A DNA stretch of 64,000 nt from Flavobacteriaceae bacterium (GCA_024643385.1 JAHEMZ010000002.1:12688-76687); one strand, 5' to 3'; shown: positions 1 to 64,000, numbered from the stretch's first letter. The notes: generated by a model from the sequence alone, not told the origin. Numbers and translations: made by a program.

Positions 1-9
1 GAGGGGATA

Positions 10-405
10 ATGCCTTCTTGGTTTGAAACCAACGAATGGTTTGATGATGATTTCTTCAACCACGGAAAGAATGTGCCAGCGATGAACATCAAAGAAGATG
101 AACATCAGTTTGAGATCGATTTGGCCATACCGGGATTTTCAAAAAAAGAAATTGAAGTATCCTTGGAAGATGACAAGCTTCATGTGACTGCAAAAAAAAG
201 TATTGAAAAAGTAGAAGATGACATTACGGGCTTTACTCGTAAAGAATTCTCTTACAATGAGTTTGAACGACTCATTACATTACCTTCTTTTGTGGAACCA
301 CAAAAAAAAGTGAAAGCAGTTTACGAAAATGGAATTTTGAAACTAATGCTTCCAAAGAAAAAAGAAGCGCTAATTTCGAAAAAGAAATTAATTGAAATTG
401 CCTAA
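10..405 (+). CDS. Small heat-shock protein, Hsp20/alpha-crystallin family (5' end uncertain)
   Basis: This is an ATP-independent holdase chaperone of the cytoplasm. The alpha-crystallin domain spans about residues 20-115: it opens with MNIKEDEHQFEIDLAIPGF, carries the later ENGILKLMLPKK strand (the GxLxLxLPK hallmark of the family) and ends in a short KKLIEIA tail that resembles the I-x-I/V oligomerisation motif. At 131 residues it is slightly short for the family. The reading frame stays open upstream to the window edge (codons E-G-I precede M1), so the true start may lie outside the window. It stands just before a divergent stress/oxidase block and ends in a strong terminator at 421-448. 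Confidence 0.9.
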   Translation: MPSWFETNEWFDDDFFNHGKNVPAMNIKEDEHQFEIDLAIPGFSKKEIEVSLEDDKLHVTAKKSIEKVEDDITGFTRKEFSYNEFERLITLPSFVEPQKKVKAVYENGILKLMLPKKKEALISKKKLIEIA

Positions 406-417
406 CTTGAAGTAAAG

Positions 418-448
418 AAAGGCAGGAATAAGATTCCTGCCTTTTTTT
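418..448. terminator. Bidirectional intrinsic terminator
   Basis: A 9-bp perfect stem (GGCAGGAAT / ATTCCTGCC) with a 3-base loop is followed by seven T on the plus strand and flanked by A-rich sequence on the other side. It can serve both the small heat-shock gene and the convergent universal stress gene. Confidence 0.85.
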
Positions 449-471
449 ATGCCCCATTTTTACACCTTAAT

Positions 472-1281
472 TTATTTCAGAACAAGCAAAGGCACCCGAC
501 TTTGATAGGTTATTTTAGAAGTATCTGAACCTGAAAATATTCTTTCAAAGAATGATTTGGGTCGTATAAAAATCGCATGTATATCGATGGGTAGTAATTG
601 TTCATAACTACTGATGGCTTCGGGAGAAGGAACTCCCGTTATACTGTGATAGTTAACCATTGAAAATTTCTCTAATACCTTGTTGGGGAGTAGTTTATTA
701 TGGGTATCAAGTTGTAGTACCTCCAAACTCACATTGTGATCTCTTACTAATTCCCCCAAGGGAGCTAAAGCATTGGGATGAAAATGGTCTTGCTCTCTAA
801 GCGTAAAGAGAATAGAAGATAATCCTTTAAATTGAAATCCTTTTGGAATGGCGAGGATAGGGCAACGAACTTGACGGATCACTTGCAAGGTATTGCTGCC
901 GAACAACACTTCGGAAGCATTGGTCGCCCCATTGGTACCCATAATGATCAATTCGATATTTTTTGCCGCTACTAATTGTTGAATAGCATCCGTGAAATTG
1001 TCAAAATCAAATTGCTCTTCGAAATAGAATGGTTGGGATTCGTATTTCTTGGCATAACCTTCTTTTAAGTCTTTCAGTTTTTTTTTGTTGTCGTTGGCAA
1101 TCGCTTCATAGATACTATAATCCGGGGAAGCGGTGTAGATGTCATCCGTAATATATTCTGAAGGCTTTTGAACATTCAGAAAGATAAAATCACAGGATTG
1201 ATTTTCGAATAAAGACATCGCATAGTCGATCGCATTGATCGAGTTTTCTGAGAAATCCGTGGGGAGTAAAATGCGTTTCAT
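472..1281 (-). CDS. Universal stress protein, tandem Usp domains
   Basis: A two-domain UspA-type nucleotide-binding stress protein. I place the start at the ATG at 1281 (MKRILLPTDFSENS), because this is the canonical first strand of the fold; the frame is open 21 codons further up. Domain 1 (about residues 1-145) keeps the ATP-binding signature GTNGA...GSNT near its end. Domain 2 (about 150-269) is degenerate and lacks a clear copy of that glycine motif. The promoter region is shared with the divergent ccoI gene and contains an FNR-like palindrome at 1363-1374. In Bacteroidota such proteins often belong to oxygen-limitation regulons, but that regulation is inferred here. Confidence 0.9.
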   Translation of the reverse strand: MKRILLPTDFSENSINAIDYAMSLFENQSCDFIFLNVQKPSEYITDDIYTASPDYSIYEAIANDNKKKLKDLKEGYAKKYESQPFYFEEQFDFDNFTDAIQQLVAAKNIELIIMGTNGATNASEVLFGSNTLQVIRQVRCPILAIPKGFQFKGLSSILFTLREQDHFHPNALAPLGELVRDHNVSLEVLQLDTHNKLLPNKVLEKFSMVNYHSITGVPSPEAISSYEQLLPIDIHAIFIRPKSFFERIFSGSDTSKITYQSRVPLLVLK

Positions 1282-1362
1282 CGAGAATAAGTTTACTAAT
1301 CTAAGATAGATATGAATTTGGGTTTGATTCATGATTTTACTCATAATCTGGGAACCGATAGG

Positions 1363-1405
1363 TGATTTATGTCATTGTTTTCGATATCTTTAATTAAGAT
1401 TTTTG
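1363..1405 (+). promoter_or_regulatory. FNR/CRP-like operator and promoter of ccoI
   Basis: TGATTTATGTCA (1363-1374) is one mismatch from the reverse complement of the site before ccoS. It fits the FNR-type half-site arrangement TGAT-N4-ATCA except for one base. Its centre (1368.5) lies 29.5 bp before a -7-like box GATTTTTG (1398-1405; consensus TAnnTTTG). The operator centre would therefore be near -41.5, the usual class II activator position. Confidence 0.6.
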
Positions 1406-1428
1406 AATTTAATTCAACTAAAAAGTCA

Positions 1429-3807
1429 ATGACCCACTGTTACCACTGCGGTGATTCCTGTGAGCGCCAAGAATTGCATTATGACGACAAAAGTTTTTGT
1501 TGTCAGGGATGTATCACGGTCTATGATATTCTCGACAAGAACAATTTAAATTATTATTACGAGCTGGAAAAGAATCCCGGTATTTCTCCTGTGGAAATAG
1601 CCGGAAAGTATGATTTTTTAGACAACAATAGCATCATTGGAAAGTTGTTGGAGTTTGATGATGGACGTACGCAGATCATTTCCTTCCTAATTCCAAGTAT
1701 TCACTGTTCTTCCTGTATTTGGGTATTAGAGAATTTACAAAAATTAAATAAAGGGATTCGTACTTCGCAAGTCGATTTTCCAAAGAAGACGGTTCGGATC
1801 ACTTTTGTTTCAGGAGAAATAACGCTGAAAGATTTGGTGATTTTACTAGCCAAATTAGGGTATGAGCCCTATATCTCCATGGAAAACATGGATAAAAAGA
1901 AACCCAGGATCAACCGTACCCTTATTTATCAATTAGGAATAGCAGGATTTGCCTTCGGTAATGTCATGTTTCTGTCATTTCCGGAGTATTTTCAGGTGCA
2001 GGAATTTTGGTTAGATCGGTTTAGTCCTTTGTTTCGATGGCTCATGTTTGCTTTTTCAGTGCCAGTTGTGTTTTACTCGGCAAAAGATTATTTTATCTCT
2101 GCCTTTAAAGGCCTTCGATCCCATATTTTAAATATAGACGTTCCCATTGCATTGGGAATTTCAGTTTTGTTTGTGCGAAGCACCTTGGATATCATCATGA
2201 ATTGGGGAACCGGTTTCTTTGACAGTCTTACGGGCTTAGTCTTCTTTTTATTGGTGGGGAAATATTTTCAGCAAAAAACTTACGCATATCTCTCCTTTGA
2301 AAGAGATTATAAATCGTATTTCCCTATCGCCATTACCCGAATTTCAAAAGATCAAAAAGAGGAACAAGTACCTGTTTATGAGATTGAACAAGGGGATCGA
2401 TTGATTATTCGGAATAAAGAATTACTTCCTGTAGATGCTATTTTATTGAAAGGGAACGCACTGATCGATTACAGTTTTGTAACCGGTGAGGCCGTTCCGG
2501 TGTATAAATTTTCAGGAGATAAATTATTCGCCGGGGGGCGACAAACAGGGGGAATTATAGAAGTTGAGGTCATCAAAAAAGTAGAACAAAGCTATTTGAC
2601 ACAACTTTGGAGCAACGAGGTTTTTTCAACTAACAAGCAGCATCTTTTTCAGTCGTTGACGAACAAAATCAGCAAATATTTTACAGTTACCATCCTTAGT
2701 ATCGCTTTATTGTCGGGTCTATTTTGGATGATTTTTGACCTTTCGAAGGTATTTCAGGTATTAACAGCTGTGTTGATCGTCGCTTGTCCATGCGCCATCG
2801 CATTGGCAGCACCCTTTACCTTAGGAAATTTATTGCGTTCCTTCGGAAAGCATAAATTTTATCTCAAAGAATCTTATATCATAGAGCAAATGGCTCAAAT
2901 CGATATCGTAGTATTTGACAAAACAGGTACGCTCACCACGCACGAAAATACCAGTATCTCTTATGAAGGCATTCCGTTGAGTCAAGAGGAGCTTATCTTG
3001 CTCACCAGTTCGCTAAGAGCTTCCAATCATCCTCTAAGCCGTGCATTGTATGATATTTTAGACAAAAACAATATTGCAACACTGGATAGTTTTGAAGAAC
3101 TAGCAGGAGAAGGAATTGTGGCCCGTCATAAGGCACAAAGTATTAAAATTGGTTCCTCCGCTTTTGTTTCACCTCCGCTGTCCGCAAAGGAATCGAATAG
3201 GACTTCCGTATATGTGAGCAGCAATGACGGCTATAGGGGTCGGTTTGTATTTCAGAATAAATACCGCGATGGAATTGTAGACGTATTTCAACAACTGGGC
3301 AAAGATAAGGAGCTTATTATTTTATCCGGTGATAACGACAGCGAAAGAGAAAAGTTAGAGCTAGTATTGCCAAAAGATTCCCAATTACTCTTTAATCAAA
3401 AGCCGAATGATAAGTTGGAATTTATCAAACAATTACAATCTGGCGGAAAAAAGGTAATGATGATAGGCGATGGATTAAATGATGCCGGAGCTTTGGCTCA
3501 GAGCGATATGGGAGTGTCGATATCGGAAAATGTAAATGTTTTTTCTCCAGCTTGTGATGGTATTTTAGACGCCTCCAGGTTTTACCAGCTTGCCGATTTT
3601 TTCAAACTTTCAAAGCAAGGAACTAAGATCATTAAATGGAGTTTTATATTGTCGTTTTTTTATAACGTAATCGGCTTGGGATTTGCAGTTTCGGGTTATT
3701 TATCACCTGTTGTCGCGGCTATTTTGATGCCTCTGAGCTCCATAAGTGTTGTGCTGTTTACAACAATTACAACACGTTATTACGAAAATCGTATTTTAGA
3801 AAAATGA
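1429..3807 (+). CDS. ccoI: Copper-type P1B ATPase for cbb3 oxidase assembly
   Basis: An inner-membrane heavy-metal P-type ATPase that exports copper for maturation of the cbb3 oxidase. The N-terminus has a cysteine-rich metal-binding segment (CYHCGDSC, FCCQGC). A heavy-metal-associated domain follows with C93-x-x-C96, then membrane helices, the CPC transport motif at residues 453-455, the phosphorylated aspartate D497 in DKTGT, and the GDGLND hinge. The start is set at the ATG at 1429 rather than 1369, because the family begins directly with the Cys-rich segment. At 792 residues it is full length. It leads the cco cluster, and an FNR-like site sits 55 bp upstream. Confidence 0.95.
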   Translation: MTHCYHCGDSCERQELHYDDKSFCCQGCITVYDILDKNNLNYYYELEKNPGISPVEIAGKYDFLDNNSIIGKLLEFDDGRTQIISFLIPSIHCSSCIWVLENLQKLNKGIRTSQVDFPKKTVRITFVSGEITLKDLVILLAKLGYEPYISMENMDKKKPRINRTLIYQLGIAGFAFGNVMFLSFPEYFQVQEFWLDRFSPLFRWLMFAFSVPVVFYSAKDYFISAFKGLRSHILNIDVPIALGISVLFVRSTLDIIMNWGTGFFDSLTGLVFFLLVGKYFQQKTYAYLSFERDYKSYFPIAITRISKDQKEEQVPVYEIEQGDRLIIRNKELLPVDAILLKGNALIDYSFVTGEAVPVYKFSGDKLFAGGRQTGGIIEVEVIKKVEQSYLTQLWSNEVFSTNKQHLFQSLTNKISKYFTVTILSIALLSGLFWMIFDLSKVFQVLTAVLIVACPCAIALAAPFTLGNLLRSFGKHKFYLKESYIIEQMAQIDIVVFDKTGTLTTHENTSISYEGIPLSQEELILLTSSLRASNHPLSRALYDILDKNNIATLDSFEELAGEGIVARHKAQSIKIGSSAFVSPPLSAKESNRTSVYVSSNDGYRGRFVFQNKYRDGIVDVFQQLGKDKELIILSGDNDSEREKLELVLPKDSQLLFNQKPNDKLEFIKQLQSGGKKVMMIGDGLNDAGALAQSDMGVSISENVNVFSPACDGILDASRFYQLADFFKLSKQGTKIIKWSFILSFFYNVIGLGFAVSGYLSPVVAAILMPLSSISVVLFTTITTRYYENRILEK

Positions 3808-3820
3808 AATAAGACCAAAC

Positions 3821-3863
3821 TGACATATATCATATTTTCAGTTCGGTGCTACTTATAATTTTA
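3821..3863 (+). promoter_or_regulatory. FNR/CRP-like operator and promoter of ccoS-ccoNO
   Basis: The near-palindrome TGACATATATCA (3821-3832) is followed, 29.5 bp from its centre, by the -7-like box TAATTTTA (3856-3863). This geometry is identical to that before ccoI. It indicates that ccoSNOQP has its own oxygen-responsive promoter even though ccoI ends only 73 bp upstream. Confidence 0.7.
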
Positions 3864-3880
3864 CGCATTAAATATTATTT

Positions 3881-4072
3881 ATGACAATCATTTACTTACT
3901 TCTAACCATCAGTGTCCTTGTAGCGGTGTTTTTTTTTATAGCCTTTGTCATCTCCGTGAGGGACGGGCAATATGATGACACTTATACGCCTTCCATACGA
4001 ATGTTGTTCGAAGATGAATTGATTGAAGAAGTTTCTTCTGAAAAACCAAAAACCAAAAACGATAACCAATAA
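3881..4072 (+). CDS. ccoS: Cytochrome oxidase maturation protein, cbb3-type
   Basis: A 63-residue single-pass membrane protein with a hydrophobic N-terminal helix (residues 3-25) and a short charged tail rich in E and K. Size, topology and place between ccoI and ccoN match CcoS, which is needed for cofactor insertion into the cbb3 oxidase. The stop codon is 3 bp before the ccoNO start, so translation is probably coupled. It is the first gene after the FNR-like promoter. Confidence 0.92.
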   Translation: MTIIYLLLTISVLVAVFFFIAFVISVRDGQYDDTYTPSIRMLFEDELIEEVSSEKPKTKNDNQ

Positions 4073-4075
4073 TTT

Positions 4076-6289
4076 ATGGAAGTAGAAAAGTTTTATTACG
4101 ACAATAAGATCGTTAAAAGTTTCCTCTATGCAACACTCTTTTGGGGAATCATAGGGATGTCTGTAGGTCTGACCCTGGCTTTTATGTTTATGTTTCCCAA
4201 TCTCACCGATGGAATTTCCTGGCTTAGTTTTGGTCGATTACGACCCTTACATACCAATGCGGTGATCTTCGCCTTTGTTGGGAATGCTATTTATGCAGGG
4301 GTTTATTATTCTTTGCAACGATTGCTTAAGGCGAGAATGTGGAGTGATCTATTAAGTAAATTTAATTTCTGGGGTTGGCAGCTTATTATTGTAGCGGCAG
4401 CAATTACCCTTCCTTTAGGTATTACTACATCCAAAGAATATGCGGAATTGGAATGGCCTATAGATATTGCGATCGCTTTAGTATGGGTGGCATTTGGTGC
4501 TAATATGATAGGCACCATTTTAAAGAGAAGGCAACGTCATCTCTATGTGGCGATCTGGTTTTACCTCGCCACTTTCGTAACCGTTGCTGTCTTACACATC
4601 GTGAACAGTATCGAATTACCCGTGAGCTTCCTCAAAAGTTATTCTGCCTACGCAGGGGTACAAGATGCCTTGGTACAATGGTGGTATGGACATAACGCAG
4701 TAGCGTTCTTTTTAACGACCCCGTTCTTAGGACTTATGTACTACTTCGTACCTAAAGCCGCGAACAGACCTGTATATTCTTATAAACTTTCCATTGTGCA
4801 CTTCTGGTCATTGATATTTATCTATATCTGGGCAGGCCCTCACCATTTGTTGTACACCGCTTTACCGGATTGGGCGCAAAGTTTAGGAGTTGCCTTTTCG
4901 GTCATGTTAATTGCACCTTCTTGGGGAGGGATGATCAATGGTTTATTAACCCTGAGAGGAGCATGGGATAAAGTTCGAACCAGTCCTGTATTGAAATTTA
5001 TGGTGGTCGCCATTACCGGATATGGTATGGCAACTTTTGAAGGACCTATGCTTTCGTTAAAGAATGTAAATGCCATCGCACACTTTAGCGATTGGATCAT
5101 TGCTCACGTGCATGTTGGGGCGTTAGCCTGGAACGGATTCCTCACCTTTGGTATGGTCTATTGGATGGTCCCCAGATTGTTTAAAACAACGCTGTGGTCA
5201 AATAAGTTGGCGAATGCCCATTTCTGGATTGGCACCTTGGGTATCATTATGTATGCATTACCCATGTACGTAGCCGGATTTGTACAAGCGTTCATGTGGA
5301 AACAATTTGAACCTGATGGAAGCCTTACCTATGGGAATTTCCTGGAAACCGTAAAAGAGATAATGCCGATGTATTGGATGCGCGCTATTGGAGGTACCTT
5401 ATATCTGATTGGAGCTCTTATATTGATCTATAATATCATTAAAACCATACGCAGCGGGCAAGATGTTACCGATGAATTAGCGGAAGCAGCTCCCCTTCAA
5501 AAAGTGACCCGTCACAGAACGGCCAAGGAAGGATATCATACATGGTTGGAAAGAAGACCGGTAAAACTTACCATTTACGCTACCATCGCAATTTTAATTG
5601 GTGGAATGGTGCAAATTATTCCTTCTTTAATGGTGGACGATTATGTGCCGAAGATAACCAGTGTAAAACCTTATTCTCCCTTAGAACTACAAGGGCGAGA
5701 TATTTATATCAGAGAGGGTTGTAATAGCTGCCATTCTCAAATGATCCGTCCTTTTAGAAGTGAAGTGCAGCGATATGATTGGACCAACGACAAGCAATAC
5801 TCCAAATCCGGAGAATTTGTTTACGATCATCCTTTCCTTTGGGGTAGTAAACGAACAGGGCCCGATTTGCATCGCATAGGAGGGAAGTATAGTGATAACT
5901 GGCATTTCAATCACTTTTATGATCCTCAAACCGTATCAGAAGGTTCAATTATGCCCTCGTACCGATGGTTGATTAAAAATGAGTTAGATAAATCCTTAAC
6001 AGAGGCCAAGTTAAAAGCCATGGTATCCCTAGGAGTTCCTTATACCGAGGAGGATATAGCCAATGCTCAAGATTGGATGTCGGAACAAGGAACACAGATC
6101 GAACAGAATTTATTGAAAGATCCTGATTTTGTAAAAAGTTATGAAACCGACAAACAGGATGCCTTGCAGAAGGGAGAAGATTTTGTAGAGATGCGCAACC
6201 GGGAAGTAGTAGCACTGATAGCTTATTTGCAGCGCTTAGGTACCGATATAAAAGTGAAGTCTAACGATGACCTAGGAAGTCAGCAATAA
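4076..6289 (+). CDS. ccoN/ccoO: Fused cbb3 cytochrome oxidase subunits I and II (CcoN-CcoO)
   Basis: The catalytic oxygen-reducing core of cbb3 oxidase in the inner membrane. Residues about 15-470 form the multi-pass haem-copper subunit I, with motifs such as WWYGHNAVAFF and HFSDWIIAHVHVGALAW that supply haem b and CuB histidines. A helix near residue 500 leads into the subunit II part, a periplasmic mono-haem cytochrome c with C549-NS-C552-H553 in EGCNSCHSQMIRPF. The two subunits are separate genes in Proteobacteria; the fusion is usual in Bacteroidota. At 737 residues it is full length with no frameshift. The ccoQ start follows 10 bp downstream. Confidence 0.96.
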   Translation: MEVEKFYYDNKIVKSFLYATLFWGIIGMSVGLTLAFMFMFPNLTDGISWLSFGRLRPLHTNAVIFAFVGNAIYAGVYYSLQRLLKARMWSDLLSKFNFWGWQLIIVAAAITLPLGITTSKEYAELEWPIDIAIALVWVAFGANMIGTILKRRQRHLYVAIWFYLATFVTVAVLHIVNSIELPVSFLKSYSAYAGVQDALVQWWYGHNAVAFFLTTPFLGLMYYFVPKAANRPVYSYKLSIVHFWSLIFIYIWAGPHHLLYTALPDWAQSLGVAFSVMLIAPSWGGMINGLLTLRGAWDKVRTSPVLKFMVVAITGYGMATFEGPMLSLKNVNAIAHFSDWIIAHVHVGALAWNGFLTFGMVYWMVPRLFKTTLWSNKLANAHFWIGTLGIIMYALPMYVAGFVQAFMWKQFEPDGSLTYGNFLETVKEIMPMYWMRAIGGTLYLIGALILIYNIIKTIRSGQDVTDELAEAAPLQKVTRHRTAKEGYHTWLERRPVKLTIYATIAILIGGMVQIIPSLMVDDYVPKITSVKPYSPLELQGRDIYIREGCNSCHSQMIRPFRSEVQRYDWTNDKQYSKSGEFVYDHPFLWGSKRTGPDLHRIGGKYSDNWHFNHFYDPQTVSEGSIMPSYRWLIKNELDKSLTEAKLKAMVSLGVPYTEEDIANAQDWMSEQGTQIEQNLLKDPDFVKSYETDKQDALQKGEDFVEMRNREVVALIAYLQRLGTDIKVKSNDDLGSQQ

Positions 6290-6299
6290 TGATCTTGTT

Positions 6300-6494
6300 A
6301 TGTTAAAATTTATAAAAGGTAATTTAGAGCAAATAGACGGGGTAGCGATCTACCCCATTATTTCCTTACTTATATTTTTTGTTTTCTTCTTATTGTTATT
6401 CTGGTGGGTATTCACTGCCAGTAAATCTCATATTGAAGAAGTGAGCAAAATACCGTTAGAAGAAGATAGTACCAACCACAATACCATTCTATGA
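6300..6494 (+). CDS. ccoQ: cbb3 oxidase small subunit
   Basis: A 64-residue protein with one transmembrane helix (about residues 17-39) followed by a short acidic cytoplasmic tail. This matches CcoQ/FixQ, an accessory subunit that stabilises the cbb3 complex. The stop codon overlaps the ccoP start by 4 bp (ATGA), indicating translational coupling. Confidence 0.88.
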   Translation: MLKFIKGNLEQIDGVAIYPIISLLIFFVFFLLLFWWVFTASKSHIEEVSKIPLEEDSTNHNTIL

Positions 6495-7441
6495 AATCAG
6501 TAGCATCCTATTTTAGAGTCATAGCCTTTATGGTCTTAGCCTTCCTGCTTATGGAAGTGTCCATAGATTCAGGTGATCAAATGGCCATTCAACAATTCCC
6601 GATCATTTGGGGAGTTCTCGCCATGCTTTTACTATTTGCCATCGCAGTAGAAATTATAGCAGCATCTCTGCGAAGTATCTTGTTTCGAAGTTTAACTGAA
6701 GAAGCTCGTCAACGATATGCAGCGGCTGAAAAAGAGCGTAATGCGCAAAAATTCTCAGGTATCCGAAATTGGTATAACAAAATGGCGGGTTCCAAACCCA
6801 TTGAAGAAGAAGGAGAAATTGTCCTGGATCACAATTACGACGGCATACGTGAATTGGACAATAAACTTCCGCCGTGGTGGGTTTACGGATTTTATATTAC
6901 GATTGTATTTGCAGCGGTTTATTTAGTGCGGTATCACATTTTTGACGGTACCAAACAGGGTAAAGAGTATGAAATTGAAATGGAGGAGGCTCGTATCGCC
7001 ATCGAAGAATACAAAAAAACCGCCAAAGATCTGGTTGATGTAAATTCAGTGGTGCTCCTTACAGAAACAGCCGATTTAGATGCCGGGAAGGTGATTTTTG
7101 ATCAATATTGTGTCGCCTGCCATAAACCTGATGGAGGCGGAGGTATTGGTCCCAATTTAGCCGACTCTTATTGGATCCTGGGCGGGGGTATCAAGAACGT
7201 ATTTAACACGATATCTGAGGGAGGACGCGATGGAAAAGGAATGGTTTCTTGGAAGAATGATTTAAAACCACTCGAAAGAGCACAAGTGGCCAGTTATGTG
7301 TTGAGCTTTCAAGGAACAACTCCAGCGGAACCAAAAGACGCCGAAGGAGAAATATGGCTTGACCCCGATGCTCCTAAACCAAATGAGCTTCCGGAAGCGG
7401 TCGTCGATTCAACCGAGGCCGTTGTCACTGGAATAGATTAA
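6491..7441 (+). CDS. ccoP: cbb3 oxidase cytochrome c subunit
   Basis: The electron-entry subunit of cbb3 oxidase. It has two N-terminal hydrophobic helices (about residues 10-60), a cytoplasmic linker, and a third membrane helix (about 130-150) preceded by the family signature DGIRELDNKLPPWW. A periplasmic cytochrome c domain follows with a single haem site C207-VA-C210-H211. Proteobacterial CcoP carries two haems and has one fewer N-terminal helix. The mono-haem form with an extra N-terminal hairpin is what I recall from Bacteroidota. The acidic, proline-rich tail (about 285-316) has no recognised domain. Confidence 0.94.
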   Translation: MKSVASYFRVIAFMVLAFLLMEVSIDSGDQMAIQQFPIIWGVLAMLLLFAIAVEIIAASLRSILFRSLTEEARQRYAAAEKERNAQKFSGIRNWYNKMAGSKPIEEEGEIVLDHNYDGIRELDNKLPPWWVYGFYITIVFAAVYLVRYHIFDGTKQGKEYEIEMEEARIAIEEYKKTAKDLVDVNSVVLLTETADLDAGKVIFDQYCVACHKPDGGGGIGPNLADSYWILGGGIKNVFNTISEGGRDGKGMVSWKNDLKPLERAQVASYVLSFQGTTPAEPKDAEGEIWLDPDAPKPNELPEAVVDSTEAVVTGID

Positions 7442-7446
7442 TTACC

Positions 7447-7467
7447 AAGCCCCCTTTTGGGGGCTTT
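7447..7467 (+). terminator. Hairpin between ccoP and ccoG (leaky terminator or stabiliser)
   Basis: AAGCCCCC-TTTT-GGGGGCTTT forms a strong G:C stem just after the ccoP stop, followed by only a short T run. It probably reduces readthrough into ccoG or protects the 3' end of the ccoSNOQP message. Confidence 0.6.
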
Positions 7468-7487
7468 CAACTTAGAAACTAATAGTT

Positions 7488-8909
7488 GTGGAAACACCGG
7501 AAGAAGAAATTTTCAGAGACAGTATCGCCACCATTAACAAAGAAGGTAAGCGCGCTTGGATCTACCCAAAAAAACCGTCGGGTAAATTTTATAAATACCG
7601 GAAATTAATAAGCTATGTATTATTAACCATCTTATTTGTTTCTCCCTTTATTAAGGTAAATGGCAACCAATTTATTTTACTGAACGTTTTGGAACGACGC
7701 TTCAATTTCTTCGGATTTCCATTTTGGCCGCAAGATTTTTATTTGGTGGTAATTATGATGCTCATCGGGGTTGTTTTTGTCATTCTATTCACCGTTGCTT
7801 TTGGACGTCTTTTCTGTGGTTGGGTTTGTCCTCAAACGATATTCATGGAAATGGTTTTCCGGCGCATCGAATATTGGATCGAAGGAGATCGAGGGAAACA
7901 AATACGATTGGACAAACAAGCCTGGAATGCGGAAAAAATTAGAAAAAGATTTCTTAAATATTTGATCTTCTTTATCATTTCTTTTCTTATTGCGAATGTC
8001 TTTTTAGCGTATCTTATTGGAAGTGATCGGCTGTTGGAAGATATCACCGGCGGACCACTTGAAAACCTTAGTACCCTTATTTCATTATTGATCTTTACCG
8101 GGGTGTTCTATTTCATCTTTGCATGGTTTCGAGAACAGGTTTGTGTGATTGCTTGCCCTTATGGAAGATTACAAGGAGTGCTTCTGGATAATAAATCGAT
8201 CGTTGTGGCCTATGATCACAAGCGAGGCGAGAAAGAAGCGGGGAGAGCAAAGTTCAATAAAAAGGAGGATCGCAGTACCACCGGAAAAGGCGATTGTATT
8301 GATTGTTTTCAGTGTGTTCATGTATGTCCTACAGGGATAGACATTCGGAACGGAACCCAGCTGGAATGCGTAAATTGTACTGCCTGTATCGATGAATGTG
8401 ATCATATGATGGAGTCCGTGAATTTACCTAAAGGACTTATACGTTATGCCAGTGAAGATAATATAGCGAAAAAGGCAAAATTCGAATTTGGAGCTCGCTT
8501 AAAAGGATATACGGCCGTGTTGGTTATTTTATTAGGGGTATTCAGCGGAATGTTATTTTTAAGGAACGATGTTGAGGCCCGTGTTCTCCGCTTACCGGGA
8601 CAACTATATGAACATAAGGATAATGATGTCATCAGTAATGTGTATACCTACAAATTGGTGAACAAAACAAGTCAGGATGTCGAGGATGTCCATCTTGAGC
8701 TAATCTCGCATGAAGGAACTATAAAATTGGTCACCAATGAACGGTTTACAGTTCCTAAACAAGGAATGGAAGAAGGCACGTTGTTTATTGAGATCAGTGC
8801 CAATAGCTTAACCGGTGACAAAGATAAGATCAAGATAGGAGTTTATAGTGGTGACAAGCTTATTGAATCTACGACGACCTCATTTCTGGGACCACGAACT
8901 TTTAAATAG
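7488..8909 (+). CDS. ccoG: cbb3 oxidase accessory iron-sulfur protein
   Basis: A polyferredoxin-like inner-membrane protein (FixG/RdxA family) required for cbb3 biogenesis, known elsewhere as a copper reductase in this pathway. It has several membrane helices, the cysteine motifs FCGWVCPQ and CVIACPYG, and two 4Fe-4S ferredoxin motifs (CIDCFQCVHVCPTG, CVNCTACIDEC). A C-terminal Ig-like periplasmic domain (about residues 365-473) follows. The start is GTG at 7488, since no suitable in-frame ATG is nearby. It is separated from ccoP by a hairpin and followed closely by ccoH. Confidence 0.94.
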   Translation: METPEEEIFRDSIATINKEGKRAWIYPKKPSGKFYKYRKLISYVLLTILFVSPFIKVNGNQFILLNVLERRFNFFGFPFWPQDFYLVVIMMLIGVVFVILFTVAFGRLFCGWVCPQTIFMEMVFRRIEYWIEGDRGKQIRLDKQAWNAEKIRKRFLKYLIFFIISFLIANVFLAYLIGSDRLLEDITGGPLENLSTLISLLIFTGVFYFIFAWFREQVCVIACPYGRLQGVLLDNKSIVVAYDHKRGEKEAGRAKFNKKEDRSTTGKGDCIDCFQCVHVCPTGIDIRNGTQLECVNCTACIDECDHMMESVNLPKGLIRYASEDNIAKKAKFEFGARLKGYTAVLVILLGVFSGMLFLRNDVEARVLRLPGQLYEHKDNDVISNVYTYKLVNKTSQDVEDVHLELISHEGTIKLVTNERFTVPKQGMEEGTLFIEISANSLTGDKDKIKIGVYSGDKLIESTTTSFLGPRTFK

Positions 8910-8915
8910 CAGTTG

Positions 8916-9362
8916 ATGAAAATAAATTGGGGAACAGGAATAGTTATTGGAATGATCAGCTTTATGGCCTTCATTATGGTCTTGGTAATTACCATGATGA
9001 CCAATAAAGAATTTGATCACGACTTGGTTACCGAAGGATATTATGAAAAGGATTTGGTATATCAGAATGAAATTGACGCCGAAACAAATTCGGGTAACCT
9101 TTCCACAGCAATAACGGTGCATAAAACTGCCGAGGGATTGGAAATTAAGTTTCCGGAGGAGGTTTTAGGGAAAGTGGTTATCGGAAAAGTTGAATTGTAC
9201 CGTCCATCTAATCAAAACATGGATTTTCAAATGCCTCTTCTATTAAGCGACACTACATTTATCATCCCTGCCCAAAGATTAGTGGAAGGGCAGTGGAAAG
9301 TTACAGTAGTTTGGGAAATGGAGGGTCAAAAATATCTTTTCAAGAAACAAATGGAGTATTAA
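8916..9362 (+). CDS. ccoH: cbb3 assembly protein FixH/CcoH
   Basis: A single-pass membrane protein needed for stable assembly of the oxidase. The N-terminus MKINWGTGIVIGM leads into one helix (about residues 6-30), then a periplasmic beta-rich domain. The sequence after the helix, HDLVTEGYYEKDLVYQNEID, is the usual FixH signature. I choose ATG 8916 over the TTG one codon earlier. It lies 6 bp after ccoG and 1 bp before the next gene, in one operon. Its WGTG start recurs in the microprotein at 10107. Confidence 0.92.
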   Translation: MKINWGTGIVIGMISFMAFIMVLVITMMTNKEFDHDLVTEGYYEKDLVYQNEIDAETNSGNLSTAITVHKTAEGLEIKFPEEVLGKVVIGKVELYRPSNQNMDFQMPLLLSDTTFIIPAQRLVEGQWKVTVVWEMEGQKYLFKKQMEY

Positions 9363-9363
9363 G

Positions 9364-10095
9364 ATGTTAGTTACGGCGTTTATATTAGGTTTAATGGGAA
9401 GTTTTCACTGTGTTGGAATGTGTGGCCCTATTGCCTTTTTATTGCCGTTAGATCGCAGCAGTTCTTTTTTAAAATACAGTCAGCTTTTTTTATACCATAT
9501 AGGTAGATTAGCAACCTATTCCATTTTAGGGATTTTGTTTGGTCTTGTAGGTAAAGGTCTGTATCTATTTGGTTTTCAACAGCATTTATCTATAGCCATT
9601 GGGATCATGATGATAGTGATTGTTCTGTTGCCTGAGACTTTGTTGAAAAAATATACGATTTCAAAACCCATTTACCGATTGATCGCCAAAGTAAAATCAG
9701 CCTTAGGATCACAGCTGAAGAAACGTACACCGGATACATTTTTCACCATCGGATTTTTGAATGGATTTTTACCTTGCGGCTTGGTGTACATGGCCCTATT
9801 AGGCGCTGTTGGAGAAGCAAACGTTTGGCAGGGCAGTTTGTACATGATCTTGTTTGGAGTAGGTACCATTCCCCTAATGACCACAGCCATTTATCTGGGG
9901 AACTTTCTGAAAGGAGGAGTCCGTAGTCGAATTCGTAAGTTAATTCCTGTTTTTGTGGTGCTGGTGGGAGTATTGTTCATACTTCGTGGATTGGGACTTG
10001 GGATACCCTATGTATCACCCAAACCCGTAAATCAAGTGATAGATGCGACCTATGATTGCCCTACATCTATCGAGTTAGTAAAAGATAATAGTTAA
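9364..10095 (+). CDS. TauE/SafE-like (UreH-type) membrane transporter of the cco locus
   Basis: A six- to seven-helix inner-membrane protein of 243 residues. The opening GSFHCVGMCGPIAF motif, repeated in part as GFLNGFLPCGLVY near residue 135, is typical of the UreH-like branch of the sulfite exporter TauE/SafE superfamily. Members of that branch sit next to cbb3 genes and are thought to handle metals or assist cytochrome biogenesis; the substrate is not known from sequence. The conserved His-Cys-Met-Cys cluster could bind copper, which is an inference. It starts 1 bp after ccoH ends. Confidence 0.8.
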   Translation: MLVTAFILGLMGSFHCVGMCGPIAFLLPLDRSSSFLKYSQLFLYHIGRLATYSILGILFGLVGKGLYLFGFQQHLSIAIGIMMIVIVLLPETLLKKYTISKPIYRLIAKVKSALGSQLKKRTPDTFFTIGFLNGFLPCGLVYMALLGAVGEANVWQGSLYMILFGVGTIPLMTTAIYLGNFLKGGVRSRIRKLIPVFVVLVGVLFILRGLGLGIPYVSPKPVNQVIDATYDCPTSIELVKDNS

Positions 10096-10106
10096 AATAT
10101 AAAGAT

Positions 10107-10247
10107 ATGATAGTATCAAAAATTCCATTAGTAGATTGGGGAACAGGTGTAATAATGATTGGGGTATTTGCCTTGGTTTGTGTCCTTTTGATTGGCTGGC
10201 TCGTTTATTTTGTTACCAAAGGTTCTAACAAGGAAGAGAAAGAGTAA
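10107..10247 (+). CDS. 46-aa membrane microprotein of the cco operon
   Basis: A short reading frame (ATG 10107, TAA 10245-10247) 11 bp after the TauE-like gene and just before a strong terminator, so it is the last gene of the cco operon. The product begins MIVSKIPLVDWGTG, has one hydrophobic helix (about residues 15-36) and ends in a charged tail KGSNKEEKE. The DWGTG plus helix arrangement resembles the first 30 residues of CcoH (NWGTGIVIGM). It may be a CcoH-like or CcoQ-like helper, or a small oxidase subunit. Function unproven; coding status is supported by position, spacing and composition. Confidence 0.7.
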   Translation: MIVSKIPLVDWGTGVIMIGVFALVCVLLIGWLVYFVTKGSNKEEKE

Positions 10248-10272
10248 CGCAATACTAATCACTAATCTAATC

Positions 10273-10311
10273 AAAAGCGGGCCTTCCTATGAAAGGAAGC
10301 ACCCGCCTTTT
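10273..10311. terminator. Bidirectional intrinsic terminator after the cco operon
   Basis: GCGGG (10277-10281) pairs with CCCGC (10302-10306) and an inner TTCCT pairs with AGGAA, giving a two-part stem. A run of A lies on the left and a run of T on the right, so it can end transcripts from either side. Confidence 0.75.
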
Positions 10312-10359
10312 CAACTAAAAAACCAATCGTCACACGGTCGTATTATACATGTTTCATAC

Positions 10360-10376
10360 AAAGGGCTGTCCCTTTT
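10360..10376. repeat. Small hairpin AAAGGG-CTGT-CCCTTT
   Basis: A perfect 6-bp inverted repeat with a 4-base loop inside the gene-free gap. It would form a stem in the proposed leftward small RNA. Confidence 0.5.
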
Positions 10377-10395
10377 CCCGTGATTAGTATGTTCA

Positions 10396-10440
10396 TCCCG
10401 AAATTGTACCGAAGAATAACCGGTATACTTTGTTTCGGGA
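10396..10440. repeat. Nested inverted repeat in the gene-free gap
   Basis: Outer 8-bp arms TCCCGAAA (10396-10403) and TTTCGGGA (10433-10440) enclose inner arms TACCG (10407-10411) and CGGTA (10421-10425). The nesting suggests a stable folded RNA element rather than a protein operator. Confidence 0.6.
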
Positions 10441-10494
10441 GTATTCTATTTTTAACCATAAATCATTATCCGGCATAGCGATTTATTTCATACA

Positions 10495-10537
10495 TAAAAA
10501 TAATTCAATGTTATCATGGAGAATATGATATATATCA
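10495..10537 (-). promoter_or_regulatory. FNR/CRP-like operator facing left, with -7-like box
   Basis: TGATATATATCA (10526-10537) is a perfect 12-bp palindrome flanked by C and G, matching 12 of 14 positions of the classical FNR consensus. On the minus strand a TATTTTTA box lies at 10502-10495, at the same 29.5-bp distance seen at ccoI and ccoS. The equivalent plus-strand position (10561-10568) has no such box, so the site most likely drives leftward transcription. Confidence 0.55.
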
Positions 10538-10685
10538 GTTATCTAAAATTTGATTTTCAACTACTTAGAGTCGCCAACTATTTTAACAAATTCTATCATT
10601 AGTCGGCCTAAAAGTCTCGTTTCTATTGATGAATATAAATTTGTGGTAGCTGAAATATTTAACAGAATTTAAAGTTATCTTTTAC

Positions 10686-10693
10686 TACTTTTG
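10686..10693 (+). promoter_or_regulatory. -7 promoter box of the serine hydrolase gene
   Basis: TACTTTTG fits the Bacteroidota -7 consensus TAnnTTTG exactly and lies 27 bp before the start codon at 10720. No convincing -33 element was seen. Confidence 0.5.
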
Positions 10694-10719
10694 TGTTTTC
10701 CTAATCGATTGATCCTTAA

Positions 10720-11637
10720 ATGAAAAACTCCTTTTCGTATTTACTTTTATTTCTTTTGTGTTATCTGCAAGTGTTTTCCCAACAGGAATTACCAATGCAT
10801 ATGTCTGATGCAAAAATAATCCCGCTTGAGAATTCAATGAATAAGGAATTGCAAAAAGGATTGGAAAAAGAACTAATGGCAAATCCACTTTGGAGAAAAT
10901 TGATCAAAGAGAAAAAGATGGCTGTAGGGGTGGTGGATTTGAGTAATCCCGATCAAGTGAAATATGCCAAGGTCAATGGGAATTATATGATGTACGCGGC
11001 AAGCCTCCCGAAAATTGCAATTTTGTTGACGGCCATGGATGCCATTGAAAAAGGAGAGATCAAAGAGACAGCTGCCATAAAAAAGGATATGAGACTTATG
11101 ATCAGTAAGTCCGATAATCAAGCTTCTACGAGACTTATTGACCTTTTGGGATACGCAAGGATCGAAGCTGTGATGACAAATCCTCGGTATCAATTTTATA
11201 ACAAAAAATTAGGCGGGGGTCTATGGGTTGGAAAGCGTTACGGAAAAGGAGGTAAGACAAACAGAGAGCCACTAAAAAATCTCAGTCACGCTGCTTCCGT
11301 CAATCAGGTATGTAAGTATTATTATATGTTGGCTTTTGGGCAGTTGGTCAATGAGAAGCGGTCCAAGCAAATGCTCGATATTTTTGAGCATCCGGAGCTC
11401 CACCATAAATTTGTAAATACCTTGGAAAGAATTGCGCCGAACGCAAGATTGTTTAGAAAATCTGGATCATGGGAGTCCTATCATTCTGACTCCATTTTGG
11501 TTTGGGGAGAAGACCCTAATCGAAGATATATTCTGGTCGCTTTGATCGATGATCCTAGTGGCGAGCAAATTATTAGGAATCTGGTGGTTCCGGTTGAAAA
11601 AATATTAAAGAAACAACAATATATTACGGCAAATTAA
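10720..11637 (+). CDS. Exported class A beta-lactamase-fold serine hydrolase
   Basis: A secreted or periplasmic serine hydrolase (305 residues) with a signal peptide ending near residue 20 (LQVFS-QQ). The active-site triad of the penicillin-recognising fold is present: S95-LP-K98, S131-D-N133 and K247-S-G249. Class A beta-lactamases also need a glutamate on the omega loop, which I could not place with certainty, so a role as a cell-wall or peptide hydrolase is as likely as drug resistance. A stretch before the serine (VDLSNPDQVKYA) aligns with VLDMTDPEALRYSE in the protein at 14545-15804, so the two are paralogues. It is followed by its own terminator and then the nucleotide-transporter gene. 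Confidence 0.85.
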   Translation: MKNSFSYLLLFLLCYLQVFSQQELPMHMSDAKIIPLENSMNKELQKGLEKELMANPLWRKLIKEKKMAVGVVDLSNPDQVKYAKVNGNYMMYAASLPKIAILLTAMDAIEKGEIKETAAIKKDMRLMISKSDNQASTRLIDLLGYARIEAVMTNPRYQFYNKKLGGGLWVGKRYGKGGKTNREPLKNLSHAASVNQVCKYYYMLAFGQLVNEKRSKQMLDIFEHPELHHKFVNTLERIAPNARLFRKSGSWESYHSDSILVWGEDPNRRYILVALIDDPSGEQIIRNLVVPVEKILKKQQYITAN

Positions 11638-11670
11638 CGGTAACTGTTTTTATTGGAAATTATATAATGA

Positions 11671-11692
11671 GGAGATTTTAATCTCCTTTTTT
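11671..11692 (+). terminator. Intrinsic terminator after the serine hydrolase gene
   Basis: A GGAGATT / AATCTCC stem with a minimal loop is followed by a T-rich run. It separates the hydrolase from the transporter gene that starts at 11725. Confidence 0.7.
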
Positions 11693-11724
11693 ATTTCTTA
11701 AATTGTAAGATAAATTACGATCTC

Positions 11725-14544
11725 GTGATCATCAAAATTCTAAAAACATATTTATTAAATGTCTTTGACTTAAAGGAACATGAGATCAAGAAAACATTGC
11801 TGCTGCAACTGAATATTTTTTTACTTATCTCCACTCTTTTAATCGTTAAACCTACCATCAATTCTCTTTTCTTATCGGAATTGACATCAAATGCGCTACC
11901 GTTAGGTTATGTCCTTACTGCTTTGATCGCATTAATAGGTTCGTTCATGTACAATAAAGCCTTGGAGCGATTCCCATTGAATAAAATGATCGAGATGACC
12001 CTGATTTTCTCCATTTTAAGCTTAGTGTTGTTTGGTCTGGCTTTTCGATTTAATTTAGCACAGGGGTTCTTGTTATATATTCCTTATACCTGGGTTGCTA
12101 TATTCGGCCTACTCACCGCCTCACAATTTTGGATATTGGCAAACTTGGTCTATAATGCCAGAGACGCTAAAAGGGTTTTTGGATTTATTGGAGCAGGGGC
12201 GATTTCAGGCGGTATCTTTGGCGGTTATCTAACCTCGATTCTGGCCAATTTACTTACTGCAGAAGGCTTACTTTTTGTAGCCGCTTTTTTGCTTTCTTTC
12301 TGTTTACCCATTACTCGATACATTTGGAAGAGCGAGGTGGTGAAACTTAATATGTTTCAGGTGTCAAAACGAACACAACCAAAAACGGTCTCTCCCTTTA
12401 AGCTTATCAAGAAATCGAAATTGCTTTCACATATTGCCATTGTCATTGGGATTAGTGTTTTGGTAGCAAAATTAATTGATTATCAATATAGCGATTATGC
12501 ATCTCATTATTTTGACGATGCCGATGAACTGGCTTCTTTCTTTGGGTTTTGGTTTTCAACATTAAGTTTGATTTCATTACTGATTCAATTGTTTCTAACT
12601 CCCCGTGTGGTAGGAACCTTTGGTATAGGAAAATCACTACTTTGGATGCCGACAGGTATCTTAGCGGGTTCAGCACTGCTTCTTTTTATTCCTGAACTAT
12701 GGGTAGTATTAATGATTAAAATTACGGAGGGAAGCCTTAAGCAGTCAGTAAACAAGGCGGCAACCGAATTGTTGTCAATTCCCATCCCCATTGAAATAAA
12801 AAAACGAACGAAAACCTTTACCGATGTGGTAATAGACAGTATTGCAACCGGTCTGGCAGGGCTGCTATTATATCTTTTTATCAATGAACTAGATATTTCA
12901 TCTACGTTGGTGAGTCTTTTTGTCATCGCCCTCGTTCTGGTTTGGGTGATTTTCATTTTTAAACTTCGAAAGGAATATATCGTAGCATTTAAAAAATTGT
13001 TAGAAATAACGAGTGACAAAAAGGAAAAGCAACAAAGGATAGAGGTTCCCGCAACTTCAATCTTAAAAACAGTGAAGCACGTTTTAGAACAAGGATCGGT
13101 TAGTCAGGTAATTCATATGCTGAACAAAACACTAGAGGTAAAGGATGAACGGTTTTTCAATTCCATTAAGCCTTTATTGATGCACATCTCACCAGAAGTT
13201 CGCATTCTTGCCATACAGAATTTGTACTACCTAAGCTCGGAGAACCTGAGTGAGGATATGGAATTGCTTATACAGGATAGTGATCAGGAAGTAACAACGG
13301 CTGCCTTTCATTATTTGGCTAAACATTATCCGGGAGACACATTTGTACTCATTGACAAATACTTATATAGTTCTGATTTAACCATATCTAACGCGGCCTT
13401 GATCATGTTGTCGGAAGAGTTTCGAACTAAACCCAAGAAATTCCGCACTAATAGACTAGCCAGCGAAATACAAAAGACCATAGAAGGAATAAATGACCTC
13501 ACATCTCCAATCGATCGCAATAATAGAATAAAAGCAGTTTTAACTTCCATTGGGCAATCACGTCTGGAAAATTTTTATCCATTCCTACAGGAACAACTTC
13601 AATCCTCAGATTTAGCTATTCGAAATTCAGCTTTGAAAGGTGCAGCCACTACGCTTGATCGACAATTAATTGAAACCTTATTAAAACATATCATCATTAA
13701 AGATACCCGTCAAACAGTAATTGAAGGGCTTTATCAATACGGGGAACCTATTATAGACATTCTGTATCATGACATAAAAGAAGAAGTTATTTCTTCGGAA
13801 GAAGGGATGCATGCGATTTCGGTGATTGAAAGATTTGCTAATCAAAAGGCGGTTAACATATTGTTAAAGCTTATGGATGAAACGGATCACATGATAGTGA
13901 TAGCAGCTATTGATGCCTTAAAGCGTTTAAAATGGGCTGAAAATAATTTGGAAGTAAAGGATCGAATTATAGTTGATAAAGTATTGAACGAATGTCAAGT
14001 ATATCAAAATACGCTTGCGGTCATTCATTCTCAAATCGTGTTGCAACATAAGGCCATGAGTCATAGCGTGGAAAATCCGGAGTTAACTGAAGCAAGAAAC
14101 GGCTTAATGAATATTATGGAGCATCGATTGGACCGACAGCTTCACCGTATTTTTAAACTCTTAGGAATCAAATATCCGCCTGAAGACATTGATCCTATTT
14201 TTCAGAATATTGTATCCGGAGAAGAAGAACAACGGGTCAATGCCTTAGAATTTTTGGATAATATTTTACAGGCTCCTTTAAAACGTGAATTAATTCCGGT
14301 AGCAGAATCTCTTATCACAGGAACTATTACAGAAGACAATTTCAAAAACTTCAATTTAAAAATGCTGAGTGAGGTGGAATGCTATCATCTCCTGCTTAAA
14401 CAAAAAGATGTGAAATTGAAATTAGCGGTATTATATTTAATTGAACAGTCTCATAACCCAAAGTTTAAATCGCTCGTAGAATTTGCCTTAAAAGATTCAA
14501 ACGAAAAGATTCGGGATAGAGCTGAAAATATGCTTCACACCTAA
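11725..14544 (+). CDS. NTT/Tlc-like nucleotide transporter fused to HEAT repeats
   Basis: The N-terminal half (about residues 20-435) is a polytopic membrane region of about 12 helices. It has the signatures of the ATP/ADP translocase-like NTT family, e.g. ASQFWILANLVYNARDAKRVFGFIGAGA. NTT proteins exchange ATP, ADP or other nucleotides across the membrane. The C-terminal half (about 435-939) is soluble and built of repeated helical pairs of HEAT type, likely cytoplasmic and regulatory or binding. The start is GTG at 11725. Its stop codon directly abuts the stop of the convergent hydrolase gene (14544/14545). Transport direction and substrate cannot be told from sequence; the neighbouring exported ATP-grasp protein makes nucleotide export an attractive but unproven idea. 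Confidence 0.75.
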   Translation: MIIKILKTYLLNVFDLKEHEIKKTLLLQLNIFLLISTLLIVKPTINSLFLSELTSNALPLGYVLTALIALIGSFMYNKALERFPLNKMIEMTLIFSILSLVLFGLAFRFNLAQGFLLYIPYTWVAIFGLLTASQFWILANLVYNARDAKRVFGFIGAGAISGGIFGGYLTSILANLLTAEGLLFVAAFLLSFCLPITRYIWKSEVVKLNMFQVSKRTQPKTVSPFKLIKKSKLLSHIAIVIGISVLVAKLIDYQYSDYASHYFDDADELASFFGFWFSTLSLISLLIQLFLTPRVVGTFGIGKSLLWMPTGILAGSALLLFIPELWVVLMIKITEGSLKQSVNKAATELLSIPIPIEIKKRTKTFTDVVIDSIATGLAGLLLYLFINELDISSTLVSLFVIALVLVWVIFIFKLRKEYIVAFKKLLEITSDKKEKQQRIEVPATSILKTVKHVLEQGSVSQVIHMLNKTLEVKDERFFNSIKPLLMHISPEVRILAIQNLYYLSSENLSEDMELLIQDSDQEVTTAAFHYLAKHYPGDTFVLIDKYLYSSDLTISNAALIMLSEEFRTKPKKFRTNRLASEIQKTIEGINDLTSPIDRNNRIKAVLTSIGQSRLENFYPFLQEQLQSSDLAIRNSALKGAATTLDRQLIETLLKHIIIKDTRQTVIEGLYQYGEPIIDILYHDIKEEVISSEEGMHAISVIERFANQKAVNILLKLMDETDHMIVIAAIDALKRLKWAENNLEVKDRIIVDKVLNECQVYQNTLAVIHSQIVLQHKAMSHSVENPELTEARNGLMNIMEHRLDRQLHRIFKLLGIKYPPEDIDPIFQNIVSGEEEQRVNALEFLDNILQAPLKRELIPVAESLITGTITEDNFKNFNLKMLSEVECYHLLLKQKDVKLKLAVLYLIEQSHNPKFKSLVEFALKDSNEKIRDRAENMLHT

Positions 14545-15804
14545 TTACTTTCGAATGATTCTATCAATATTGGAAGCAAGCGCCATATGATCTGAAGCTG
14601 AATTTTTCCTAAGGACATTGCTCATCAATACCACCATATAGCAATAGTTGTCGGGATGCTCAATGATCGCTACTGAATTCATAAAGTTATTTACATTCCC
14701 CATGTATTTTCCACAAGCTTCCCCCTTAGTTTTATCACATTTGTAAAGACTTCCAGATTTAAAGTAAACGGCAGCATCTTTTAGACTCGAAGAGGCTGCA
14801 TAACGAATTCTTCTATCCGTCATATAGATAATGCGTTTCATCTCTAAACTAGACCTGCGATCGACAATGTTCCCTTGTTCCAGTTGAACCAAAAATTTCA
14901 TCACCCCTTTTGTTGTTCCTATACTCCCTCCTTTATCTCCTACATAGTTATTGGCCCCTGAAGTGAAAAAGCTCCCCAAGCGCCATTCATCGCTACTAAT
15001 TCCTAATTTTCTCAACGGAAGGTTCACAACATCATTGGCTAGATCGGTCAGCTCTTTTTTAGGTGTATTCCTGAAGTAATCGTCCGTCTCTTCTTGGGTC
15101 AAAGCAGGATACTTATCTCCAAAAGCAGCCATCAATAAAACTTCACGCCATAGAATACTGGCGGCCCCATTATTACTAACAGATACCATATGATCTGTCC
15201 ATTCGAAAAGGGAAAATTCGTCACTGGCTATGACAGGCCTCTTGGTTAGTTTTTTAGTCTCGATGTCATAAATGGGAATGGTATGAGAATCGGTCAAACC
15301 CCATTTCCCGGAGGTAACCCTTTTAGATTTTAATAAGGCGACCCGATCCTCATAGGAATTTGGATAAATGTTGGCCAATTGGGTGAATAATCCCGTCAGT
15401 ACGGCAAGTTTCCCCACGCTTCCGGGCTGGTAGCCTGCCAGAGGATTATACTCAGAGTATCTTAACGCTTCGGGATCTGTCATGTCCAATACCGAAATAG
15501 AGTAATGGCTGTCCAGATTTCGAAATAACGCAGAGATCTCTTTTTGAAAATCTTCGTTTATTTTTAGGAATTCAGAAAGACTATCCTCACTGTGATTCAA
15601 TAAATTCAACTGAATATCTCCCATAGCCTTCAATGCACCGGGAGGCAGGGCTTTCGGATCTTTTATTTCACCATTTTTTATCAACTCCAATCTTTTTAAT
15701 CTTTTGATGCCCGAATATTCATATCCGTCGATGGGATAATTGACTGCCGGGATAAAGGCATATACGAATAACAATAACATAAGTAAAGGGAAAATTTTAT
15801 TCAT
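14545..15804 (-). CDS. Exported beta-lactamase-fold serine hydrolase, coupled to the dikinase-like gene
   Basis: A 419-residue exported protein (hydrophobic N-terminus, residues 3-20) of the penicillin-recognising serine hydrolase fold. Motifs are S129-VG-K132, S210-N-N212 and K349-S-G351. It is longer than the paralogue at 10720 by an N-terminal helical extension and an insertion between the second and third motifs. The ATG overlaps the stop codon of the upstream dikinase-like gene by one base (TAATG), so the two are translated together. I see nothing that assigns it to antibiotic resistance; action on peptidoglycan, peptides or esters remains open. Confidence 0.8.
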   Translation of the reverse strand: MNKIFPLLMLLLFVYAFIPAVNYPIDGYEYSGIKRLKRLELIKNGEIKDPKALPPGALKAMGDIQLNLLNHSEDSLSEFLKINEDFQKEISALFRNLDSHYSISVLDMTDPEALRYSEYNPLAGYQPGSVGKLAVLTGLFTQLANIYPNSYEDRVALLKSKRVTSGKWGLTDSHTIPIYDIETKKLTKRPVIASDEFSLFEWTDHMVSVSNNGAASILWREVLLMAAFGDKYPALTQEETDDYFRNTPKKELTDLANDVVNLPLRKLGISSDEWRLGSFFTSGANNYVGDKGGSIGTTKGVMKFLVQLEQGNIVDRRSSLEMKRIIYMTDRRIRYAASSSLKDAAVYFKSGSLYKCDKTKGEACGKYMGNVNNFMNSVAIIEHPDNYCYMVVLMSNVLRKNSASDHMALASNIDRIIRK

Positions 15805-18719
15805 TACAGAGAGGTGTTAAGTGAAATACTTCGATTAATATCAACGCTTGGAGAAATCGACGCCAAGTAGTTTGAACTAAGTGCTTTTTTATTTTCCACA
15901 AAAGGGCGTACTTGAAATAACCATATGTCACCCTCTTTGAATCCTAATTCCACGTCGTAAGCACCTGTATAATCCGATTGCGAGGCCTTGGGCAGTAGTT
16001 CTCGGATTTGTTCAGCCAGGAGGCAGATCTTATGGATAGCTTCTTCCGTAAGGATCCTATGTTCGAAAGTCGCTGACTTCTTTAAGGTACCTCCTGTTTT
16101 AGGGAGAGCGTTGTACTTACTTTCTCGGGCAGGTGCAATAAGGTCGTAGGTCTCGTCCATCCGTATTAAATAAGTTTCTGCGATCTGACCGTCAACCGCT
16201 CCCCCGGCACCACGGCTGAAAGCGACGGTGAGATCGTTTTCTATGTTTGAACGGATGCCTTTTGTGATCAAGACGCCACTGTAATCTACATCCACCCCGG
16301 GTATTAATAAGATGGAAGGAAATACATTTTCTGGGTTGGATAGATATTTCTGCCTCCATTTGAAGCTTCTTTCCGTATAGGGAGATGCCCATACGTCTTT
16401 AATTCCTTTCCAAACATTTTCTGCCCCAGATACATTGAATAAAGTAAGATTTAACCCGGCGCCGGTAAAATCTTTTAAGTCTTCCATATTGGTATCACTT
16501 CGTAAAAATACCGGAATATCCCCAAGTGGCCCCCCAAGGGCAGCTTTGAATTTGTCCTGCAATTCTATCATAAATTCCTTTCGGAGTGGCATCACTTTAA
16601 TCGCAGCCCGCAATTCTTCCAGTTTGGCGATTTGAAAACTTTCAACATCATTTTCAGAAACCCCTTTGGTACGCATGTTTTCGGCTTCCATAAACATATC
16701 CGTTAGAAAACCCCAATAACTTGTATTCTTTTCCGGCATCCTTTGGTCCATATGATCTTTAAATATTCCAAATGGTATGACCAATCCCTCAACCACAAGA
16801 TCCGGAAATAATTTTTTCAATTGTCCCAGATTGGCTGCCTTTGGACCACATAAGCTTCCGGAGGACGACGCATCCACTTCCCGTAGATTTAAAACTTCTT
16901 TTAGATCAAGTCTAATTTTTTCAATGGGTACCGCAATTCTCTCCTCATTACGTTGTGCTTTTTTTTCGAATAATAATTTTTCCTCATCGGTCATATCCTT
17001 TTCCAATTTCATGATCACGGTCCCTTTGTTTGATACGGCATAAAAAACGTTTTGACCTTCAAATTTTTTAAGACTTATTAAATTCTCGGCGGATAGGGAT
17101 GCATTCGGGATGCCCAAATTTCTAGCCAGTAATTGTACATGGGAAACCATATTTCCTTCTTCTACGGTTGCAATTCCGGCAATCGGCTTTAAATCGGAGG
17201 GAGGGCGTTGGAAAATGTAGATTTTATTGGAATTAACCTCAACATTGTCGGGATTATCGGAAACAACGACCAATTCTCCAAAAGCATAGCCGGGATTCAG
17301 ACCACGGATACTTGTTGTATTTTGAAAATCAAACACTTCATTTTTTAAGTTTGCTTGGACGGCCAAAAAGTTACCTAATTCTGCCACCGATTCCCCAAAA
17401 GGCAACATGATCGATCCACGAACCTTATCATCAATGAACCCAAAACTCTTAGGTTCAAATGCCCCGTAGGTCGTAACGGTTTCTTGGTAATACGCTTTTA
17501 CCATGGAAGCACACCATTCTACTTGCCCGCGGGAGGTGTCCAAGAAATGAGTCAATTCCCCAAGACTCATTTCGGAGGTTGACGGGACGGTAAGTATCCC
17601 TTCAATTTCTTCCCACTCCCATAATTCAATATAACCGGCCCCTGCATTGGCCATTCCCAGATAATAGATCTTGTGTAACAGTTCTGAAACAGTTAAGGGA
17701 GTCCAATCCGGCGCCATCTTAAAGATGTATTCTTCCAATTTTAAGGATATATTCAGAAGTTTAATCCGTGCCAGAGGCTTTTTTATTGAAAGCAGGTTGC
17801 AACGAATTTCATAAAGCAGTTTTGCGCTTTCCCTGGTCACCTTTTCCGGGTTGCTAAAGTCAGTTTCTTGGGTATATTTTCTTATTGATTCACCTATTTC
17901 AGAACCTTTAAGCAAGGTATCCTTATTCATTAGGGTAGAGCCGTCAACGGGTTCGTAGAATTGACCCATCGTGACAATAAGCTCGTCAAGTTGTTGTATA
18001 AGATCGCTTGATAAATTGGATTGATTATTTAACTTGAATGATTTAACCATATCAATATCAGAAACTTCCGGTCGACCGTGAATCTTGATCCGGGCATTCA
18101 TAAAGCGAGGTTCGAGATCACTGATCGTTTTCGACTGACTGCGCATTAATTGCGACAAGTTACTATCGCCACTATGAGGAATATTCTTCAAAGACTCACG
18201 GATCAAATAGAATTTTTGAATGATCTCTTTGTCCTGAGCCAATAACCATTTATAAAATTCCTTTCCTGCTGTCTCTTCATCTTCTATTTGGAGTGCGCCA
18301 CGATAATATTGCCCCTTGTTTAGGATCCATCCATCATCCACATTGTATAAATATTTGCCTAATTCATACTGCTTCAATCGGGAATTATAAAATTCATTGT
18401 CCCAGAGATCCGCAGGGTCCGTAAAAGCCAAAATCTGACCGAAATAAAGATGATTCTTCTCTGCCATCTTTTTAACAATATCTTTATAGCGTGCATGCTG
18501 AAATCCGGGGCCAATCTCTTGAGGACAAGGATCTTTAGGATCGCGAATACTTCCATCGGTACAAAACCATCGAATATCCTTATACGGACCGCGAGGATCT
18601 TGTTTAAAAAGTTCAACTTGAGCCTTTAAGAAGTCGCTCGAATAAGGCTGAGCATAACTCACAGTATTGCAGAGAATAAGAAATAGGACCAAGGTTTTTT
18701 GTAGTGTAAACGGCTTCAT
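15804..18719 (-). CDS. Exported PEP-synthase/glucan-water-dikinase-like protein
   Basis: A 971-residue protein starting at the ATG at 18719, which gives a classical signal peptide (MKPFTLQKTLVLFLILCN...SYAQ). Residues about 25-440 are helical and unassigned. A swivelling phosphohistidine domain follows, with H527 in NMVSHVQLLARN. After it comes a complete ATP-grasp domain (about 640-950) with GPKAANLG, R740-SDTNMEDL...GAG, and a final DVELGF...WLFQVRPF. PEP synthase and pyruvate phosphate dikinase have the opposite order plus a PEP/pyruvate barrel, which is absent here. Phosphohistidine-then-ATP-grasp is the order of glucan water dikinases, which phosphorylate polysaccharides. An ATP enzyme with a signal peptide is odd, since the periplasm normally lacks ATP. 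Confidence 0.8.
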   Translation of the reverse strand: MKPFTLQKTLVLFLILCNTVSYAQPYSSDFLKAQVELFKQDPRGPYKDIRWFCTDGSIRDPKDPCPQEIGPGFQHARYKDIVKKMAEKNHLYFGQILAFTDPADLWDNEFYNSRLKQYELGKYLYNVDDGWILNKGQYYRGALQIEDEETAGKEFYKWLLAQDKEIIQKFYLIRESLKNIPHSGDSNLSQLMRSQSKTISDLEPRFMNARIKIHGRPEVSDIDMVKSFKLNNQSNLSSDLIQQLDELIVTMGQFYEPVDGSTLMNKDTLLKGSEIGESIRKYTQETDFSNPEKVTRESAKLLYEIRCNLLSIKKPLARIKLLNISLKLEEYIFKMAPDWTPLTVSELLHKIYYLGMANAGAGYIELWEWEEIEGILTVPSTSEMSLGELTHFLDTSRGQVEWCASMVKAYYQETVTTYGAFEPKSFGFIDDKVRGSIMLPFGESVAELGNFLAVQANLKNEVFDFQNTTSIRGLNPGYAFGELVVVSDNPDNVEVNSNKIYIFQRPPSDLKPIAGIATVEEGNMVSHVQLLARNLGIPNASLSAENLISLKKFEGQNVFYAVSNKGTVIMKLEKDMTDEEKLLFEKKAQRNEERIAVPIEKIRLDLKEVLNLREVDASSSGSLCGPKAANLGQLKKLFPDLVVEGLVIPFGIFKDHMDQRMPEKNTSYWGFLTDMFMEAENMRTKGVSENDVESFQIAKLEELRAAIKVMPLRKEFMIELQDKFKAALGGPLGDIPVFLRSDTNMEDLKDFTGAGLNLTLFNVSGAENVWKGIKDVWASPYTERSFKWRQKYLSNPENVFPSILLIPGVDVDYSGVLITKGIRSNIENDLTVAFSRGAGGAVDGQIAETYLIRMDETYDLIAPARESKYNALPKTGGTLKKSATFEHRILTEEAIHKICLLAEQIRELLPKASQSDYTGAYDVELGFKEGDIWLFQVRPFVENKKALSSNYLASISPSVDINRSISLNTSL

Positions 18720-18988
18720 AGCAAGTGGCATTAATAGGGAATCAAAATACAAAACATATGCCAGTAAAAATAGTCTTTTGTAAACCATTATGTTGGAATC
18801 TATCAAGTCATGGAGATAATTTATTAAATAAGAATTCAAGTTCCGCGGAGTGTTTTGAAGTAGGTTCATTCATGGGTGCTACCTATCATTTTCGACAATG
18901 ACTTAATAACAATTCTTAATAACTTTTGCTGTAAGTTTTCGTCGAAAGTCCCTACTTTTATACACAGAAATCAAGATAATTCATAGCC

Positions 18989-19957
18989 ATGTCTGAAACC
19001 ACCGAGCGTATTAAATGTTTGATCATAGGATCCGGGCCTGCAGGGTACACAGCAGCCATTTATGCCGCAAGAGCCGATTTAAAACCTGTTTTATATACAG
19101 GGATGGAACCCGGAGGACAATTGACCACAACTACGGAAGTTGACAATTTTCCCGGTTACCCCGAAGGAATTGATGGTCCCACCATGATGATTCAATTACA
19201 GCAACAAGCCGAGCGTTTCGGTACGGAAGTCCGAATAGGAATGGTTACATCGGTAGTCTTAAGCGATGAGGTTGGCGGAATACATAAAGTGGTTGTCGAT
19301 AGGGACAAACATATGGAAGCAGAAACCATCATCATCTCGACCGGAGCCACGGCAAAATATTTGGGATTGCCCAGTGAACAAAAACTTAGAGGAGGGGGAG
19401 TATCCGCCTGTGCAGTTTGCGATGGATTTTTTTACCGCGGACAAGATGTCGCCATAGTTGGAGCAGGGGATACGGCAGCGGAAGAAGCTACCTATTTGGC
19501 CAATATATGCAATAAAGTGACGATGTTAGTCCGAAAGGATCAAATGCGTGCCTCTAAAGCCATGCAGCACCGTGTAAATGCGACCAAAAACCTTGAGGTA
19601 AGATATAACACCGAAGTAGATGAGGTGATTGGAGATCAAGTGGTTGAAGGCTTACGAATGGTCAATAATGTGACCGGAGAAAAAGAAGAAATTGCCATCA
19701 CCGGATTGTTTATTGCGATCGGACATAAGCCCAATACGGATATCTTTAAGGATCAAATTGATATGGACGATACAGGATATATCGTCACGAAGGGCAAATC
19801 AACCAAAACCAATAAACCGGGTGTTTTTGCATGTGGTGATGTTCAGGATAAAGAATATCGCCAGGCGGTTACCGCTGCAGGAACCGGTTGTATGGCCGCT
19901 TTAGATGCAGAGCGTTATCTAGCGGCGGTGGAAAGCAAAGAAGAAGTGGAAGCTTAA
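18989..19957 (+). CDS. trxB: Thioredoxin reductase
   Basis: An NADPH-dependent flavoprotein that reduces thioredoxin in the cytoplasm. Visible are the FAD-binding GSGPAGYTAAIYAARA near the N-terminus, the redox-active pair C141-AV-C144, the NADP-binding GAGDTAAEEA and the C-terminal FAD motif GVFACGDVQD. At 322 residues it has normal low-molecular-weight TrxB length. It is a single gene with a strong terminator downstream, divergent from the dikinase-like gene across a 269-bp gap in which I see nothing beyond AT-rich, promoter-like sequence. Confidence 0.97.
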   Translation: MSETTERIKCLIIGSGPAGYTAAIYAARADLKPVLYTGMEPGGQLTTTTEVDNFPGYPEGIDGPTMMIQLQQQAERFGTEVRIGMVTSVVLSDEVGGIHKVVVDRDKHMEAETIIISTGATAKYLGLPSEQKLRGGGVSACAVCDGFFYRGQDVAIVGAGDTAAEEATYLANICNKVTMLVRKDQMRASKAMQHRVNATKNLEVRYNTEVDEVIGDQVVEGLRMVNNVTGEKEEIAITGLFIAIGHKPNTDIFKDQIDMDDTGYIVTKGKSTKTNKPGVFACGDVQDKEYRQAVTAAGTGCMAALDAERYLAAVESKEEVEA

Positions 19958-19973
19958 TCAAGCAGGTATAGAA

Positions 19974-20005
19974 AAGCCCGAATGATTCATTCGGGCTTCT
20001 TTTTA
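19974..20005 (+). terminator. Intrinsic terminator of trxB
   Basis: An AAGCCCGAATGA / TCATTCGGGCTT stem (12 bp possible) is followed by a C and five T. The gene on the other side is convergent, so it may serve both. Confidence 0.88.
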
Positions 20006-20086
20006 ATGGCAACTATAGATTTATTACAATTTTAGTGTTTTCATGCTAAAGTGCGCAGCGGTATTTATCTTCAAATGTTCACATTA

Positions 20087-20578
20087 TTAATTAGACGCTT
20101 TGTGATCATAACTATAAATTCTTTTTGCTTTCCATTGCCCTTGATCTTTAATCCATAAAGTGGTAAAAAGTGCTTCGCCTGTAATATATAGTTCTTTATT
20201 AGGTTCTTTAATATAGAATTCATGCTTCCCTTCCTGAAGGGCAGCATATAGATCTTCACCCTTGTACAGTGGATAAACTTTCATAGTGCCTTCAACTAAC
20301 TTTCGAATAGGTTTTTGTTCCGAATTACCACAAATATTTGCTTTCATGGCTTCTATAAAGGCATCTTTATTTTGAAAACCTCCCTTGTCATGATAAAATT
20401 CCAGATCTTCTGAGAGCAGTTTTTTCATGGGTTCTAATTCACATTGATTAAAACCAAGTTCAAACAAAATGCTATCGTTTGCCATCAAAGTTTTAAAAAG
20501 TTCAGCATCCTGACTTACTTGGGCGAAAGAATAACTGGCAGTAATACTTACTAAAAGAAATAAAATATATTTTTTCAT
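20087..20578 (-). CDS. Exported SnoaL/DUF4440-like protein (NTF2 fold)
   Basis: A 163-residue protein with a signal peptide (MKKYILFLLVSITASYSFAQ) followed by a small alpha+beta domain of the NTF2/SnoaL type. The pattern FNQCELEPMKKLLSEDLEFYHDKGG near the N-terminus and a closing ALFTTLWIKDQGQWKAKRIYSYDH are usual in DUF4440 proteins. Such proteins bind small ligands or have no catalysis; no specific function can be named. It is transcribed after, but apparently separated by a terminator from, the PadR/PspC operon. Confidence 0.8.
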   Translation of the reverse strand: MKKYILFLLVSITASYSFAQVSQDAELFKTLMANDSILFELGFNQCELEPMKKLLSEDLEFYHDKGGFQNKDAFIEAMKANICGNSEQKPIRKLVEGTMKVYPLYKGEDLYAALQEGKHEFYIKEPNKELYITGEALFTTLWIKDQGQWKAKRIYSYDHKASN

Positions 20579-20584
20579 ATTTTT

Positions 20585-20624
20585 TAAAAATTAGCCCGAA
20601 ATGCTATGGACTTCATTTCGGGCT
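20585..20624 (-). terminator. Intrinsic terminator of the PadR/PspC/DUF2807 operon
   Basis: An 11-bp perfect stem AGCCCGAAATG / CATTTCGGGCT with a 10-base loop, followed on the minus strand by AATTTTTAAA. It lies immediately downstream of the DUF2807 lipoprotein gene. Confidence 0.8.
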
Positions 20625-20649
20625 TGATTGGGTTGGTAAGTGCTTACGG

Positions 20650-21369
20650 TTACATTTTTCTGACATTCCCGGAAACACCATCCCTCACCGAAACATCGGA
20701 TGGATTTCCGTAATAGCGAATATCGCCACCACTGGAAGCGTTTCCTTCCATTTCATTTTTAGTGGTCACTTCAATAGAGGCGCCACTGCTGGCTTCTGCT
20801 TTGCAGCTAAGTACTTCTAATTGTCTTGCTCTGAGATCACTGCCGCTGGAAGCATCTGCCACTAGTCTTTCCGCGCGTCCCGATACTTTCAAATCGGCTC
20901 CGCTACTGGTATTGATATACACTTCTTTGGCAAGAATTTCTACTTCCAAATCCGCTCCACTGCTACTTTCCAACGACAAGGTTTCATTCTTGATCACCGA
21001 ATTCCCAATCACATCGGCACCGCTGGAAGCTTCAACACTTTCCAATTTAATATAGGTTACATGGACCTTTTTTGACTTGGACCTTCCGATGCTCTTATCG
21101 GTAGTAATTTTTAAAGTATGACCTTCCACCGAAGTTTCGATCACCTCCATTAAATTCTCATCGGCTTCTACGACCACTTTGTTCTCGCTACCTTCGGTTA
21201 AGAATACATCCATTCCGGCGCTTCCGCGGACCGCTGTAAAATCACCTACCGGGCGTTCTTCAGTGACTACATTACCATTTCCGTAGACTTGTCCCCAATT
21301 AAAATCGAAATGACAGCCGGTGGCCAGGGTGGCGACAAAAAAGGCAATTAAAATTTTAATAGTTTTCAT
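20650..21369 (-). CDS. Head-GIN (DUF2807) beta-helix lipoprotein
   Basis: A putative surface or periplasmic lipoprotein with lipobox LATGC (acylated Cys at residue 19). The mature part is a DUF2807 (putative auto-transporter adhesin head GIN) domain. It shows a ladder of at least five SSGA(D/S) or SSGSD turns spaced about 18-24 residues apart, typical of a right-handed beta-helix. It is the last gene of the operon with DUF4870, PadR and PspC proteins, 26 bp after pspC. In related bacteria this set is treated as an envelope-stress module; the actual role of the helix is unknown. Confidence 0.88.
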   Translation of the reverse strand: MKTIKILIAFFVATLATGCHFDFNWGQVYGNGNVVTEERPVGDFTAVRGSAGMDVFLTEGSENKVVVEADENLMEVIETSVEGHTLKITTDKSIGRSKSKKVHVTYIKLESVEASSGADVIGNSVIKNETLSLESSSGADLEVEILAKEVYINTSSGADLKVSGRAERLVADASSGSDLRARQLEVLSCKAEASSGASIEVTTKNEMEGNASSGGDIRYYGNPSDVSVRDGVSGNVRKM

Positions 21370-21395
21370 ATGATTGTTGTTATTGATTGATGTTC

Positions 21396-23066
21396 TTAAT
21401 TAATAGTATCGGTCATCTTTTCCGTGACGGTTTCTTCTTCAGTATTGCCATCCAGTTTTTTGTCGAGTGCATCTTCCCAATCTTCTTTCACCTCATTCGG
21501 ACAATCTGAGCAATGTGTTTTATTCCTTTCGATTAACAGAAAATGTTCTTCATCACCGTTGTTCAGTATATCTTTATGGTAATAATCATTTCTATGAAAA
21601 GAATATGTGTTTTCATCAGCAAATAAGATGGTGCCTTCCGGCAGATAGACGATAACTTCTACCTCTTGATCGCGGTATTGTTGGGCAAAATCAGTAGTGA
21701 GATAAGCATCCAGCGATAAGGTTTGGTTGTCAATTGTATACCCGTAATTGATCGCTTCAGCTTTTCGCTTAGCGTTTAAATTATCATAGCTCTCGGCCCT
21801 TTTAGCAATTCTTATTTTACCTACAGAGTCGGTGGTAGATCGAACAATTAACCGAACATCGGTCGAATAGATGATCTTTTCGTCTTGTTCGTTGTATTTG
21901 ATATCCAAACCTCCTCTGCGTCTTGCATCGTATTCATAATCTTCATTGGATACCATTTTAATTTTTAAGGTGTCTCCGATCCTTACGGGAAGCACTTCTT
22001 CCTGAATTGATTCTCCTTCATAGGCCGTTTCGGTTGCTTGACGAATTCCGAAGATCCCCAAGGTAATAATGGAGGCCAACCAGATCACGAATAAGGCGAT
22101 CTTGGCAACTAAACCAATGGATTTCAGGTTGGTCACAAGCATTTTCAATCCTAATATGAATAAGGCGAAGAAGGGAATCCCTACGGCAAAAAGAACCATG
22201 AGTGAAATGAGCCAAAGCGGAGCATTCGTTGTATCCACCATTTGGTACCAATCCATGAATTCTCCATGACCCCAGACACCCAAAGAACTTGCTGTAAACA
22301 AACCGACTATAAGTCCTACAAGGGTGCTCAAAGAAATGATGATCACCAGGGCTCCTAAAAATTTGACAAATATTTTGAAAAGCGTCAGAAAGATATTACC
22401 AAGCGTGTCGAAAAAGTTGTTTGTACTCCTTTTTACTTGCTGCCCGTATTTGTCATAGTCTACGTTTTTTACTTTTTCCGCGACATTTTCATATCCTTCC
22501 TTGAACTTTTTTTCAATATTGGAGATATTAATGGGCTCCCCCGTCATTTTTAATTTTTCTGAAGTGGTTTCCGCACCGGGAACTAAGATCCAGAACAATA
22601 TATAGATAATGATAAAAGTACCACTGGAGAAGATAGTCAATAGGATCCAGATCAAACGAACCCAAATAGTATCAATCCCTAGATAATAGCTCAATCCGGA
22701 AGCGACCCCCGCAATGAATTTATTATCTACGTCACGAAATAGTTGCTTGTGCCCGGAACTTCTTCTGTTCGAACTTTTCGGTTGATCCTCAAAGATCTCT
22801 TCATCCACGGCATAATCTTCCGGTTGTCCCATGACGGCAATAACTTCGTCCAGTTCTTTCAGCATCACCACTTGGGTAGGGCTTTTTAGCTTTTCAGAAA
22901 AAAGTTCTGCGATACGGGCTTCTATATCCTTGATGATCTCATCACTGCCCTGTGGGTCACTAAGTGATCTTTTAATGGCATCAAGGTATCTTTGCAGCTT
23001 TCCAAAAGCATCTTCATCGATGTGGAAAAAGGTTCCCGCTAAATTGATGTTTACTGTCTTGTTCAT
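21396..23066 (-). CDS. PspC-domain membrane protein
   Basis: A 556-residue membrane protein. Residues about 1-90 are a soluble N-terminal domain that starts MNKTVNINLAGTFFHIDED and is found in many flavobacterial PspC proteins. The PspC domain (about 110-170) has RDVDNKFIAGVASGLSYYLG and two helices. More membrane helices follow (about 215-360), and a periplasmic beta-rich domain with a short cysteine motif (HCSDCP) completes the protein. PspC proteins sense or respond to envelope stress. The start overlaps the padR stop by 4 bp. Confidence 0.9.
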   Translation of the reverse strand: MNKTVNINLAGTFFHIDEDAFGKLQRYLDAIKRSLSDPQGSDEIIKDIEARIAELFSEKLKSPTQVVMLKELDEVIAVMGQPEDYAVDEEIFEDQPKSSNRRSSGHKQLFRDVDNKFIAGVASGLSYYLGIDTIWVRLIWILLTIFSSGTFIIIYILFWILVPGAETTSEKLKMTGEPINISNIEKKFKEGYENVAEKVKNVDYDKYGQQVKRSTNNFFDTLGNIFLTLFKIFVKFLGALVIIISLSTLVGLIVGLFTASSLGVWGHGEFMDWYQMVDTTNAPLWLISLMVLFAVGIPFFALFILGLKMLVTNLKSIGLVAKIALFVIWLASIITLGIFGIRQATETAYEGESIQEEVLPVRIGDTLKIKMVSNEDYEYDARRRGGLDIKYNEQDEKIIYSTDVRLIVRSTTDSVGKIRIAKRAESYDNLNAKRKAEAINYGYTIDNQTLSLDAYLTTDFAQQYRDQEVEVIVYLPEGTILFADENTYSFHRNDYYHKDILNNGDEEHFLLIERNKTHCSDCPNEVKEDWEDALDKKLDGNTEEETVTEKMTDTIN

Positions 23067-23401
23067 TTTGTGGTTTTTTCACTGGTTACTCTGTTCACGG
23101 CTGTTTGTAATTCGTCCCAAGTCGTGATCAATTCTTTTAAAAATAATTTTCCTGTTTCGGTAAGTTCATAGTACTTCCGTGGTGGTCCGCCTGTAGATTC
23201 TTCCCAACGATAGTTAAGTAATCCGCTGTTTTTAAGTCGGGTGAGAAGCGGGTATACCGTTCCTTCTACGACAAGCAATTTCGCTTCTTTTAAGGATTCC
23301 AAGATATCGCTGGTATAGGCCTCCCCATCTTTTAGGATGGACAGGATGCAAAATTCAAGGACCCCTTTGCGCATTTGGGCTTTTGTGTTTTCAATTTTCA
23401 T
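23063..23401 (-). CDS. PadR-family transcriptional regulator
   Basis: A 112-residue winged-helix repressor. The domain covers nearly the whole protein: MRKGVLEFCILSILKDGEAY, SDILESLKEAKLLVVEGTVYPLLTRL (recognition helix region) and the wing RWEESTGGPPRKYYELTETG. It is translationally coupled on both sides (4-bp overlaps), placing it in one operon with PspC and DUF2807. It probably represses its own operon; no operator was identified by eye. Confidence 0.93.
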   Translation of the reverse strand: MKIENTKAQMRKGVLEFCILSILKDGEAYTSDILESLKEAKLLVVEGTVYPLLTRLKNSGLLNYRWEESTGGPPRKYYELTETGKLFLKELITTWDELQTAVNRVTSEKTTK

Positions 23402-23589
23402 AGTGCTCTTTCATTTAATTGGTACAACAATTCTTCTCTTGTAACTAAAAATTCAGGATTGAGTTGTTGTAAACCTGCTTGACAGGTGCTTTGCTCAAGG
23501 GTGGAGAAGTGGTCCACAATGACAGGAACTTCTCCGGCATGCATGATGTTTAAAACTGCTGCCAACAAAAATTTAACTAACGTGCTCAT
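23398..23589 (-). CDS. Small hypothetical protein of the PadR operon
   Basis: A 63-residue frame wedged between the DUF4870 gene (17-bp overlap) and padR (4-bp ATGA overlap). It has a mildly hydrophobic N-terminus (residues 3-16) and a polar C-terminal part (LVTREELLYQLNER). No family recognised. Overlaps at both ends and the lack of any other gene in the space argue that it is real. Confidence 0.6.
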   Translation of the reverse strand: MSTLVKFLLAAVLNIMHAGEVPVIVDHFSTLEQSTCQAGLQQLNPEFLVTREELLYQLNERAL

Positions 23590-24091
23590 TTTCTGATTGA
23601 TTATGACCTCCGATGAATTCGGGAATCGATTTTTTGATGAATGAAATACTTAAAGGATATCGGTAAAGTTCTCCTCTACTTGCGTGAACAGTGGCTGTAA
23701 TTACGGTGTACAATTCAAAAACGAAAAGACCCAATAATAAAACGACCGCCACGAAAAATAAAGTGAGGTATCCCGACAGATTCTGAATCTCGTTAAAACT
23801 TACTTGGTGGGAGTGTTGATGAATCACTTCTGCCAAGGAAACGAAATTTGACGCGAAAGCAATAATAAAGGGAAGACATATCAAACCAATTACGATCACA
23901 TATAAAAATAGACTCAATTGAAAATTGACGGCTTGTCTTCCGTGTTCGTTCACAAATGGTTTTTCTTTATTGGTTCCCCATAATAATAGAGGAACTATAA
24001 AGTTTCCGAAAGGAAAGAAGAACTTCGAAAAGGTTGATAAATGAATCAACGCTGCGATGTTCTTGTGGTTTTCTGAAGGGTTAGTTTCCAT
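23573..24091 (-). CDS. DUF4870-domain membrane protein
   Basis: A 172-residue inner-membrane protein with about four helices. The opening NIAALIHLSTFSKFFFPFGN and the FVNEHGRQAVNFQLS loop are the usual DUF4870 (Tic20-like) signatures. Function unknown. It is the first gene of the minus-strand operon leading into the small protein, padR, pspC and the DUF2807 gene. Confidence 0.85.
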   Translation of the reverse strand: METNPSENHKNIAALIHLSTFSKFFFPFGNFIVPLLLWGTNKEKPFVNEHGRQAVNFQLSLFLYVIVIGLICLPFIIAFASNFVSLAEVIHQHSHQVSFNEIQNLSGYLTLFFVAVVLLLGLFVFELYTVITATVHASRGELYRYPLSISFIKKSIPEFIGGHNQSENEHVS

Positions 24092-24209
24092 TGCTTATTA
24101 ATTTCTTATACAAATATATGTCTTTAACTTGGTATTATGTTACGCATAGTACCTAAATTTAACATATTTTTAACAAAATGATTAACTTAAATAAGTTGAA
24201 ATATTGGTT

Positions 24210-24217
24210 TACCTTTG
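24210..24217 (+). promoter_or_regulatory. -7 promoter box of the DUF4442 gene
   Basis: TACCTTTG fits TAnnTTTG exactly and ends 8 bp before the ATG at 24225, so the transcript would be nearly leaderless. Confidence 0.45.
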
Positions 24218-24224
24218 TCGTAAT

Positions 24225-24680
24225 ATGACATTAACTCCAAGTAAAATCAATCTTTTCACCTTTTCGAAACTTCCGGCAGCCTATTTTTGCGGAGTCAGGG
24301 TCAAAAGCATTACGGAAACCGATTGTGTTACAACCGTAAGGCATCGATGGATCAATCAAAATCCATTTCATTCTCTTTTTTGGGCGGTTCAGGGCATGGC
24401 GGCGGAACTGGCCACCGGAGCATTGGTGATGCAAGGTGTTCGAGCGAGTGGACGATCTATCTCCATGTTACTGGTGAATGCTCAGGGGACTTTTGGAAAA
24501 AAGGCAACAGGAAAAATTACATTTCTTTGTTCAGATGGAGCGCATTTTGCCTCTGTACTACAAAAGACCTTACATACAGGAGAGGGTCAAATTTGTAAAA
24601 TGTATGCGGAAGGTAGGGACGAAAATGGAAATATAGTCTCTCAATTTCACTTCGAATGGTCTGTAAAATTGAGGGCTTAA
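24225..24680 (+). CDS. DUF4442 thioesterase-like (hot-dog fold) protein
   Basis: A 151-residue protein starting MTLTPSKINLFTFSKLPAAY at the ATG at 24225; the frame is open seven codons further up but those overlap the promoter box. The HRWINQNPFHSLFWAVQGMAAELATGAL segment is the central helix of a hot-dog fold as seen in DUF4442/PaaI-like thioesterases, where an Asn/His and an acidic residue act on acyl-CoA. The exact substrate is unknown. It is monocistronic. Confidence 0.82.
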   Translation: MTLTPSKINLFTFSKLPAAYFCGVRVKSITETDCVTTVRHRWINQNPFHSLFWAVQGMAAELATGALVMQGVRASGRSISMLLVNAQGTFGKKATGKITFLCSDGAHFASVLQKTLHTGEGQICKMYAEGRDENGNIVSQFHFEWSVKLRA

Positions 24681-24821
24681 CAACTTTTAAGTAAATTTTA
24701 GCTATCAAAATTGCTTTTTATGTAATTTATGTTACATAATTTTCGTTATCTTTAAGTGCACAAATCTTAAAATTATTTGCTTATAGACACATTTACTTAA
24801 CCTAACTCTAATAATTTGACT

Positions 24822-25019
24822 ATGGCTAGAGCAATGTTTGATTACACTAAAGCTGTACTAAAAAAGGTAAGCTTTGATGTTAATCTTTTCTGTAAGGAGT
24901 TGAAAAAGGCACTTGAAAGACTACTTCCCCACGAAATTGAGGAACTTAAAATCTGGGTCAATTCACTCATTCAACAGAATCCGCAGTTGAACCAATGTTT
25001 AATCTATTTACCTGAATAA
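24822..25019 (+). CDS. Small conserved-type flavobacterial protein (65 aa)
   Basis: A cytoplasmic, largely helical 65-residue protein beginning MARAMFDYTKAVLKKVSFD. I recall similar short proteins from other Flavobacteriaceae but know no function. I choose ATG 24822 over the TTG two codons earlier. It has its own upstream region of 140 bp and a strong terminator directly after the stop, so it looks like a separately and perhaps highly expressed gene. Confidence 0.7.
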   Translation: MARAMFDYTKAVLKKVSFDVNLFCKELKKALERLLPHEIEELKIWVNSLIQQNPQLNQCLIYLPE

Positions 25020-25022
25020 CAG

Positions 25023-25050
25023 AAAGGCCTTCTTCACGAAGGCCTTTTTT
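25023..25050 (+). terminator. Strong intrinsic terminator
   Basis: An AAAGGCCTTC / GAAGGCCTTT stem with a 5-base loop ends in a T run. It sits between the small gene and the convergent oxyR and can act in both directions. Confidence 0.9.
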
Positions 25051-25984
25051 AAGATATAGGACTTATTATCTTAACATCCTGAAAACGGATGGCTCCTCTC
25101 ACGATCCCCGCTATCACTTGATATAAAGCATCAATTATTTGAAGTTTTAACTCACTCTTAGGGTAAATAATACTCACTTCTCTCGCCGGTGGCGGATCTT
25201 GAAAATACCGTAAATGTTTTTGCTGTTGCTCTTTTAGGTCTAAGGTATGCAGAAAAGGTAATAAAGTCATACCGAGTCCTTCATGAGAAAGTTTGATCAA
25301 GGTTTCAAAGCTTCCGCTGGTCAGTTGAAAAGAATCGTCTTTCGCTAACTTAGAAGCTTTACATAAGTTCACAACTCCATCCCGAAAGCAATGTCCGTCT
25401 TCCAATAACAATATGTCATCAATATCCAAGTCCCCCGGGACTATTTTATTATTTGAAAACAATCGATGACTTTCAGGGATATAACCTACAAAGGGCTCAT
25501 AATAGAGTACTCGCTCTTTGATCTTTTCATTATACAAAGGTGTGGCCGCAATTGCCGCATCCAGATGGCCGTCTAACATTTTGTGTATAATTTCTTCCGT
25601 TGAAAGCTCTTCGATTTTCAATTGTACTTTTGGATATCGGGTAGAAAAGGTTTTTAAGAACATGGGAAGTAGCGTAGGCATTACAGTGGGAATGATCCCT
25701 ATTCGAAATTCGCCTCCTACAAAACCTTTTTCCTGATCGACTACATCTTGCATCCGATTAGCTTCATTCACGATACTTTTTGCCTGACTGACAATTTTTT
25801 TCCCAACAGAGGTCAATTCGATCGGTTTCTTACTGCGGTCAAAAATTAAAATGGCTAATTCCTCTTCCAACTTTTGAATTTGCATACTTAAGGTTGGCTG
25901 GGTGACAAATGTTTTTTCAGCTGCTTTGGTAAAATTCTGATGTTCGGCGACAGCGAGAACGTACTTTAATTGAGTAATCGTCAT
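25049..25984 (-). CDS. oxyR: Hydrogen peroxide sensor, LysR family
   Basis: A transcriptional activator of peroxide defence. The N-terminal LysR winged helix-turn-helix (residues about 1-60, with FTKAAEKTFVTQPTLSMQIQKLE) is followed by a periplasmic-binding-protein-like sensor domain. The two peroxidatic cysteines fall at C199 (EDGHCFRD) and C208 (VVNLC), exactly the E. coli OxyR positions. Target genes such as catalase or dps are not adjacent. It is convergent with the small gene before it, sharing the terminator. Confidence 0.93.
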   Translation of the reverse strand: MTITQLKYVLAVAEHQNFTKAAEKTFVTQPTLSMQIQKLEEELAILIFDRSKKPIELTSVGKKIVSQAKSIVNEANRMQDVVDQEKGFVGGEFRIGIIPTVMPTLLPMFLKTFSTRYPKVQLKIEELSTEEIIHKMLDGHLDAAIAATPLYNEKIKERVLYYEPFVGYIPESHRLFSNNKIVPGDLDIDDILLLEDGHCFRDGVVNLCKASKLAKDDSFQLTSGSFETLIKLSHEGLGMTLLPFLHTLDLKEQQQKHLRYFQDPPPAREVSIIYPKSELKLQIIDALYQVIAGIVRGAIRFQDVKIISPIS

Positions 25985-26062
25985 GCTTAAGTTGTTTCTA
26001 CAAAAATACGAATTATATAGATAAAAACTATCGATTAACTTCTTGTCTAAAGTTTTATCTAT

Positions 26063-26093
26063 AAAAAAAGCCGATGCATTGCACCGGCTTTTA
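26063..26093 (-). terminator. Intrinsic terminator of the DUF2141 gene
   Basis: On the minus strand AAAAGCCGGTGCA pairs with TGCATCGGCTTTT (one bulge), followed by a T run. It lies downstream of the DUF2141 gene and upstream of oxyR. Confidence 0.78.
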
Positions 26094-26110
26094 AATGAAA
26101 GAATATAAAA

Positions 26111-26542
26111 TTATAAACGGATTTCCATTTCAACGGGGGTAGATCCTACCTCAAATTTTGCATCACTCCATTGAGGAGGTCCATAATTCTTTACATTATT
26201 TGAAACTCCAAACAGTTCTTTGGGCATTCCATTGGGTTCAAAATCCATTACTTTATTATCATTCTTATCATGAAATAACGAAATAGCATAAGTTCCCGGA
26301 AGTACATTGGTAAAGGTGACTGAGGCATATCCTTCATTGACGTCACTTACTTTACCTTGTAAAGGAGCTGCTTTCATAAAAGTGTCTTCATTATATAATC
26401 CCGCGATCAGGCTTCCTCCATAACCCGGAACTGGAACATTGACGGTAATGGTAGTACCTATATTATTATTTGATTCATTCGATTGGGCAGACATAGATAA
26501 ACCTGATAGAAGGATGGCTGCAGTTAAAATAAGTGTTTTCAT
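26111..26542 (-). CDS. Exported DUF2141 protein
   Basis: A 143-residue secreted beta-sandwich protein with a signal peptide (residues 1-19, ending SMSAQ). The DUF2141 domain shows the hallmark aspartate-rich turn ISLFHDKNDNKVMDFEPNGMPKE followed by GVSNN. These proteins resemble transthyretin or CarboxypepD-like folds and may bind metal through the Asp/Asn loop; no role is established. Single gene with its own terminator. Confidence 0.88.
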   Translation of the reverse strand: MKTLILTAAILLSGLSMSAQSNESNNNIGTTITVNVPVPGYGGSLIAGLYNEDTFMKAAPLQGKVSDVNEGYASVTFTNVLPGTYAISLFHDKNDNKVMDFEPNGMPKELFGVSNNVKNYGPPQWSDAKFEVGSTPVEMEIRL

Positions 26543-26635
26543 AATTGAATAGATTAAAGTGTAATTAATTTGTACACCTCAAAGTTGACGTAAAATAGGA
26601 ATGTTTTTTAAAATTTACTACTCAATTGTTGAAAT

Positions 26636-27076
26636 TCATTCCTGAATCGTATGCTGTGGTCTTTTTTTAAGAATTTCGCTATAACTATCCCAATGAAAAC
26701 ATAGAAGATACAAATTGGATAGTAACATTAAACCGGTAATGATAGGAGTGCCTGTCATCGAAAGTCCTACCGAAACCAGAAATATATTTACCGTAACCGG
26801 CATACTAAGAATCGGGAGCAATCGCGGCCAAAAGGGAGTGATCATTACCATACCTAACAATATTTGATACACTCCGATGAAGTTCCAATAGAATCCGGCC
26901 GCATACATTCCTTCAAAGAAGAGACCTACAGGATTATCTATAGATAAGGCCGTAAATTTTATTCCGGGGAGTTTACGAATACCCGAAAGAATAAAGGCCA
27001 AACCCAGGCATACTTTGGAAATTACATATAAATATCTGAAGAATCGTTTGTTTCTAAGGTAGTTGCTAATAGTCAT
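26636..27076 (-). CDS. DoxX-like inner-membrane protein
   Basis: A 146-residue protein with four helices. The first helix motif KVCLGLAFILSGIRKLPG and the later GVYQILLGMVMI resemble the DoxX/DoxD family, small membrane proteins of uncertain redox function. No partner genes lie nearby. It is monocistronic and 78 bp downstream of the cyclophilin gene. Confidence 0.65.
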   Translation of the reverse strand: MTISNYLRNKRFFRYLYVISKVCLGLAFILSGIRKLPGIKFTALSIDNPVGLFFEGMYAAGFYWNFIGVYQILLGMVMITPFWPRLLPILSMPVTVNIFLVSVGLSMTGTPIITGLMLLSNLYLLCFHWDSYSEILKKRPQHTIQE

Positions 27077-27153
27077 ATTTCTTAGACGAATCAGCTCGGT
27101 ATATGTTACCTTGCCACGAAAGGAAGTAAGAAATTGTTCGTATTCAACAAGTA

Positions 27154-27873
27154 TTACTGCATTATTTCAGCGGTGATAAACACATTTTGTTTGGGCCACT
27201 CTCCGTCATCTGTAGGTAGATTAGCAATTTTTTCCACAACATCCATTCCCTGGATCACTCTGCCGAAAATGGTATAGTTGCCATTTAAATGGGCCGCATT
27301 CTTATCCGGTCCGAGAAATATAAAAAATTCAAAAGGAGCGGTTTGCTTATCCGGGTTTTCGCGATATTCTTTGGCACCCGATACGGTTCCGAAAGTATGC
27401 TTACGCCCATTAGTCAATTCTGCGGGAAGCAAATAATTCGGGCCTAATTTATTCCGTTTCTTTGAGGTTTTCACATGATCACTATTACCTCCTTGAATAA
27501 TGAAATTTGGCACAACTCTATGGAAAAAGGTGTCATCAAAATATTTTTGTTTCACTAAATAGATGAAATTAGCGCGATGTAAGGGCGTATCTTCATACAG
27601 TTGGATCACGATCGCTCCGTATTGTGTCTTGATTTGAACTTGCGTTTCGGGATTACTTTTACCGTATTCTGTTAGAAATGTGACTACGTTTTTTTGTGTG
27701 ATCAAAGGATAAATAGTTTCCGGCTCCTCTTTTTTGGGTTCAGATTCTTCATAAATAGGAACTTTAAGAGTATCTTGTATAGTCTTTTCGTGAATGGTAG
27801 AAGACTTTTTTTTACCGTCGCAAGCACCTAATAAAAGAGCGATAGAAATTAGTAAGAGTAAGGAGTATTTCAT
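27154..27873 (-). CDS. Cyclophilin-type peptidyl-prolyl isomerase, lipoprotein
   Basis: A periplasmic folding catalyst anchored by a lipobox (LLGAC, acyl Cys at residue 18). A low-complexity linker rich in Lys and Glu spans about residues 20-55. The cyclophilin domain (about 75-239) includes GAIVIQLYEDTPLHRANFI, FFHRVVPNFIIQGG (the catalytic Arg in FHR) and NYTIFGRVIQGMDVV. The start codon lies 2 bp from the start of the divergent Nudix gene. Confidence 0.92.
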   Translation of the reverse strand: MKYSLLLLISIALLLGACDGKKKSSTIHEKTIQDTLKVPIYEESEPKKEEPETIYPLITQKNVVTFLTEYGKSNPETQVQIKTQYGAIVIQLYEDTPLHRANFIYLVKQKYFDDTFFHRVVPNFIIQGGNSDHVKTSKKRNKLGPNYLLPAELTNGRKHTFGTVSGAKEYRENPDKQTAPFEFFIFLGPDKNAAHLNGNYTIFGRVIQGMDVVEKIANLPTDDGEWPKQNVFITAEIMQ

Positions 27874-27875
27874 TT

Positions 27876-28517
27876 ATGCAGTTTTCTGATTTTGAAAAAC
27901 GAGTTGTAAAGTTAAAAAATTTGGATCTTCCGGGCGATGATTTTCATTTTACGATGGCTCCTTTGGAACGATTGCAAGAATTAAAGCTAAGAGCGTCGGA
28001 AATGAGCACTGCGAAAGAAGCGGCCGTACTTTGTTTATTTTATCCGTCCTTTTCGGAAGAAACACATTTTATTTTGATCTTACGAAAAACATATAAAGGT
28101 GTGCATTCAGCACAGGTTGGATTTCCGGGAGGAAAGGTGGAAAATTGCGATCTGTCTTTGGAACATACTGCCTTGCGAGAAACAGAAGAAGAAGTAGGAG
28201 TAGGTCGGCATGGGGTTTTGGTTTTAAAGAAAATGACGGAGGTATATATTCCTCCCAGTAATTTTTTTGTACATCCTTTTGTAGGGATCACCCATCAAAC
28301 TCCTTTATTTATTCCTCAAGAGGATGAGGTCGAAGCCATCATCGAGGTACCGCTTTTAGAATTTTTATCCGAGGAGGCTAGGATCATTCAACGGTTATCA
28401 ACGAGTTATGCAAAGGATATCGAAGTTCCTGCTTTCCAATTGCAAGGGCATGTAGTTTGGGGAGCTACAGCCATGATGTTAAACGAGGTACGTGAATTGC
28501 TGCAAAAGGTGATGTAA
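27876..28517 (+). CDS. Nudix hydrolase, CoA-pyrophosphatase type
   Basis: A 213-residue Nudix protein. The Nudix box reads GGKVENCDLSLEHTALRETEEEVGV (residues about 85-109), preceded by the NUDT7/CoAse-type sequence KGVHSAQVGFPGGK, which points to cleavage of coenzyme A or acyl-CoA. M1 fits the family start (MAP-x-ER follows at residue 27). Its start codon is only 2 bp from that of the divergent lipoprotein, so its promoter and ribosome site must lie inside the other gene or be absent. Confidence 0.9.
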   Translation: MQFSDFEKRVVKLKNLDLPGDDFHFTMAPLERLQELKLRASEMSTAKEAAVLCLFYPSFSEETHFILILRKTYKGVHSAQVGFPGGKVENCDLSLEHTALRETEEEVGVGRHGVLVLKKMTEVYIPPSNFFVHPFVGITHQTPLFIPQEDEVEAIIEVPLLEFLSEEARIIQRLSTSYAKDIEVPAFQLQGHVVWGATAMMLNEVRELLQKVM

Positions 28518-28531
28518 GTACCCTTTTTTAG

Positions 28532-28539
28532 TATCTTTG
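28532..28539 (+). promoter_or_regulatory. -7 promoter box before the acyltransferase gene
   Basis: TATCTTTG matches TAnnTTTG exactly and lies 50 bp before the start at 28589, suggesting that plsC has its own promoter despite following the Nudix gene closely. Confidence 0.5.
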
Positions 28540-28588
28540 TGGGGCCGATCATTATTTGGGTATACGCATTATTTAAAGGTTAAAAACT

Positions 28589-29392
28589 ATGGGGCTTTTT
28601 AAAAAAAATCCTTTTGGACACATTCTTTTCTTAAAAAAATGGCTAATACGTATTCTGGGAGCCTTGACACACAGTCGCTTCAAAGGATTCAATCAATTGC
28701 ATATCGAGGGTAGCGAGATCATCAAAAACCTTCCGGACACCAATGTTCTTTTTGTTTCCAACCATCAAACGTATTTTGCCGATGTGGTAGCCATGTTTCA
28801 TGTGTTTAATGCGAGTTTAAGCGGAAGGGTAGATAGCATCAAAAATATTGGCTATCTCTGGAACCCAAAGTTGAACCTATATTTTGTGGCGGCGAGGGAA
28901 ACTATGCAAGATGGTCTGCTTCCAAAAGTACTCGCTTATGCAGGCTCAATCAGTATCGATCGAACCTGGAGGAGTGAAGGAAAGGATGTTAATAGGCAAG
29001 TGAAATTGAGCGATGTCAGTAATATCACTAAGGCCTTAAATGATGGCTGGGTAATCACTTTTCCACAAGGAACTACCACCCCCTGGAAACCTATCCGAAG
29101 AGGGACGGCTCATATAATTATGCGTAACCGCCCTTTAGTAGTGCCAATTGTCATTGACGGATTCCGCAGATCTTTTGACAAGAAAGGAATTCGCATCAAA
29201 AAACGAGGGATTCTTCAATCCATGGAAATCAAAGCTCCTTTGGAAATAGACTACGATAATGATACGGTAGAGGAAATCGTAAGCAAGTTGGAATTTGCTA
29301 TTGAGCAACACCCTTCTTTTTTAAAGGTAATACCTAAAGAAGAAATTCAGCAAGAAGAGGAGTTGAACAAAACCAGGCAATGGCGTTATTAA
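28589..29392 (+). CDS. 1-acyl-glycerol-3-phosphate acyltransferase-like protein
   Basis: A PlsC-family membrane-associated acyltransferase for phospholipid synthesis. The catalytic H-x4-D is in VSNHQTYFADV (residues about 56-66). The second motif is FPQGTTTPW instead of the usual FPEGTR, and a third region VPIVIDGFRRSF is present. At 267 residues it has normal length. The stop codon overlaps the convergent gene by 4 bp. Confidence 0.88.
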   Translation: MGLFKKNPFGHILFLKKWLIRILGALTHSRFKGFNQLHIEGSEIIKNLPDTNVLFVSNHQTYFADVVAMFHVFNASLSGRVDSIKNIGYLWNPKLNLYFVAARETMQDGLLPKVLAYAGSISIDRTWRSEGKDVNRQVKLSDVSNITKALNDGWVITFPQGTTTPWKPIRRGTAHIIMRNRPLVVPIVIDGFRRSFDKKGIRIKKRGILQSMEIKAPLEIDYDNDTVEEIVSKLEFAIEQHPSFLKVIPKEEIQQEEELNKTRQWRY

Positions 29393-30021
29393 AGTTCTAT
29401 TTTCTTCAATTCATTGTAATTTCTCTTTAGTCTGCGCAAGAGTAATCCGTAGATCAACCAATAAAAGAGTATCAAAAACACAATGATGATAATTCCTCCA
29501 ATTACGTTAAATTTAATGAACATTTCAGCGGGAACGGTTGAATAGAAATCGTCACTTCTTAGAATCTCGTGTAATTTATTTTGATTATAATAATAATAGA
29601 GATTCACGATGAACATCAGTACGGCTGCCATTCCTATATTATAGTAAACAAAATAATGTACCGTTTTACGGGTCTTAAGGATGTTCGACATTAATTCCTT
29701 AATTGAATTGGTCGCCTGGATCTTCAAATGATTTTTATAAAAGAGATAGATAAAAACAAACACTACCAAGTAATTAAAAATGTTAATCCAGGTAAATAGG
29801 TCGTTCAAACCCATTCCTTCTTGAAACTTTTTACTCGAGTCCGGAACCAAAAAGTATAAAGTGGTCCAAAGAACAATTTCCGCGATACTTATGTAAAAAA
29901 TCCACTTCACCATGGAGGAGGACTTCTTTAATAGCATCGGATATATATCCTTATAGGTCAATTTAGGGAACTCTTGTTCTCTCGATTGCCATCCTTTTTT
30001 TAAAATTTCTAATTCGTCCAT
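29389..30021 (-). CDS. Four-helix membrane partner of the ECF sigma factor
   Basis: A 210-residue protein. A soluble N-terminus (MDELEILKKGWQSREQEFPKLTY) precedes four membrane helices (about residues 38-60, 75-97, 118-140, 170-195). It begins 3 bp after the sigma factor gene, so the two are one operon. The family is unnamed to me but regularly follows sigma factor genes in flavobacteria, so it may bind the sigma factor at the membrane as an anti-sigma factor. That function is inferred from position only. Confidence 0.6.
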   Translation of the reverse strand: MDELEILKKGWQSREQEFPKLTYKDIYPMLLKKSSSMVKWIFYISIAEIVLWTTLYFLVPDSSKKFQEGMGLNDLFTWINIFNYLVVFVFIYLFYKNHLKIQATNSIKELMSNILKTRKTVHYFVYYNIGMAAVLMFIVNLYYYYNQNKLHEILRSDDFYSTVPAEMFIKFNVIGGIIIIVFLILFYWLIYGLLLRRLKRNYNELKKIEL

Positions 30022-30024
30022 ATG

Positions 30025-30519
30025 TTATGGGTTAAGTATACTCCTTAACTTTTCTTTGATTCGATTCATTTTCACTCTTGAATTTACTTCCGAGATTCCC
30101 AATGTTTCTGCGATTTCCGCATAATTTTTATTTTCCAGGTATAAGAATACCAAAGCTTTGTCTATGTCATTTAGTGTTTTTACAGCACTGTACATTAATT
30201 TCATTTGTTCTTCAATCAATGGGTCGTACTCTTCTGCCGTAATTTTGAAACTTACCCCTTCAAAGTCTTGTGTCTCAATCTTTCGCTTACTTTTTCGATA
30301 CAAAGTAATAGCTGTATTCAACGCTACACGATACATCCATGTGCTAAACTTAGCGTCTCCCCGAAATTTTGGATACGCCTTCCAGAGTTGAATGGTGATC
30401 TCTTGAAAAAGATCATTGTGCGCATCGCTGTCATTGGTATACAAACGACATATTTTATGCACAATGTTTTGATTTTCCTCTAGTTGGGTCACAAAACTAT
30501 GTTCGAGTTCTTTGGTCAA
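30025..30519 (-). CDS. ECF-type RNA polymerase sigma factor
   Basis: A 164-residue sigma-70 family factor. Region 2 (about residues 20-90) has NDLFQEITIQLWKAYPKFRGDAKFSTWMYRVALNTAI; region 4 (about 110-160) has IDKALVFLYLENKNYAEIAETLGISEVNSRVKMNR. There is no region 1 or 3, as expected for the ECF group. It forms an operon with the four-helix membrane protein. Targets unknown; the short repeat protein at 30587 lies directly upstream on the same strand. Confidence 0.95.
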   Translation of the reverse strand: MTKELEHSFVTQLEENQNIVHKICRLYTNDSDAHNDLFQEITIQLWKAYPKFRGDAKFSTWMYRVALNTAITLYRKSKRKIETQDFEGVSFKITAEEYDPLIEEQMKLMYSAVKTLNDIDKALVFLYLENKNYAEIAETLGISEVNSRVKMNRIKEKLRSILNP

Positions 30520-30586
30520 TGGTTCGTGGTTAACTGCACAATTAGTGCATATAGGTTGTTAATTGTTACAGGATATCCTGAAAATT

Positions 30587-30955
30587 TTATTGTTTGATGG
30601 TCACCGGAATGGAACTTCCGGAAGTAAGCCAACTTCCACCCACTTCATCAATATTTACATCCAATTCGTCACTGGTGTCGATACTTTTGATATTCACCTT
30701 CACTTCATCGTAGGTATCCACGCTCTTCAGATTCACGTTCAATTCGTCATAGGTATTGATATCGACAATTCGTACGTCCAGTGTATTCATATCACTTATT
30801 GGAACTAAGCGGTATTCAAAGGAATCTTTGTTTGAGATTCCATCGGCACTGTTGGCATAGAGGGCAGGAATTAGGTCGTACTGTTTAAAAGTAATAAGAC
30901 TTAAACATACGGCAATAATCGTAAGAACGGATTTAGTGTAGCTATCTGTTTTCAT
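30587..30955 (-). CDS. Repeat protein with N-terminal membrane anchor
   Basis: A 122-residue protein. The N-terminus MKTDSYTKSVLTIIAVCLS is a hydrophobic anchor common among small flavobacterial proteins. Residues about 56-105 consist of four near-identical 12-13-residue repeats of the type (S/N)(V/I)(D/N)TYDELNVN(L/I)K, alternating hydrophobic and acidic residues, likely one beta strand each. The C-terminus GGSWLTSGSSIPVTIKQ is not part of the repeats. No function known. Its own promoter was not identified. Confidence 0.65.
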   Translation of the reverse strand: MKTDSYTKSVLTIIAVCLSLITFKQYDLIPALYANSADGISNKDSFEYRLVPISDMNTLDVRIVDINTYDELNVNLKSVDTYDEVKVNIKSIDTSDELDVNIDEVGGSWLTSGSSIPVTIKQ

Positions 30956-31022
30956 GATATTTATTTTAGAAATTAAAAGTTATCTACAGGCTGAAAGGGC
31001 AATAATTATTCCGAAAAAAGTA

Positions 31023-31619
31023 TTAACAGTTCTTATACTTGTCGTTTAGTCCGGTGCCATTTAATATCATCGGAATGATCCTTGAAAGCCTATTTCTTTG
31101 TGTTTCTTCTTTTTTGGCGCTTGCGATATATTCTGCATATTCCTTTTGTCTACCGGGCGTAAGGCTTTGGAATGAGCTTGCCAATGCTTTATCGGCAGAC
31201 AGCATTTTGTTTAAAATGGGAGGTAAAACTACTGACTTAGACTTGTCTGGTGTGATTTGTTTTCCCGCTTTGGTATTTTCGATGGATTCATACAGATACT
31301 CTAGGATCAGCCCGGGAGGGATATGGTCTCCTTTCACAAATTTCCATTGCCGAAGACCTTTTGTTTTTCCTTCTTGCGCATTGTGCAGTTTTTGATAAGG
31401 ATCTTTCAAGAATACCCCTTGATGGAACCAAATGGCAAAATGATTTTTAAAGGCGGCAAAACCTGCTACTAGTTTTCCTTGCAGGGTATAGGTAGGGCAT
31501 CCCCACTTGATTTCTTCTTTCAGCTCGGTTTGTAGAAATATTTTTCGAAGTTCTTCCAGTTCAACCTTCCATTGAGATTGCTTCTCTATAAAGGTTGTAA
31601 TCTTATCAACTTCGGACAT
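31023..31619 (-). CDS. YdeI/DUF1801-family protein
   Basis: A 198-residue cytoplasmic protein. Residues about 20-120 match the DUF1801/YdhG fold (EEIKWGCPTYTLQGK...VAGFAAFKNHFAIWFHQG). The C-terminal part carries the YdeI/OmpD-associated signature FQSLTPGRQKEYAEYIASAKKEETQRNRL. Related proteins are annotated as iron-chaperone-like or bacteriocin-protection proteins; neither is proven. It follows the DUF1028 gene by 8 bp, so the two may form an operon. Confidence 0.85.
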   Translation of the reverse strand: MSEVDKITTFIEKQSQWKVELEELRKIFLQTELKEEIKWGCPTYTLQGKLVAGFAAFKNHFAIWFHQGVFLKDPYQKLHNAQEGKTKGLRQWKFVKGDHIPPGLILEYLYESIENTKAGKQITPDKSKSVVLPPILNKMLSADKALASSFQSLTPGRQKEYAEYIASAKKEETQRNRLSRIIPMILNGTGLNDKYKNC

Positions 31620-31627
31620 TGGCTTTA

Positions 31628-32623
31628 TTATTTTTTTACAAACTTCAAAGTGATTTCATGGTTTCCGGCCTTTAACTTTAGGAAATAAAGTCCTTTTGCG
31701 AATTTTGAAATATCAATGGTTTTCGTTGCTGTTTGCATTTTCTCAGAAAGCAAAAGTTTTCCGCTGAGGTCAAATATTTGCATGGATTCTGCCATAACGG
31801 ACGTATCCACTTGAAGTTTCAACTCGTTCACAGCAGGATTTGGAAATACCTCTACCTTATTATAAAGTGGGTTATCATTCACTGCGAGAAATTGGTTGTA
31901 AAGATCCTGAAGAAGATCAATAGGTTCGATACCGGTACCTTGAGAGGGTACTGTAAGTCGGAGATAGGGTTGGCCTTGGATGTCGTCCGGTTTGTAAACG
32001 ACCATATAGGCTGCCCGAGAAGAAGTTCCATTCACTAAACATCTGGAGTCAGCACCCGGAAAATTAGCACCTTGTAAAGCGGCCATTAATTTATCTGCCA
32101 AAGTTCCGGAGGTAGCATTAAAATTTTCCTCCATATTGTCAATTACGCTAACGTCTAGTAAGATATTTCCTTGGATACTATAATTAGCACCTTGTCGATC
32201 TTCTTTATAATCGTCTGTAAGTACGCCGGAAAAACCTGCAGCTCTGGGATCTCCATTTTCATCCAGATCTACAATACCGTATTGACGATAGTCCGGATTA
32301 AAATTTTGTGAGCTACAAGCATCGTTCAATAGTAGCCAATCAATAATCTCCTGGGGCGAATCTCCTTGGGCCATTCGATCCATGGCGCCTTGCAGGTTTA
32401 CATTAGGAAGGCAAATATAGGCTTGAGAATTTACACCCCCTTTTCCGGGGATCATGTTTGTAATCCATGTGTCCCATAGTGCGGGAGCACCTGTTACACA
32501 TGAGGCTCCGGCAGAACCTACTTCTCCTGTAATCGGATCGACCGCGATGATTGAAAAAGTATCTTGAGCCTGAAGGTTCATTCCGAAAAGACAGAGTGCA
32601 ATGAGGGTATATAATTTTAGCAT
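31628..32623 (-). CDS. DUF1028 protein with T9SS sorting domain
   Basis: A 331-residue secreted protein; the start is set at the ATG at 32623, which gives the signal peptide MLKLYTLIALCLFGMNLQAQ. The DUF1028 domain (about residues 20-235) opens with DTFSIIAVDPITGEVGSAGASC, a fold related to Ntn hydrolases in which the N-terminal residue may be catalytic. A linker leads to a C-terminal type A sorting domain (about 255-331; VEVFPNPAVNELKL ... LYFLKLKAGNHEITLKFVKK) for export by the type IX system. A tandem LytTR-type site lies upstream but faces the divergent TonB receptor. Confidence 0.88.
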   Translation of the reverse strand: MLKLYTLIALCLFGMNLQAQDTFSIIAVDPITGEVGSAGASCVTGAPALWDTWITNMIPGKGGVNSQAYICLPNVNLQGAMDRMAQGDSPQEIIDWLLLNDACSSQNFNPDYRQYGIVDLDENGDPRAAGFSGVLTDDYKEDRQGANYSIQGNILLDVSVIDNMEENFNATSGTLADKLMAALQGANFPGADSRCLVNGTSSRAAYMVVYKPDDIQGQPYLRLTVPSQGTGIEPIDLLQDLYNQFLAVNDNPLYNKVEVFPNPAVNELKLQVDTSVMAESMQIFDLSGKLLLSEKMQTATKTIDISKFAKGLYFLKLKAGNHEITLKFVKK

Positions 32624-32670
32624 GATGTATTTTTTTTTAAATATAACATTTTTTATGGCATACTGTACCA

Positions 32671-32700
32671 ACAATTCAGGGGGTGAAAATTACAGTTCGG
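32671..32700 (+). promoter_or_regulatory. Tandem LytTR-type operator before the TonB receptor
   Basis: ACAATTCAG (32671-32679) and ACAGTTCGG (32692-32700) are direct repeats with a 21-bp period, i.e. two helical turns. The second repeat ends 76 bp before the receptor start. The same arrangement occurs at 34938 and 37305. Confidence 0.75.
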
Positions 32701-32776
32701 CATTTATTTATTGTCATCTGTAACTTTTTAAAAGAATTTAGCCCAATAAATAAGAACCAGCGGTAAGACATCGTTT

Positions 32777-34933
32777 ATGAAAACACCAATTTTATTTCTA
32801 CTTATATGCCTCGGAATGGGAACCCTTTACGGACAAATAGAAATATACGGAACCGTTACACAAAAGAATGGGCAACCTGTTTTGGGGGCCAATATCTATC
32901 TGGAGGGAACCTACGATGGGGCTTCCAGTGATGAAAATGGAGCATTTCGATTCCAAACATACGAAACGGGGGTACAGACGTTGATTGTTTCCTCCATTTC
33001 GTTTGAAACATTTATGATGGCCGCATCAATAGAACAGTTCAAGAATTTAAACATCGTTCTCAAGGAAGATGTGAACTCATTGGATACCGTTGTTATTTCA
33101 GCCGGAACGTTTGAAGCAGGAGATAACAGTAAGGTCTCCGTTTTAAAACCCTTGGATGTCGTCACTACAGCCAGTGCACTAGGAGATTTTGTGGGTGCCT
33201 TGCAGACCTTGCCCGGAACATCAACGGTGGCAGAGGATGGTCGGCTATTTGTTCGAGGAGGGGATGCAGGAGAGACTCAAATATTCATCGATGGTATTCG
33301 TGTATTTACACCCTATACTCCCACTACCAATAATATTCCTGCCCGAGGACGTTACAGCCCTTTTCTTTTTGATGGAATTACTTTTTCTACCGGAGGATAT
33401 TCAGCAGAATACGGACAAGCCCTTTCTTCTGTACTTTTATTGAACACCATAGACGAACCAGATCAGGAAAAAACAGATATTTCCCTTATGACAGTGGGAG
33501 TTGGATTGGGAAATACGCAAAAATGGAATAATAGCTCGCTGAGTGTCAACGCTTCTTATATCAATCTTGCACCCTATATAGCTTTATTTCCGGATCGTAA
33601 CGACTGGCAAAAACCCTTCGAAGCTTTCAGCGGAGAGAGTGTTTATCGACGAAAGTTCGAAAAGGGACTATTCAAAATGTACGTGGCTTATGATGCCACA
33701 AATTTTACTCTCACCCAGGAAGACATTAATTTTCCGGATGGATTATATTTTAAATTGAATAACGATAACCTGTATACCAATGCTAGTTATTTTGGAGACC
33801 TTGGGGAAAGTTGGAAATTAGAAACAGGTGGAAGCTTTACCCGTGCCGCCAATAAATTGGGTATTGATGACAGTGAGATCGAAAATGTGGAAAATTCGGT
33901 ACAATTAAAAGTGAAGTTGCGAAAGCGATTCAGTAATCGATTTAAATTAAATTTTGGAGCGGAACAATTTTTAACCGATTTCAATGAAGATTTTCAAAAT
34001 CTTGAAATACCTGAGACTTCGTATGGTTATCACAATAATATTTCGGCTGTTTTCGCGGAAAGTGACCTCATCTTTTCTCGAAAGTTTGCGGCAAAGATCG
34101 GTCTTAGAGGAGAATATAGCGGGCTCTTTCAGCAATTTTCCGTATCTCCCAGGGCTTCTGTAGCTTATAAGACTTCAAACTATGGACAGTTATCCGTTGC
34201 CTTCGGAGATTTCTATCAGCAACCCTTTGGTGACGTATTAAAGTTCGATCAGGAGCTGGAAGCACAAAAGGCGCAACATTATATTTTGAATTATCAATAT
34301 TTCCATAACGATCGAATATTTAGGGCGGAGGTTTACAGAAAGGAGTATAAGAATTTGGTAACCTACAATACAGAATTTCCCGATTTCTCCAGTAATTATA
34401 ATAACGAAGGCTTTGGATATGCGCAAGGATTAGATCTGTTTTGGCGCGATAACCAGAGTATTAAAAATTTAGATTATTGGGTGAGCTATTCCTATTTGGA
34501 CAGTGAAAGAAAATACAATAACTATCCGGAGCAGGTAACCCCTTCATTTGCAAATAAGCATAACCTATCGGTCGTCGGCAAATATTGGATAGGAGAGTGG
34601 AGGAGTCAGGTGGGCTTCAGCTATACTTTTGCCAGTGGCAGGGCTTATACCAATCCAAATATGCCCGGATTTTTACAGGATCAGACCAAGTCGTTCAACA
34701 GTATCAGTTTGAATTGGGCATATCTTATTTCCCAGCAGAAGATATTGTATTTCTCTATCAACAATGTTTTAGGGTTTAAAAACATCAATGGATATCAATA
34801 CGCGGACGTTCCAAATATGAATGGAATATACGATCGTCGGGCATTGCAACCTGCGGCGGATCAATTCTTTTTTGTAGGTTTCTTTTGGACATTGAGCGAT
34901 GACGGGAAGGAGAATCAGTTGGATAATTTATAA
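32777..34933 (+). CDS. TonB-dependent outer-membrane receptor
   Basis: A 718-residue outer-membrane transporter. A signal peptide (residues 1-19) is followed by a carboxypeptidase-like regulatory domain (about 22-95, GTVTQKNGQPVLGANIYLEGT), a plug domain (about 105-225, with TLPGTSTVAEDGRLFVRGGD) and a beta-barrel (about 230-718). It lacks a SusD partner, so it is not a typical SusCD glycan system; ligand unknown. It begins the LytTR-linked locus, sharing its operator type with the downstream signalling genes. Confidence 0.93.
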   Translation: MKTPILFLLICLGMGTLYGQIEIYGTVTQKNGQPVLGANIYLEGTYDGASSDENGAFRFQTYETGVQTLIVSSISFETFMMAASIEQFKNLNIVLKEDVNSLDTVVISAGTFEAGDNSKVSVLKPLDVVTTASALGDFVGALQTLPGTSTVAEDGRLFVRGGDAGETQIFIDGIRVFTPYTPTTNNIPARGRYSPFLFDGITFSTGGYSAEYGQALSSVLLLNTIDEPDQEKTDISLMTVGVGLGNTQKWNNSSLSVNASYINLAPYIALFPDRNDWQKPFEAFSGESVYRRKFEKGLFKMYVAYDATNFTLTQEDINFPDGLYFKLNNDNLYTNASYFGDLGESWKLETGGSFTRAANKLGIDDSEIENVENSVQLKVKLRKRFSNRFKLNFGAEQFLTDFNEDFQNLEIPETSYGYHNNISAVFAESDLIFSRKFAAKIGLRGEYSGLFQQFSVSPRASVAYKTSNYGQLSVAFGDFYQQPFGDVLKFDQELEAQKAQHYILNYQYFHNDRIFRAEVYRKEYKNLVTYNTEFPDFSSNYNNEGFGYAQGLDLFWRDNQSIKNLDYWVSYSYLDSERKYNNYPEQVTPSFANKHNLSVVGKYWIGEWRSQVGFSYTFASGRAYTNPNMPGFLQDQTKSFNSISLNWAYLISQQKILYFSINNVLGFKNINGYQYADVPNMNGIYDRRALQPAADQFFFVGFFWTLSDDGKENQLDNL

Positions 34934-34937
34934 TCCG

Positions 34938-34967
34938 ACAATTGAGGAAGCCAATCCGACAGTTCAG
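34938..34967 (+). promoter_or_regulatory. Tandem LytTR-type operator before the mini-protein/kinase operon
   Basis: ACAATTGAG (34938-34946) and ACAGTTCAG (34959-34967), both preceded by ATCCG, are direct repeats with a 21-bp period. The second ends 60 bp before the start at 35028. Confidence 0.78.
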
Positions 34968-35027
34968 TCAGCCAATTTTTCAAACTCAATATCCATTTCC
35001 GAATTTTGAACCTATAAAATCAATCTT

Positions 35028-35261
35028 ATGCAAGCGGTCATTCAATACCTACTATTTCTATTCACAGGGACTTTATTACATGCGCAGGCGACCCCTGACA
35101 ATCAATTAAGCCGGACGCACAGTGAGATCAATGTTGCCTCAGAAGAAGGCTTTGTGCCATGTATACTGTCTGAAGGAATTAAAAATGGAAAATCCACCTA
35201 TAAAATTTGCAGGGAAGAAACAGTGTCGACAACCAATCATGGTACTCCTGCAATTAATTAG
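35028..35261 (+). CDS. Small secreted protein at the head of the LytTR kinase operon
   Basis: A 77-residue protein with a clear signal peptide (MQAVIQYLLFLFTGTLLHAQ) and a mature part of 57 residues with two cysteines (VPCILSEG, KICREE) that could form a disulfide. No family recognised. It is the first frame after the tandem operator and 63 bp before the TPR-like gene. Another frame overlaps it on the same strand but has no signal peptide or sensible composition. Confidence 0.6.
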   Translation: MQAVIQYLLFLFTGTLLHAQATPDNQLSRTHSEINVASEEGFVPCILSEGIKNGKSTYKICREETVSTTNHGTPAIN

Positions 35262-35324
35262 ATTATTTTTAATGTCCTTTGGAATAGGACTTCAACTTTT
35301 ATAAATTCTCAATATCTTGTACTT

Positions 35325-35954
35325 ATGAAAAAATTACTTTTCTATTCGACCCTATTCATCACTTTGAGTAGTTTTGCGCAGGCCAAATTCGATCAAGGAA
35401 TGGAACAAGCCTTTGATCTATGGAAAAACGATCAGCCATGGGAGGCTGCTAATCTGTTTGAGCGGATCTCACAGGCAGAAAAGGAGAATTGGCTTCCTTC
35501 CTTTTATGTAGCGCAGATCAATGTGCTCTATAGTTTTTCAGAAAAAAATGAAGAAAAACTAAGCGCCCAACTAAATAAAGCTCAGGATTTTTTGAACGAC
35601 GCCAAGTCTCTTTCAAAGGATAATGCTGAGATCTTGGTACTTCAAGCACAATTGTATACTGCCTGGATCGTTTTTGACGGGGCTAAATATGGAATGACTA
35701 TGAGTCCGAAGATCTCTCAGCTGTATGAACAAGCCTATCAAATAGAACCGGACAACCCCAGAGTGGCTTCCGGTAAGGTAGAATGGGAGTTGGGTACCGC
35801 AAGATGGTTTGGAAAGGATACAAAACCATTTTGTGAAGATTTGCAGAAGGCAGTAAACTTATTTGACACCTATGAACCCAAAGGAAAATTTTATCCCAAC
35901 GGAGGAGCCGAGTATGCTCGTCAGTCGTTGGCTCAAAACTGTAAAGAAGAGTAA
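35325..35954 (+). CDS. Exported helical-repeat (TPR-like) protein
   Basis: A 209-residue periplasmic protein with a signal peptide (MKKLLFYSTLFITLSSFAQA). The mature part is all helical with TPR-like pairs such as AFDLWKNDQPWEAANLFERIS and ISQLYEQAYQIEPDNPRVASG. It ends directly at the kinase start codon (35954/35955), so they are co-translated. It may sense or present a ligand to the kinase; that role is inferred. Confidence 0.8.
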   Translation: MKKLLFYSTLFITLSSFAQAKFDQGMEQAFDLWKNDQPWEAANLFERISQAEKENWLPSFYVAQINVLYSFSEKNEEKLSAQLNKAQDFLNDAKSLSKDNAEILVLQAQLYTAWIVFDGAKYGMTMSPKISQLYEQAYQIEPDNPRVASGKVEWELGTARWFGKDTKPFCEDLQKAVNLFDTYEPKGKFYPNGGAEYARQSLAQNCKEE

Positions 35955-37280
35955 ATGAAATTATCCAGGGAAATAGGGAAGGCTTTTTTTATTGGATCAT
36001 TGATCTTTTTAATTATTGGAATTATTCAATATTTGAATGGAGAAGTGATCACCGATGGGAAGCAATTGCTAAAACTATTTGCTTATAATCAATTGTATTC
36101 GGTATCGCTTTATTTAGCCAATGCCGTACTTATAACTAAATTATTAAAGCGTTTTAAAGGAGAAATATTCAGATTAGAGAATTTGTCCAAAGCCGTAATG
36201 GGTTCAGTGGTTATCACCCTGTTTACCATCTTTTTACTGCGCATCGTTACTCAGGTAGGTTTTAATGGAGAATCGATCGATGAATTCCTTTCCGGAGAAC
36301 GAATACAATTCTATTATGTGTCATTTATTATTTCGCTGGTAGTCACCGGTATTTTCTATACCGTTTACTATTATCGTTATACCCAAGAGCGGAAAGTAAA
36401 AGAGCAGAAGATCATTGCAGGAACTGCATCAGCACAATTCGATGCCTTGAAGAATCAACTCGATCCTCATTTTCTCTTTAATAGTCTAAATGTACTCACC
36501 AGTTTGATCGAGGAGAACCCAAAGGCTGCTACCAAGTTTACTACGGCCCTTTCGAAGGTGTATCGCTACGTGTTGGAACAGAAGAATAAGGAATTGATCA
36601 CGGTTGAGGAAGAATTGAAATTTGCCAACCTATATATGTCGCTCATCAAGATGCGATTTGAAGACAGTATTGTTTTTGATGTACCGGAACGACTTTCCAA
36701 CCCGGAAGCCAAGGTAGTTCCGTTGTCTTTGCAATTACTTTTGGAAAATGCAGTGAAGCACAATCAGGTAACACCTGCTAATAAATTACATATTCGTATT
36801 TATGAGGACAATGGCAACTTGGTGATCAAGAATAACATACAACTTAAGAAAGTGGTGAAGGAGAGCAGCGGGGTAGGTTTGCGAAATATTCGTCAGCGTT
36901 ATTATTTATTGACCGATCGCCAGGTAACAGTGCAACAAGATGAAAAGGAGTTTTGGATCACGATCCCATTACTCACCCAAAAACAAGAAGGAATGAAGAC
37001 ACAAACAACTTATATTTCAGAAAAAAGATATGAACGAGCTAAGAAGCATGTGGAAGATCTAAAGGGATTTTATGTGCATTTCAGCATCTATTTGATCATG
37101 GTTCCCGTATTTATTTATTTGAACATTCAATCGACCGGATTTCCCTGGGCGTTATTTCCAATTGTAGGTTGGGGCTTCGGGATCGCCGGACATGCTATGG
37201 AGGTATTTAATTACAACCCTTTATTAGGGAAGGATTGGGAAGAAAGGAAGATCAGGGAGCTGATGCGTAAAAACGATTAG
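35955..37280 (+). CDS. LytS-type sensor histidine kinase fused to a 2TM domain
   Basis: An inner-membrane kinase of 441 residues. Four N-terminal helices (about 10-140) precede the His_kinase domain, where the phosphorylated H172 sits in LDPHFLFNSLNVL, and an ATPase domain with LLENAVKHNQ and GVGLRNIRQR. After residue about 345 the protein continues into a 2TM domain (RYERAKKHVEDLKGFYVHFSIYLIM ... GKDWEERKIRELM), the same domain as the two following genes. The response regulator is at 38066. The fusion suggests that the 2TM domain assembles with stand-alone 2TM partners. Confidence 0.92.
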   Translation: MKLSREIGKAFFIGSLIFLIIGIIQYLNGEVITDGKQLLKLFAYNQLYSVSLYLANAVLITKLLKRFKGEIFRLENLSKAVMGSVVITLFTIFLLRIVTQVGFNGESIDEFLSGERIQFYYVSFIISLVVTGIFYTVYYYRYTQERKVKEQKIIAGTASAQFDALKNQLDPHFLFNSLNVLTSLIEENPKAATKFTTALSKVYRYVLEQKNKELITVEEELKFANLYMSLIKMRFEDSIVFDVPERLSNPEAKVVPLSLQLLLENAVKHNQVTPANKLHIRIYEDNGNLVIKNNIQLKKVVKESSGVGLRNIRQRYYLLTDRQVTVQQDEKEFWITIPLLTQKQEGMKTQTTYISEKRYERAKKHVEDLKGFYVHFSIYLIMVPVFIYLNIQSTGFPWALFPIVGWGFGIAGHAMEVFNYNPLLGKDWEERKIRELMRKND

Positions 37281-37304
37281 GAAGTGTCATTTTCTAGTTT
37301 CCCT

Positions 37305-37334
37305 ACAATTCAGCATCCAAAAGCTACAATTCGG
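37305..37334 (+). promoter_or_regulatory. Tandem LytTR-type operator before the 2TM/response-regulator genes
   Basis: ACAATTCAG (37305-37313) and ACAATTCGG (37326-37334), each preceded by CT, repeat with a 21-bp period. The second ends 66 bp before the start at 37401. A -7-like box TACTTTTA lies at 37368-37375. It gives the second half of the operon its own promoter. Confidence 0.78.
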
Positions 37335-37400
37335 AGATCAAATTTTTAACAAGAAAATACACCGGACTACTTTTATAACGTAATTTAAAACATCGTAAAA

Positions 37401-37709
37401 ATGCAATTCGACAACCAGGAAAACAGATACCTCCGCGCTAAAGAACGCGTAGCAGAAATGAAGAAGTTCTATAGCAGTCTTATTTTCTATATCATTTTTA
37501 TTTCATTTCTCGCTGCCCTTAATTATTATACCAATCAGTGGCGTTATATGTGGTTTTTATGGGCTGCCTTCGGATGGGGGATAGGGTTGGTATTTCAGGC
37601 CGCTAAAGCCTTCGACTGGGCACCTTTTATGAATAAGAGCTGGGAAGAGAAGAAGATCAAGGAATTTATGGATAAAGAAGATCCTTCCGGTAAAAATCGT
37701 TGGAGTTAA
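37401..37709 (+). CDS. 2TM-domain protein
   Basis: A 102-residue membrane protein made of one 2TM domain: an N-terminal amphipathic helix (YLRAKERVAEMKKFYSSLIFY), two membrane helices, and the closing NKSWEEKKIKEFMDKE. It is closely similar to the C-terminus of the kinase and to the next gene. Function unknown; a regulatory partner of the kinase is the simplest reading. Confidence 0.85.
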   Translation: MQFDNQENRYLRAKERVAEMKKFYSSLIFYIIFISFLAALNYYTNQWRYMWFLWAAFGWGIGLVFQAAKAFDWAPFMNKSWEEKKIKEFMDKEDPSGKNRWS

Positions 37710-37721
37710 AAGAATAAGACT

Positions 37722-38051
37722 ATGGATTCATTTGATCAAGAAAAACTAGACAGGGCGAAGAAGAAAGTAAAAGACATCAAAGGTTTTTATACGCATCTTG
37801 CCGTTTATCTATTAGTAAACTTATTTTTACTGATCGCTCAATTGGGGTTATTCTCAGGACACTTTAAGATTGGCATGCCGGAATGGAGTTATTTTACGAC
37901 CCCTTTCTTTTGGGGGATCGGATTGTTTTTCCACGGAGTTCATGTCTTCAAGGATCAGGTTCCGTTCCTTAAAAATTGGGAGCAACGAAAGATCAGGGAG
38001 TACATGGAGAAGGAAGAACAGCAGTATAAAGACACATTTAAGAATCGCTAA
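37722..38051 (+). CDS. 2TM-domain protein, second copy
   Basis: 109 residues with the same layout as its neighbour: LDRAKKKVKDIKGFYTHLAVYLLVN, two membrane helices and the closing KNWEQRKIREYMEKEE. It lies 12 bp after the first copy and 14 bp before the response regulator. It resembles the kinase-fused domain (KGFY-x-H) more than its neighbour does (KKFYSS). Confidence 0.85.
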   Translation: MDSFDQEKLDRAKKKVKDIKGFYTHLAVYLLVNLFLLIAQLGLFSGHFKIGMPEWSYFTTPFFWGIGLFFHGVHVFKDQVPFLKNWEQRKIREYMEKEEQQYKDTFKNR

Positions 38052-38065
38052 AAAACTTAAATCAC

Positions 38066-38821
38066 ATGAACGTTCTCATTATTGAAGATGAAAAGCCTTC
38101 GGCAAGGCGATTACAACGAATGCTGGAACGCCATGGCATTGAAGTTCCACATCTTTTGCATAGCGTAGAAGAATCGGTAGCCTGGTTTAGGAATAATGCG
38201 CATCCGGATCTAATCTTTTTGGATATTCAGCTCAGCGACGGACTTTCCTTCGAGATATTTGATGCGGTGGAAGTGAAGAGTGCCATTATTTTCACCACAG
38301 CCTTTGACGAGTATGCGCTGCAGGCTTTTAAACTGAATAGTATCGATTATTTATTGAAGCCAATCGACGATGAGGAATTGGAAGCAGCTGTAAATAAATA
38401 CAGAGAACGAGCGCCAAGGGCTCAGAATGTACAACTCAATTTTGAGGATATAAAAAAACTATTGGGCAATCCTGTCGAGCGAGAATATAAAAAGCGATTT
38501 ACCACAAGGATAGGGCAACATATCAAAATGATTCCCATAGACGAGATCGAATGTTTTTACAGTGAGAACAAAGGAACCTATGCCCATACTTTTGAGGGAA
38601 GAAACTATTTACTGGAAACCACCTTGGAACAATTGGAAGAAGAACTATCTCCAAAACACTTTTTTAGGATCAATCGAAAGTTCTATGTTAATATCCACGC
38701 CATTCGTGACATCATCAGTTATACCAATAGTCGTCTACAGTTAAAGCTGAATAGCTATAAGGAAGACGAGGTGATCGTGGCACGGGAAAAAGTGAGAGAT
38801 TTTAAGCTTTGGTTGGAATAA
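38066..38821 (+). CDS. LytTR-family response regulator
   Basis: A 251-residue regulator. The receiver domain (about 1-120) has acidic residues EDE at the N-terminus, the phosphorylated D53 in LIFLDIQL, and the conserved T and K positions (TTAFDEYA, DYLLKPIDD). The LytTR DNA-binding domain (about 145-250) has IDEIECFYSENKGTYAHT and FFRINRKFYVNIHAI. It is the likely binder of the three 21-bp tandem repeats in this locus, and thus controls itself, the kinase and the TonB receptor. Confidence 0.94.
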   Translation: MNVLIIEDEKPSARRLQRMLERHGIEVPHLLHSVEESVAWFRNNAHPDLIFLDIQLSDGLSFEIFDAVEVKSAIIFTTAFDEYALQAFKLNSIDYLLKPIDDEELEAAVNKYRERAPRAQNVQLNFEDIKKLLGNPVEREYKKRFTTRIGQHIKMIPIDEIECFYSENKGTYAHTFEGRNYLLETTLEQLEEELSPKHFFRINRKFYVNIHAIRDIISYTNSRLQLKLNSYKEDEVIVAREKVRDFKLWLE

Positions 38822-38842
38822 TCCCATTCAACCAATGATTCA

Positions 38843-39901
38843 TTATTCTTCTTTTTTTGTAAACTCATAGTAATTGGAGGAAAGGTTTAGGGTCACATGA
38901 TACATCCCGGCCTCATTCACCGGAATGTTTGGACCGTCTTGATATCCTATTCCTTTTGGAAAATCGTTGCTTCCCCAATTCTGAGCCCAACTGTCTCGAC
39001 ACCTGAATTTTACAGTACCCTCTTTTAGATACAGATCGATCTCCCAAATACTATTCTCTACATCCGTCTGGATCATTGGGGTTGATTTTGCACCCACATC
39101 ATCATATCCGTTGATGGAGGTGCCAATGATACCCACATTCATATAAAGTATCTTTACCTCCGGATAATAGGTTTTGATGAGTTGCATGATGGATTTCCCA
39201 TTGGACAATATTGTAAAAAAAGACCCCCGTATATAAGCAAAATCCGTATATAAATTCCTAAGCATAGTTCGAAAGGATTTTGACCGGATCTCTTTATATA
39301 GATTGGAAACATCTTCCGCATCGTAGTAGGTGGAATCCGAATCGATCCAACCCGACATTATCTTTGTATGATCTATTTTAGGATGAGGTATATTCAGTTG
39401 ATTTAATCTTGATTTGATATGATTGAAATCCACTTTTTGAATTTCACTAATATTAATGATATAATTGTTTATTTCTTTTATAAGCTCATTTTGTTCCCGG
39501 TGTGAAGGATTGTATTTTAAATTATTCGCGTGGAAAATGGTTTCTGATTTGTATTGATGTCCTGGGCTTTGGGCTAGATAATGCAAAGGATAAGGAAGTC
39601 TTTGAGAGGGTATGGAATCTGGCGTTTCAAGAATTATAGTGATCAATTCTAATTTATCCGTATAATTCTTATGCAATTCTTCTAAAAATTTGATATCATA
39701 ACTGATGGTACTGTACAATTGATCCAAAACAGACTTAAATTCATTCTCTCTGCGTTTATTTTCGTTCCAGTTCTGCAGTTGTAACGCCATAAAGATCCCG
39801 ATCATGATCAGCACGATCTCACCCACCGCATATAATAAATATTTACTGAATTTATTATCTACCAGCAGATGTTGACGAATTCTTCGAAAAAATTTGATCA
39901 T
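38843..39901 (-). CDS. DUF6090-family membrane-anchored protein
   Basis: 352 residues. The family-defining N-terminus (IKFFRRIRQHLLVDNKFSKY, then LLYAVGEIVLIMIGIFMALQLQNWNENKRR) has one membrane helix followed by a long, mostly helical periplasmic region. Two paralogues occur at 53053 and 55760. No enzyme motif is visible and the role is unknown. It is convergent with the LytTR regulator gene, 22 bp apart. Confidence 0.8.
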   Translation of the reverse strand: MIKFFRRIRQHLLVDNKFSKYLLYAVGEIVLIMIGIFMALQLQNWNENKRRENEFKSVLDQLYSTISYDIKFLEELHKNYTDKLELITIILETPDSIPSQRLPYPLHYLAQSPGHQYKSETIFHANNLKYNPSHREQNELIKEINNYIINISEIQKVDFNHIKSRLNQLNIPHPKIDHTKIMSGWIDSDSTYYDAEDVSNLYKEIRSKSFRTMLRNLYTDFAYIRGSFFTILSNGKSIMQLIKTYYPEVKILYMNVGIIGTSINGYDDVGAKSTPMIQTDVENSIWEIDLYLKEGTVKFRCRDSWAQNWGSNDFPKGIGYQDGPNIPVNEAGMYHVTLNLSSNYYEFTKKEE

Positions 39902-39949
39902 GCTTTTCGCATAGCATTTAAGAATGTCCGAGAAACAACAATGTGATTA

Positions 39950-40285
39950 TTAATAAATGATATTGCCCAATAGTCGATCTAGATTTCGCTCCATCGTTAA
40001 AAACTTATTGTCGGCAAAGAAAACTTCCTGCATTTCTTTGCGGAGTTGAGCCAGTTCCATAGTGCTGTAATAATGAAGCTCTATAGCCACCTCTATTTTT
40101 TCAATCCCTTCCTCTTCCGTATCCCCTGAAAATTCCCTGTAGATCCTTTCAAAGGTTTCGGCGTCGACCTTCGACTTGATTAAATTCATTTCCTCTTCAC
40201 TCTGAACCGCATCGGCATTGGCACATAAGAGCAAAATATAAATGTTCAATTCTGTTTTGGTCCAGGGGTTAGTTTTGGATTTCAT
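39950..40285 (-). CDS. TerB-like small helical protein
   Basis: A 111-residue soluble protein, predicted all helical: NIYILLLCANADAVQSEEEMNLIKSKVDAETFERIYREF. The pattern of an Ala-Asp-rich helix followed by a helix starting with paired Glu resembles TerB-like (tellurite resistance/co-chaperone) domains, but the match is weak. Function unknown. It is 48 bp downstream from the DUF6090 gene start side and transcribed in the same direction. Confidence 0.6.
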   Translation of the reverse strand: MKSKTNPWTKTELNIYILLLCANADAVQSEEEMNLIKSKVDAETFERIYREFSGDTEEEGIEKIEVAIELHYYSTMELAQLRKEMQEVFFADNKFLTMERNLDRLLGNIIY

Positions 40286-40389
40286 ACATTCAAATAATTT
40301 AATTGATGGAGTTGCTTTATGTAAGTCGATGATAAATTTAATTAAAACCTACACAAATTGTTTAATTAGGTTGTTAAATATTGATGGTT

Positions 40390-40713
40390 TTAAATCATCA
40401 CTTCACTAATCTGTACCACCGGCTCAATATTTGTAAAGTTAGGCAGATCAGACAAGATCGCTTCTGCATTGGGGCCGAAGTTATTTTGAAATGATTCCAT
40501 GGAAGCAAAATATAAATTACCCATAGCCGCATAGGTAGCTTCCGATCCGGGAGCGCCTCCCCCCAATCCTTTTTCAACCGTGGCAGCCTTTACGGAGTCT
40601 CCTAAAAGTGATCCAACCAAAGATACATGCTGGTTGCAATAATAGTCCATGTCAAATTTTGTTCCTTCTCCATTGGGATAAAGAACACTTACTTTAATCA
40701 TACCTTTTTTCAT
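40390..40713 (-). CDS. EthD-family protein
   Basis: A 107-residue ferredoxin-like alpha/beta-barrel dimer of the EthD type. Visible are MIKVSVLYPNGEGTKFDMDYYCNQHVSLVGSLLG and a closing NFTNIEPVVQISEV. EthD proteins are associated with ether or small-molecule degradation, but many members are of unknown function. Monocistronic. Either M1 or M5 could be the start. Confidence 0.85.
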   Translation of the reverse strand: MKKGMIKVSVLYPNGEGTKFDMDYYCNQHVSLVGSLLGDSVKAATVEKGLGGGAPGSEATYAAMGNLYFASMESFQNNFGPNAEAILSDLPNFTNIEPVVQISEVMI

Positions 40714-40833
40714 CTTAGTTTGTTTTAATTTTTCCTTCTATTTAGGTTTTCAGGATTCACCCCGTATTTTTGTAATGGTTTCGGTTCCATTGTTCCAGCC
40801 TTGAATAAAGTGCAGTTCTCTTAACGCAAGCTA

Positions 40834-41211
40834 TTATTTAGAATGCTGCTGAATTTTAAATTGCATTAAACCCGCAATTTGCTGAGCTCTTTTTAGTGCA
40901 TCTTGAGCGATCGTCCCTTTAAAATGCTTTGCTATAATCTCCTCCCACAGCTGAAGCCATCGTTGAAAATGTTCCGGAGTTAAGGATGCCTTTTGATTTA
41001 ACAGGATATGTTTGGTCATGGGATTTCCTTTATATGTCATCGTTCCGAGTAAATTTGATTCCCAAAAATCATACATAATGGGCATATGTTCTCTAAAGTC
41101 CAATTCGATGACCTCCGTAAAAAAGAAGCCAATTACCTCATCTTTTACAACATGACGGTAGAATTCATCCACCAGGAACTCAATATCCTTTCTGTTTTCA
41201 ATTTCCTTCAT
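40834..41211 (-). CDS. Group III truncated haemoglobin
   Basis: A 125-residue truncated globin; the start is set at the ATG at 41211 (MKEIENRKDIEFLVDEFYRH), because the upstream 16 codons do not fit the family. Conserved helix B/E residues (FYRHVVKDEVIGFFF, MPIMYDFWESNLLG) and the proximal helix with KHILLNQKASLTPEHFQRWLQLW are present. Group III globins bind O2, NO or CO. The gene stands alone, with no clear FNR or NsrR site upstream. Confidence 0.92.
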   Translation of the reverse strand: MKEIENRKDIEFLVDEFYRHVVKDEVIGFFFTEVIELDFREHMPIMYDFWESNLLGTMTYKGNPMTKHILLNQKASLTPEHFQRWLQLWEEIIAKHFKGTIAQDALKRAQQIAGLMQFKIQQHSK

Positions 41212-41348
41212 TATCGATGAGTAGGATGAGATTACAATAGCAAAAGAGGGGCATTGCAATGGTATTTAATCCATGTATGGATTCTGACCGGATGATAAAT
41301 ATAATTAATAGGATTGAAAAAGGCGCGTAGTCGTTAAAATAATGTCGG

Positions 41349-42404
41349 TTATTCGTTGGTTTGGGGCTTAAAATACTTCTTTCGTAACCAGAAGGATACC
41401 CTAACCAACAAAATCAATGCAGGAACTTCCACCAAAGGGCCGATCACCCCGGTAAAGGCTTGCCCGGAATTTAATCCGAATACGGCAATGGCCACCGCAA
41501 TGGCCAATTCAAAGTTGTTTCCGGCGGCTGTAAATGCTACCGCAGCTGTTTTGTCATAAGAAGCTCCCATTGCTTTTGAAAAGAAGAATCCAATGAAGAA
41601 CATCAAGCAAAAATAGATAAGTAGAGGAATAGCAATGATCAATACGTCCATTGGGATCTCTACGATCAATTCTCCCTTCAGAGAGAACATAACAATAATG
41701 GTAAATAGCAAAGCGATCAACGTTAAAGGAGAAATGGCAGGAATGAACTTTTGAGTGTACCAAGCTTCCCCTTTGAATTTCACTAATATATACCGACTTA
41801 AGATGCCTAACAGAAAGGGAATGCCCAAATAGATGGCGACACTTTCCGCAATGGTGCCGATAGAAATATCGACAATAGCGCCTTCGAATCCGAAATAGGG
41901 GGGTAGGACCGTAATAAAAAGCCAGGCGTAGAAACTATAGGCAAATACCTGAAAAATGCTATTTAGGGCTACCAAACCTGCTCCATATTCACTACTGCCT
42001 TCCGCCAGGTCGTTCCAGACCAATACCATGGCGATACACCGTGCTAAACCAATTAAAATAAGCCCAACCATATATTCCGGATAATCGCGTAGAAACAGAA
42101 TGGCTAAGACGAACATGAGCACCGGACCGATGACCCAATTCAGCAGGAGGGAAATGGACAACATTTTAGTATTGCGAAAAACTTTTGGGAGCAATCCATA
42201 ATTCACTTTGGCCAATGGAGGATACATCATCAGTATTAATCCAATAGCGATAGGGATGTTAGTGGTTCCTGTACTAAATGAATTAATGATTTCCGGAAAG
42301 GAAGGCACAAAGAATCCGATTCCAACACCAAAGATCATCGCCAAGAAGATCCATAAAGTGAGATTTCGATCTAAAAAATTTAATTTTCGGTTCAAGAAAG
42401 TCAA
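41349..42404 (-). CDS. arsB/acr3: ACR3-family arsenite efflux transporter
   Basis: A 351-residue, ten-helix permease that extrudes arsenite. Signatures include [35 protein letters not shown] (with the conserved Cys) and [20 protein letters not shown] near the end. The start codon appears to be TTG at 42404, as an in-frame stop lies just upstream and the next ATG would remove the first helix. No arsR or arsC neighbour is seen, so it may be controlled from elsewhere. Confidence 0.93.
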
Positions 42405-42508
42405 TTTAATTTAGGATGCTATTTTTAAAGATCTTTGTTCGTCAATTTAGAAAAAATATTATTTGAAAATTGATTGTTCGTTTTATATTTTGGTTAATTC
42501 CAAACATC

Positions 42509-44959
42509 TTAATTTTGAAGTCGTTCTAACTCTTCGTCCAATGCACTCTTGGTTCTTTTTCTAATCTTGGCTTTCGAATCTCCAAACTTAAAGGTAGCAC
42601 CCATTCCAAATCTTCTTCCATCGTCGGTATAGGTACCTTCCAGATCGATCCCGCCATAATTTGAATAATAGGGATAATCGCTATTCGTTCTAAGAATATC
42701 GACTCCTGTGATACGGATCTGGATCTTCTTATCCAAAAGGTCTTTCCGTATCCCAAAGTTTAATGATTCTGTCCCTTCAATAAACACAGAACCCCTCCAG
42801 ATCCACCTGCTTTGTTGTCGAAAGGTAATATCTAACAAAAAATCATTCGGAAGTTTGATATTATTTTGAATTTGATAATTCCACAAGGTAGACTTGATAT
42901 CGATGGCAGTTCCTTCCGGGTTTCCCTCAAAGGTTTTTTCAGAAATATTGCCAAAGGCCACCAACTCCCAGAATTTGGTAACGGTAAGCGGAAAACTTAC
43001 GGAAACGCCATAATCTAGCGCTTTGTCCATATTTCTTGGAATAATTTGAGTATTATCACCTTCTACGATTTCAACTATTCTGGCAAAGAAGTCGGTTGTT
43101 TTGCTATAACTCAAGATCACCACTAACTTCTGTTTATAACTGTATGAAGCTTGATAATTCATGATATAATTTGGTTTCAGAAAGGGATTTCCTTTCCAGA
43201 CCACCAGCTGACTCGTCGGGCTTTCAAAGGGGTTTAGATCCTGATAATTGGGTCTTGTGATTCGTCTTCCTATATTGAGACTATAACTATGATCCGATTC
43301 ATTCTCAAAGGACAAGCCCACATTGGGAAAATAATCGGTATAATTACGAGGTACATCCTTGTTATCCAGGGGTATATCACTGATCAATTTCCCCCGAGAG
43401 GAGGTGTTCTCAACCCTTAATCCTGCATTTAATGCTACATAGCTACCAATTTTCAAATTGGCATTCGCATAGATGGCCGCTACGTTTTCCGTATAATTAA
43501 AATCATTACTCTTGGTAGCGTCAAAAACAGGTATTTCATTTTCAATATTATAAAACGCGAAACCATTTTGTGTAACGATATGTGCGTATTTTACCCCTGT
43601 GGAAAAAGATAGGATGTCCCAAGATTTGTCAAAATCTACTTTGGCCGACCAAAGATCGATCTTGGTATCTGCATCGAAAGAGGCGTCATCTTGCGCAATG
43701 ATGGTAGTTCCGTCCGGTTCGTAATAAGTATTGGGTTGAAGAGTGCTTCTTTCCGTAGAATAGGTTCCCGCACTCACGTTTGTACTAATGGTGGTTGCTT
43801 TCCCGGCGTTCCAAAGATGGTTTAGGTTGGCCATGTAATTACTGGAATTTCCGTCTAAATAGGACTGGGAGGAGAGGATCGATAAAAATTCCAACGGCTC
43901 TTCCTGATAAATATCGGTTGTGCTGTCTAAGGAATTATCATTGTCGTTAAAAGTACCTCTGGCACTAAGGTTCAAGGAATGATTTTCATTGAGCTCTGCT
44001 TCAATTCCGAAGCCTACATTATATCCTTTTCTAATTTGAAGTTCTTCAGAATTTAAATACAGGATCGATCCATTCTGTATTTTTTTGTCATCAAAGAATT
44101 CCAAATTATTGTCTTGAGATTGGGTCACATCCAGGCTGGTCTTTATTTTTTCTCCCCCAAAATTCAAAGTGACATTATTACTCGATTTATATTCAAGACC
44201 TTGTGTAAAGCTGGAAGTGGCACTTCCGTTAAAACCTGTAGAGACATTTTTTTTAAGTCGAATATTGATGATCCCTCCCGTTCCTTCTGCGTCATATTTT
44301 GCGGGTGGATTCGATATTATTTCAATAGAATCAACAATATCCGATGTTAAACTTTGTAAAAAGGTGGTTAGGTCATTACCTGAAAGTCTTGACTGTACAT
44401 CATTGATATACACCTGAACATTACCTTTTCCTAAGATGGAGATACTGTTGTCCATATCCAGGGTCACACCTGGTGATAGCTTTAAAAGGTCCAGGCCATT
44501 TGTACCTGAAGCGCTTGGACTACTGGAAACATTGTAAATTAATTTATCCGCTTTTACTTCGATCAACGGCTTCTTCTTTGTAATGACAACTTCTTCCAGC
44601 TTATTGACGGACGTTCGCAGCACGATCACAGGCATTACTTTCTTTTCATTTTCAGTTAAGGTAAAAGATTCTGTCGTAAAAGTTTCATGCTCAATATGGT
44701 CGATCCTGAGGGAATAAGTACCGGGAGCTACATCGATAAATTTAAAGTCGCCGGTAGCGGTACTGATCGCACTTTTTTTAAAGGTTCCATCATTTTCTAA
44801 TAAGGATACAGAAGCATAGATCACTTCAAACTGATCGGTATCTATTAATTTACCGGTAATTTCACCACGATCCGACTCGCCGTTGTTTTGGGCGTTTGAT
44901 CGAAATGAGAAAATGATGATGAAGATGATGACATAAATGAGATAATTGTTTAAGCGCAT
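42509..44959 (-). CDS. Outer-membrane beta-barrel (TonB-receptor-like) protein
   Basis: 816 residues with a signal peptide (about 1-23). A carboxypeptidase-like domain (about 30-115; ITGKLIDTDQFEVIYASVSLLE) precedes a plug-like region (about 125-215; LLKLSPGVTLDMDNSISILGKGNVQVYIND) and a large beta-barrel. This is the OMP_b-brl_3 subfamily, common in Bacteroidota. No neighbouring transporter or SusD gene. Ligand unknown. Confidence 0.9.
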   Translation of the reverse strand: MRLNNYLIYVIIFIIIFSFRSNAQNNGESDRGEITGKLIDTDQFEVIYASVSLLENDGTFKKSAISTATGDFKFIDVAPGTYSLRIDHIEHETFTTESFTLTENEKKVMPVIVLRTSVNKLEEVVITKKKPLIEVKADKLIYNVSSSPSASGTNGLDLLKLSPGVTLDMDNSISILGKGNVQVYINDVQSRLSGNDLTTFLQSLTSDIVDSIEIISNPPAKYDAEGTGGIINIRLKKNVSTGFNGSATSSFTQGLEYKSSNNVTLNFGGEKIKTSLDVTQSQDNNLEFFDDKKIQNGSILYLNSEELQIRKGYNVGFGIEAELNENHSLNLSARGTFNDNDNSLDSTTDIYQEEPLEFLSILSSQSYLDGNSSNYMANLNHLWNAGKATTISTNVSAGTYSTERSTLQPNTYYEPDGTTIIAQDDASFDADTKIDLWSAKVDFDKSWDILSFSTGVKYAHIVTQNGFAFYNIENEIPVFDATKSNDFNYTENVAAIYANANLKIGSYVALNAGLRVENTSSRGKLISDIPLDNKDVPRNYTDYFPNVGLSFENESDHSYSLNIGRRITRPNYQDLNPFESPTSQLVVWKGNPFLKPNYIMNYQASYSYKQKLVVILSYSKTTDFFARIVEIVEGDNTQIIPRNMDKALDYGVSVSFPLTVTKFWELVAFGNISEKTFEGNPEGTAIDIKSTLWNYQIQNNIKLPNDFLLDITFRQQSRWIWRGSVFIEGTESLNFGIRKDLLDKKIQIRITGVDILRTNSDYPYYSNYGGIDLEGTYTDDGRRFGMGATFKFGDSKAKIRKRTKSALDEELERLQN

Positions 44960-45144
44960 TCTAAGGTTGGTTTTTCAGCAAAAAATAATATAATTCTATT
45001 AATTTCTAATCAATCGGATCAAGTTCTGATTCAAAAATTTCTACAATGCTAAAAAATTTGTTCTGAATATTCTTGCAGTTTTATTTGTCACCGAGGAACG
45101 AATATACACTTTTCACAAGAATCCTTTTGATAGGAGATAAAGAG

Positions 45145-45774
45145 TTATGCCCTTTTAGCAATAATAATTAGATCGGTAGTCGGTTCCTCTTGATAATCAT
45201 ATTTCTTTCGATCTAATTTGATCACCTTCAACTGACACTTTTCGAGCGCATCGATCAAATACTGGGATTCGTGGTAATACATGTACATTTCATCGCCGGA
45301 GCTTCCCTTTTTTAATCCGGATTTTCTGTAGTCGTTCTCCATAGTACTGACGTAAAATAATCCACCGGACTTCAATTTAACAGATACATCTTTCATGAAT
45401 TGAAGTACTTCCTCCTTACTTAAATAGGGGAAGAAGAATCCACATAGTACTCCGTCTAATTTAGAATGGACAAAAGACAAATCCCTACCATCTCTCACTT
45501 CAAATTTGCTACCTGGATTATTGATCTTTGCCAGTTCGATCATGTTGGGAGCCAGGTCGACCCCTAGGATATTGAAATCGGGTCTTTGAGTGAGCAGGTA
45601 TTTTGTGATATTTCCCGGACCACATGCCAGCTCCAGTATTTCGGGATTCTTCGCCTGTAAATGATCACAATAGAAATTCAATGAATCGGTGTACAGATCA
45701 ACATTCATGAATTTTTGTTGATAGTCTACCGCCAATTTGTTAAATATCGCTACAGCGTTTTTATTATGATTCAT
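45145..45774 (-). CDS. Class I SAM-dependent methyltransferase
   Basis: 209 residues. Motif I is ILELACGPGNITKYL (about residues 53-67), with the acidic motif II residue in ILGVDLAPNMIELA and a motif post-I region LDGVLCGFFFPYLS. Target not predictable; the methyltransf_25 type. It starts 13 bp after the CDP-alcohol phosphatidyltransferase gene ends, so the two may be co-transcribed. Confidence 0.88.
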   Translation of the reverse strand: MNHNKNAVAIFNKLAVDYQQKFMNVDLYTDSLNFYCDHLQAKNPEILELACGPGNITKYLLTQRPDFNILGVDLAPNMIELAKINNPGSKFEVRDGRDLSFVHSKLDGVLCGFFFPYLSKEEVLQFMKDVSVKLKSGGLFYVSTMENDYRKSGLKKGSSGDEMYMYYHESQYLIDALEKCQLKVIKLDRKKYDYQEEPTTDLIIIAKRA

Positions 45775-45787
45775 GGATATTGCAAAA

Positions 45788-46372
45788 TCAGTTGTTTTTT
45801 CTACGTTTATCTCTCAAAGCCCAATAAATACCTTTTACCCCTGACACCCATTCATCATACATAAAAATAAGGGCAATTTCTTCTATGGTTTCTAATACGC
45901 CCAAAATGATCAATACATAGAAAAGCCAATAGAGCGGACCGAAGAACAAGAACCAAAGGATGAACACTCCCTGGGTAAGTGCCGATAATTTTGCCAGATA
46001 GGTGTGAAAAGCGGTTGCTTTTCCATACTTTTTAAAGGCCAAGAACATTTGGATCAAGTAAGGAATAAAAACGACCAAAAGTAGCTGGTAATGGGCCTTC
46101 ATAAAATCGAATTCAAACACCACCAGCCCCAATAATGCGACGATAAAAGTGATCTGATCCCCCATGGAATCTAATTGTGAACCTCTTGAACTCGTAATGT
46201 TCAACCTTCTTGCGAGGAATCCATCGATCATATCGGTTGCATAGCTGATCAGCAACATCCAGGTGAAGAATTCACGATAATGTAAGAAGAGTAGTAAGAG
46301 GAGAAAAGGAGCAGCAACTACTCGGTAAAATGAAAACCAGTCGGCAATATTATAATTTTTAAATGTCAGCAT
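45788..46372 (-). CDS. CDP-alcohol phosphatidyltransferase
   Basis: A 194-residue inner-membrane enzyme for phospholipid head-group transfer. It carries the complete motif D-x2-D-G-x2-A-R-x8-G-x3-D-x3-D (DMIDGFLARR...RGSQLDSMGD) and about five to six helices. Closest in size to PgsA or PssA-like proteins, but the alcohol acceptor cannot be decided from sequence. First gene of the small operon with the methyltransferase. Confidence 0.9.
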   Translation of the reverse strand: MLTFKNYNIADWFSFYRVVAAPFLLLLLFLHYREFFTWMLLISYATDMIDGFLARRLNITSSRGSQLDSMGDQITFIVALLGLVVFEFDFMKAHYQLLLVVFIPYLIQMFLAFKKYGKATAFHTYLAKLSALTQGVFILWFLFFGPLYWLFYVLIILGVLETIEEIALIFMYDEWVSGVKGIYWALRDKRRKNN

Positions 46373-46439
46373 AGATGTACTTTAAGCACCACATTTACGG
46401 CCCATGGTTTTTTATACTATAAATTTAACCTAAATAAGA

Positions 46440-47279
46440 CTAATCTTCAACTATTTGGGCTCTTAGTATACGGACATCTTTTAAAGGGCGATCCATATCA
46501 TTTGTTTTAACGGCGGCGATGGAATCAACGACATTCAGACCGGAAATTACTTCCCCAAAAACCGTATAATTCTGATCCAGATGGGGAGTTCCACCTATGG
46601 TTCGGTACACTTCACGATGCGTTTCGGGAATAAGATAGGGTACAAAATTCTGATAGTCCTTAGCTAATTTCCTGAATCGATCGTTGATTTGGATCATGGA
46701 GGGCCAATCTTCTTTTTCCAACGCTAAAAGTAGAGAATCCAATTGTACCTTGTAGGCTGGGTCATGTTTGATATAATATTCCGCCAACCATCCATTAATC
46801 CGGGTTTCCGCCATATTTAGCAAACTATCATTGAAGACCTTTCCTTGTACCACACAGAATTGTGTACTGCTGGACGCTCGATCCGGAAGATCACCTCTCG
46901 CTGCGGTAAGAGCTCCCTTTTTATGGAAGCGTGTAGGAGTGATCTCTGCAGGGATGGTGTACCCTAGATCACCACTGCCAATGGTATCTTCCGCACTCGC
47001 TTTTTTGCTATCGGTATCTCCCGCCTGGATTATAAATTGATCGATCACCCGGTGAAATAATAAACTATCCAAAATCCCATCTTGGACGATCTTGATGAAA
47101 TTATCCCGGTGCAGTGGAGTATCGTTATAAAGCTGAAGGACAATGTCTCCATAATTGGTGGTTAGTTTTATCTTGGTCATGGGAGGGTTGTCTACTTCTA
47201 CCTGTGTGGGCACAAAGGCTATAACAGCAAACATGATAAGTAGGGAGAGGAATAGGTATTTAAATGGTTGATGTTTCAT
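46440..47279 (-). CDS. Cyclophilin-type peptidyl-prolyl isomerase with a helical insertion
   Basis: A 279-residue exported isomerase (start at the ATG at 47279, N-terminal membrane or signal segment FKYLFLSLLIMFAVIAFV). The cyclophilin fold begins near residue 36 (GDIVLQLYNDTPLHRDNFI, then LFHRVIDQFIIQAGD). It is interrupted at about residues 150-235 by a helical stretch (NMAETRINGWLAEYYIKHD ... LDSLLLALEKEDWPSM) before resuming with NYTVFGEVISGLNVV. The insertion is absent from the paralogue at 27154. Confidence 0.9.
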   Translation of the reverse strand: MKHQPFKYLFLSLLIMFAVIAFVPTQVEVDNPPMTKIKLTTNYGDIVLQLYNDTPLHRDNFIKIVQDGILDSLLFHRVIDQFIIQAGDTDSKKASAEDTIGSGDLGYTIPAEITPTRFHKKGALTAARGDLPDRASSSTQFCVVQGKVFNDSLLNMAETRINGWLAEYYIKHDPAYKVQLDSLLLALEKEDWPSMIQINDRFRKLAKDYQNFVPYLIPETHREVYRTIGGTPHLDQNYTVFGEVISGLNVVDSIAAVKTNDMDRPLKDVRILRAQIVED

Positions 47280-47360
47280 AAACGGAAGTTTTAAATTATA
47301 TGGCATCAAAGTGTTATTTTTTTGAACCTTTCCGATCCAAATTTAACGAAGTTCCATGGT

Positions 47361-47861
47361 TCAAAAGTTATGCTTGTCTTTTAAGGCAGGTAAAAATCTT
47401 TCAATTTGTCTTCGGTGCCTTAAGATATGCACAATCGCGTGTTCCATCAATTGTTCGACATCGTAATTTTGTCCCCATCGGGTGACGATCTTTTTGTCTG
47501 ATTCGTATTCTTCCAGCTTTATTGTTGGGTAATCCCTGAACAATTGCTCATTAAAGTGAAACATCTTCCGTAGTTCGGATTGATACTCTTTGGCAGAATT
47601 AAGGGTGTTACTCGGATAGAACTCGATGGATTCGCCTAAATACTTGCGAATGGTAACTCCGTAGTTGTACCCTGCCCTTACCACATGCGTTAGAATGGTT
47701 TGAACGGATTGGCATTCCGGATCTTCGGTCTTCGAATCGACGATATGAATTAATTCTTTTTTTGACAGATCAATCACGACCCCCTCAAGTTCAAGGATCG
47801 CTCTTTCATATTCATCTAAAAGAGCTCCAATGGCTCCATTATCTCTAAAAATTCTCTTCAT
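47361..47861 (-). CDS. DinB-family protein
   Basis: 166 residues, a four-helix bundle of the DinB/YfiT type. The metal-binding histidines are in QTILTHVVRAGYNYG and in the closing MEHAIVHILRHRRQIER. DinB proteins are often thiol transferases or of unknown function. Divergent from the RNA helicase gene, with its start about 185 bp away. Confidence 0.85.
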   Translation of the reverse strand: MKRIFRDNGAIGALLDEYERAILELEGVVIDLSKKELIHIVDSKTEDPECQSVQTILTHVVRAGYNYGVTIRKYLGESIEFYPSNTLNSAKEYQSELRKMFHFNEQLFRDYPTIKLEEYESDKKIVTRWGQNYDVEQLMEHAIVHILRHRRQIERFLPALKDKHNF

Positions 47862-47965
47862 TTTAGATTAATTTACATCAATTAGTTGAACGGTACACTG
47901 TGTTAATCTTACCGCTAAGATTATAAATCTAAGCATTCTATCAAGAAAGTTGTACAAAAGTTAAG

Positions 47966-47992
47966 TTTGGCTACAAATTAGATATAACTTTG
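47966..47992 (+). promoter_or_regulatory. Promoter of the RNA helicase gene
   Basis: TTTG (47966-47969) and TAACTTTG (47985-47992) match the Bacteroidota -33/-7 pair TTTG/TAnnTTTG with a rather short 15-bp spacer. The start codon is 54 bp beyond, leaving a roughly 50-base leader. Confidence 0.55.
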
Positions 47993-48046
47993 TGGTCTAA
48001 TTAGAATGGCACCATTTAAAAGATTGTCATTTGTTTAACAATCCCT

Positions 48047-49351
48047 ATGTCATTTAACTCTTTAGGCTTATCTGAGGCCTTATTAAAAGCCATTGAAAAA
48101 CAAGGCTATACCTCACCATCACCTATACAACAAAAAGCAATACCTGTTATTTTATCAGGTAAGGATATTTTAGCCTCTGCACAAACCGGGACAGGAAAAA
48201 CGGCTGGTTTTACCTTGCCCATGCTTCAAATTTTAGCGCAGGGTCAGCAATTACGTCATCGTCCCATTAGAGCCCTGGTCTTAGTTCCCACACGTGAGCT
48301 GGCTGCCCAAGTGCATACCAATGTAAAGTCCTATAGTGAATTTTTAGACATTCGTTCTACGGTTATTTTTGGAGGTGTGAATCAAAAGCCTCAAGTCTCT
48401 ACCATTCGCAATGGGGTAGATATACTTATTGCCACTCCTGGTCGTTTGCTGGATTTACAGAATCAAGGTTTATTGTCTTTAGCAAAAGTTGAAATATTAG
48501 TCTTGGATGAAGCAGACCGTATGTTGGATATGGGTTTTCTGAGAGATATTAAAAAGATCTTAAGTCTAATGCCCACGCGCAGACAGAATTTGTTGTTCTC
48601 CGCGACCTTCTCTAAGGAAATTAAAAATTTGGCAAACGACTTTTTACATCATCCTGTTCTGGTCGAGGCTACGCCTGAAAACTCAACGGTTGATGCTATA
48701 GAACAGAAAGTGTATCGGGTGGCAAAAGAATTAAAAACCGGTCTTATTATAAAACTTATCTCGGAAGGAAATTGGAAACAAGTTTTAGTATTTACCCGAA
48801 CCAAACATGGGGCCAATAAACTGTGTAAAAAAATGGAAAGTGCCGGGATTTCAGCGGCAGCCATTCATGGGAATAAAAATCAAGGAGCAAGAACCAAAGC
48901 TTTGGCGGGTTTTAAGAATAATTCCACCCGGGTCTTAGTTGCCACCGATATTGCGGCTCGTGGACTAGATATTCCGCTATTGCCGCATGTAATTAATTTT
49001 GAATTACCCAATGTTGCTGAAGATTATATACATCGTATTGGACGAACGGGAAGGGCGGGAGCAAGTGGTGAAGCCCTATCACTGGTAAGTGCGGACGAAA
49101 CCAGCTATTTGCGGGATATTGAAAAATTAGTGGGAGAAAAATTACCGGTAGAGATTGTTCCCGGGTTTGAGCCTGATCCAAACGCTTCCACAGAGCCAAT
49201 CAAGCAAGGTCAGGGAGGCGGAGGCAATAGAAATAGGAATCCCAAAAGTAATGCGACACCCAAAAGTGAAGCCGGTAGAGGAAATTCCTCGAGTAAACCC
49301 CGGCCTAACAGGAATCGGAATCGGAACAGAAATAATCGTTCGAAGGATTAA
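48047..49351 (+). CDS. rhlE: DEAD-box RNA helicase, RhlE type
   Basis: A 434-residue ATP-dependent RNA helicase. The Q motif [14 protein letters not shown] precedes Walker A AQTGTGKT, then DEAD in [16 protein letters not shown], and the C-terminal motifs V/VI ([20 protein letters not shown]). The tail (about residues 385-434) is a basic RGG-like sequence rich in Asn and Arg, typical of cold-shock RhlE proteins in this phylum. VF530 follows 8 bp downstream. Confidence 0.95.
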
Positions 49352-49359
49352 AGCCATTC

Positions 49360-49587
49360 ATGAGTACACAAGCAAACAACCCTCTGCATGGAGTTACACT
49401 GGCACAAATATTAAGTGAATTAGTGGGACGTTACGGTTGGGAATACTTAGGCTATAACATTAATATTCGCTGTTTTACACACGACCCTTCCATACAATCC
49501 AGTTTGAAGTTCCTACGACGTACCCCTTGGGCAAGAGCCAAAGTGGAGCAGCTATATATAGAGATGCTGGAAAATAAAAGATCTTAA
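49360..49587 (+). CDS. VF530 (DUF2132) family protein
   Basis: 75 residues. The whole protein is the VF530 DNA-binding-like domain: [25 protein letters not shown], then [30 protein letters not shown]. It directly follows the helicase, suggesting co-expression. No specific activity established. Confidence 0.9.
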
Positions 49588-49618
49588 AGCCACTTTTTTA
49601 CTCTTAGCCCAAGTTGAA

Positions 49619-51070
49619 TTAATTCGAATTTAATTCGAGCACCTTTTTAACGGAACCATCATTATATAGAATGATCTGTATTCCTTTTGCGCTTTTATCA
49701 ATTTCTTGACCCAATAGATTATAACGAGCAACTTCGATCTTTTTCGAGTAGTTCGTTTCGACATCTGAAATACCCAGCAGACCATTTGTGATCCTAATTT
49801 GGTAAGGGAATAGTTGAAATTCTGCGTTGTTATCTTCAAAAAGTTCAGGCATGGAACCGACTATAAAAAAGACATTCGTATCGGTAGAAGTAAGTTCGAG
49901 CGTTAAAGTTCCTTGTAAATTACTGCTCATCGGCACATTATAAAAGGAAGATTCGTTCGCTTCATTGATCACAAGCACTTTTCCCTGAAAGAAGGCGGGA
50001 TCACCATAGGTCCCTGTTGGTGCTCCATTAATTTCGAATGTATAGGTATTGTTGCCGTTGTTCTCTAGTTTGTATGTATTGAAGGACCAGGCATTGGTGA
50101 TCACATCGGTTTCCGCTTCATACCATCCATTGGTTCCATTTTCATCAAAGGTCGCTGTAAATTCATTATCGTCATTGGGATCGGCATAATTGTTCCATTC
50201 CATTTCATTCGCTTCTGCTTGTTCAAGAGTAATGAAATCGAAGTAGTTGGTCATATGTACCGCCCAATCCATAAAATGGTTCCTAAAATCAGTACTTCCT
50301 ATTTGATTGAATAAATATTCCTGTGGTCTTTCCGTAGTTCCTGCAAAGAACCCTTCCGTTAGTAAATTAGGAGAAACGCCTATTTCATCGGTCAGGTAGA
50401 ATAGAAATAAGGCCATCGCATACTGGTGAACGTATCGCTGCCAGTTTTGAGGATAAGTTCCCGGAAAATTATCATAACTCAACCACAGCGGAACGTGTGG
50501 AAGTCTCACCAGACTTTCTGCCTCGATAAAGGCGCGAGGTGCGTCGATATTCTCCACCCCGGCAAACCAATTGGCAGACGCTTCCACATACCACTGACTA
50601 TCTCCCGAATAGGAAAAACCCGGCGAGTTTGCATTATATTGAAAAATATGAAAGGTTTCATGCGCCAGATTCACCAGATCGGGAGTGATCCAATAGGGTA
50701 GCGTCAAAAAGGGATAGCCGTTACTATCCGTTCCCTGTCCATTCCCCCAGCCATACACATCAAAATAACCTCCATCCCCATGAAGGTAGACATTGTAATA
50801 GTATCCATCGATAGGATTGGGAGGGTCCATCATGTTCAGGACGTTCAAACAAGTATTTCGATATTCGATCATTTGGTCCAACATCACGTCTACTTCGGCG
50901 GTATAATCAAAATCTTTATCCCACCATACAATAAAAATATCGCGTGCCATCGTAGTGCACTCGTTTAAGTCACCGAACACATCGTTAATGGTGAATTGCG
51001 CCTGTATTTTTGTCGAAAAAAGTAATAGGATCAAACAGATTGTTGCTGCGGAGCGTAATAGAATCTTCAT
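49619..51070 (-). CDS. Secreted HExxH metalloprotease-like protein with T9SS-like tail
   Basis: 483 residues with a signal peptide (1-24, KIQAQ). A zinc-protease motif H137-ETF-H141 is followed by a candidate third ligand or catalytic glutamate, E163, in WYVEASANWF; the spacing of 22 residues fits gluzincins. Residues about 285-400 are a beta-sandwich, and the C-terminal 75 residues (VETNYSKKIEVARYNLLGQEI ... VKKVLELN) look like a type A sorting domain for the type IX system. The specificity is unknown. Confidence 0.78.
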   Translation of the reverse strand: MKILLRSAATICLILLLFSTKIQAQFTINDVFGDLNECTTMARDIFIVWWDKDFDYTAEVDVMLDQMIEYRNTCLNVLNMMDPPNPIDGYYYNVYLHGDGGYFDVYGWGNGQGTDSNGYPFLTLPYWITPDLVNLAHETFHIFQYNANSPGFSYSGDSQWYVEASANWFAGVENIDAPRAFIEAESLVRLPHVPLWLSYDNFPGTYPQNWQRYVHQYAMALFLFYLTDEIGVSPNLLTEGFFAGTTERPQEYLFNQIGSTDFRNHFMDWAVHMTNYFDFITLEQAEANEMEWNNYADPNDDNEFTATFDENGTNGWYEAETDVITNAWSFNTYKLENNGNNTYTFEINGAPTGTYGDPAFFQGKVLVINEANESSFYNVPMSSNLQGTLTLELTSTDTNVFFIVGSMPELFEDNNAEFQLFPYQIRITNGLLGISDVETNYSKKIEVARYNLLGQEIDKSAKGIQIILYNDGSVKKVLELNSN

Positions 51071-51110
51071 CTGTTATTATTTATGTTCTGACACCAAGGT
51101 CGATTTGAAA

Positions 51111-51752
51111 TTAAATATACTTCTTTTCCAATAGATGGGGTTGTTGTTTTTTAAAACAACAGAATAAAAAATTCTGTCGGGTACCAAAGGGCGTAATATG
51201 ATCTTCCTTAATACAACGAATTTTATCGAAATCATTGATTAATAATCCCTCTAAATTTTCTTCATTGTATTGTTGAATCGCAAGACCACTGCATTTGATG
51301 GGTCCGTCTTCTGAAAAGGTGCCGACGACCATAAATCCGGTCACAGCATTCCGTACCGTTCGAACATAGTTATCAATTTCTTCGGAAGTGCTTAAAAAAT
51401 GAAATGCAGCTCTGTCATGCCAAACATTGTAAGTGGTTTCGGGTTTAAAATCATTGATATCGCAGACGATCCAATTTACTTTGGAGGCATTGTTACCCAA
51501 TCGTTCTTTCGCCCGCTCAAGTGCTTTGGCCGAGATATCGAGTACTGTTATATTTTCAAAACCTTCGTCCAATAAATGGTCCACCAATTTGCTGTCTCCG
51601 CCGCCAACATCAATGATCTTTGCCGATTTATCCAAACGGAAGGAGTGAATAAAATCCAATGAAGTTTTGGGTACTTCTTGCGTCCAACTTACTTCCTCCG
51701 GTTTTTTAGTTTCGTAAACCGTCTCCCAATGCGTCTTTCTGTCTATATCCAT
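51111..51752 (-). CDS. Class I SAM-dependent methyltransferase
   Basis: 213 residues. It opens with KTHWETVYETKKPEEVSWTQ, a start shared by many flavobacterial methyltransferases. Motif I is IIDVGGGDSKLVDHLL, followed by VLDISAKALERAKERL and a later WHDRAAFHFL. Substrate unknown. It is transcribed alone. Confidence 0.88.
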   Translation of the reverse strand: MDIDRKTHWETVYETKKPEEVSWTQEVPKTSLDFIHSFRLDKSAKIIDVGGGDSKLVDHLLDEGFENITVLDISAKALERAKERLGNNASKVNWIVCDINDFKPETTYNVWHDRAAFHFLSTSEEIDNYVRTVRNAVTGFMVVGTFSEDGPIKCSGLAIQQYNEENLEGLLINDFDKIRCIKEDHITPFGTRQNFLFCCFKKQQPHLLEKKYI

Positions 51753-51795
51753 ATGCCTTGTTTCTGAAAATTCAGACTAGCATAAAATTAGCGAA

Positions 51796-52668
51796 TTATA
51801 CGGTTGGCGGAAAGATTTTTGTGAATCGTTCAGGAAGTTCATCTGTGTGATACATCACAACTCCGGAAATAGGATGAGTGAATTTCAACGAATAAGCATG
51901 TAAGTATAAGCCTTTTCCATTGAGAATAAATCCTTCATGAGCATAATCCTTATCTCCCAATATAGGATTCCCTATGCTTAGCATATGTCTGCGCAATTGA
52001 TGTGTCCTTCCGGTTCGAGGTCGCAGTTCCACTAGATTCAACCGACTAAATCGTTTGGAAGGAACAGTAGCACGTACTGTAAAGAGGGTATGGGCATTCT
52101 TCTCATCTATTTCCGAGGTGATCTCACCATGGGAAGCCATGCTACCAATAGTGATCGCATAATACACTTTCTCCACTTCCTTCTCTTCGAACATTTTATA
52201 TAAGGCCCGAATACTGCCGGTGGTCTTCCCTGTTAATAAAATTCCGGTGGTCGCATAGTCCAACCGATGAATGGGTTGTGGTCGGGTCGCATCCGGCAGA
52301 TCACTTTTTTTTAGGTTCTGTACCAGTGCATGGGCAATTGTCTTGAAACTATTTCCACTTACCAAGATACCTGCGGGTTTATGTATGAGGGCCAAATGTT
52401 CATCTTCCCAAACTATTTTTAAGGGAAAGATCAATTTTCTCGTCGAGCCGTTTATAGTTTCAGGAAGAAACAATTCAATACATTCTCCGCCATTGATATA
52501 GGTTGCCGTACTTGCGATCCTCTTATCTACCGTAATGTACTGTTTCTTTAATACTTTTTTCAAAGCAGATTTGGTAGGACAGTATTGAAAAATTCCCACA
52601 CCGTATTCTTGAAGTCGGATGGGAGCGGAAAGAAAGGGGACCATATGGACTTCAAGCGCTAACGACAT
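51796..52668 (-). CDS. RluA-family pseudouridine synthase
   Basis: 290 residues, RNA modification enzyme. The catalytic aspartate lies in the HRLDYATTG motif (about residue 134), with ALIHKPAGILVSG before it and LVELRPRTGRTHQLRRHM after it. The N-terminal S4-like region (about 15-75) binds RNA. Its target (rRNA or tRNA uridine) cannot be fixed by eye. It ends 44 bp from the neighbouring methyltransferase gene. Confidence 0.92.
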   Translation of the reverse strand: MSLALEVHMVPFLSAPIRLQEYGVGIFQYCPTKSALKKVLKKQYITVDKRIASTATYINGGECIELFLPETINGSTRKLIFPLKIVWEDEHLALIHKPAGILVSGNSFKTIAHALVQNLKKSDLPDATRPQPIHRLDYATTGILLTGKTTGSIRALYKMFEEKEVEKVYYAITIGSMASHGEITSEIDEKNAHTLFTVRATVPSKRFSRLNLVELRPRTGRTHQLRRHMLSIGNPILGDKDYAHEGFILNGKGLYLHAYSLKFTHPISGVVMYHTDELPERFTKIFPPTV

Positions 52669-52675
52669 TTATCAT

Positions 52676-52960
52676 TCAATTCCCTGCGAAGGGTGTTCCA
52701 AAAATGCCTACGGCAAGTTCCGCCCAAATAAGCAGAAACAGAATTAAAAGTACGATGATAATCATTCTTCTATGCTCCAATTTCTTTACTCTGCGCATAA
52801 TAAGTTCACATAATAAACCCGTGCCAAGCAAGAGACCCCCGGCCACTAAAAAATCGAAGAGACTCCAATTCACTTCCTCTGTGAATTGCATTGCAATGAG
52901 GGGGAGGAGCAACAATACAACTATGGACAGAAGGATAATGATCAATCTTTTATGCTTCAT
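52676..52960 (-). CDS. Small three-helix membrane protein
   Basis: 94 residues with three hydrophobic segments (about 5-23, 36-56, 66-86) and a loop containing RRVKKLEHRR between the second and third. No family recognised. It lies 7 bp upstream of the pseudouridine synthase gene, so the two are probably co-transcribed, though no joint role is evident. Confidence 0.65.
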   Translation of the reverse strand: MKHKRLIIILLSIVVLLLLPLIAMQFTEEVNWSLFDFLVAGGLLLGTGLLCELIMRRVKKLEHRRMIIIVLLILFLLIWAELAVGIFGTPFAGN

Positions 52961-53052
52961 TGTATATAAATTTTATAAGATTTTACACTTGGTGAAGTGC
53001 CGACATTTAAAACGATACTTCGATACTAAGTTTAAACTCGCTGGTTCGTTTT

Positions 53053-53817
53053 TTATTTTAATTCCTGATCTATTAGCTGCAAAACCTCTTTACAGCGATC
53101 TATCAATACAAGATAATAGCCCTCACTTGCTTTTTGATTAAAAGCAGTAGCAGCAATAGCTTTTACGATCATTTTAAAACGGGGGTCCTCTTTGTCATTT
53201 AGAAATGAAAAGTCATTTTCGTTCAACATTTCAGGGGTGGTGAAGATATCACTAACGTCGCTCCCAAATTTAAGGAAATCCGTAGCAATTGTCTCTGCAG
53301 TGGCTATATTGATCATCCAATTACCAATCCCTGCTAAAAGAGCCCTCATTTGGTCATATTCGCTGTATAAGGCAACAATTTCTTCTTTAAGTTCCGGGTT
53401 TTTGATGAGTCCTAATGCACCGGAACCTACCATCCCCTTATAAGTATTGTCGTTGGGTGAAAAGACTTGATCCAGGGCTCGGTCATAAATATTACTCATG
53501 TTTTGTACTTCCGCTATATTTTCCACTCCATCATACAAATTGACCAGTAAAGCTTTGATCTCTTCTCTTAATTTTTGATGTGCTACGATCGTATTTCTAA
53601 AATGGATGGTGTCTTGAACCAGATCACGATGGATTCTTTTCACATATTCTTTTCCTAATCGTTCCTCTTTTTGCTCTTGGTTCCAATTGTTAACACCCAG
53701 GGCGATCAAAATCCCAATTACGACCAGAATGATCTCTCCAATAGCATATTTTAAATACCTTCCCGTTTTGTTTTTTTCCATAAGGTCCCGTCTGATTTTT
53801 CTGAAAAATCTAAGCAT
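53053..53817 (-). CDS. DUF6090-family membrane-anchored protein, second copy
   Basis: 254 residues. The shared start MLRFFRKIRRDLMEKNKTGRY precedes one membrane helix (ILVVIGILIALGVNNWN), followed by a helical periplasmic part containing TIVAHQKLREEIKALLVNLYDG. It is shorter than the copies at 38843 and 55760 by about 100 residues at the C-terminus, lacking their beta-rich tail. Function unknown. Confidence 0.78.
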   Translation of the reverse strand: MLRFFRKIRRDLMEKNKTGRYLKYAIGEIILVVIGILIALGVNNWNQEQKEERLGKEYVKRIHRDLVQDTIHFRNTIVAHQKLREEIKALLVNLYDGVENIAEVQNMSNIYDRALDQVFSPNDNTYKGMVGSGALGLIKNPELKEEIVALYSEYDQMRALLAGIGNWMINIATAETIATDFLKFGSDVSDIFTTPEMLNENDFSFLNDKEDPRFKMIVKAIAATAFNQKASEGYYLVLIDRCKEVLQLIDQELK

Positions 53818-53897
53818 GATATTTACCTGGTTATTCTATTAGGAACGTACCATTTAGTTCCTAAATCAGTTGATCTTCTTTAAATTGATCAAGGGGA

Positions 53898-55508
53898 TCA
53901 TCGAAATACGGCCATAATAATTGGAAGTAGAAAATACAAGCTTATGAACAAAGCTAAAAACACTAATACTACAATGGCAATAATTCTTCCCAGTTTTGAA
54001 CCTTCGTTCTCATTGATCGTGGTCATATTTTTGGAAGACTTGAAAAAGGCCCTGAACCCGATGACTATTACATACCCGAAGAAAATAACGTACAACCAGT
54101 GAATGGCATTAGCAATCGTAGATCTGTCGATAGGAACCACAGATTCCCCGTCAGAACCCACAACGTCAAATCCAATATCATTATCAGGTCCGGGTGCTAT
54201 ATGTATTTTAATCTTTTCGCCTCTTTTTCCGGCAAATTTCCAGTCATAATAAACACCTAACTTGTCAAAACTCCATCCGGAATATTCATTGCCAAAGGAA
54301 ATTTTTCCCGAACTTATCTCCTCTCTTGCTCTGGGACTGTCGCTTCTATAAAAACCAATTTCATATTCCTCTTCGATGTTTAATAAATTTTCAATGATCA
54401 AATGATATTTCCCATTTTCGGGAATTTCATAAATAGAGAGATAATACGAATGCTCTTCTTCACCATATTCTAATTCCCAATTATTCCATAAAGTGGGATC
54501 ATTTGATATCATTTCATTTTCAGGCTTTTTGGTATAAAGATGAATACCTAATTCCGATGATAGCGAGTCGATGACCATATTTTTTAAATGAAAAACTGCG
54601 AAATCACCTTTACTGGCATTAAAATAAAAACGTAGCTCATCTTCCACAGTATCCACATAATATTGGTTTTCCATCAACTTTAACCCTGATGCCGAGGTAT
54701 CCACTTTCACACCTTCCTCTATTTCTAACGAAATGGTATAATCTCCACCACCGTACATCACATTGATTGTATATTCATCATCCTTCGGAAGGGTCATTTC
54801 CAGTTCTTCCGCTTCTCCCGCATTGAAGGTGTCAACGATCTCATGAGAGAATAAAGTTTCAGTAGTAGCCAATCCAGCAGCAATTAAGATTAACCATAAA
54901 CCAACAATCCCCAACGAGACGATTTTTTTATATTTTAATTCATTCGAGATATATCTCACTTGCACGATGATAAACCAAAATAATGTGATTGAAAACAAGT
55001 ATAGAGGCGTTTCAGAAATGCTTATATAGGTTCCGGTGCTTTCCCACTCAAATTGATCTGCCATTAAATAGGCAAATAAAGAGAGCATTACCGGTGAGAG
55101 ATAATAGCATTGTACGTATAAGTTTTGTAGGAGCGCTTCTTTTTGTAACCCGCCTTTCCGAAAGATCTCGGTGAATAAAGCAAAGAATAAGGGGATGGTG
55201 AGAAAAAGGAGACCGATTGCATCTTGTATACGATCCCCAATGGAGGCCGACTTTTGGTCATAGGTCGGACTTAGGATGATTCCGGAGTCCAACAATACAA
55301 ATAATACAACAGAGATTCCCAAGAAAAGGAGTACGGGGGACAAATATCCCTTGAATTTATCATCCTTCGACATTTCTTCATGTACATAACCGGGTACCCA
55401 GGATGGATCCTTGATAATCTTGTAGATGGTTTTCGGGATATAAATGAACCATAATAGCAGCTCAACGGCTAGCCTTTCAATGCCCTTTAAAATATCGATG
55501 ATTCCCAT
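53898..55508 (-). CDS. Large membrane protein with periplasmic beta domain
   Basis: 536 residues, no family recognised with certainty. Two hydrophobic stretches near the N-terminus (about 10-35, 55-75), then four more helices (about 95-240) resemble Yip1/DUF-type polytopic proteins. A long periplasmic region (about 250-470) of beta character with repeated NGKYHLIIENL-like stretches resembles pre-peptidase C-terminal domains. Two helices close the protein (about 480-530). It lies between two DUF6090 genes on the same strand. Confidence 0.6.
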   Translation of the reverse strand: MGIIDILKGIERLAVELLLWFIYIPKTIYKIIKDPSWVPGYVHEEMSKDDKFKGYLSPVLLFLGISVVLFVLLDSGIILSPTYDQKSASIGDRIQDAIGLLFLTIPLFFALFTEIFRKGGLQKEALLQNLYVQCYYLSPVMLSLFAYLMADQFEWESTGTYISISETPLYLFSITLFWFIIVQVRYISNELKYKKIVSLGIVGLWLILIAAGLATTETLFSHEIVDTFNAGEAEELEMTLPKDDEYTINVMYGGGDYTISLEIEEGVKVDTSASGLKLMENQYYVDTVEDELRFYFNASKGDFAVFHLKNMVIDSLSSELGIHLYTKKPENEMISNDPTLWNNWELEYGEEEHSYYLSIYEIPENGKYHLIIENLLNIEEEYEIGFYRSDSPRAREEISSGKISFGNEYSGWSFDKLGVYYDWKFAGKRGEKIKIHIAPGPDNDIGFDVVGSDGESVVPIDRSTIANAIHWLYVIFFGYVIVIGFRAFFKSSKNMTTINENEGSKLGRIIAIVVLVFLALFISLYFLLPIIMAVFR

Positions 55509-55759
55509 AGAAGTTGGTTGTTTTGGTTAGTTGAAATAAGGTTGAACGAATACGATTCGTTGTTTGGTTAGAGAACTAATTTACGAATAAAAATGTACAG
55601 AAAAATAGTGTATTGCAGTAAATCCATTTGGTTTCTGGCCGTCACTTTAGTTTACTTGAATTAAGCGAGTATATATGTTTTTCATCAAAAAAGCCCTAGT
55701 GCCATTTAGGAAAGTGAAAAGAACAAGCCAACCTTGGTCATTAAAATTCAGTTGAAAGT

Positions 55760-56824
55760 CTAATCCTCATTTCTTATCATTTCAAAAGGTTCCTTAAAAT
55801 AATTGCCCTTTATACCAATTACTTGGTTTTCATTATTTCTAATTAGCAAGGCATCTATATTTTTTGCATAAAGTGTTGTATCGTTTTTAAAATACAGATC
55901 ATGGGTGTAATCGTTCATGACATCATATAGCTGCAAACATCCTGCATTAAACTGCAGGGTGAAAGGGCGTTTGGTTTCGTTAACTACGCCATCCTTATTC
56001 CAAAATTTGACCAATGTATAATTACCAATCACTTCTTCCTTTAGGGAGGTTGTTACATCGATCTCATGATGTGGCATATGCTCCGGATATTCCGCCGGAT
56101 ATCCGGTGAACTCGGCCATTTGGTTATACACTCTGATTGCGTTATTATTAAACAGTTCTACTTGAAACCTCAAATTACTCGAGGTATTCGAATAGATTAC
56201 AAGCATATTTTTATAAAAGGGATCATCCAGATAGTAATCAATAAGAGCATCGGTTATACTATCCTGAGGGATATGATAAAACCACGACTTATTTGCTGCC
56301 AAATCGTCCATCATTCGATCAGTAATTTTATCTAGCCGGGTGTCAAATTTGTCTATTTCGTATTTGTCATAGGTGTAAATTTCGTTAAGTGGCGCAAACA
56401 CTGCCTGAAATTTTTCCGGTACATCGTCTAAATTCTCCGTAAGACTTTGGTAACCATTGCTATGAATTTTAAGGTGATAGGCATCGGCGACTAACCAAAT
56501 CAGATCATATTTATAACTTGCCAAATAGTCCTCACGTGTAAGTTTATTATTGATAGCCAGTTGAATGATGGAATCTCGCTCCATATAATATTCAAAGAGC
56601 TCCTTGGATTTAAGAATATCCTCCTCCAGGTCCTTTTGTACTTCTTTTAAAATGGCCTTTATTCTATTTTCTGTTTTTCGTTGCTCATTCCAAATGTTGA
56701 TCTGAAGCGCAATGATAATACCGATCACCACAAGTATGATCTCCCCAATGGCATAAAGCATATATTTACTCACTTTATTTTCAGTAAGGAGGGTTTGTCG
56801 GATTCTGCGAAAGAATTTAATCAT
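55760..56824 (-). CDS. DUF6090-family membrane-anchored protein, third copy
   Basis: 354 residues. It has the same N-terminal anchor (IKFFRRIRQTLLTENKVSKY, GEIILVVIGIIIALQINIWNEQRKT), a helical periplasmic region, and a C-terminal beta-rich part (about 265-354) ending NQVIGIKGNYFKEPFEM that is unlike the tail of the copy at 38843. Function unknown. Confidence 0.78.
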   Translation of the reverse strand: MIKFFRRIRQTLLTENKVSKYMLYAIGEIILVVIGIIIALQINIWNEQRKTENRIKAILKEVQKDLEEDILKSKELFEYYMERDSIIQLAINNKLTREDYLASYKYDLIWLVADAYHLKIHSNGYQSLTENLDDVPEKFQAVFAPLNEIYTYDKYEIDKFDTRLDKITDRMMDDLAANKSWFYHIPQDSITDALIDYYLDDPFYKNMLVIYSNTSSNLRFQVELFNNNAIRVYNQMAEFTGYPAEYPEHMPHHEIDVTTSLKEEVIGNYTLVKFWNKDGVVNETKRPFTLQFNAGCLQLYDVMNDYTHDLYFKNDTTLYAKNIDALLIRNNENQVIGIKGNYFKEPFEMIRNED

Positions 56825-56944
56825 GAGATATTTATGTCAAAATGTTAGATGAATGTTTCATCCTTTTAGTTGATCCTATTTATAAGCTGTAATGATGTTT
56901 ATCACCCCAACCTTCGATCGCCCTTCGAAATACTCGTTTCAAGG

Positions 56945-58933
56945 TCATTGTTGATACAACACCATCATGCTTTGTGGGGGGACGGCTATGTTCCCTCGAA
57001 CTTTTCGTGCATCGAAATCGTAAAATGTATCACCTTCCAAATAGACCGACCATTCCCCGTTCAGCGGATAGGAGGCACTTGCCTTTTGAGCATTATAGAT
57101 CACTTTAATATGCTCCCAGGAATCTCCATTGGCGTGGTCACTAAGTTGAAAGCTGATGAAACCATTCGCAATTTGATTGAAAGAAAGATGTTTCCGTACA
57201 TCCTCTGCCGAATTCATATAGAAGGCAGGATGCGCTTTTCGCATGGCGATAAGTTGTTTATAATAGGCAACTACATCGGCGTGTTTCCATTTCTTTTCCC
57301 AATCTAATTGATTGATGCTATCCGGCAAGTTATACGAATTGTGCTCCCCATGTTTGGTACGAAGTAATTCCCCTCCGGCGTGTAAAAAGGCAACCCCTTG
57401 TGAAGTCATTACAATCGCCATGGCCAATTTGTCCATTGCAATGATCTCTGCTTCGGAAGCATCTTTCCGCGAGATCTTCAATTTGTCGTAGAGCGTGTGG
57501 TTATCGTGACAGGAAACATAATTGATGCTTTGCCACGGTTCCAACGTCCAGGGTTCCTTAGAATAATTCACCTGCTTGTAATCGATCTCCGGATGTTGGA
57601 TACAACCTACCACTCCGAATTGAATGGAAGCTTCCGTATTTTGAGCTCCACTCACGAATCCGGTACTTTCATCTTCAAACACAGACCCTTTAAGGCCATC
57701 CCGCAGGTCGTCACTAAAAGCCGTGATCTGTGGCATCTTCGGAATATTCACTTTTATCCCTCGTTGATCCAAGGGTAGGGGAGAATCACCGGCCGTCCAG
57801 CCTTCCCCATAGATCAATATATTGGGGTTGATCGCTTTAAGCGTAGAAGCGATCTCGTTCATCGTGGTGATATCGTGAATTCCCATCAGGTCGAATCGGA
57901 ATCCGTCTAAATGGTATTCCCTGGCCCAATACGCCACCGATTCCAACATGAACTTTCGCATCATAGCTCGATCGGAAGCGGTTTCATTGCCGCAAGCAGC
58001 GGCATCCGAATAACTCCCGTCCTCTCTAAAACGATAATAGTAACCGGGGACTTCCAGATTGAAATTTGAATTTTCGGTTACCCCCGTATGATTATACACC
58101 ACATCCAGGATCACCCCAATCCCGTTCTCGTGTAAGGTCTTTACCATTTGTTTGAACTCCTTGATACGCACTTCAGCCCGATAGGGATCGGTGGCATAAG
58201 AGCCCTCCGGGACGTTGTAGTTCTTGGGATCGTACCCCCAGTTAAATTGGGCACTGTCCAATTTGGTTTCATTGATGGAATAATGATCGAAAGAGGGGAG
58301 CAGATGTACGTGTGTCACCCCCATTTCCTTGATATGGTCCAAACCCGTGACAACCTCTTTAGGTCCTTTCGTTCCCGATTCGGTGAGTCCGAGGAATTTT
58401 CCTTTATGAATGATCCCGGATTCAGGATGTATACTCAGGTCTCTAACATGCAATTCATAAATAATCGCTTCATTGGGATACGCAAGAGTGGGTCCTTGGT
58501 CCGTATTCCATCCGGTTGGGTTTGTTGTGGGCAAGTCGACGACCATAGCCCGTTCCCCATTGACCCCAACCGCTTGCGCATAGATACCGGGAGTCTCTTC
58601 CAACCATTGTTGATCTATTTGTATCTGAAACGTATAATAGGTTCCCTTCAGATCACCGGATACTCGTTTGGACCAAACGCCCTGTTCGGTAGGTTCCATA
58701 TCGTGCATCGCAGTAGGAGATCCTCCATCGCCCTGCGCGTATAGATTCAATCTTACATTTTGTGCCGTTGGGGACCATAGCCGAAATTCGGTGTGATCAG
58801 GGGTGTATTGCAGCCATAGGTCCTGCTCGGTAGGAGTAGGATAATCGTCAAATCCGGCATAGGAGTTCTTAGGTTCGGTACAGGAGATCAATAGGGTAAG
58901 TAGGATTAGTAGTCGCGCTGAAAATGTGAGCAT
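56945..58933 (-). CDS. pulA: Type I pullulanase, GH13, lipoprotein
   Basis: A 662-residue outer or periplasmic debranching enzyme for alpha-1,6 links in pullulan and glycogen. The lipobox LLISC places the acylated Cys at residue 18. A CBM48-like domain (about 35-130, TPDHTEFRLWSPTAQNVRL) precedes the catalytic barrel. The hallmark YNWGYDP motif appears as FNWGYDPKNYN, with region I DVVYNHTG, nucleophile Asp in GFRFDLMG, acid/base Glu in YGEGWT, and region IV SCHDNHTL. No other glycoside hydrolase or SusCD genes surround it. Confidence 0.95.
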   Translation of the reverse strand: MLTFSARLLILLTLLISCTEPKNSYAGFDDYPTPTEQDLWLQYTPDHTEFRLWSPTAQNVRLNLYAQGDGGSPTAMHDMEPTEQGVWSKRVSGDLKGTYYTFQIQIDQQWLEETPGIYAQAVGVNGERAMVVDLPTTNPTGWNTDQGPTLAYPNEAIIYELHVRDLSIHPESGIIHKGKFLGLTESGTKGPKEVVTGLDHIKEMGVTHVHLLPSFDHYSINETKLDSAQFNWGYDPKNYNVPEGSYATDPYRAEVRIKEFKQMVKTLHENGIGVILDVVYNHTGVTENSNFNLEVPGYYYRFREDGSYSDAAACGNETASDRAMMRKFMLESVAYWAREYHLDGFRFDLMGIHDITTMNEIASTLKAINPNILIYGEGWTAGDSPLPLDQRGIKVNIPKMPQITAFSDDLRDGLKGSVFEDESTGFVSGAQNTEASIQFGVVGCIQHPEIDYKQVNYSKEPWTLEPWQSINYVSCHDNHTLYDKLKISRKDASEAEIIAMDKLAMAIVMTSQGVAFLHAGGELLRTKHGEHNSYNLPDSINQLDWEKKWKHADVVAYYKQLIAMRKAHPAFYMNSAEDVRKHLSFNQIANGFISFQLSDHANGDSWEHIKVIYNAQKASASYPLNGEWSVYLEGDTFYDFDARKVRGNIAVPPQSMMVLYQQ

Positions 58934-58965
58934 CGGTTCATAATTAATACCTTCTAAAAATACAC

Positions 58966-59139
58966 TTATTTTTCTTCTTTTGATCTTTTCTCTTTGGAGG
59001 CTCCTATGGCAGCACCGATGGCAATACCGATGGCGACTCCAATGGCAAGTTTTCCCATGGCAACGCCTATGGCAGCACCAATACCTGCGCCTAAAGCTAT
59101 GCCTTCGGCGATGTAATTCTTTTTTTTCTGTTTCGTCAT
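58966..59139 (-). CDS. Glycine-zipper membrane microprotein (57 aa)
   Basis: A short frame (ATG 59139, TAA 58968-58966) starting MTKQKKKNYIAEGIALG. Residues about 11-48 form an alternating Ala/Gly/Ile hydrophobic stretch with several G-x3-G steps (glycine zipper), flanked by a Lys-rich N-terminus and a charged C-terminus (KEKRSKEEK). Function unknown; such zippers insert in membranes. It lies between the pullulanase and a small secreted-protein gene. Confidence 0.75.
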   Translation of the reverse strand: MTKQKKKNYIAEGIALGAGIGAAIGVAMGKLAIGVAIGIAIGAAIGASKEKRSKEEK

Positions 59140-59165
59140 GACTTTTTAGGTTTCTTCTAATTAAA

Positions 59166-59561
59166 TTATTTTTCTTCTTTTAAACCGGTCCAAGGTGCCG
59201 TAAACTTTCTAGTGGGACAGTATGTGGTTCCGATAACTTTTCCATTCAACAGATAGCCTGAATGATAATATTCGTTGCTTTGATCCCGCGTGCGAAAAGC
59301 GAAGTAGAGCCGGTCCCAATTTCGATTCAGAAGACCCGCTTCGATAGGACTTCCATAGAACGTACCTTGAAATGTATTTCCTTCAATACCCGTCACTGTA
59401 AAGGGCTGAAAATAACCTTCCGCATCCGGAGCCGGGCGCAGATCGAGTATCCAGTTTCCAATTAGGGTATTAGCTTCCTCAGTTTTCTTATTTTCTATAT
59501 CCTGCCCAAATAAAAAAGTGGGGAGAATGAGTAGTAAACATAAATAGCGTGTATTCATCAT
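59166..59561 (-). CDS. Small exported protein, no family recognised
   Basis: 131 residues with a signal peptide (about 1-19, FLFGQ). The mature part is beta-rich (GNWILDLRPAPDAEGYFQPFTVTGIEGNTFQGTFYGSPIEAG) and resembles small lipocalin-like or DUF-type secreted proteins. The ATG overlaps the stop of the CPBP gene (ATGA), so the two are translated together. Whether the first or second Met is used is open. Confidence 0.7.
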   Translation of the reverse strand: MMNTRYLCLLLILPTFLFGQDIENKKTEEANTLIGNWILDLRPAPDAEGYFQPFTVTGIEGNTFQGTFYGSPIEAGLLNRNWDRLYFAFRTRDQSNEYYHSGYLLNGKVIGTTYCPTRKFTAPWTGLKEEK

Positions 59562-60433
59562 AGGACTTTATTAGATATTAAAGCAAGTTCCTTCCGACGC
59601 GTCCAGAAATAAATAGCGAAGGCAACGCCCACTAAGGGCAATACAATGCCGAATTCATCTATGTAATATGCGGTAGTCCCTGTATTAGTAGTAAGAGGGG
59701 TAAAAATATTTTGTATGAATAGATTATGTGATGCGTGTAAAATGACTCCGGTCCAGAGACTACCTGACTTCATGCGGTACCAGGTGAAAATAAAATTTAT
59801 ACTAATAATGGTTGCCAAAAAACAAGACATCGCATACCAAGAAGGAGTTCCACTGTTATAATCGGCAAAAAGCAGAATAGGCAGGTGCCACACCCCCCAG
59901 ATTGCTCCGGTGATTAACGAGGTTTTGGTATACCCAAAGCGTTTGTACATTTCGGGGGCAAGAAATCCTCTCCAACCGATTTCTTCCCCCAGAGCACTGG
60001 CGGCACTTTTAATCGTCCCGAAAATCCCTAACAATAAAACATAGAGAACAATGGTAGCTCCTGACCCGATCTCTCCCAATCCAAACGATTGGGTAAGGGA
60101 GTCTACAAATTCTTGATCATAGAAGCCCCCAAATCCAAACACCCACACGATAAGGTAAGTAACAAAGGCATAAAAGATGGGAATCAGATAACTCTGTAAT
60201 TGATACTTGGTCTTTCCCCAGCTCCAACCCAGATCCGATAACTTTCGCCCCAAGAGTTTTAAGCTAAGGATTGCTGAAATTCCCGGACACCACATTAGAC
60301 CTGTTACATAAAGTCCGCGACCGCTTCCTAAACTTCCGGAATAAATGATCAAAAAATAAAAAATAGAACTTAATACAATTGTTAGGGAAAAGAAGAGTGC
60401 AATGGGTTTCAAAGAAGTGGAAGAGGTGCTCAT
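59558..60433 (-). CDS. CPBP-family intramembrane metalloprotease
   Basis: 291 residues with about eight helices. The CPBP/CAAX protease motifs are clear: EEIGWRGFLAPEM (motif 1, EExxxR), FADYNS and WHLPILL (motif 2), and ILHASHNLF (motif 3, HxxxN). Members cleave membrane peptides or protect against peptides; target unknown. First gene of a pair with the small exported protein. Confidence 0.9.
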   Translation of the reverse strand: MSTSSTSLKPIALFFSLTIVLSSIFYFLIIYSGSLGSGRGLYVTGLMWCPGISAILSLKLLGRKLSDLGWSWGKTKYQLQSYLIPIFYAFVTYLIVWVFGFGGFYDQEFVDSLTQSFGLGEIGSGATIVLYVLLLGIFGTIKSAASALGEEIGWRGFLAPEMYKRFGYTKTSLITGAIWGVWHLPILLFADYNSGTPSWYAMSCFLATIISINFIFTWYRMKSGSLWTGVILHASHNLFIQNIFTPLTTNTGTTAYYIDEFGIVLPLVGVAFAIYFWTRRKELALISNKVL

Positions 60434-60490
60434 TAAAAAACTGTTTGTTGTATGAAAGTTAGATTATTATTTTAATTTTTTCGAGGTGAC

Positions 60491-60877
60491 CTATTGAATA
60501 TTCTTTTTAGACATAGATATCCTTTTATTCTCCACTGAACGAAAGATCACGATCTTGGAGATCAATTCCACAGGTAAGGGTTCATTCATTGCGAATTGAA
60601 CGGATCCTTTTCCTTGTTTATAGTCGGCAAGCTCCTTTCGAAAGGCGGAATGCCCGCTGGGAGTAGCATAAAAACCAATATGATTTTTAAATGCTGCAAA
60701 ATAGATCAGCACCTTTCCGTGTGTTTTATAAGCGGGCATTCCATAACTAATACTTTCCGTTGCTTCCGGAGCATTTTTAACTACGATCTCTCTTATTCGG
60801 TGTAACCGAGATTGCACTTCCTTTGGAAATTGCTCGATATATTGCGCTACAGTAAGAATTGGATGTGGTAAAGACAT
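60491..60877 (-). CDS. DUF1801-family protein
   Basis: 128 residues. The fold is the same as the first half of the YdeI-type protein at 31023: ESISYGMPAYKTHGKVLIYFAAFKNHIGFYATPSG. Often annotated as iron-chaperone-like (YdhG); no experimental support for that here. Single gene, 57 bp from the CPBP gene. Confidence 0.88.
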   Translation of the reverse strand: MSLPHPILTVAQYIEQFPKEVQSRLHRIREIVVKNAPEATESISYGMPAYKTHGKVLIYFAAFKNHIGFYATPSGHSAFRKELADYKQGKGSVQFAMNEPLPVELISKIVIFRSVENKRISMSKKNIQ

Positions 60878-60905
60878 AAGTACGAATTCAAGATGTATCT
60901 TTTGT

Positions 60906-61871
60906 CTATTCAGCTACCACAAACGTTTTTAACATTCCTTTTGCCATAGAGCCTGGTACCTCCGAGATGAATGCATATTTTCCCGGTTCCATATCGACTT
61001 CAAAATAACCGGTTGATCCTGCCGGACAATCGTTTACGCCACCCAAGAATGTTACACCGGTCGGGACAGGTGTGATCAGTCCCTTTGGATCGGACCAATT
61101 CATCCATTGTTCCAATACGGTCAGATCTGCCGAATCATCAAGTTTTACAAGATTGACATCGTGCCCAACAAAATTTTCATGCGTGATTTGATCCTTGTAG
61201 GTCACTGAAAATAGTTGCTTTCCTTTTCCGATCACTCCCTCATAAGAGATGCCTTCGGTGCTTGAGATGTTGATGGCAACAGTGGCAGTTGGGGGTTCCA
61301 ATCCGCTATCCGTGTCTACTACAATGATTGGTTTGACCATTCCCATGGATCCATGGAACTTGCCATTGGGCATTTTTACATAACATTCCATTACATAGTA
61401 ACCCGGCTCTAATTTCAAGGTGGTGATACTGCTATGTTGAGGAGCGATCAATCCCGAACCACCTGTAAAGACTATTTTGAAGAACCAGGCAGGAAGGTCA
61501 TTAAAGGCTGCAAAACCCTCATCAGTTTTCCCCTGATTGATGAGGTCCATTCCGCGATCGAATATTGGAAGCACTTCCAATCGTGTATTTTCAATGGATA
61601 CGCTATCCGGATATTTGTCCAATAAGAAAAAGTGTGTCTCATTGGAAAGATTGTTGTATTTAAAAGTGTTCCATCCTGAAGAGATGGTGTCGACACTCTG
61701 GAATTCCATACTGCGGGTTGTGATTTCAATATAAGGTGAACTTACTTCTTCCGTTTCTTCTATTTGGTTCTCTTCTTTCGATTTACAACTTATTATCAGA
61801 ATTGATAAAAGCCCAATAAGGAATACCATGGTCGACGGACGATTTCTTGTTAAGATGAATGAATTGTTCAT
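60906..61871 (-). CDS. Exported lipoprotein with two cupredoxin-like halves
   Basis: 321 residues with a lipobox (LIISC, Cys near residue 29). Two similar beta-rich halves (about 45-185 and 190-321): each has a PGYYVMECYVKMPNGKFHGSMGM- or PGKYAFISEVPGSMAKGML-like closing strand, the region where cupredoxins carry Cys-His-Met ligands. A Cys (MECY) is present only in the first half, so copper binding is doubtful. No named family. Upstream of the DUF1801 gene on the same strand. Confidence 0.6.
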   Translation of the reverse strand: MNNSFILTRNRPSTMVFLIGLLSILIISCKSKEENQIEETEEVSSPYIEITTRSMEFQSVDTISSGWNTFKYNNLSNETHFFLLDKYPDSVSIENTRLEVLPIFDRGMDLINQGKTDEGFAAFNDLPAWFFKIVFTGGSGLIAPQHSSITTLKLEPGYYVMECYVKMPNGKFHGSMGMVKPIIVVDTDSGLEPPTATVAINISSTEGISYEGVIGKGKQLFSVTYKDQITHENFVGHDVNLVKLDDSADLTVLEQWMNWSDPKGLITPVPTGVTFLGGVNDCPAGSTGYFEVDMEPGKYAFISEVPGSMAKGMLKTFVVAE

Positions 61872-61910
61872 AGTGATAGAATATTTAATGATGATGGTTA
61901 TTATATAGTT

Positions 61911-62723
61911 TTAATAATCAGAATAGTCGGTAGGATATAAAAATGCAATATCCATTTTAGAGACGGTGTTTAAATAGGGCGGAAGGTCTTTCATTCCTAT
62001 CCATTCCGGAGAATTGACAAATTCAACCCACAAAGAATCGCGAACGACTTGATTAGGGAATGAGGTCATATACATTAGGTTAGGCATGGCCGGGCCGGAA
62101 ATCACATCCCCGTAAAAAACAGCATTGAAATTGAGCCGATCGAACAAGGCGATCTCACCCCCTTCGTTGAACATGGCTAATTTTCGCTGATAATAAGCTT
62201 CCGTGGGTGATTCATAACTTCTTAATTCGTAAATACGTTCCGATCTCACACCTTCTACTGTTGTAGGTTTTAATTTTGGAAACAATTCAAACGATCGAAG
62301 TAAAATAGATTCTATTCGCTGATAGGTAGGCTGATCATGCGCCGTGTTAATATAGCTGTTACCATCCATAAGATATAAACTGTCTTGCTGTAAATTTCCT
62401 TCCAAATTTTGAACATTATTCCAATCTGAAAAGGGTAACAATAGGTATGTTTTCAATACTGAATCGGTCTCAGTCAGCCGAGATTTAAAGACACCAACGG
62501 AAGTAATACCGGCTCGTTTTACTGCCGGAACAAAAGCATCTTTCAGAAAAGCATCCGTTTGTAATTGCTGCGAAAGCGAGTCGAAGGTGTAGATCTTGAG
62601 TTGATAAAATTCTCCGGGGGAATTATTATTTACACTTGTTGTCGCAACTTTTTCTTGTTTTGGTTGGCATTGACTAAAAAGAATAATAGAACAAGCAAGA
62701 AGATAAACATACTTCGTTTTCAT
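61911..62723 (-). CDS. NIPSNAP-family lipoprotein
   Basis: 270 residues, start set at the ATG at 62723 for a lipoprotein signal (IILFSQC, Cys near residue 19). Two NIPSNAP domains (ferredoxin-like): about 35-145 with YQLKIYTFDS and about 155-270 with IYELRSYESPTEAYYQRKLAMFNEGGEIALFDR. NIPSNAP proteins have no fixed activity; exported lipidated forms are known from Bacteroidota. It lies 39 bp upstream of the cupredoxin-like gene. Confidence 0.88.
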   Translation of the reverse strand: MKTKYVYLLACSIILFSQCQPKQEKVATTSVNNNSPGEFYQLKIYTFDSLSQQLQTDAFLKDAFVPAVKRAGITSVGVFKSRLTETDSVLKTYLLLPFSDWNNVQNLEGNLQQDSLYLMDGNSYINTAHDQPTYQRIESILLRSFELFPKLKPTTVEGVRSERIYELRSYESPTEAYYQRKLAMFNEGGEIALFDRLNFNAVFYGDVISGPAMPNLMYMTSFPNQVVRDSLWVEFVNSPEWIGMKDLPPYLNTVSKMDIAFLYPTDYSDY

Positions 62724-62944
62724 AATTGGCAAGTTAGTTAGTATCTGTACGAACGAATCGCCTACTAAGATAAAAAATATAATTACGTTTTTTCAATAAC
62801 TTACCGTATACGAGCTATTTAATCAATTAATTGAAGAAATTTGAGATCACTTCGTATCCTTATTTTCAATCCATAACAAACGATTTGATCATTAGTCTAG
62901 GTGAGGTTGAATGTTTATTTTTATTTCCAACCAAAAAGTATTGT

Positions 62945-63847
62945 TTAATTATTGTTTCGATCATTCCAGCCGATTCTTTTCTTTGCGATTTTTGGATATA
63001 GCAGCAGCAAAGTAAAAATCAGAAGCAATTGTCCGGCGAACAGAATTTGTACCGGAGTTTGGTCAGTCATGTCGGTAATCTGTATAAAAGAATTGGAGTT
63101 AGGTCCGATGAGACGGTTTAAATAAACAAATAGTAAATGAAAGCCTATTCCTGTCCAAACACTTCCGGTTAAGACGCGTAAGTATTGGGTGAAACTACCA
63201 AATAAAAACATGGTTATTATATAAGACAGTGTTACTGTTGAGGACCCACCTAAATCGCCCTCCATTCCTAAGACCCATTTTTGGATCGGTAATATAAAAA
63301 GGGGTAATAAAACGAATAATCCAACCGCGAGGATAGCACTCACCCACTTTTTATACTGAACATTTAAGTTACTAAAGATATATCCTCTAAATAGCATTTC
63401 TTCGGGAAGTGCTTCAAACAGAAAAGTGATCAAAAGGCCCAATAAGGTAGTTTGGTAAAAACCTTCATTTATATTCAATTGTACGTTTCCCCATCCGGCA
63501 ATTTCAGTAGTTAGTACAGTAAGAGTCAATGGAACTGCAATTAATCCCGCTCCAAAGGCGAATTTCATTAAACTTTGTTTGAAGTCACCCAGACCTATGC
63601 TAATAGTTGATTGTCGATCCATACCTTTCCATAAGAACCAAATTCCCGGAAGCACCAATCCGGACATGATAATGGCCTGCAAGAGTTGCCGCGAATTTCC
63701 CGAAACGTTCCAATGATCTTGTGCGTATTGGCCTATAAAACCTGCAAGTGAAAGAGCGATTAATCCCAAAAACCAGGCGGCAATGATTTTGGTAAAATAA
63801 AGACGTGGTTTTTCGTTGATAATTGAAGTAGTGGTTGATTGATTCAT
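62945..63847 (-). CDS. CPBP-family intramembrane metalloprotease, second copy
   Basis: 300 residues, about eight helices. EEMLFRGYIF (motif 1, EExxxR) is followed by the later motif GIGFHLLFVYLN (HxxxxxxN). Motif 2 is less clear than in the copy at 59558. Substrate unknown. Its upstream region runs to the window end. Confidence 0.85.
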   Translation of the reverse strand: MNQSTTTSIINEKPRLYFTKIIAAWFLGLIALSLAGFIGQYAQDHWNVSGNSRQLLQAIIMSGLVLPGIWFLWKGMDRQSTISIGLGDFKQSLMKFAFGAGLIAVPLTLTVLTTEIAGWGNVQLNINEGFYQTTLLGLLITFLFEALPEEMLFRGYIFSNLNVQYKKWVSAILAVGLFVLLPLFILPIQKWVLGMEGDLGGSSTVTLSYIITMFLFGSFTQYLRVLTGSVWTGIGFHLLFVYLNRLIGPNSNSFIQITDMTDQTPVQILFAGQLLLIFTLLLLYPKIAKKRIGWNDRNNN

Positions 63848-63964
63848 GTTACAAAGATTTTTAGTTAGTTAGTTCTACACTTACTATCAGACGATTAAGA
63901 GTGATTTTTGTAACAATCTTACATTTTAGGACCAACTATCACATAGAGGATAATGTATGTTGTG

Positions 63965-63992
63965 ACTGCGTAAAAAATGAGAATCACGCAGT
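63965..63992. repeat. Short inverted repeat near the window end
   Basis: ACTGCGT (63965-63971) and ACGCAGT (63986-63992) are perfect 7-bp arms 14 bp apart, upstream of the CPBP gene. It could be an operator or part of an element cut by the window edge. Confidence 0.4.
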
Positions 63993-64000
63993 AAAATAAT

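Follow-up and report, generated by a model that had tools for sequence, protein, structure and literature searches.

A conserved four-gene module of Bacteroidota and a proposed, so far undescribed extracytoplasmic reaction that uses ATP

Results

A compact convergent block of four genes

The window analysed here is a stretch of 64,000 nucleotides from a Flavobacteriaceae bacterium and belongs to an assembly of 2.68 Mb. Between positions 10720 and 18719, HydA, NTT-HEAT, HydB and DIK form a compact convergent block (Table 1). The initial annotation had described such a four-gene block, and all four open reading frames were indeed located there with the families that it had assigned to them. The DIK and HydB genes overlap as TAATG, and the stop codons of NTT-HEAT and HydB adjoin each other without a spacer. 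The DIK start was set at 18719, where the protein begins with a clean signal peptide as its orthologues do; a longer frame running to 18869 lacks both properties, and its use is unlikely.

Table 1. Genes of the block and parts of DIK, with positions counted from the first letter of the window
Feature	Position	Strand	Description
HydA	10720..11637	+	SxxK serine hydrolase of PF13354, predicted to be exported, 305 aa; fold of the class A beta-lactamase/DD-peptidase type
NTT-HEAT	11725..14544	+	Membrane transporter domain of the NTT/TLC family followed by HEAT repeats at the C-terminus; 939 aa from a GTG start
HydB	14545..15804	-	Exported SxxK serine hydrolase (predicted), remote HydA homologue, N-terminal YPIDGYxxTGIxRL motif, 419 aa
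DIK	15804..18719	-	Dikinase-like protein of 971 aa, predicted to be exported; signal peptide and helical N domain precede the phosphohistidine swivel and the C-terminal ATP-grasp
DIK N domain, residues 25-470	17310..18647	-	All-helical, invariant C53/C65, proposed acceptor-binding part
DIK swivel motif GNMVSHVQLLARNLG, residues 522-536	17112..17156	-	Predicted phospho-accepting His527
DIK ATP-grasp domain, residues 623-948	15876..16853	-	K627, R740, D922, E924, Q936, R938

The four genes are inherited together

A single scan of species genomes located 379 DIK loci. Among the best 80 of these, all of which come from records named Flavobacteriaceae, Flavobacteriales or their genera, the order DIK+ HydB+ NTT- HydA- is kept at 64. 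Co-occurrence in 201 Flavobacteriaceae genomes, one per genus (201 genera), is stricter still, with full-length DIK, HydB, island-type NTT and HydA falling in the identical 39 genomes and essentially no genome holding a single family. The exceptions are a partial DIK-like match, a single additional HydA and a pair of weak NTT matches that lack HEAT repeats. Note that the Fisher p value of 1.6e-42 for this co-occurrence naively takes genomes as independent and is descriptive only, since the genomes share ancestry. Co-occurrence also extends to genomes where the genes are unlinked: NTT is distant in genome G353, HydA in G385, and both NTT and HydA in G386. NTT is kept in 10/10 tested genomes in which the fetched block is broken or cut. 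Because gene order is kept in 64/80 fetched loci and the four families are found together in 39/39 genomes, random adjacency is ruled out, and the four genes are a conserved module that is inherited as a functional unit. An independent scattering of the four genes among relatives, which the initial annotation had named as the finding that would speak against a common system, is thus not what these genomes present.

The module is carried by many Bacteroidota, mostly marine Flavobacteriaceae, with genera that include Maribacter, Cellulophaga and Formosa. In an evenly sampled set of 248 genomes from the phylum, full-length DIK is present in 11, the window's own included. Six of the ten other loci hold all four genes together, and at a seventh, which runs to a contig end, DIK, HydB and the NTT tail are present. 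At two more (L027 and L028) DIK, HydB and HydA have no NTT next to them, and at the last (L025, in genome G178) DIK stands alone with HydB and NTT orthologues elsewhere on the same contig. Two genomes from distant lineages, G183 and G199, contain DIK, HydA and HydB without an island-type NTT. No fifth member is conserved within the ~10 kb flanks of 91 loci, where the next commonest family occurs at 14/91. An anti-phage defence role or a phage origin was considered and rejected, as PADLOC returned only a generic HEAT match and PHROG no informative match.

DIK has the features of an exported ATP/phosphohistidine enzyme

DIK matches PPDK_N in Pfam over residues 623-948 (E 1.6e-21), with its PEP-utiliser (phosphohistidine) domain staying sub-threshold. 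The swivel region aligns with the swivel domain of PEP synthase and contains H527, which is invariant in 89/89 rows, and K627, R740, D922, E924, Q936 and R938 of the ATP-grasp domain are invariant in every row that covers them. The ATP-grasp domain also matches the profile of PEP synthase (8a8e, E 2.7e-30), and in the AF2 model its best fold match is rifampin phosphotransferase (5hv1, E 6.9e-13), with PEP synthase matched by fold as well. DIK looks like a genuine ATP/phosphohistidine enzyme. The N domain of ~450 residues is a confident AF2 helical fold (pLDDT 86.7 from 47 sequences) that has no PDB fold match at E <= 0.001 in Foldseek and no match in Pfam; we propose it as the part of DIK that holds the acceptor.

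N-terminal hydrophobic segments that read as signal peptides by a simple hydrophobicity rule, applied in place of a trained predictor, are present in 78/80 DIK, 63/63 HydA and 79/79 HydB orthologues, and in many DIK and HydA orthologues the segment ends in an SQ/AQ-type cleavage site. Together with PPDK_N and the invariant H527, the predicted signal peptide bears out the earlier description of DIK as an exported ATP-grasp/phosphohistidine protein. Near-universal cysteines come as one pair each in DIK (C53 and C65, 89/89 rows) and HydB (C356 and C364), with DIK C624 (92% conserved) aside, and these pairs would fit disulphides, as expected in an oxidising compartment. DIK, HydA and HydB therefore appear to be exported proteins that look catalytically intact, for which the periplasm is a fitting location.

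A second, shorter exported His/ATP-grasp family adjoins the gene for a DUF4956 membrane protein in 5/5 loci. Its existence suggests that the class of exported dikinases extends beyond DIK.

HydA and HydB are divergent, paired SxxK hydrolases

Both hydrolases match PF13354 in Pfam (E 3.9e-19 for HydA, E 3.9e-8 for HydB) and contain the SxxK, SxN and K(S/T)G motifs of the SxxK acyltransferase superfamily. Specifically, S95-K98, S131-N133 and K247-S248-G249 are invariant in 72 rows of HydA, as are S129-K132, S210-N212, K349-S350-G351 and the two cysteines in 89 rows of HydB. The two families are remote homologues (profile-profile E 1.4e-7), a paralogy that, along with the predicted signal peptides, agrees with their first reading as two paired exported hydrolases. 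They do not qualify as class A beta-lactamases proper, as the best score against beta-lactamase models is 18.2 bits relative to a curated cut-off of 510. No closely similar PDB chain was found by sequence for these PF13354 hydrolases.

The presence of beta-lactamases within PF13354, and the fact that rifampin phosphotransferase is the best fold match of DIK, would be in keeping with an antibiotic-inactivation island, with a rifamycin-like compound as the target of phosphorylation by DIK and with drugs as the substrates of the two beta-lactamase-fold proteins. However, the fold match spans only the ATP-grasp domain, rifampin phosphotransferase has its domains in the reverse order and lacks an N domain of this kind, the beta-lactamase profile matches are marginal and far below cut-off, and there is no plasmid match. 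We regard this reading as highly improbable.

A different role is raised by profile matches of the DIK ATP-grasp domain to PigC (E 1.2e-18) and RedH (E 7.6e-15). Enzymes of the PPDK_N type can carry out ligation instead of stable phosphorylation, which counts against the explanation that we prefer below. In a remodelling of the envelope by ligation, DIK would join molecules via a phosphorylated intermediate in the manner of PigC and RedH, and HydA and HydB would be cell-wall DD-peptidases or esterases. Enzymes with SxxK, SxN and KSG motifs are typical of peptidoglycan work, and an open reading frame that by eye is penicillin-binding-protein-like lies within the block at locus L030. Against this, the domain order is reversed in PigC and RedH, where the ATP-grasp match lies at the N-terminus, the insertion at L030 is a single case, and no peptidoglycan gene is conserved near the 91 loci. 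Ligation is therefore a distinctly improbable account of the module.

NTT-HEAT lacks most residues of canonical ATP/ADP exchange

NTT-HEAT matches PF03219 (E 5.5e-6, 25.9 bits relative to a cut-off of 21) and HEAT_2 (E 1e-12) in Pfam, and its profile matches that of the plastid carrier AtNTT1 (9j3j, E 1.7e-14). A phmmer search with the membrane part alone gave no match where the profile search did. Residues K155, E245, E385 and K527 of AtNTT1 matter for ADP/ATP binding or exchange (PMC3306366, PMC4256464), with K527 linked to the binding of ATP and K155 to that of ADP (PMC3306366). In an alignment made through two solved carriers, these four positions are occupied in the island NTT by Y/F (or a gap), A/S/G, D and T/G, respectively (71 rows). 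The E385 equivalent is thus kept, as Asp252 in NTT-HEAT, and the equivalents of K155, E245 and K527 are uncharged with no Lys or Glu in any of the 71 aligned members. Since three of the four charged residues are missing, canonical ATP/ADP exchange is not supported, and carriage of other nucleotides or of another charged cargo is possible. The transporter was rightly recognised at the outset as NTT-type with HEAT repeats; its reading as an ATP/ADP carrier is not supported. Note that NTT-HEAT proteins of the phylum that occur without DIK mostly lack the K155, E245 and K527 charges as well, so this loss is a trait of the NTT-HEAT branch and not of the island. This branch was described as widespread and uncharacterised, extending from cyanobacteria to Chlamydia and oomycetes, with a broad distribution among free-living organisms (Major, Embley and Williams 2017, PMC5381601).

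In the phylum sample some NTT-family protein is present in 11/11 genomes with DIK versus 9/237 without it, and the island type is restricted to DIK-positive genomes of the sample. The NTT-family proteins of G183 and G199 are not island-type; in the NTT tree, where the placement of the short rows L127, L136 and L137 was disregarded, the NTT-HEAT protein of G199 groups with that of a relative without DIK, G195. This distribution bears on the idea that NTT-HEAT is an ATP exporter which takes in ADP or AMP in return and so feeds a periplasmic dikinase. Strict co-inheritance of NTT with an exported ATP-dependent enzyme, the restriction of the island type to DIK-positive genomes and the profile match to an ATP/ADP carrier all favour such export, and three of the four key positions can be altered in an NTT from a microsporidian (PMC4256464). 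On the other hand, the equivalents of K155, E245 and K527 are uncharged in 71/71 members, including the two lysines tied to ATP/ADP binding (PMC3306366), and two genomes have DIK with an NTT that is not of the island type. ATP export is a possible role of NTT-HEAT, if a rather unlikely one.

An NTT fold without exchange residues, and the pairing of a kinase with two hydrolases within a single unit, would also be accounted for by capture through phosphorylation. HydA and HydB would here free a small molecule from a larger one, DIK would phosphorylate it in the periplasm and NTT-HEAT would import the phosphorylated form, with leakage as the source of ATP, and periplasmic ATP in E. coli is reported to be micromolar (PMC7432876). 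Such a system would pay two high-energy bonds per molecule of its putative substrate, and no TonB/SusCD nutrient-uptake genes are conserved near the 91 loci. We consider capture unlikely.

Discussion

Intact motifs, export signals and co-inheritance make an ATP-using system outside the cytoplasm the most economical reading of this module. The explanation that we prefer, and to which we give roughly even credence, is that the four proteins constitute an extracytoplasmic, ATP-driven system for phosphotransfer (or activation). DIK would be secreted to the periplasm and fold there as an active enzyme, with its ATP-grasp domain transferring the beta-phosphate of ATP to His527 and releasing AMP and phosphate. 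The swivelling His domain may then hand the phosphate to an acceptor held on the helical N domain, by analogy with plant glucan, water dikinase (GWD) acting on starch. HydA and HydB, as enzymes of the serine peptidase/esterase type, would process the same envelope-associated or exogenous molecule, either before or after its phosphorylation. Finally, NTT-HEAT would move a small charged reaction partner across the inner membrane, possibly ATP, ADP or AMP, by a route that does without the canonical exchange residues.

This scheme retains much of the system outlined in the initial annotation, namely a co-inherited unit, exported enzymes and an ATP/phosphohistidine character of DIK, and departs from it in regards to NTT-HEAT as an ATP/ADP carrier. 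The glycan, peptidoglycan or peptide which that annotation proposed as substrate is a conjectural candidate. A more specific version is a dedicated periplasmic phosphorylation kit, in which NTT supplies nucleotide, the GWD-like exported dikinase uses it and the two hydrolases act on the same polymer; this version is tentative and in our view fairly unlikely. If true, such a kit would be a bacterial counterpart of eukaryotic secretory-pathway phosphorylation, complete with a nucleotide route into the periplasm. More generally, histidine-mediated dikinase transfer would, if true, be a new chemistry among the few kinases that act outside the cytoplasm. The route by which ATP reaches the Gram-negative periplasm is stated to be unknown in a review (PMC7432876), as is the function of NTT-HEAT proteins in their description (PMC5381601), and the strict inheritance of NTT-HEAT with an exported ATP-grasp enzyme offers a concrete handle on both questions.

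Every component of the module comes from a known superfamily; the four-gene set, its strict co-inheritance and the GWD-like architecture of an exported protein have no counterpart among the systems known to us, and no published description of the set was found in the open-access literature. PEP synthase, PPDK and rifampin phosphotransferase share with DIK an ATP-grasp domain and a swivelling His domain (fold E down to 6.9e-13). However, these enzymes are cytoplasmic, and DIK has the opposite domain order in place of the ATP-grasp-first arrangement of PEP synthase and PPDK, and contains neither a C-terminal PEP/pyruvate barrel nor a rifampin domain. The order in GWD is phosphohistidine domain first and ATP-grasp second. 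The plant enzymes GWD and PWD (phosphoglucan, water dikinase) have in common with DIK (swivel at 527, ATP-grasp at 623-948) a His domain that precedes a C-terminal PPDK_N nucleotide-binding domain, and the histidine of GWD is required (PMC12892837). GWD1_pHisD (PF22973) matches 6/11 DIK members, at sub-threshold scores with a best E of 0.012. DIK differs from GWD and PWD in being bacterial and, by prediction, secreted, and in having its own unrelated 450-residue helical N domain, with no starch- or glucan-binding module and no carbohydrate-binding family detected in Pfam scans.

The transporter shares its NTT domain and C-terminal HEAT repeats with known NTT-HEAT fusion proteins (PMC5381601), from which it differs in that the island subtype, across the genomes sampled, never occurs without DIK; the accessible part of that paper does not mention this gene context. 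Relative to the plastid and parasite ATP/ADP carriers, of which AtNTT1 is an example, it belongs to the same transporter fold family, lacks three of the exchange residues and has an added HEAT domain. Finally, HydA and HydB have the SxxK, SxN and K-S-G motifs and signal peptide of the class A beta-lactamase/DD-peptidase superfamily (PF13354), within which they stand out as two paired divergent families that occur with DIK.

Homologs and neighbors of the block genes

A second family of exported proteins that combine a His domain with ATP-grasp was found at five loci of other genomes (L014, L016, L017 and the two in the table), with proteins of 625-631 aa and with catalytic motifs retained in the two members inspected. 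A gene for a DUF4956 membrane protein adjoins this family in all five genomes that carry it. NTT-family transporters with C-terminal HEAT repeats (NTT-HEAT) were also observed in a Bacteroidota genome, G081, that lacks the exported dikinase of the block, where a 23 kb stretch holds three NTT genes, two of them complete NTT-HEAT genes and the third split. This indicates that NTT-HEAT proteins also serve other roles.

Coordinates of the features described
Feature	Location	Strand
Second-family protein	L018:892-3323	
Second-family protein	L015:933-3393	
NTT genes	G081:C3:270960-293927	
Membrane-anchored ORF, 788 aa, Maribacter arenosus	L030:15685-18051	
Pullulanase-like debranching enzyme for alpha-glucans, with CBM48, alpha-amylase and pullulanase domains	window 56945-58933	-
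Cation-transport P-type ATPase, fused CcoN/CcoO cytochrome oxidase subunits, accessory genes	window 1369-10095	

In the window, 38 kb separates the pullulanase-like gene from the gene for the dikinase, which is glucan, water dikinase-like; this is co-location only, and we draw no link. Judged by eye only, the Maribacter arenosus ORF, placed between the serine hydrolase HydB and NTT, resembles a class A penicillin-binding protein. The genes for the P-type ATPase, whose cation is perhaps copper, and for CcoN/CcoO are ordinary and, with the accessory genes, are located immediately upstream of the block.
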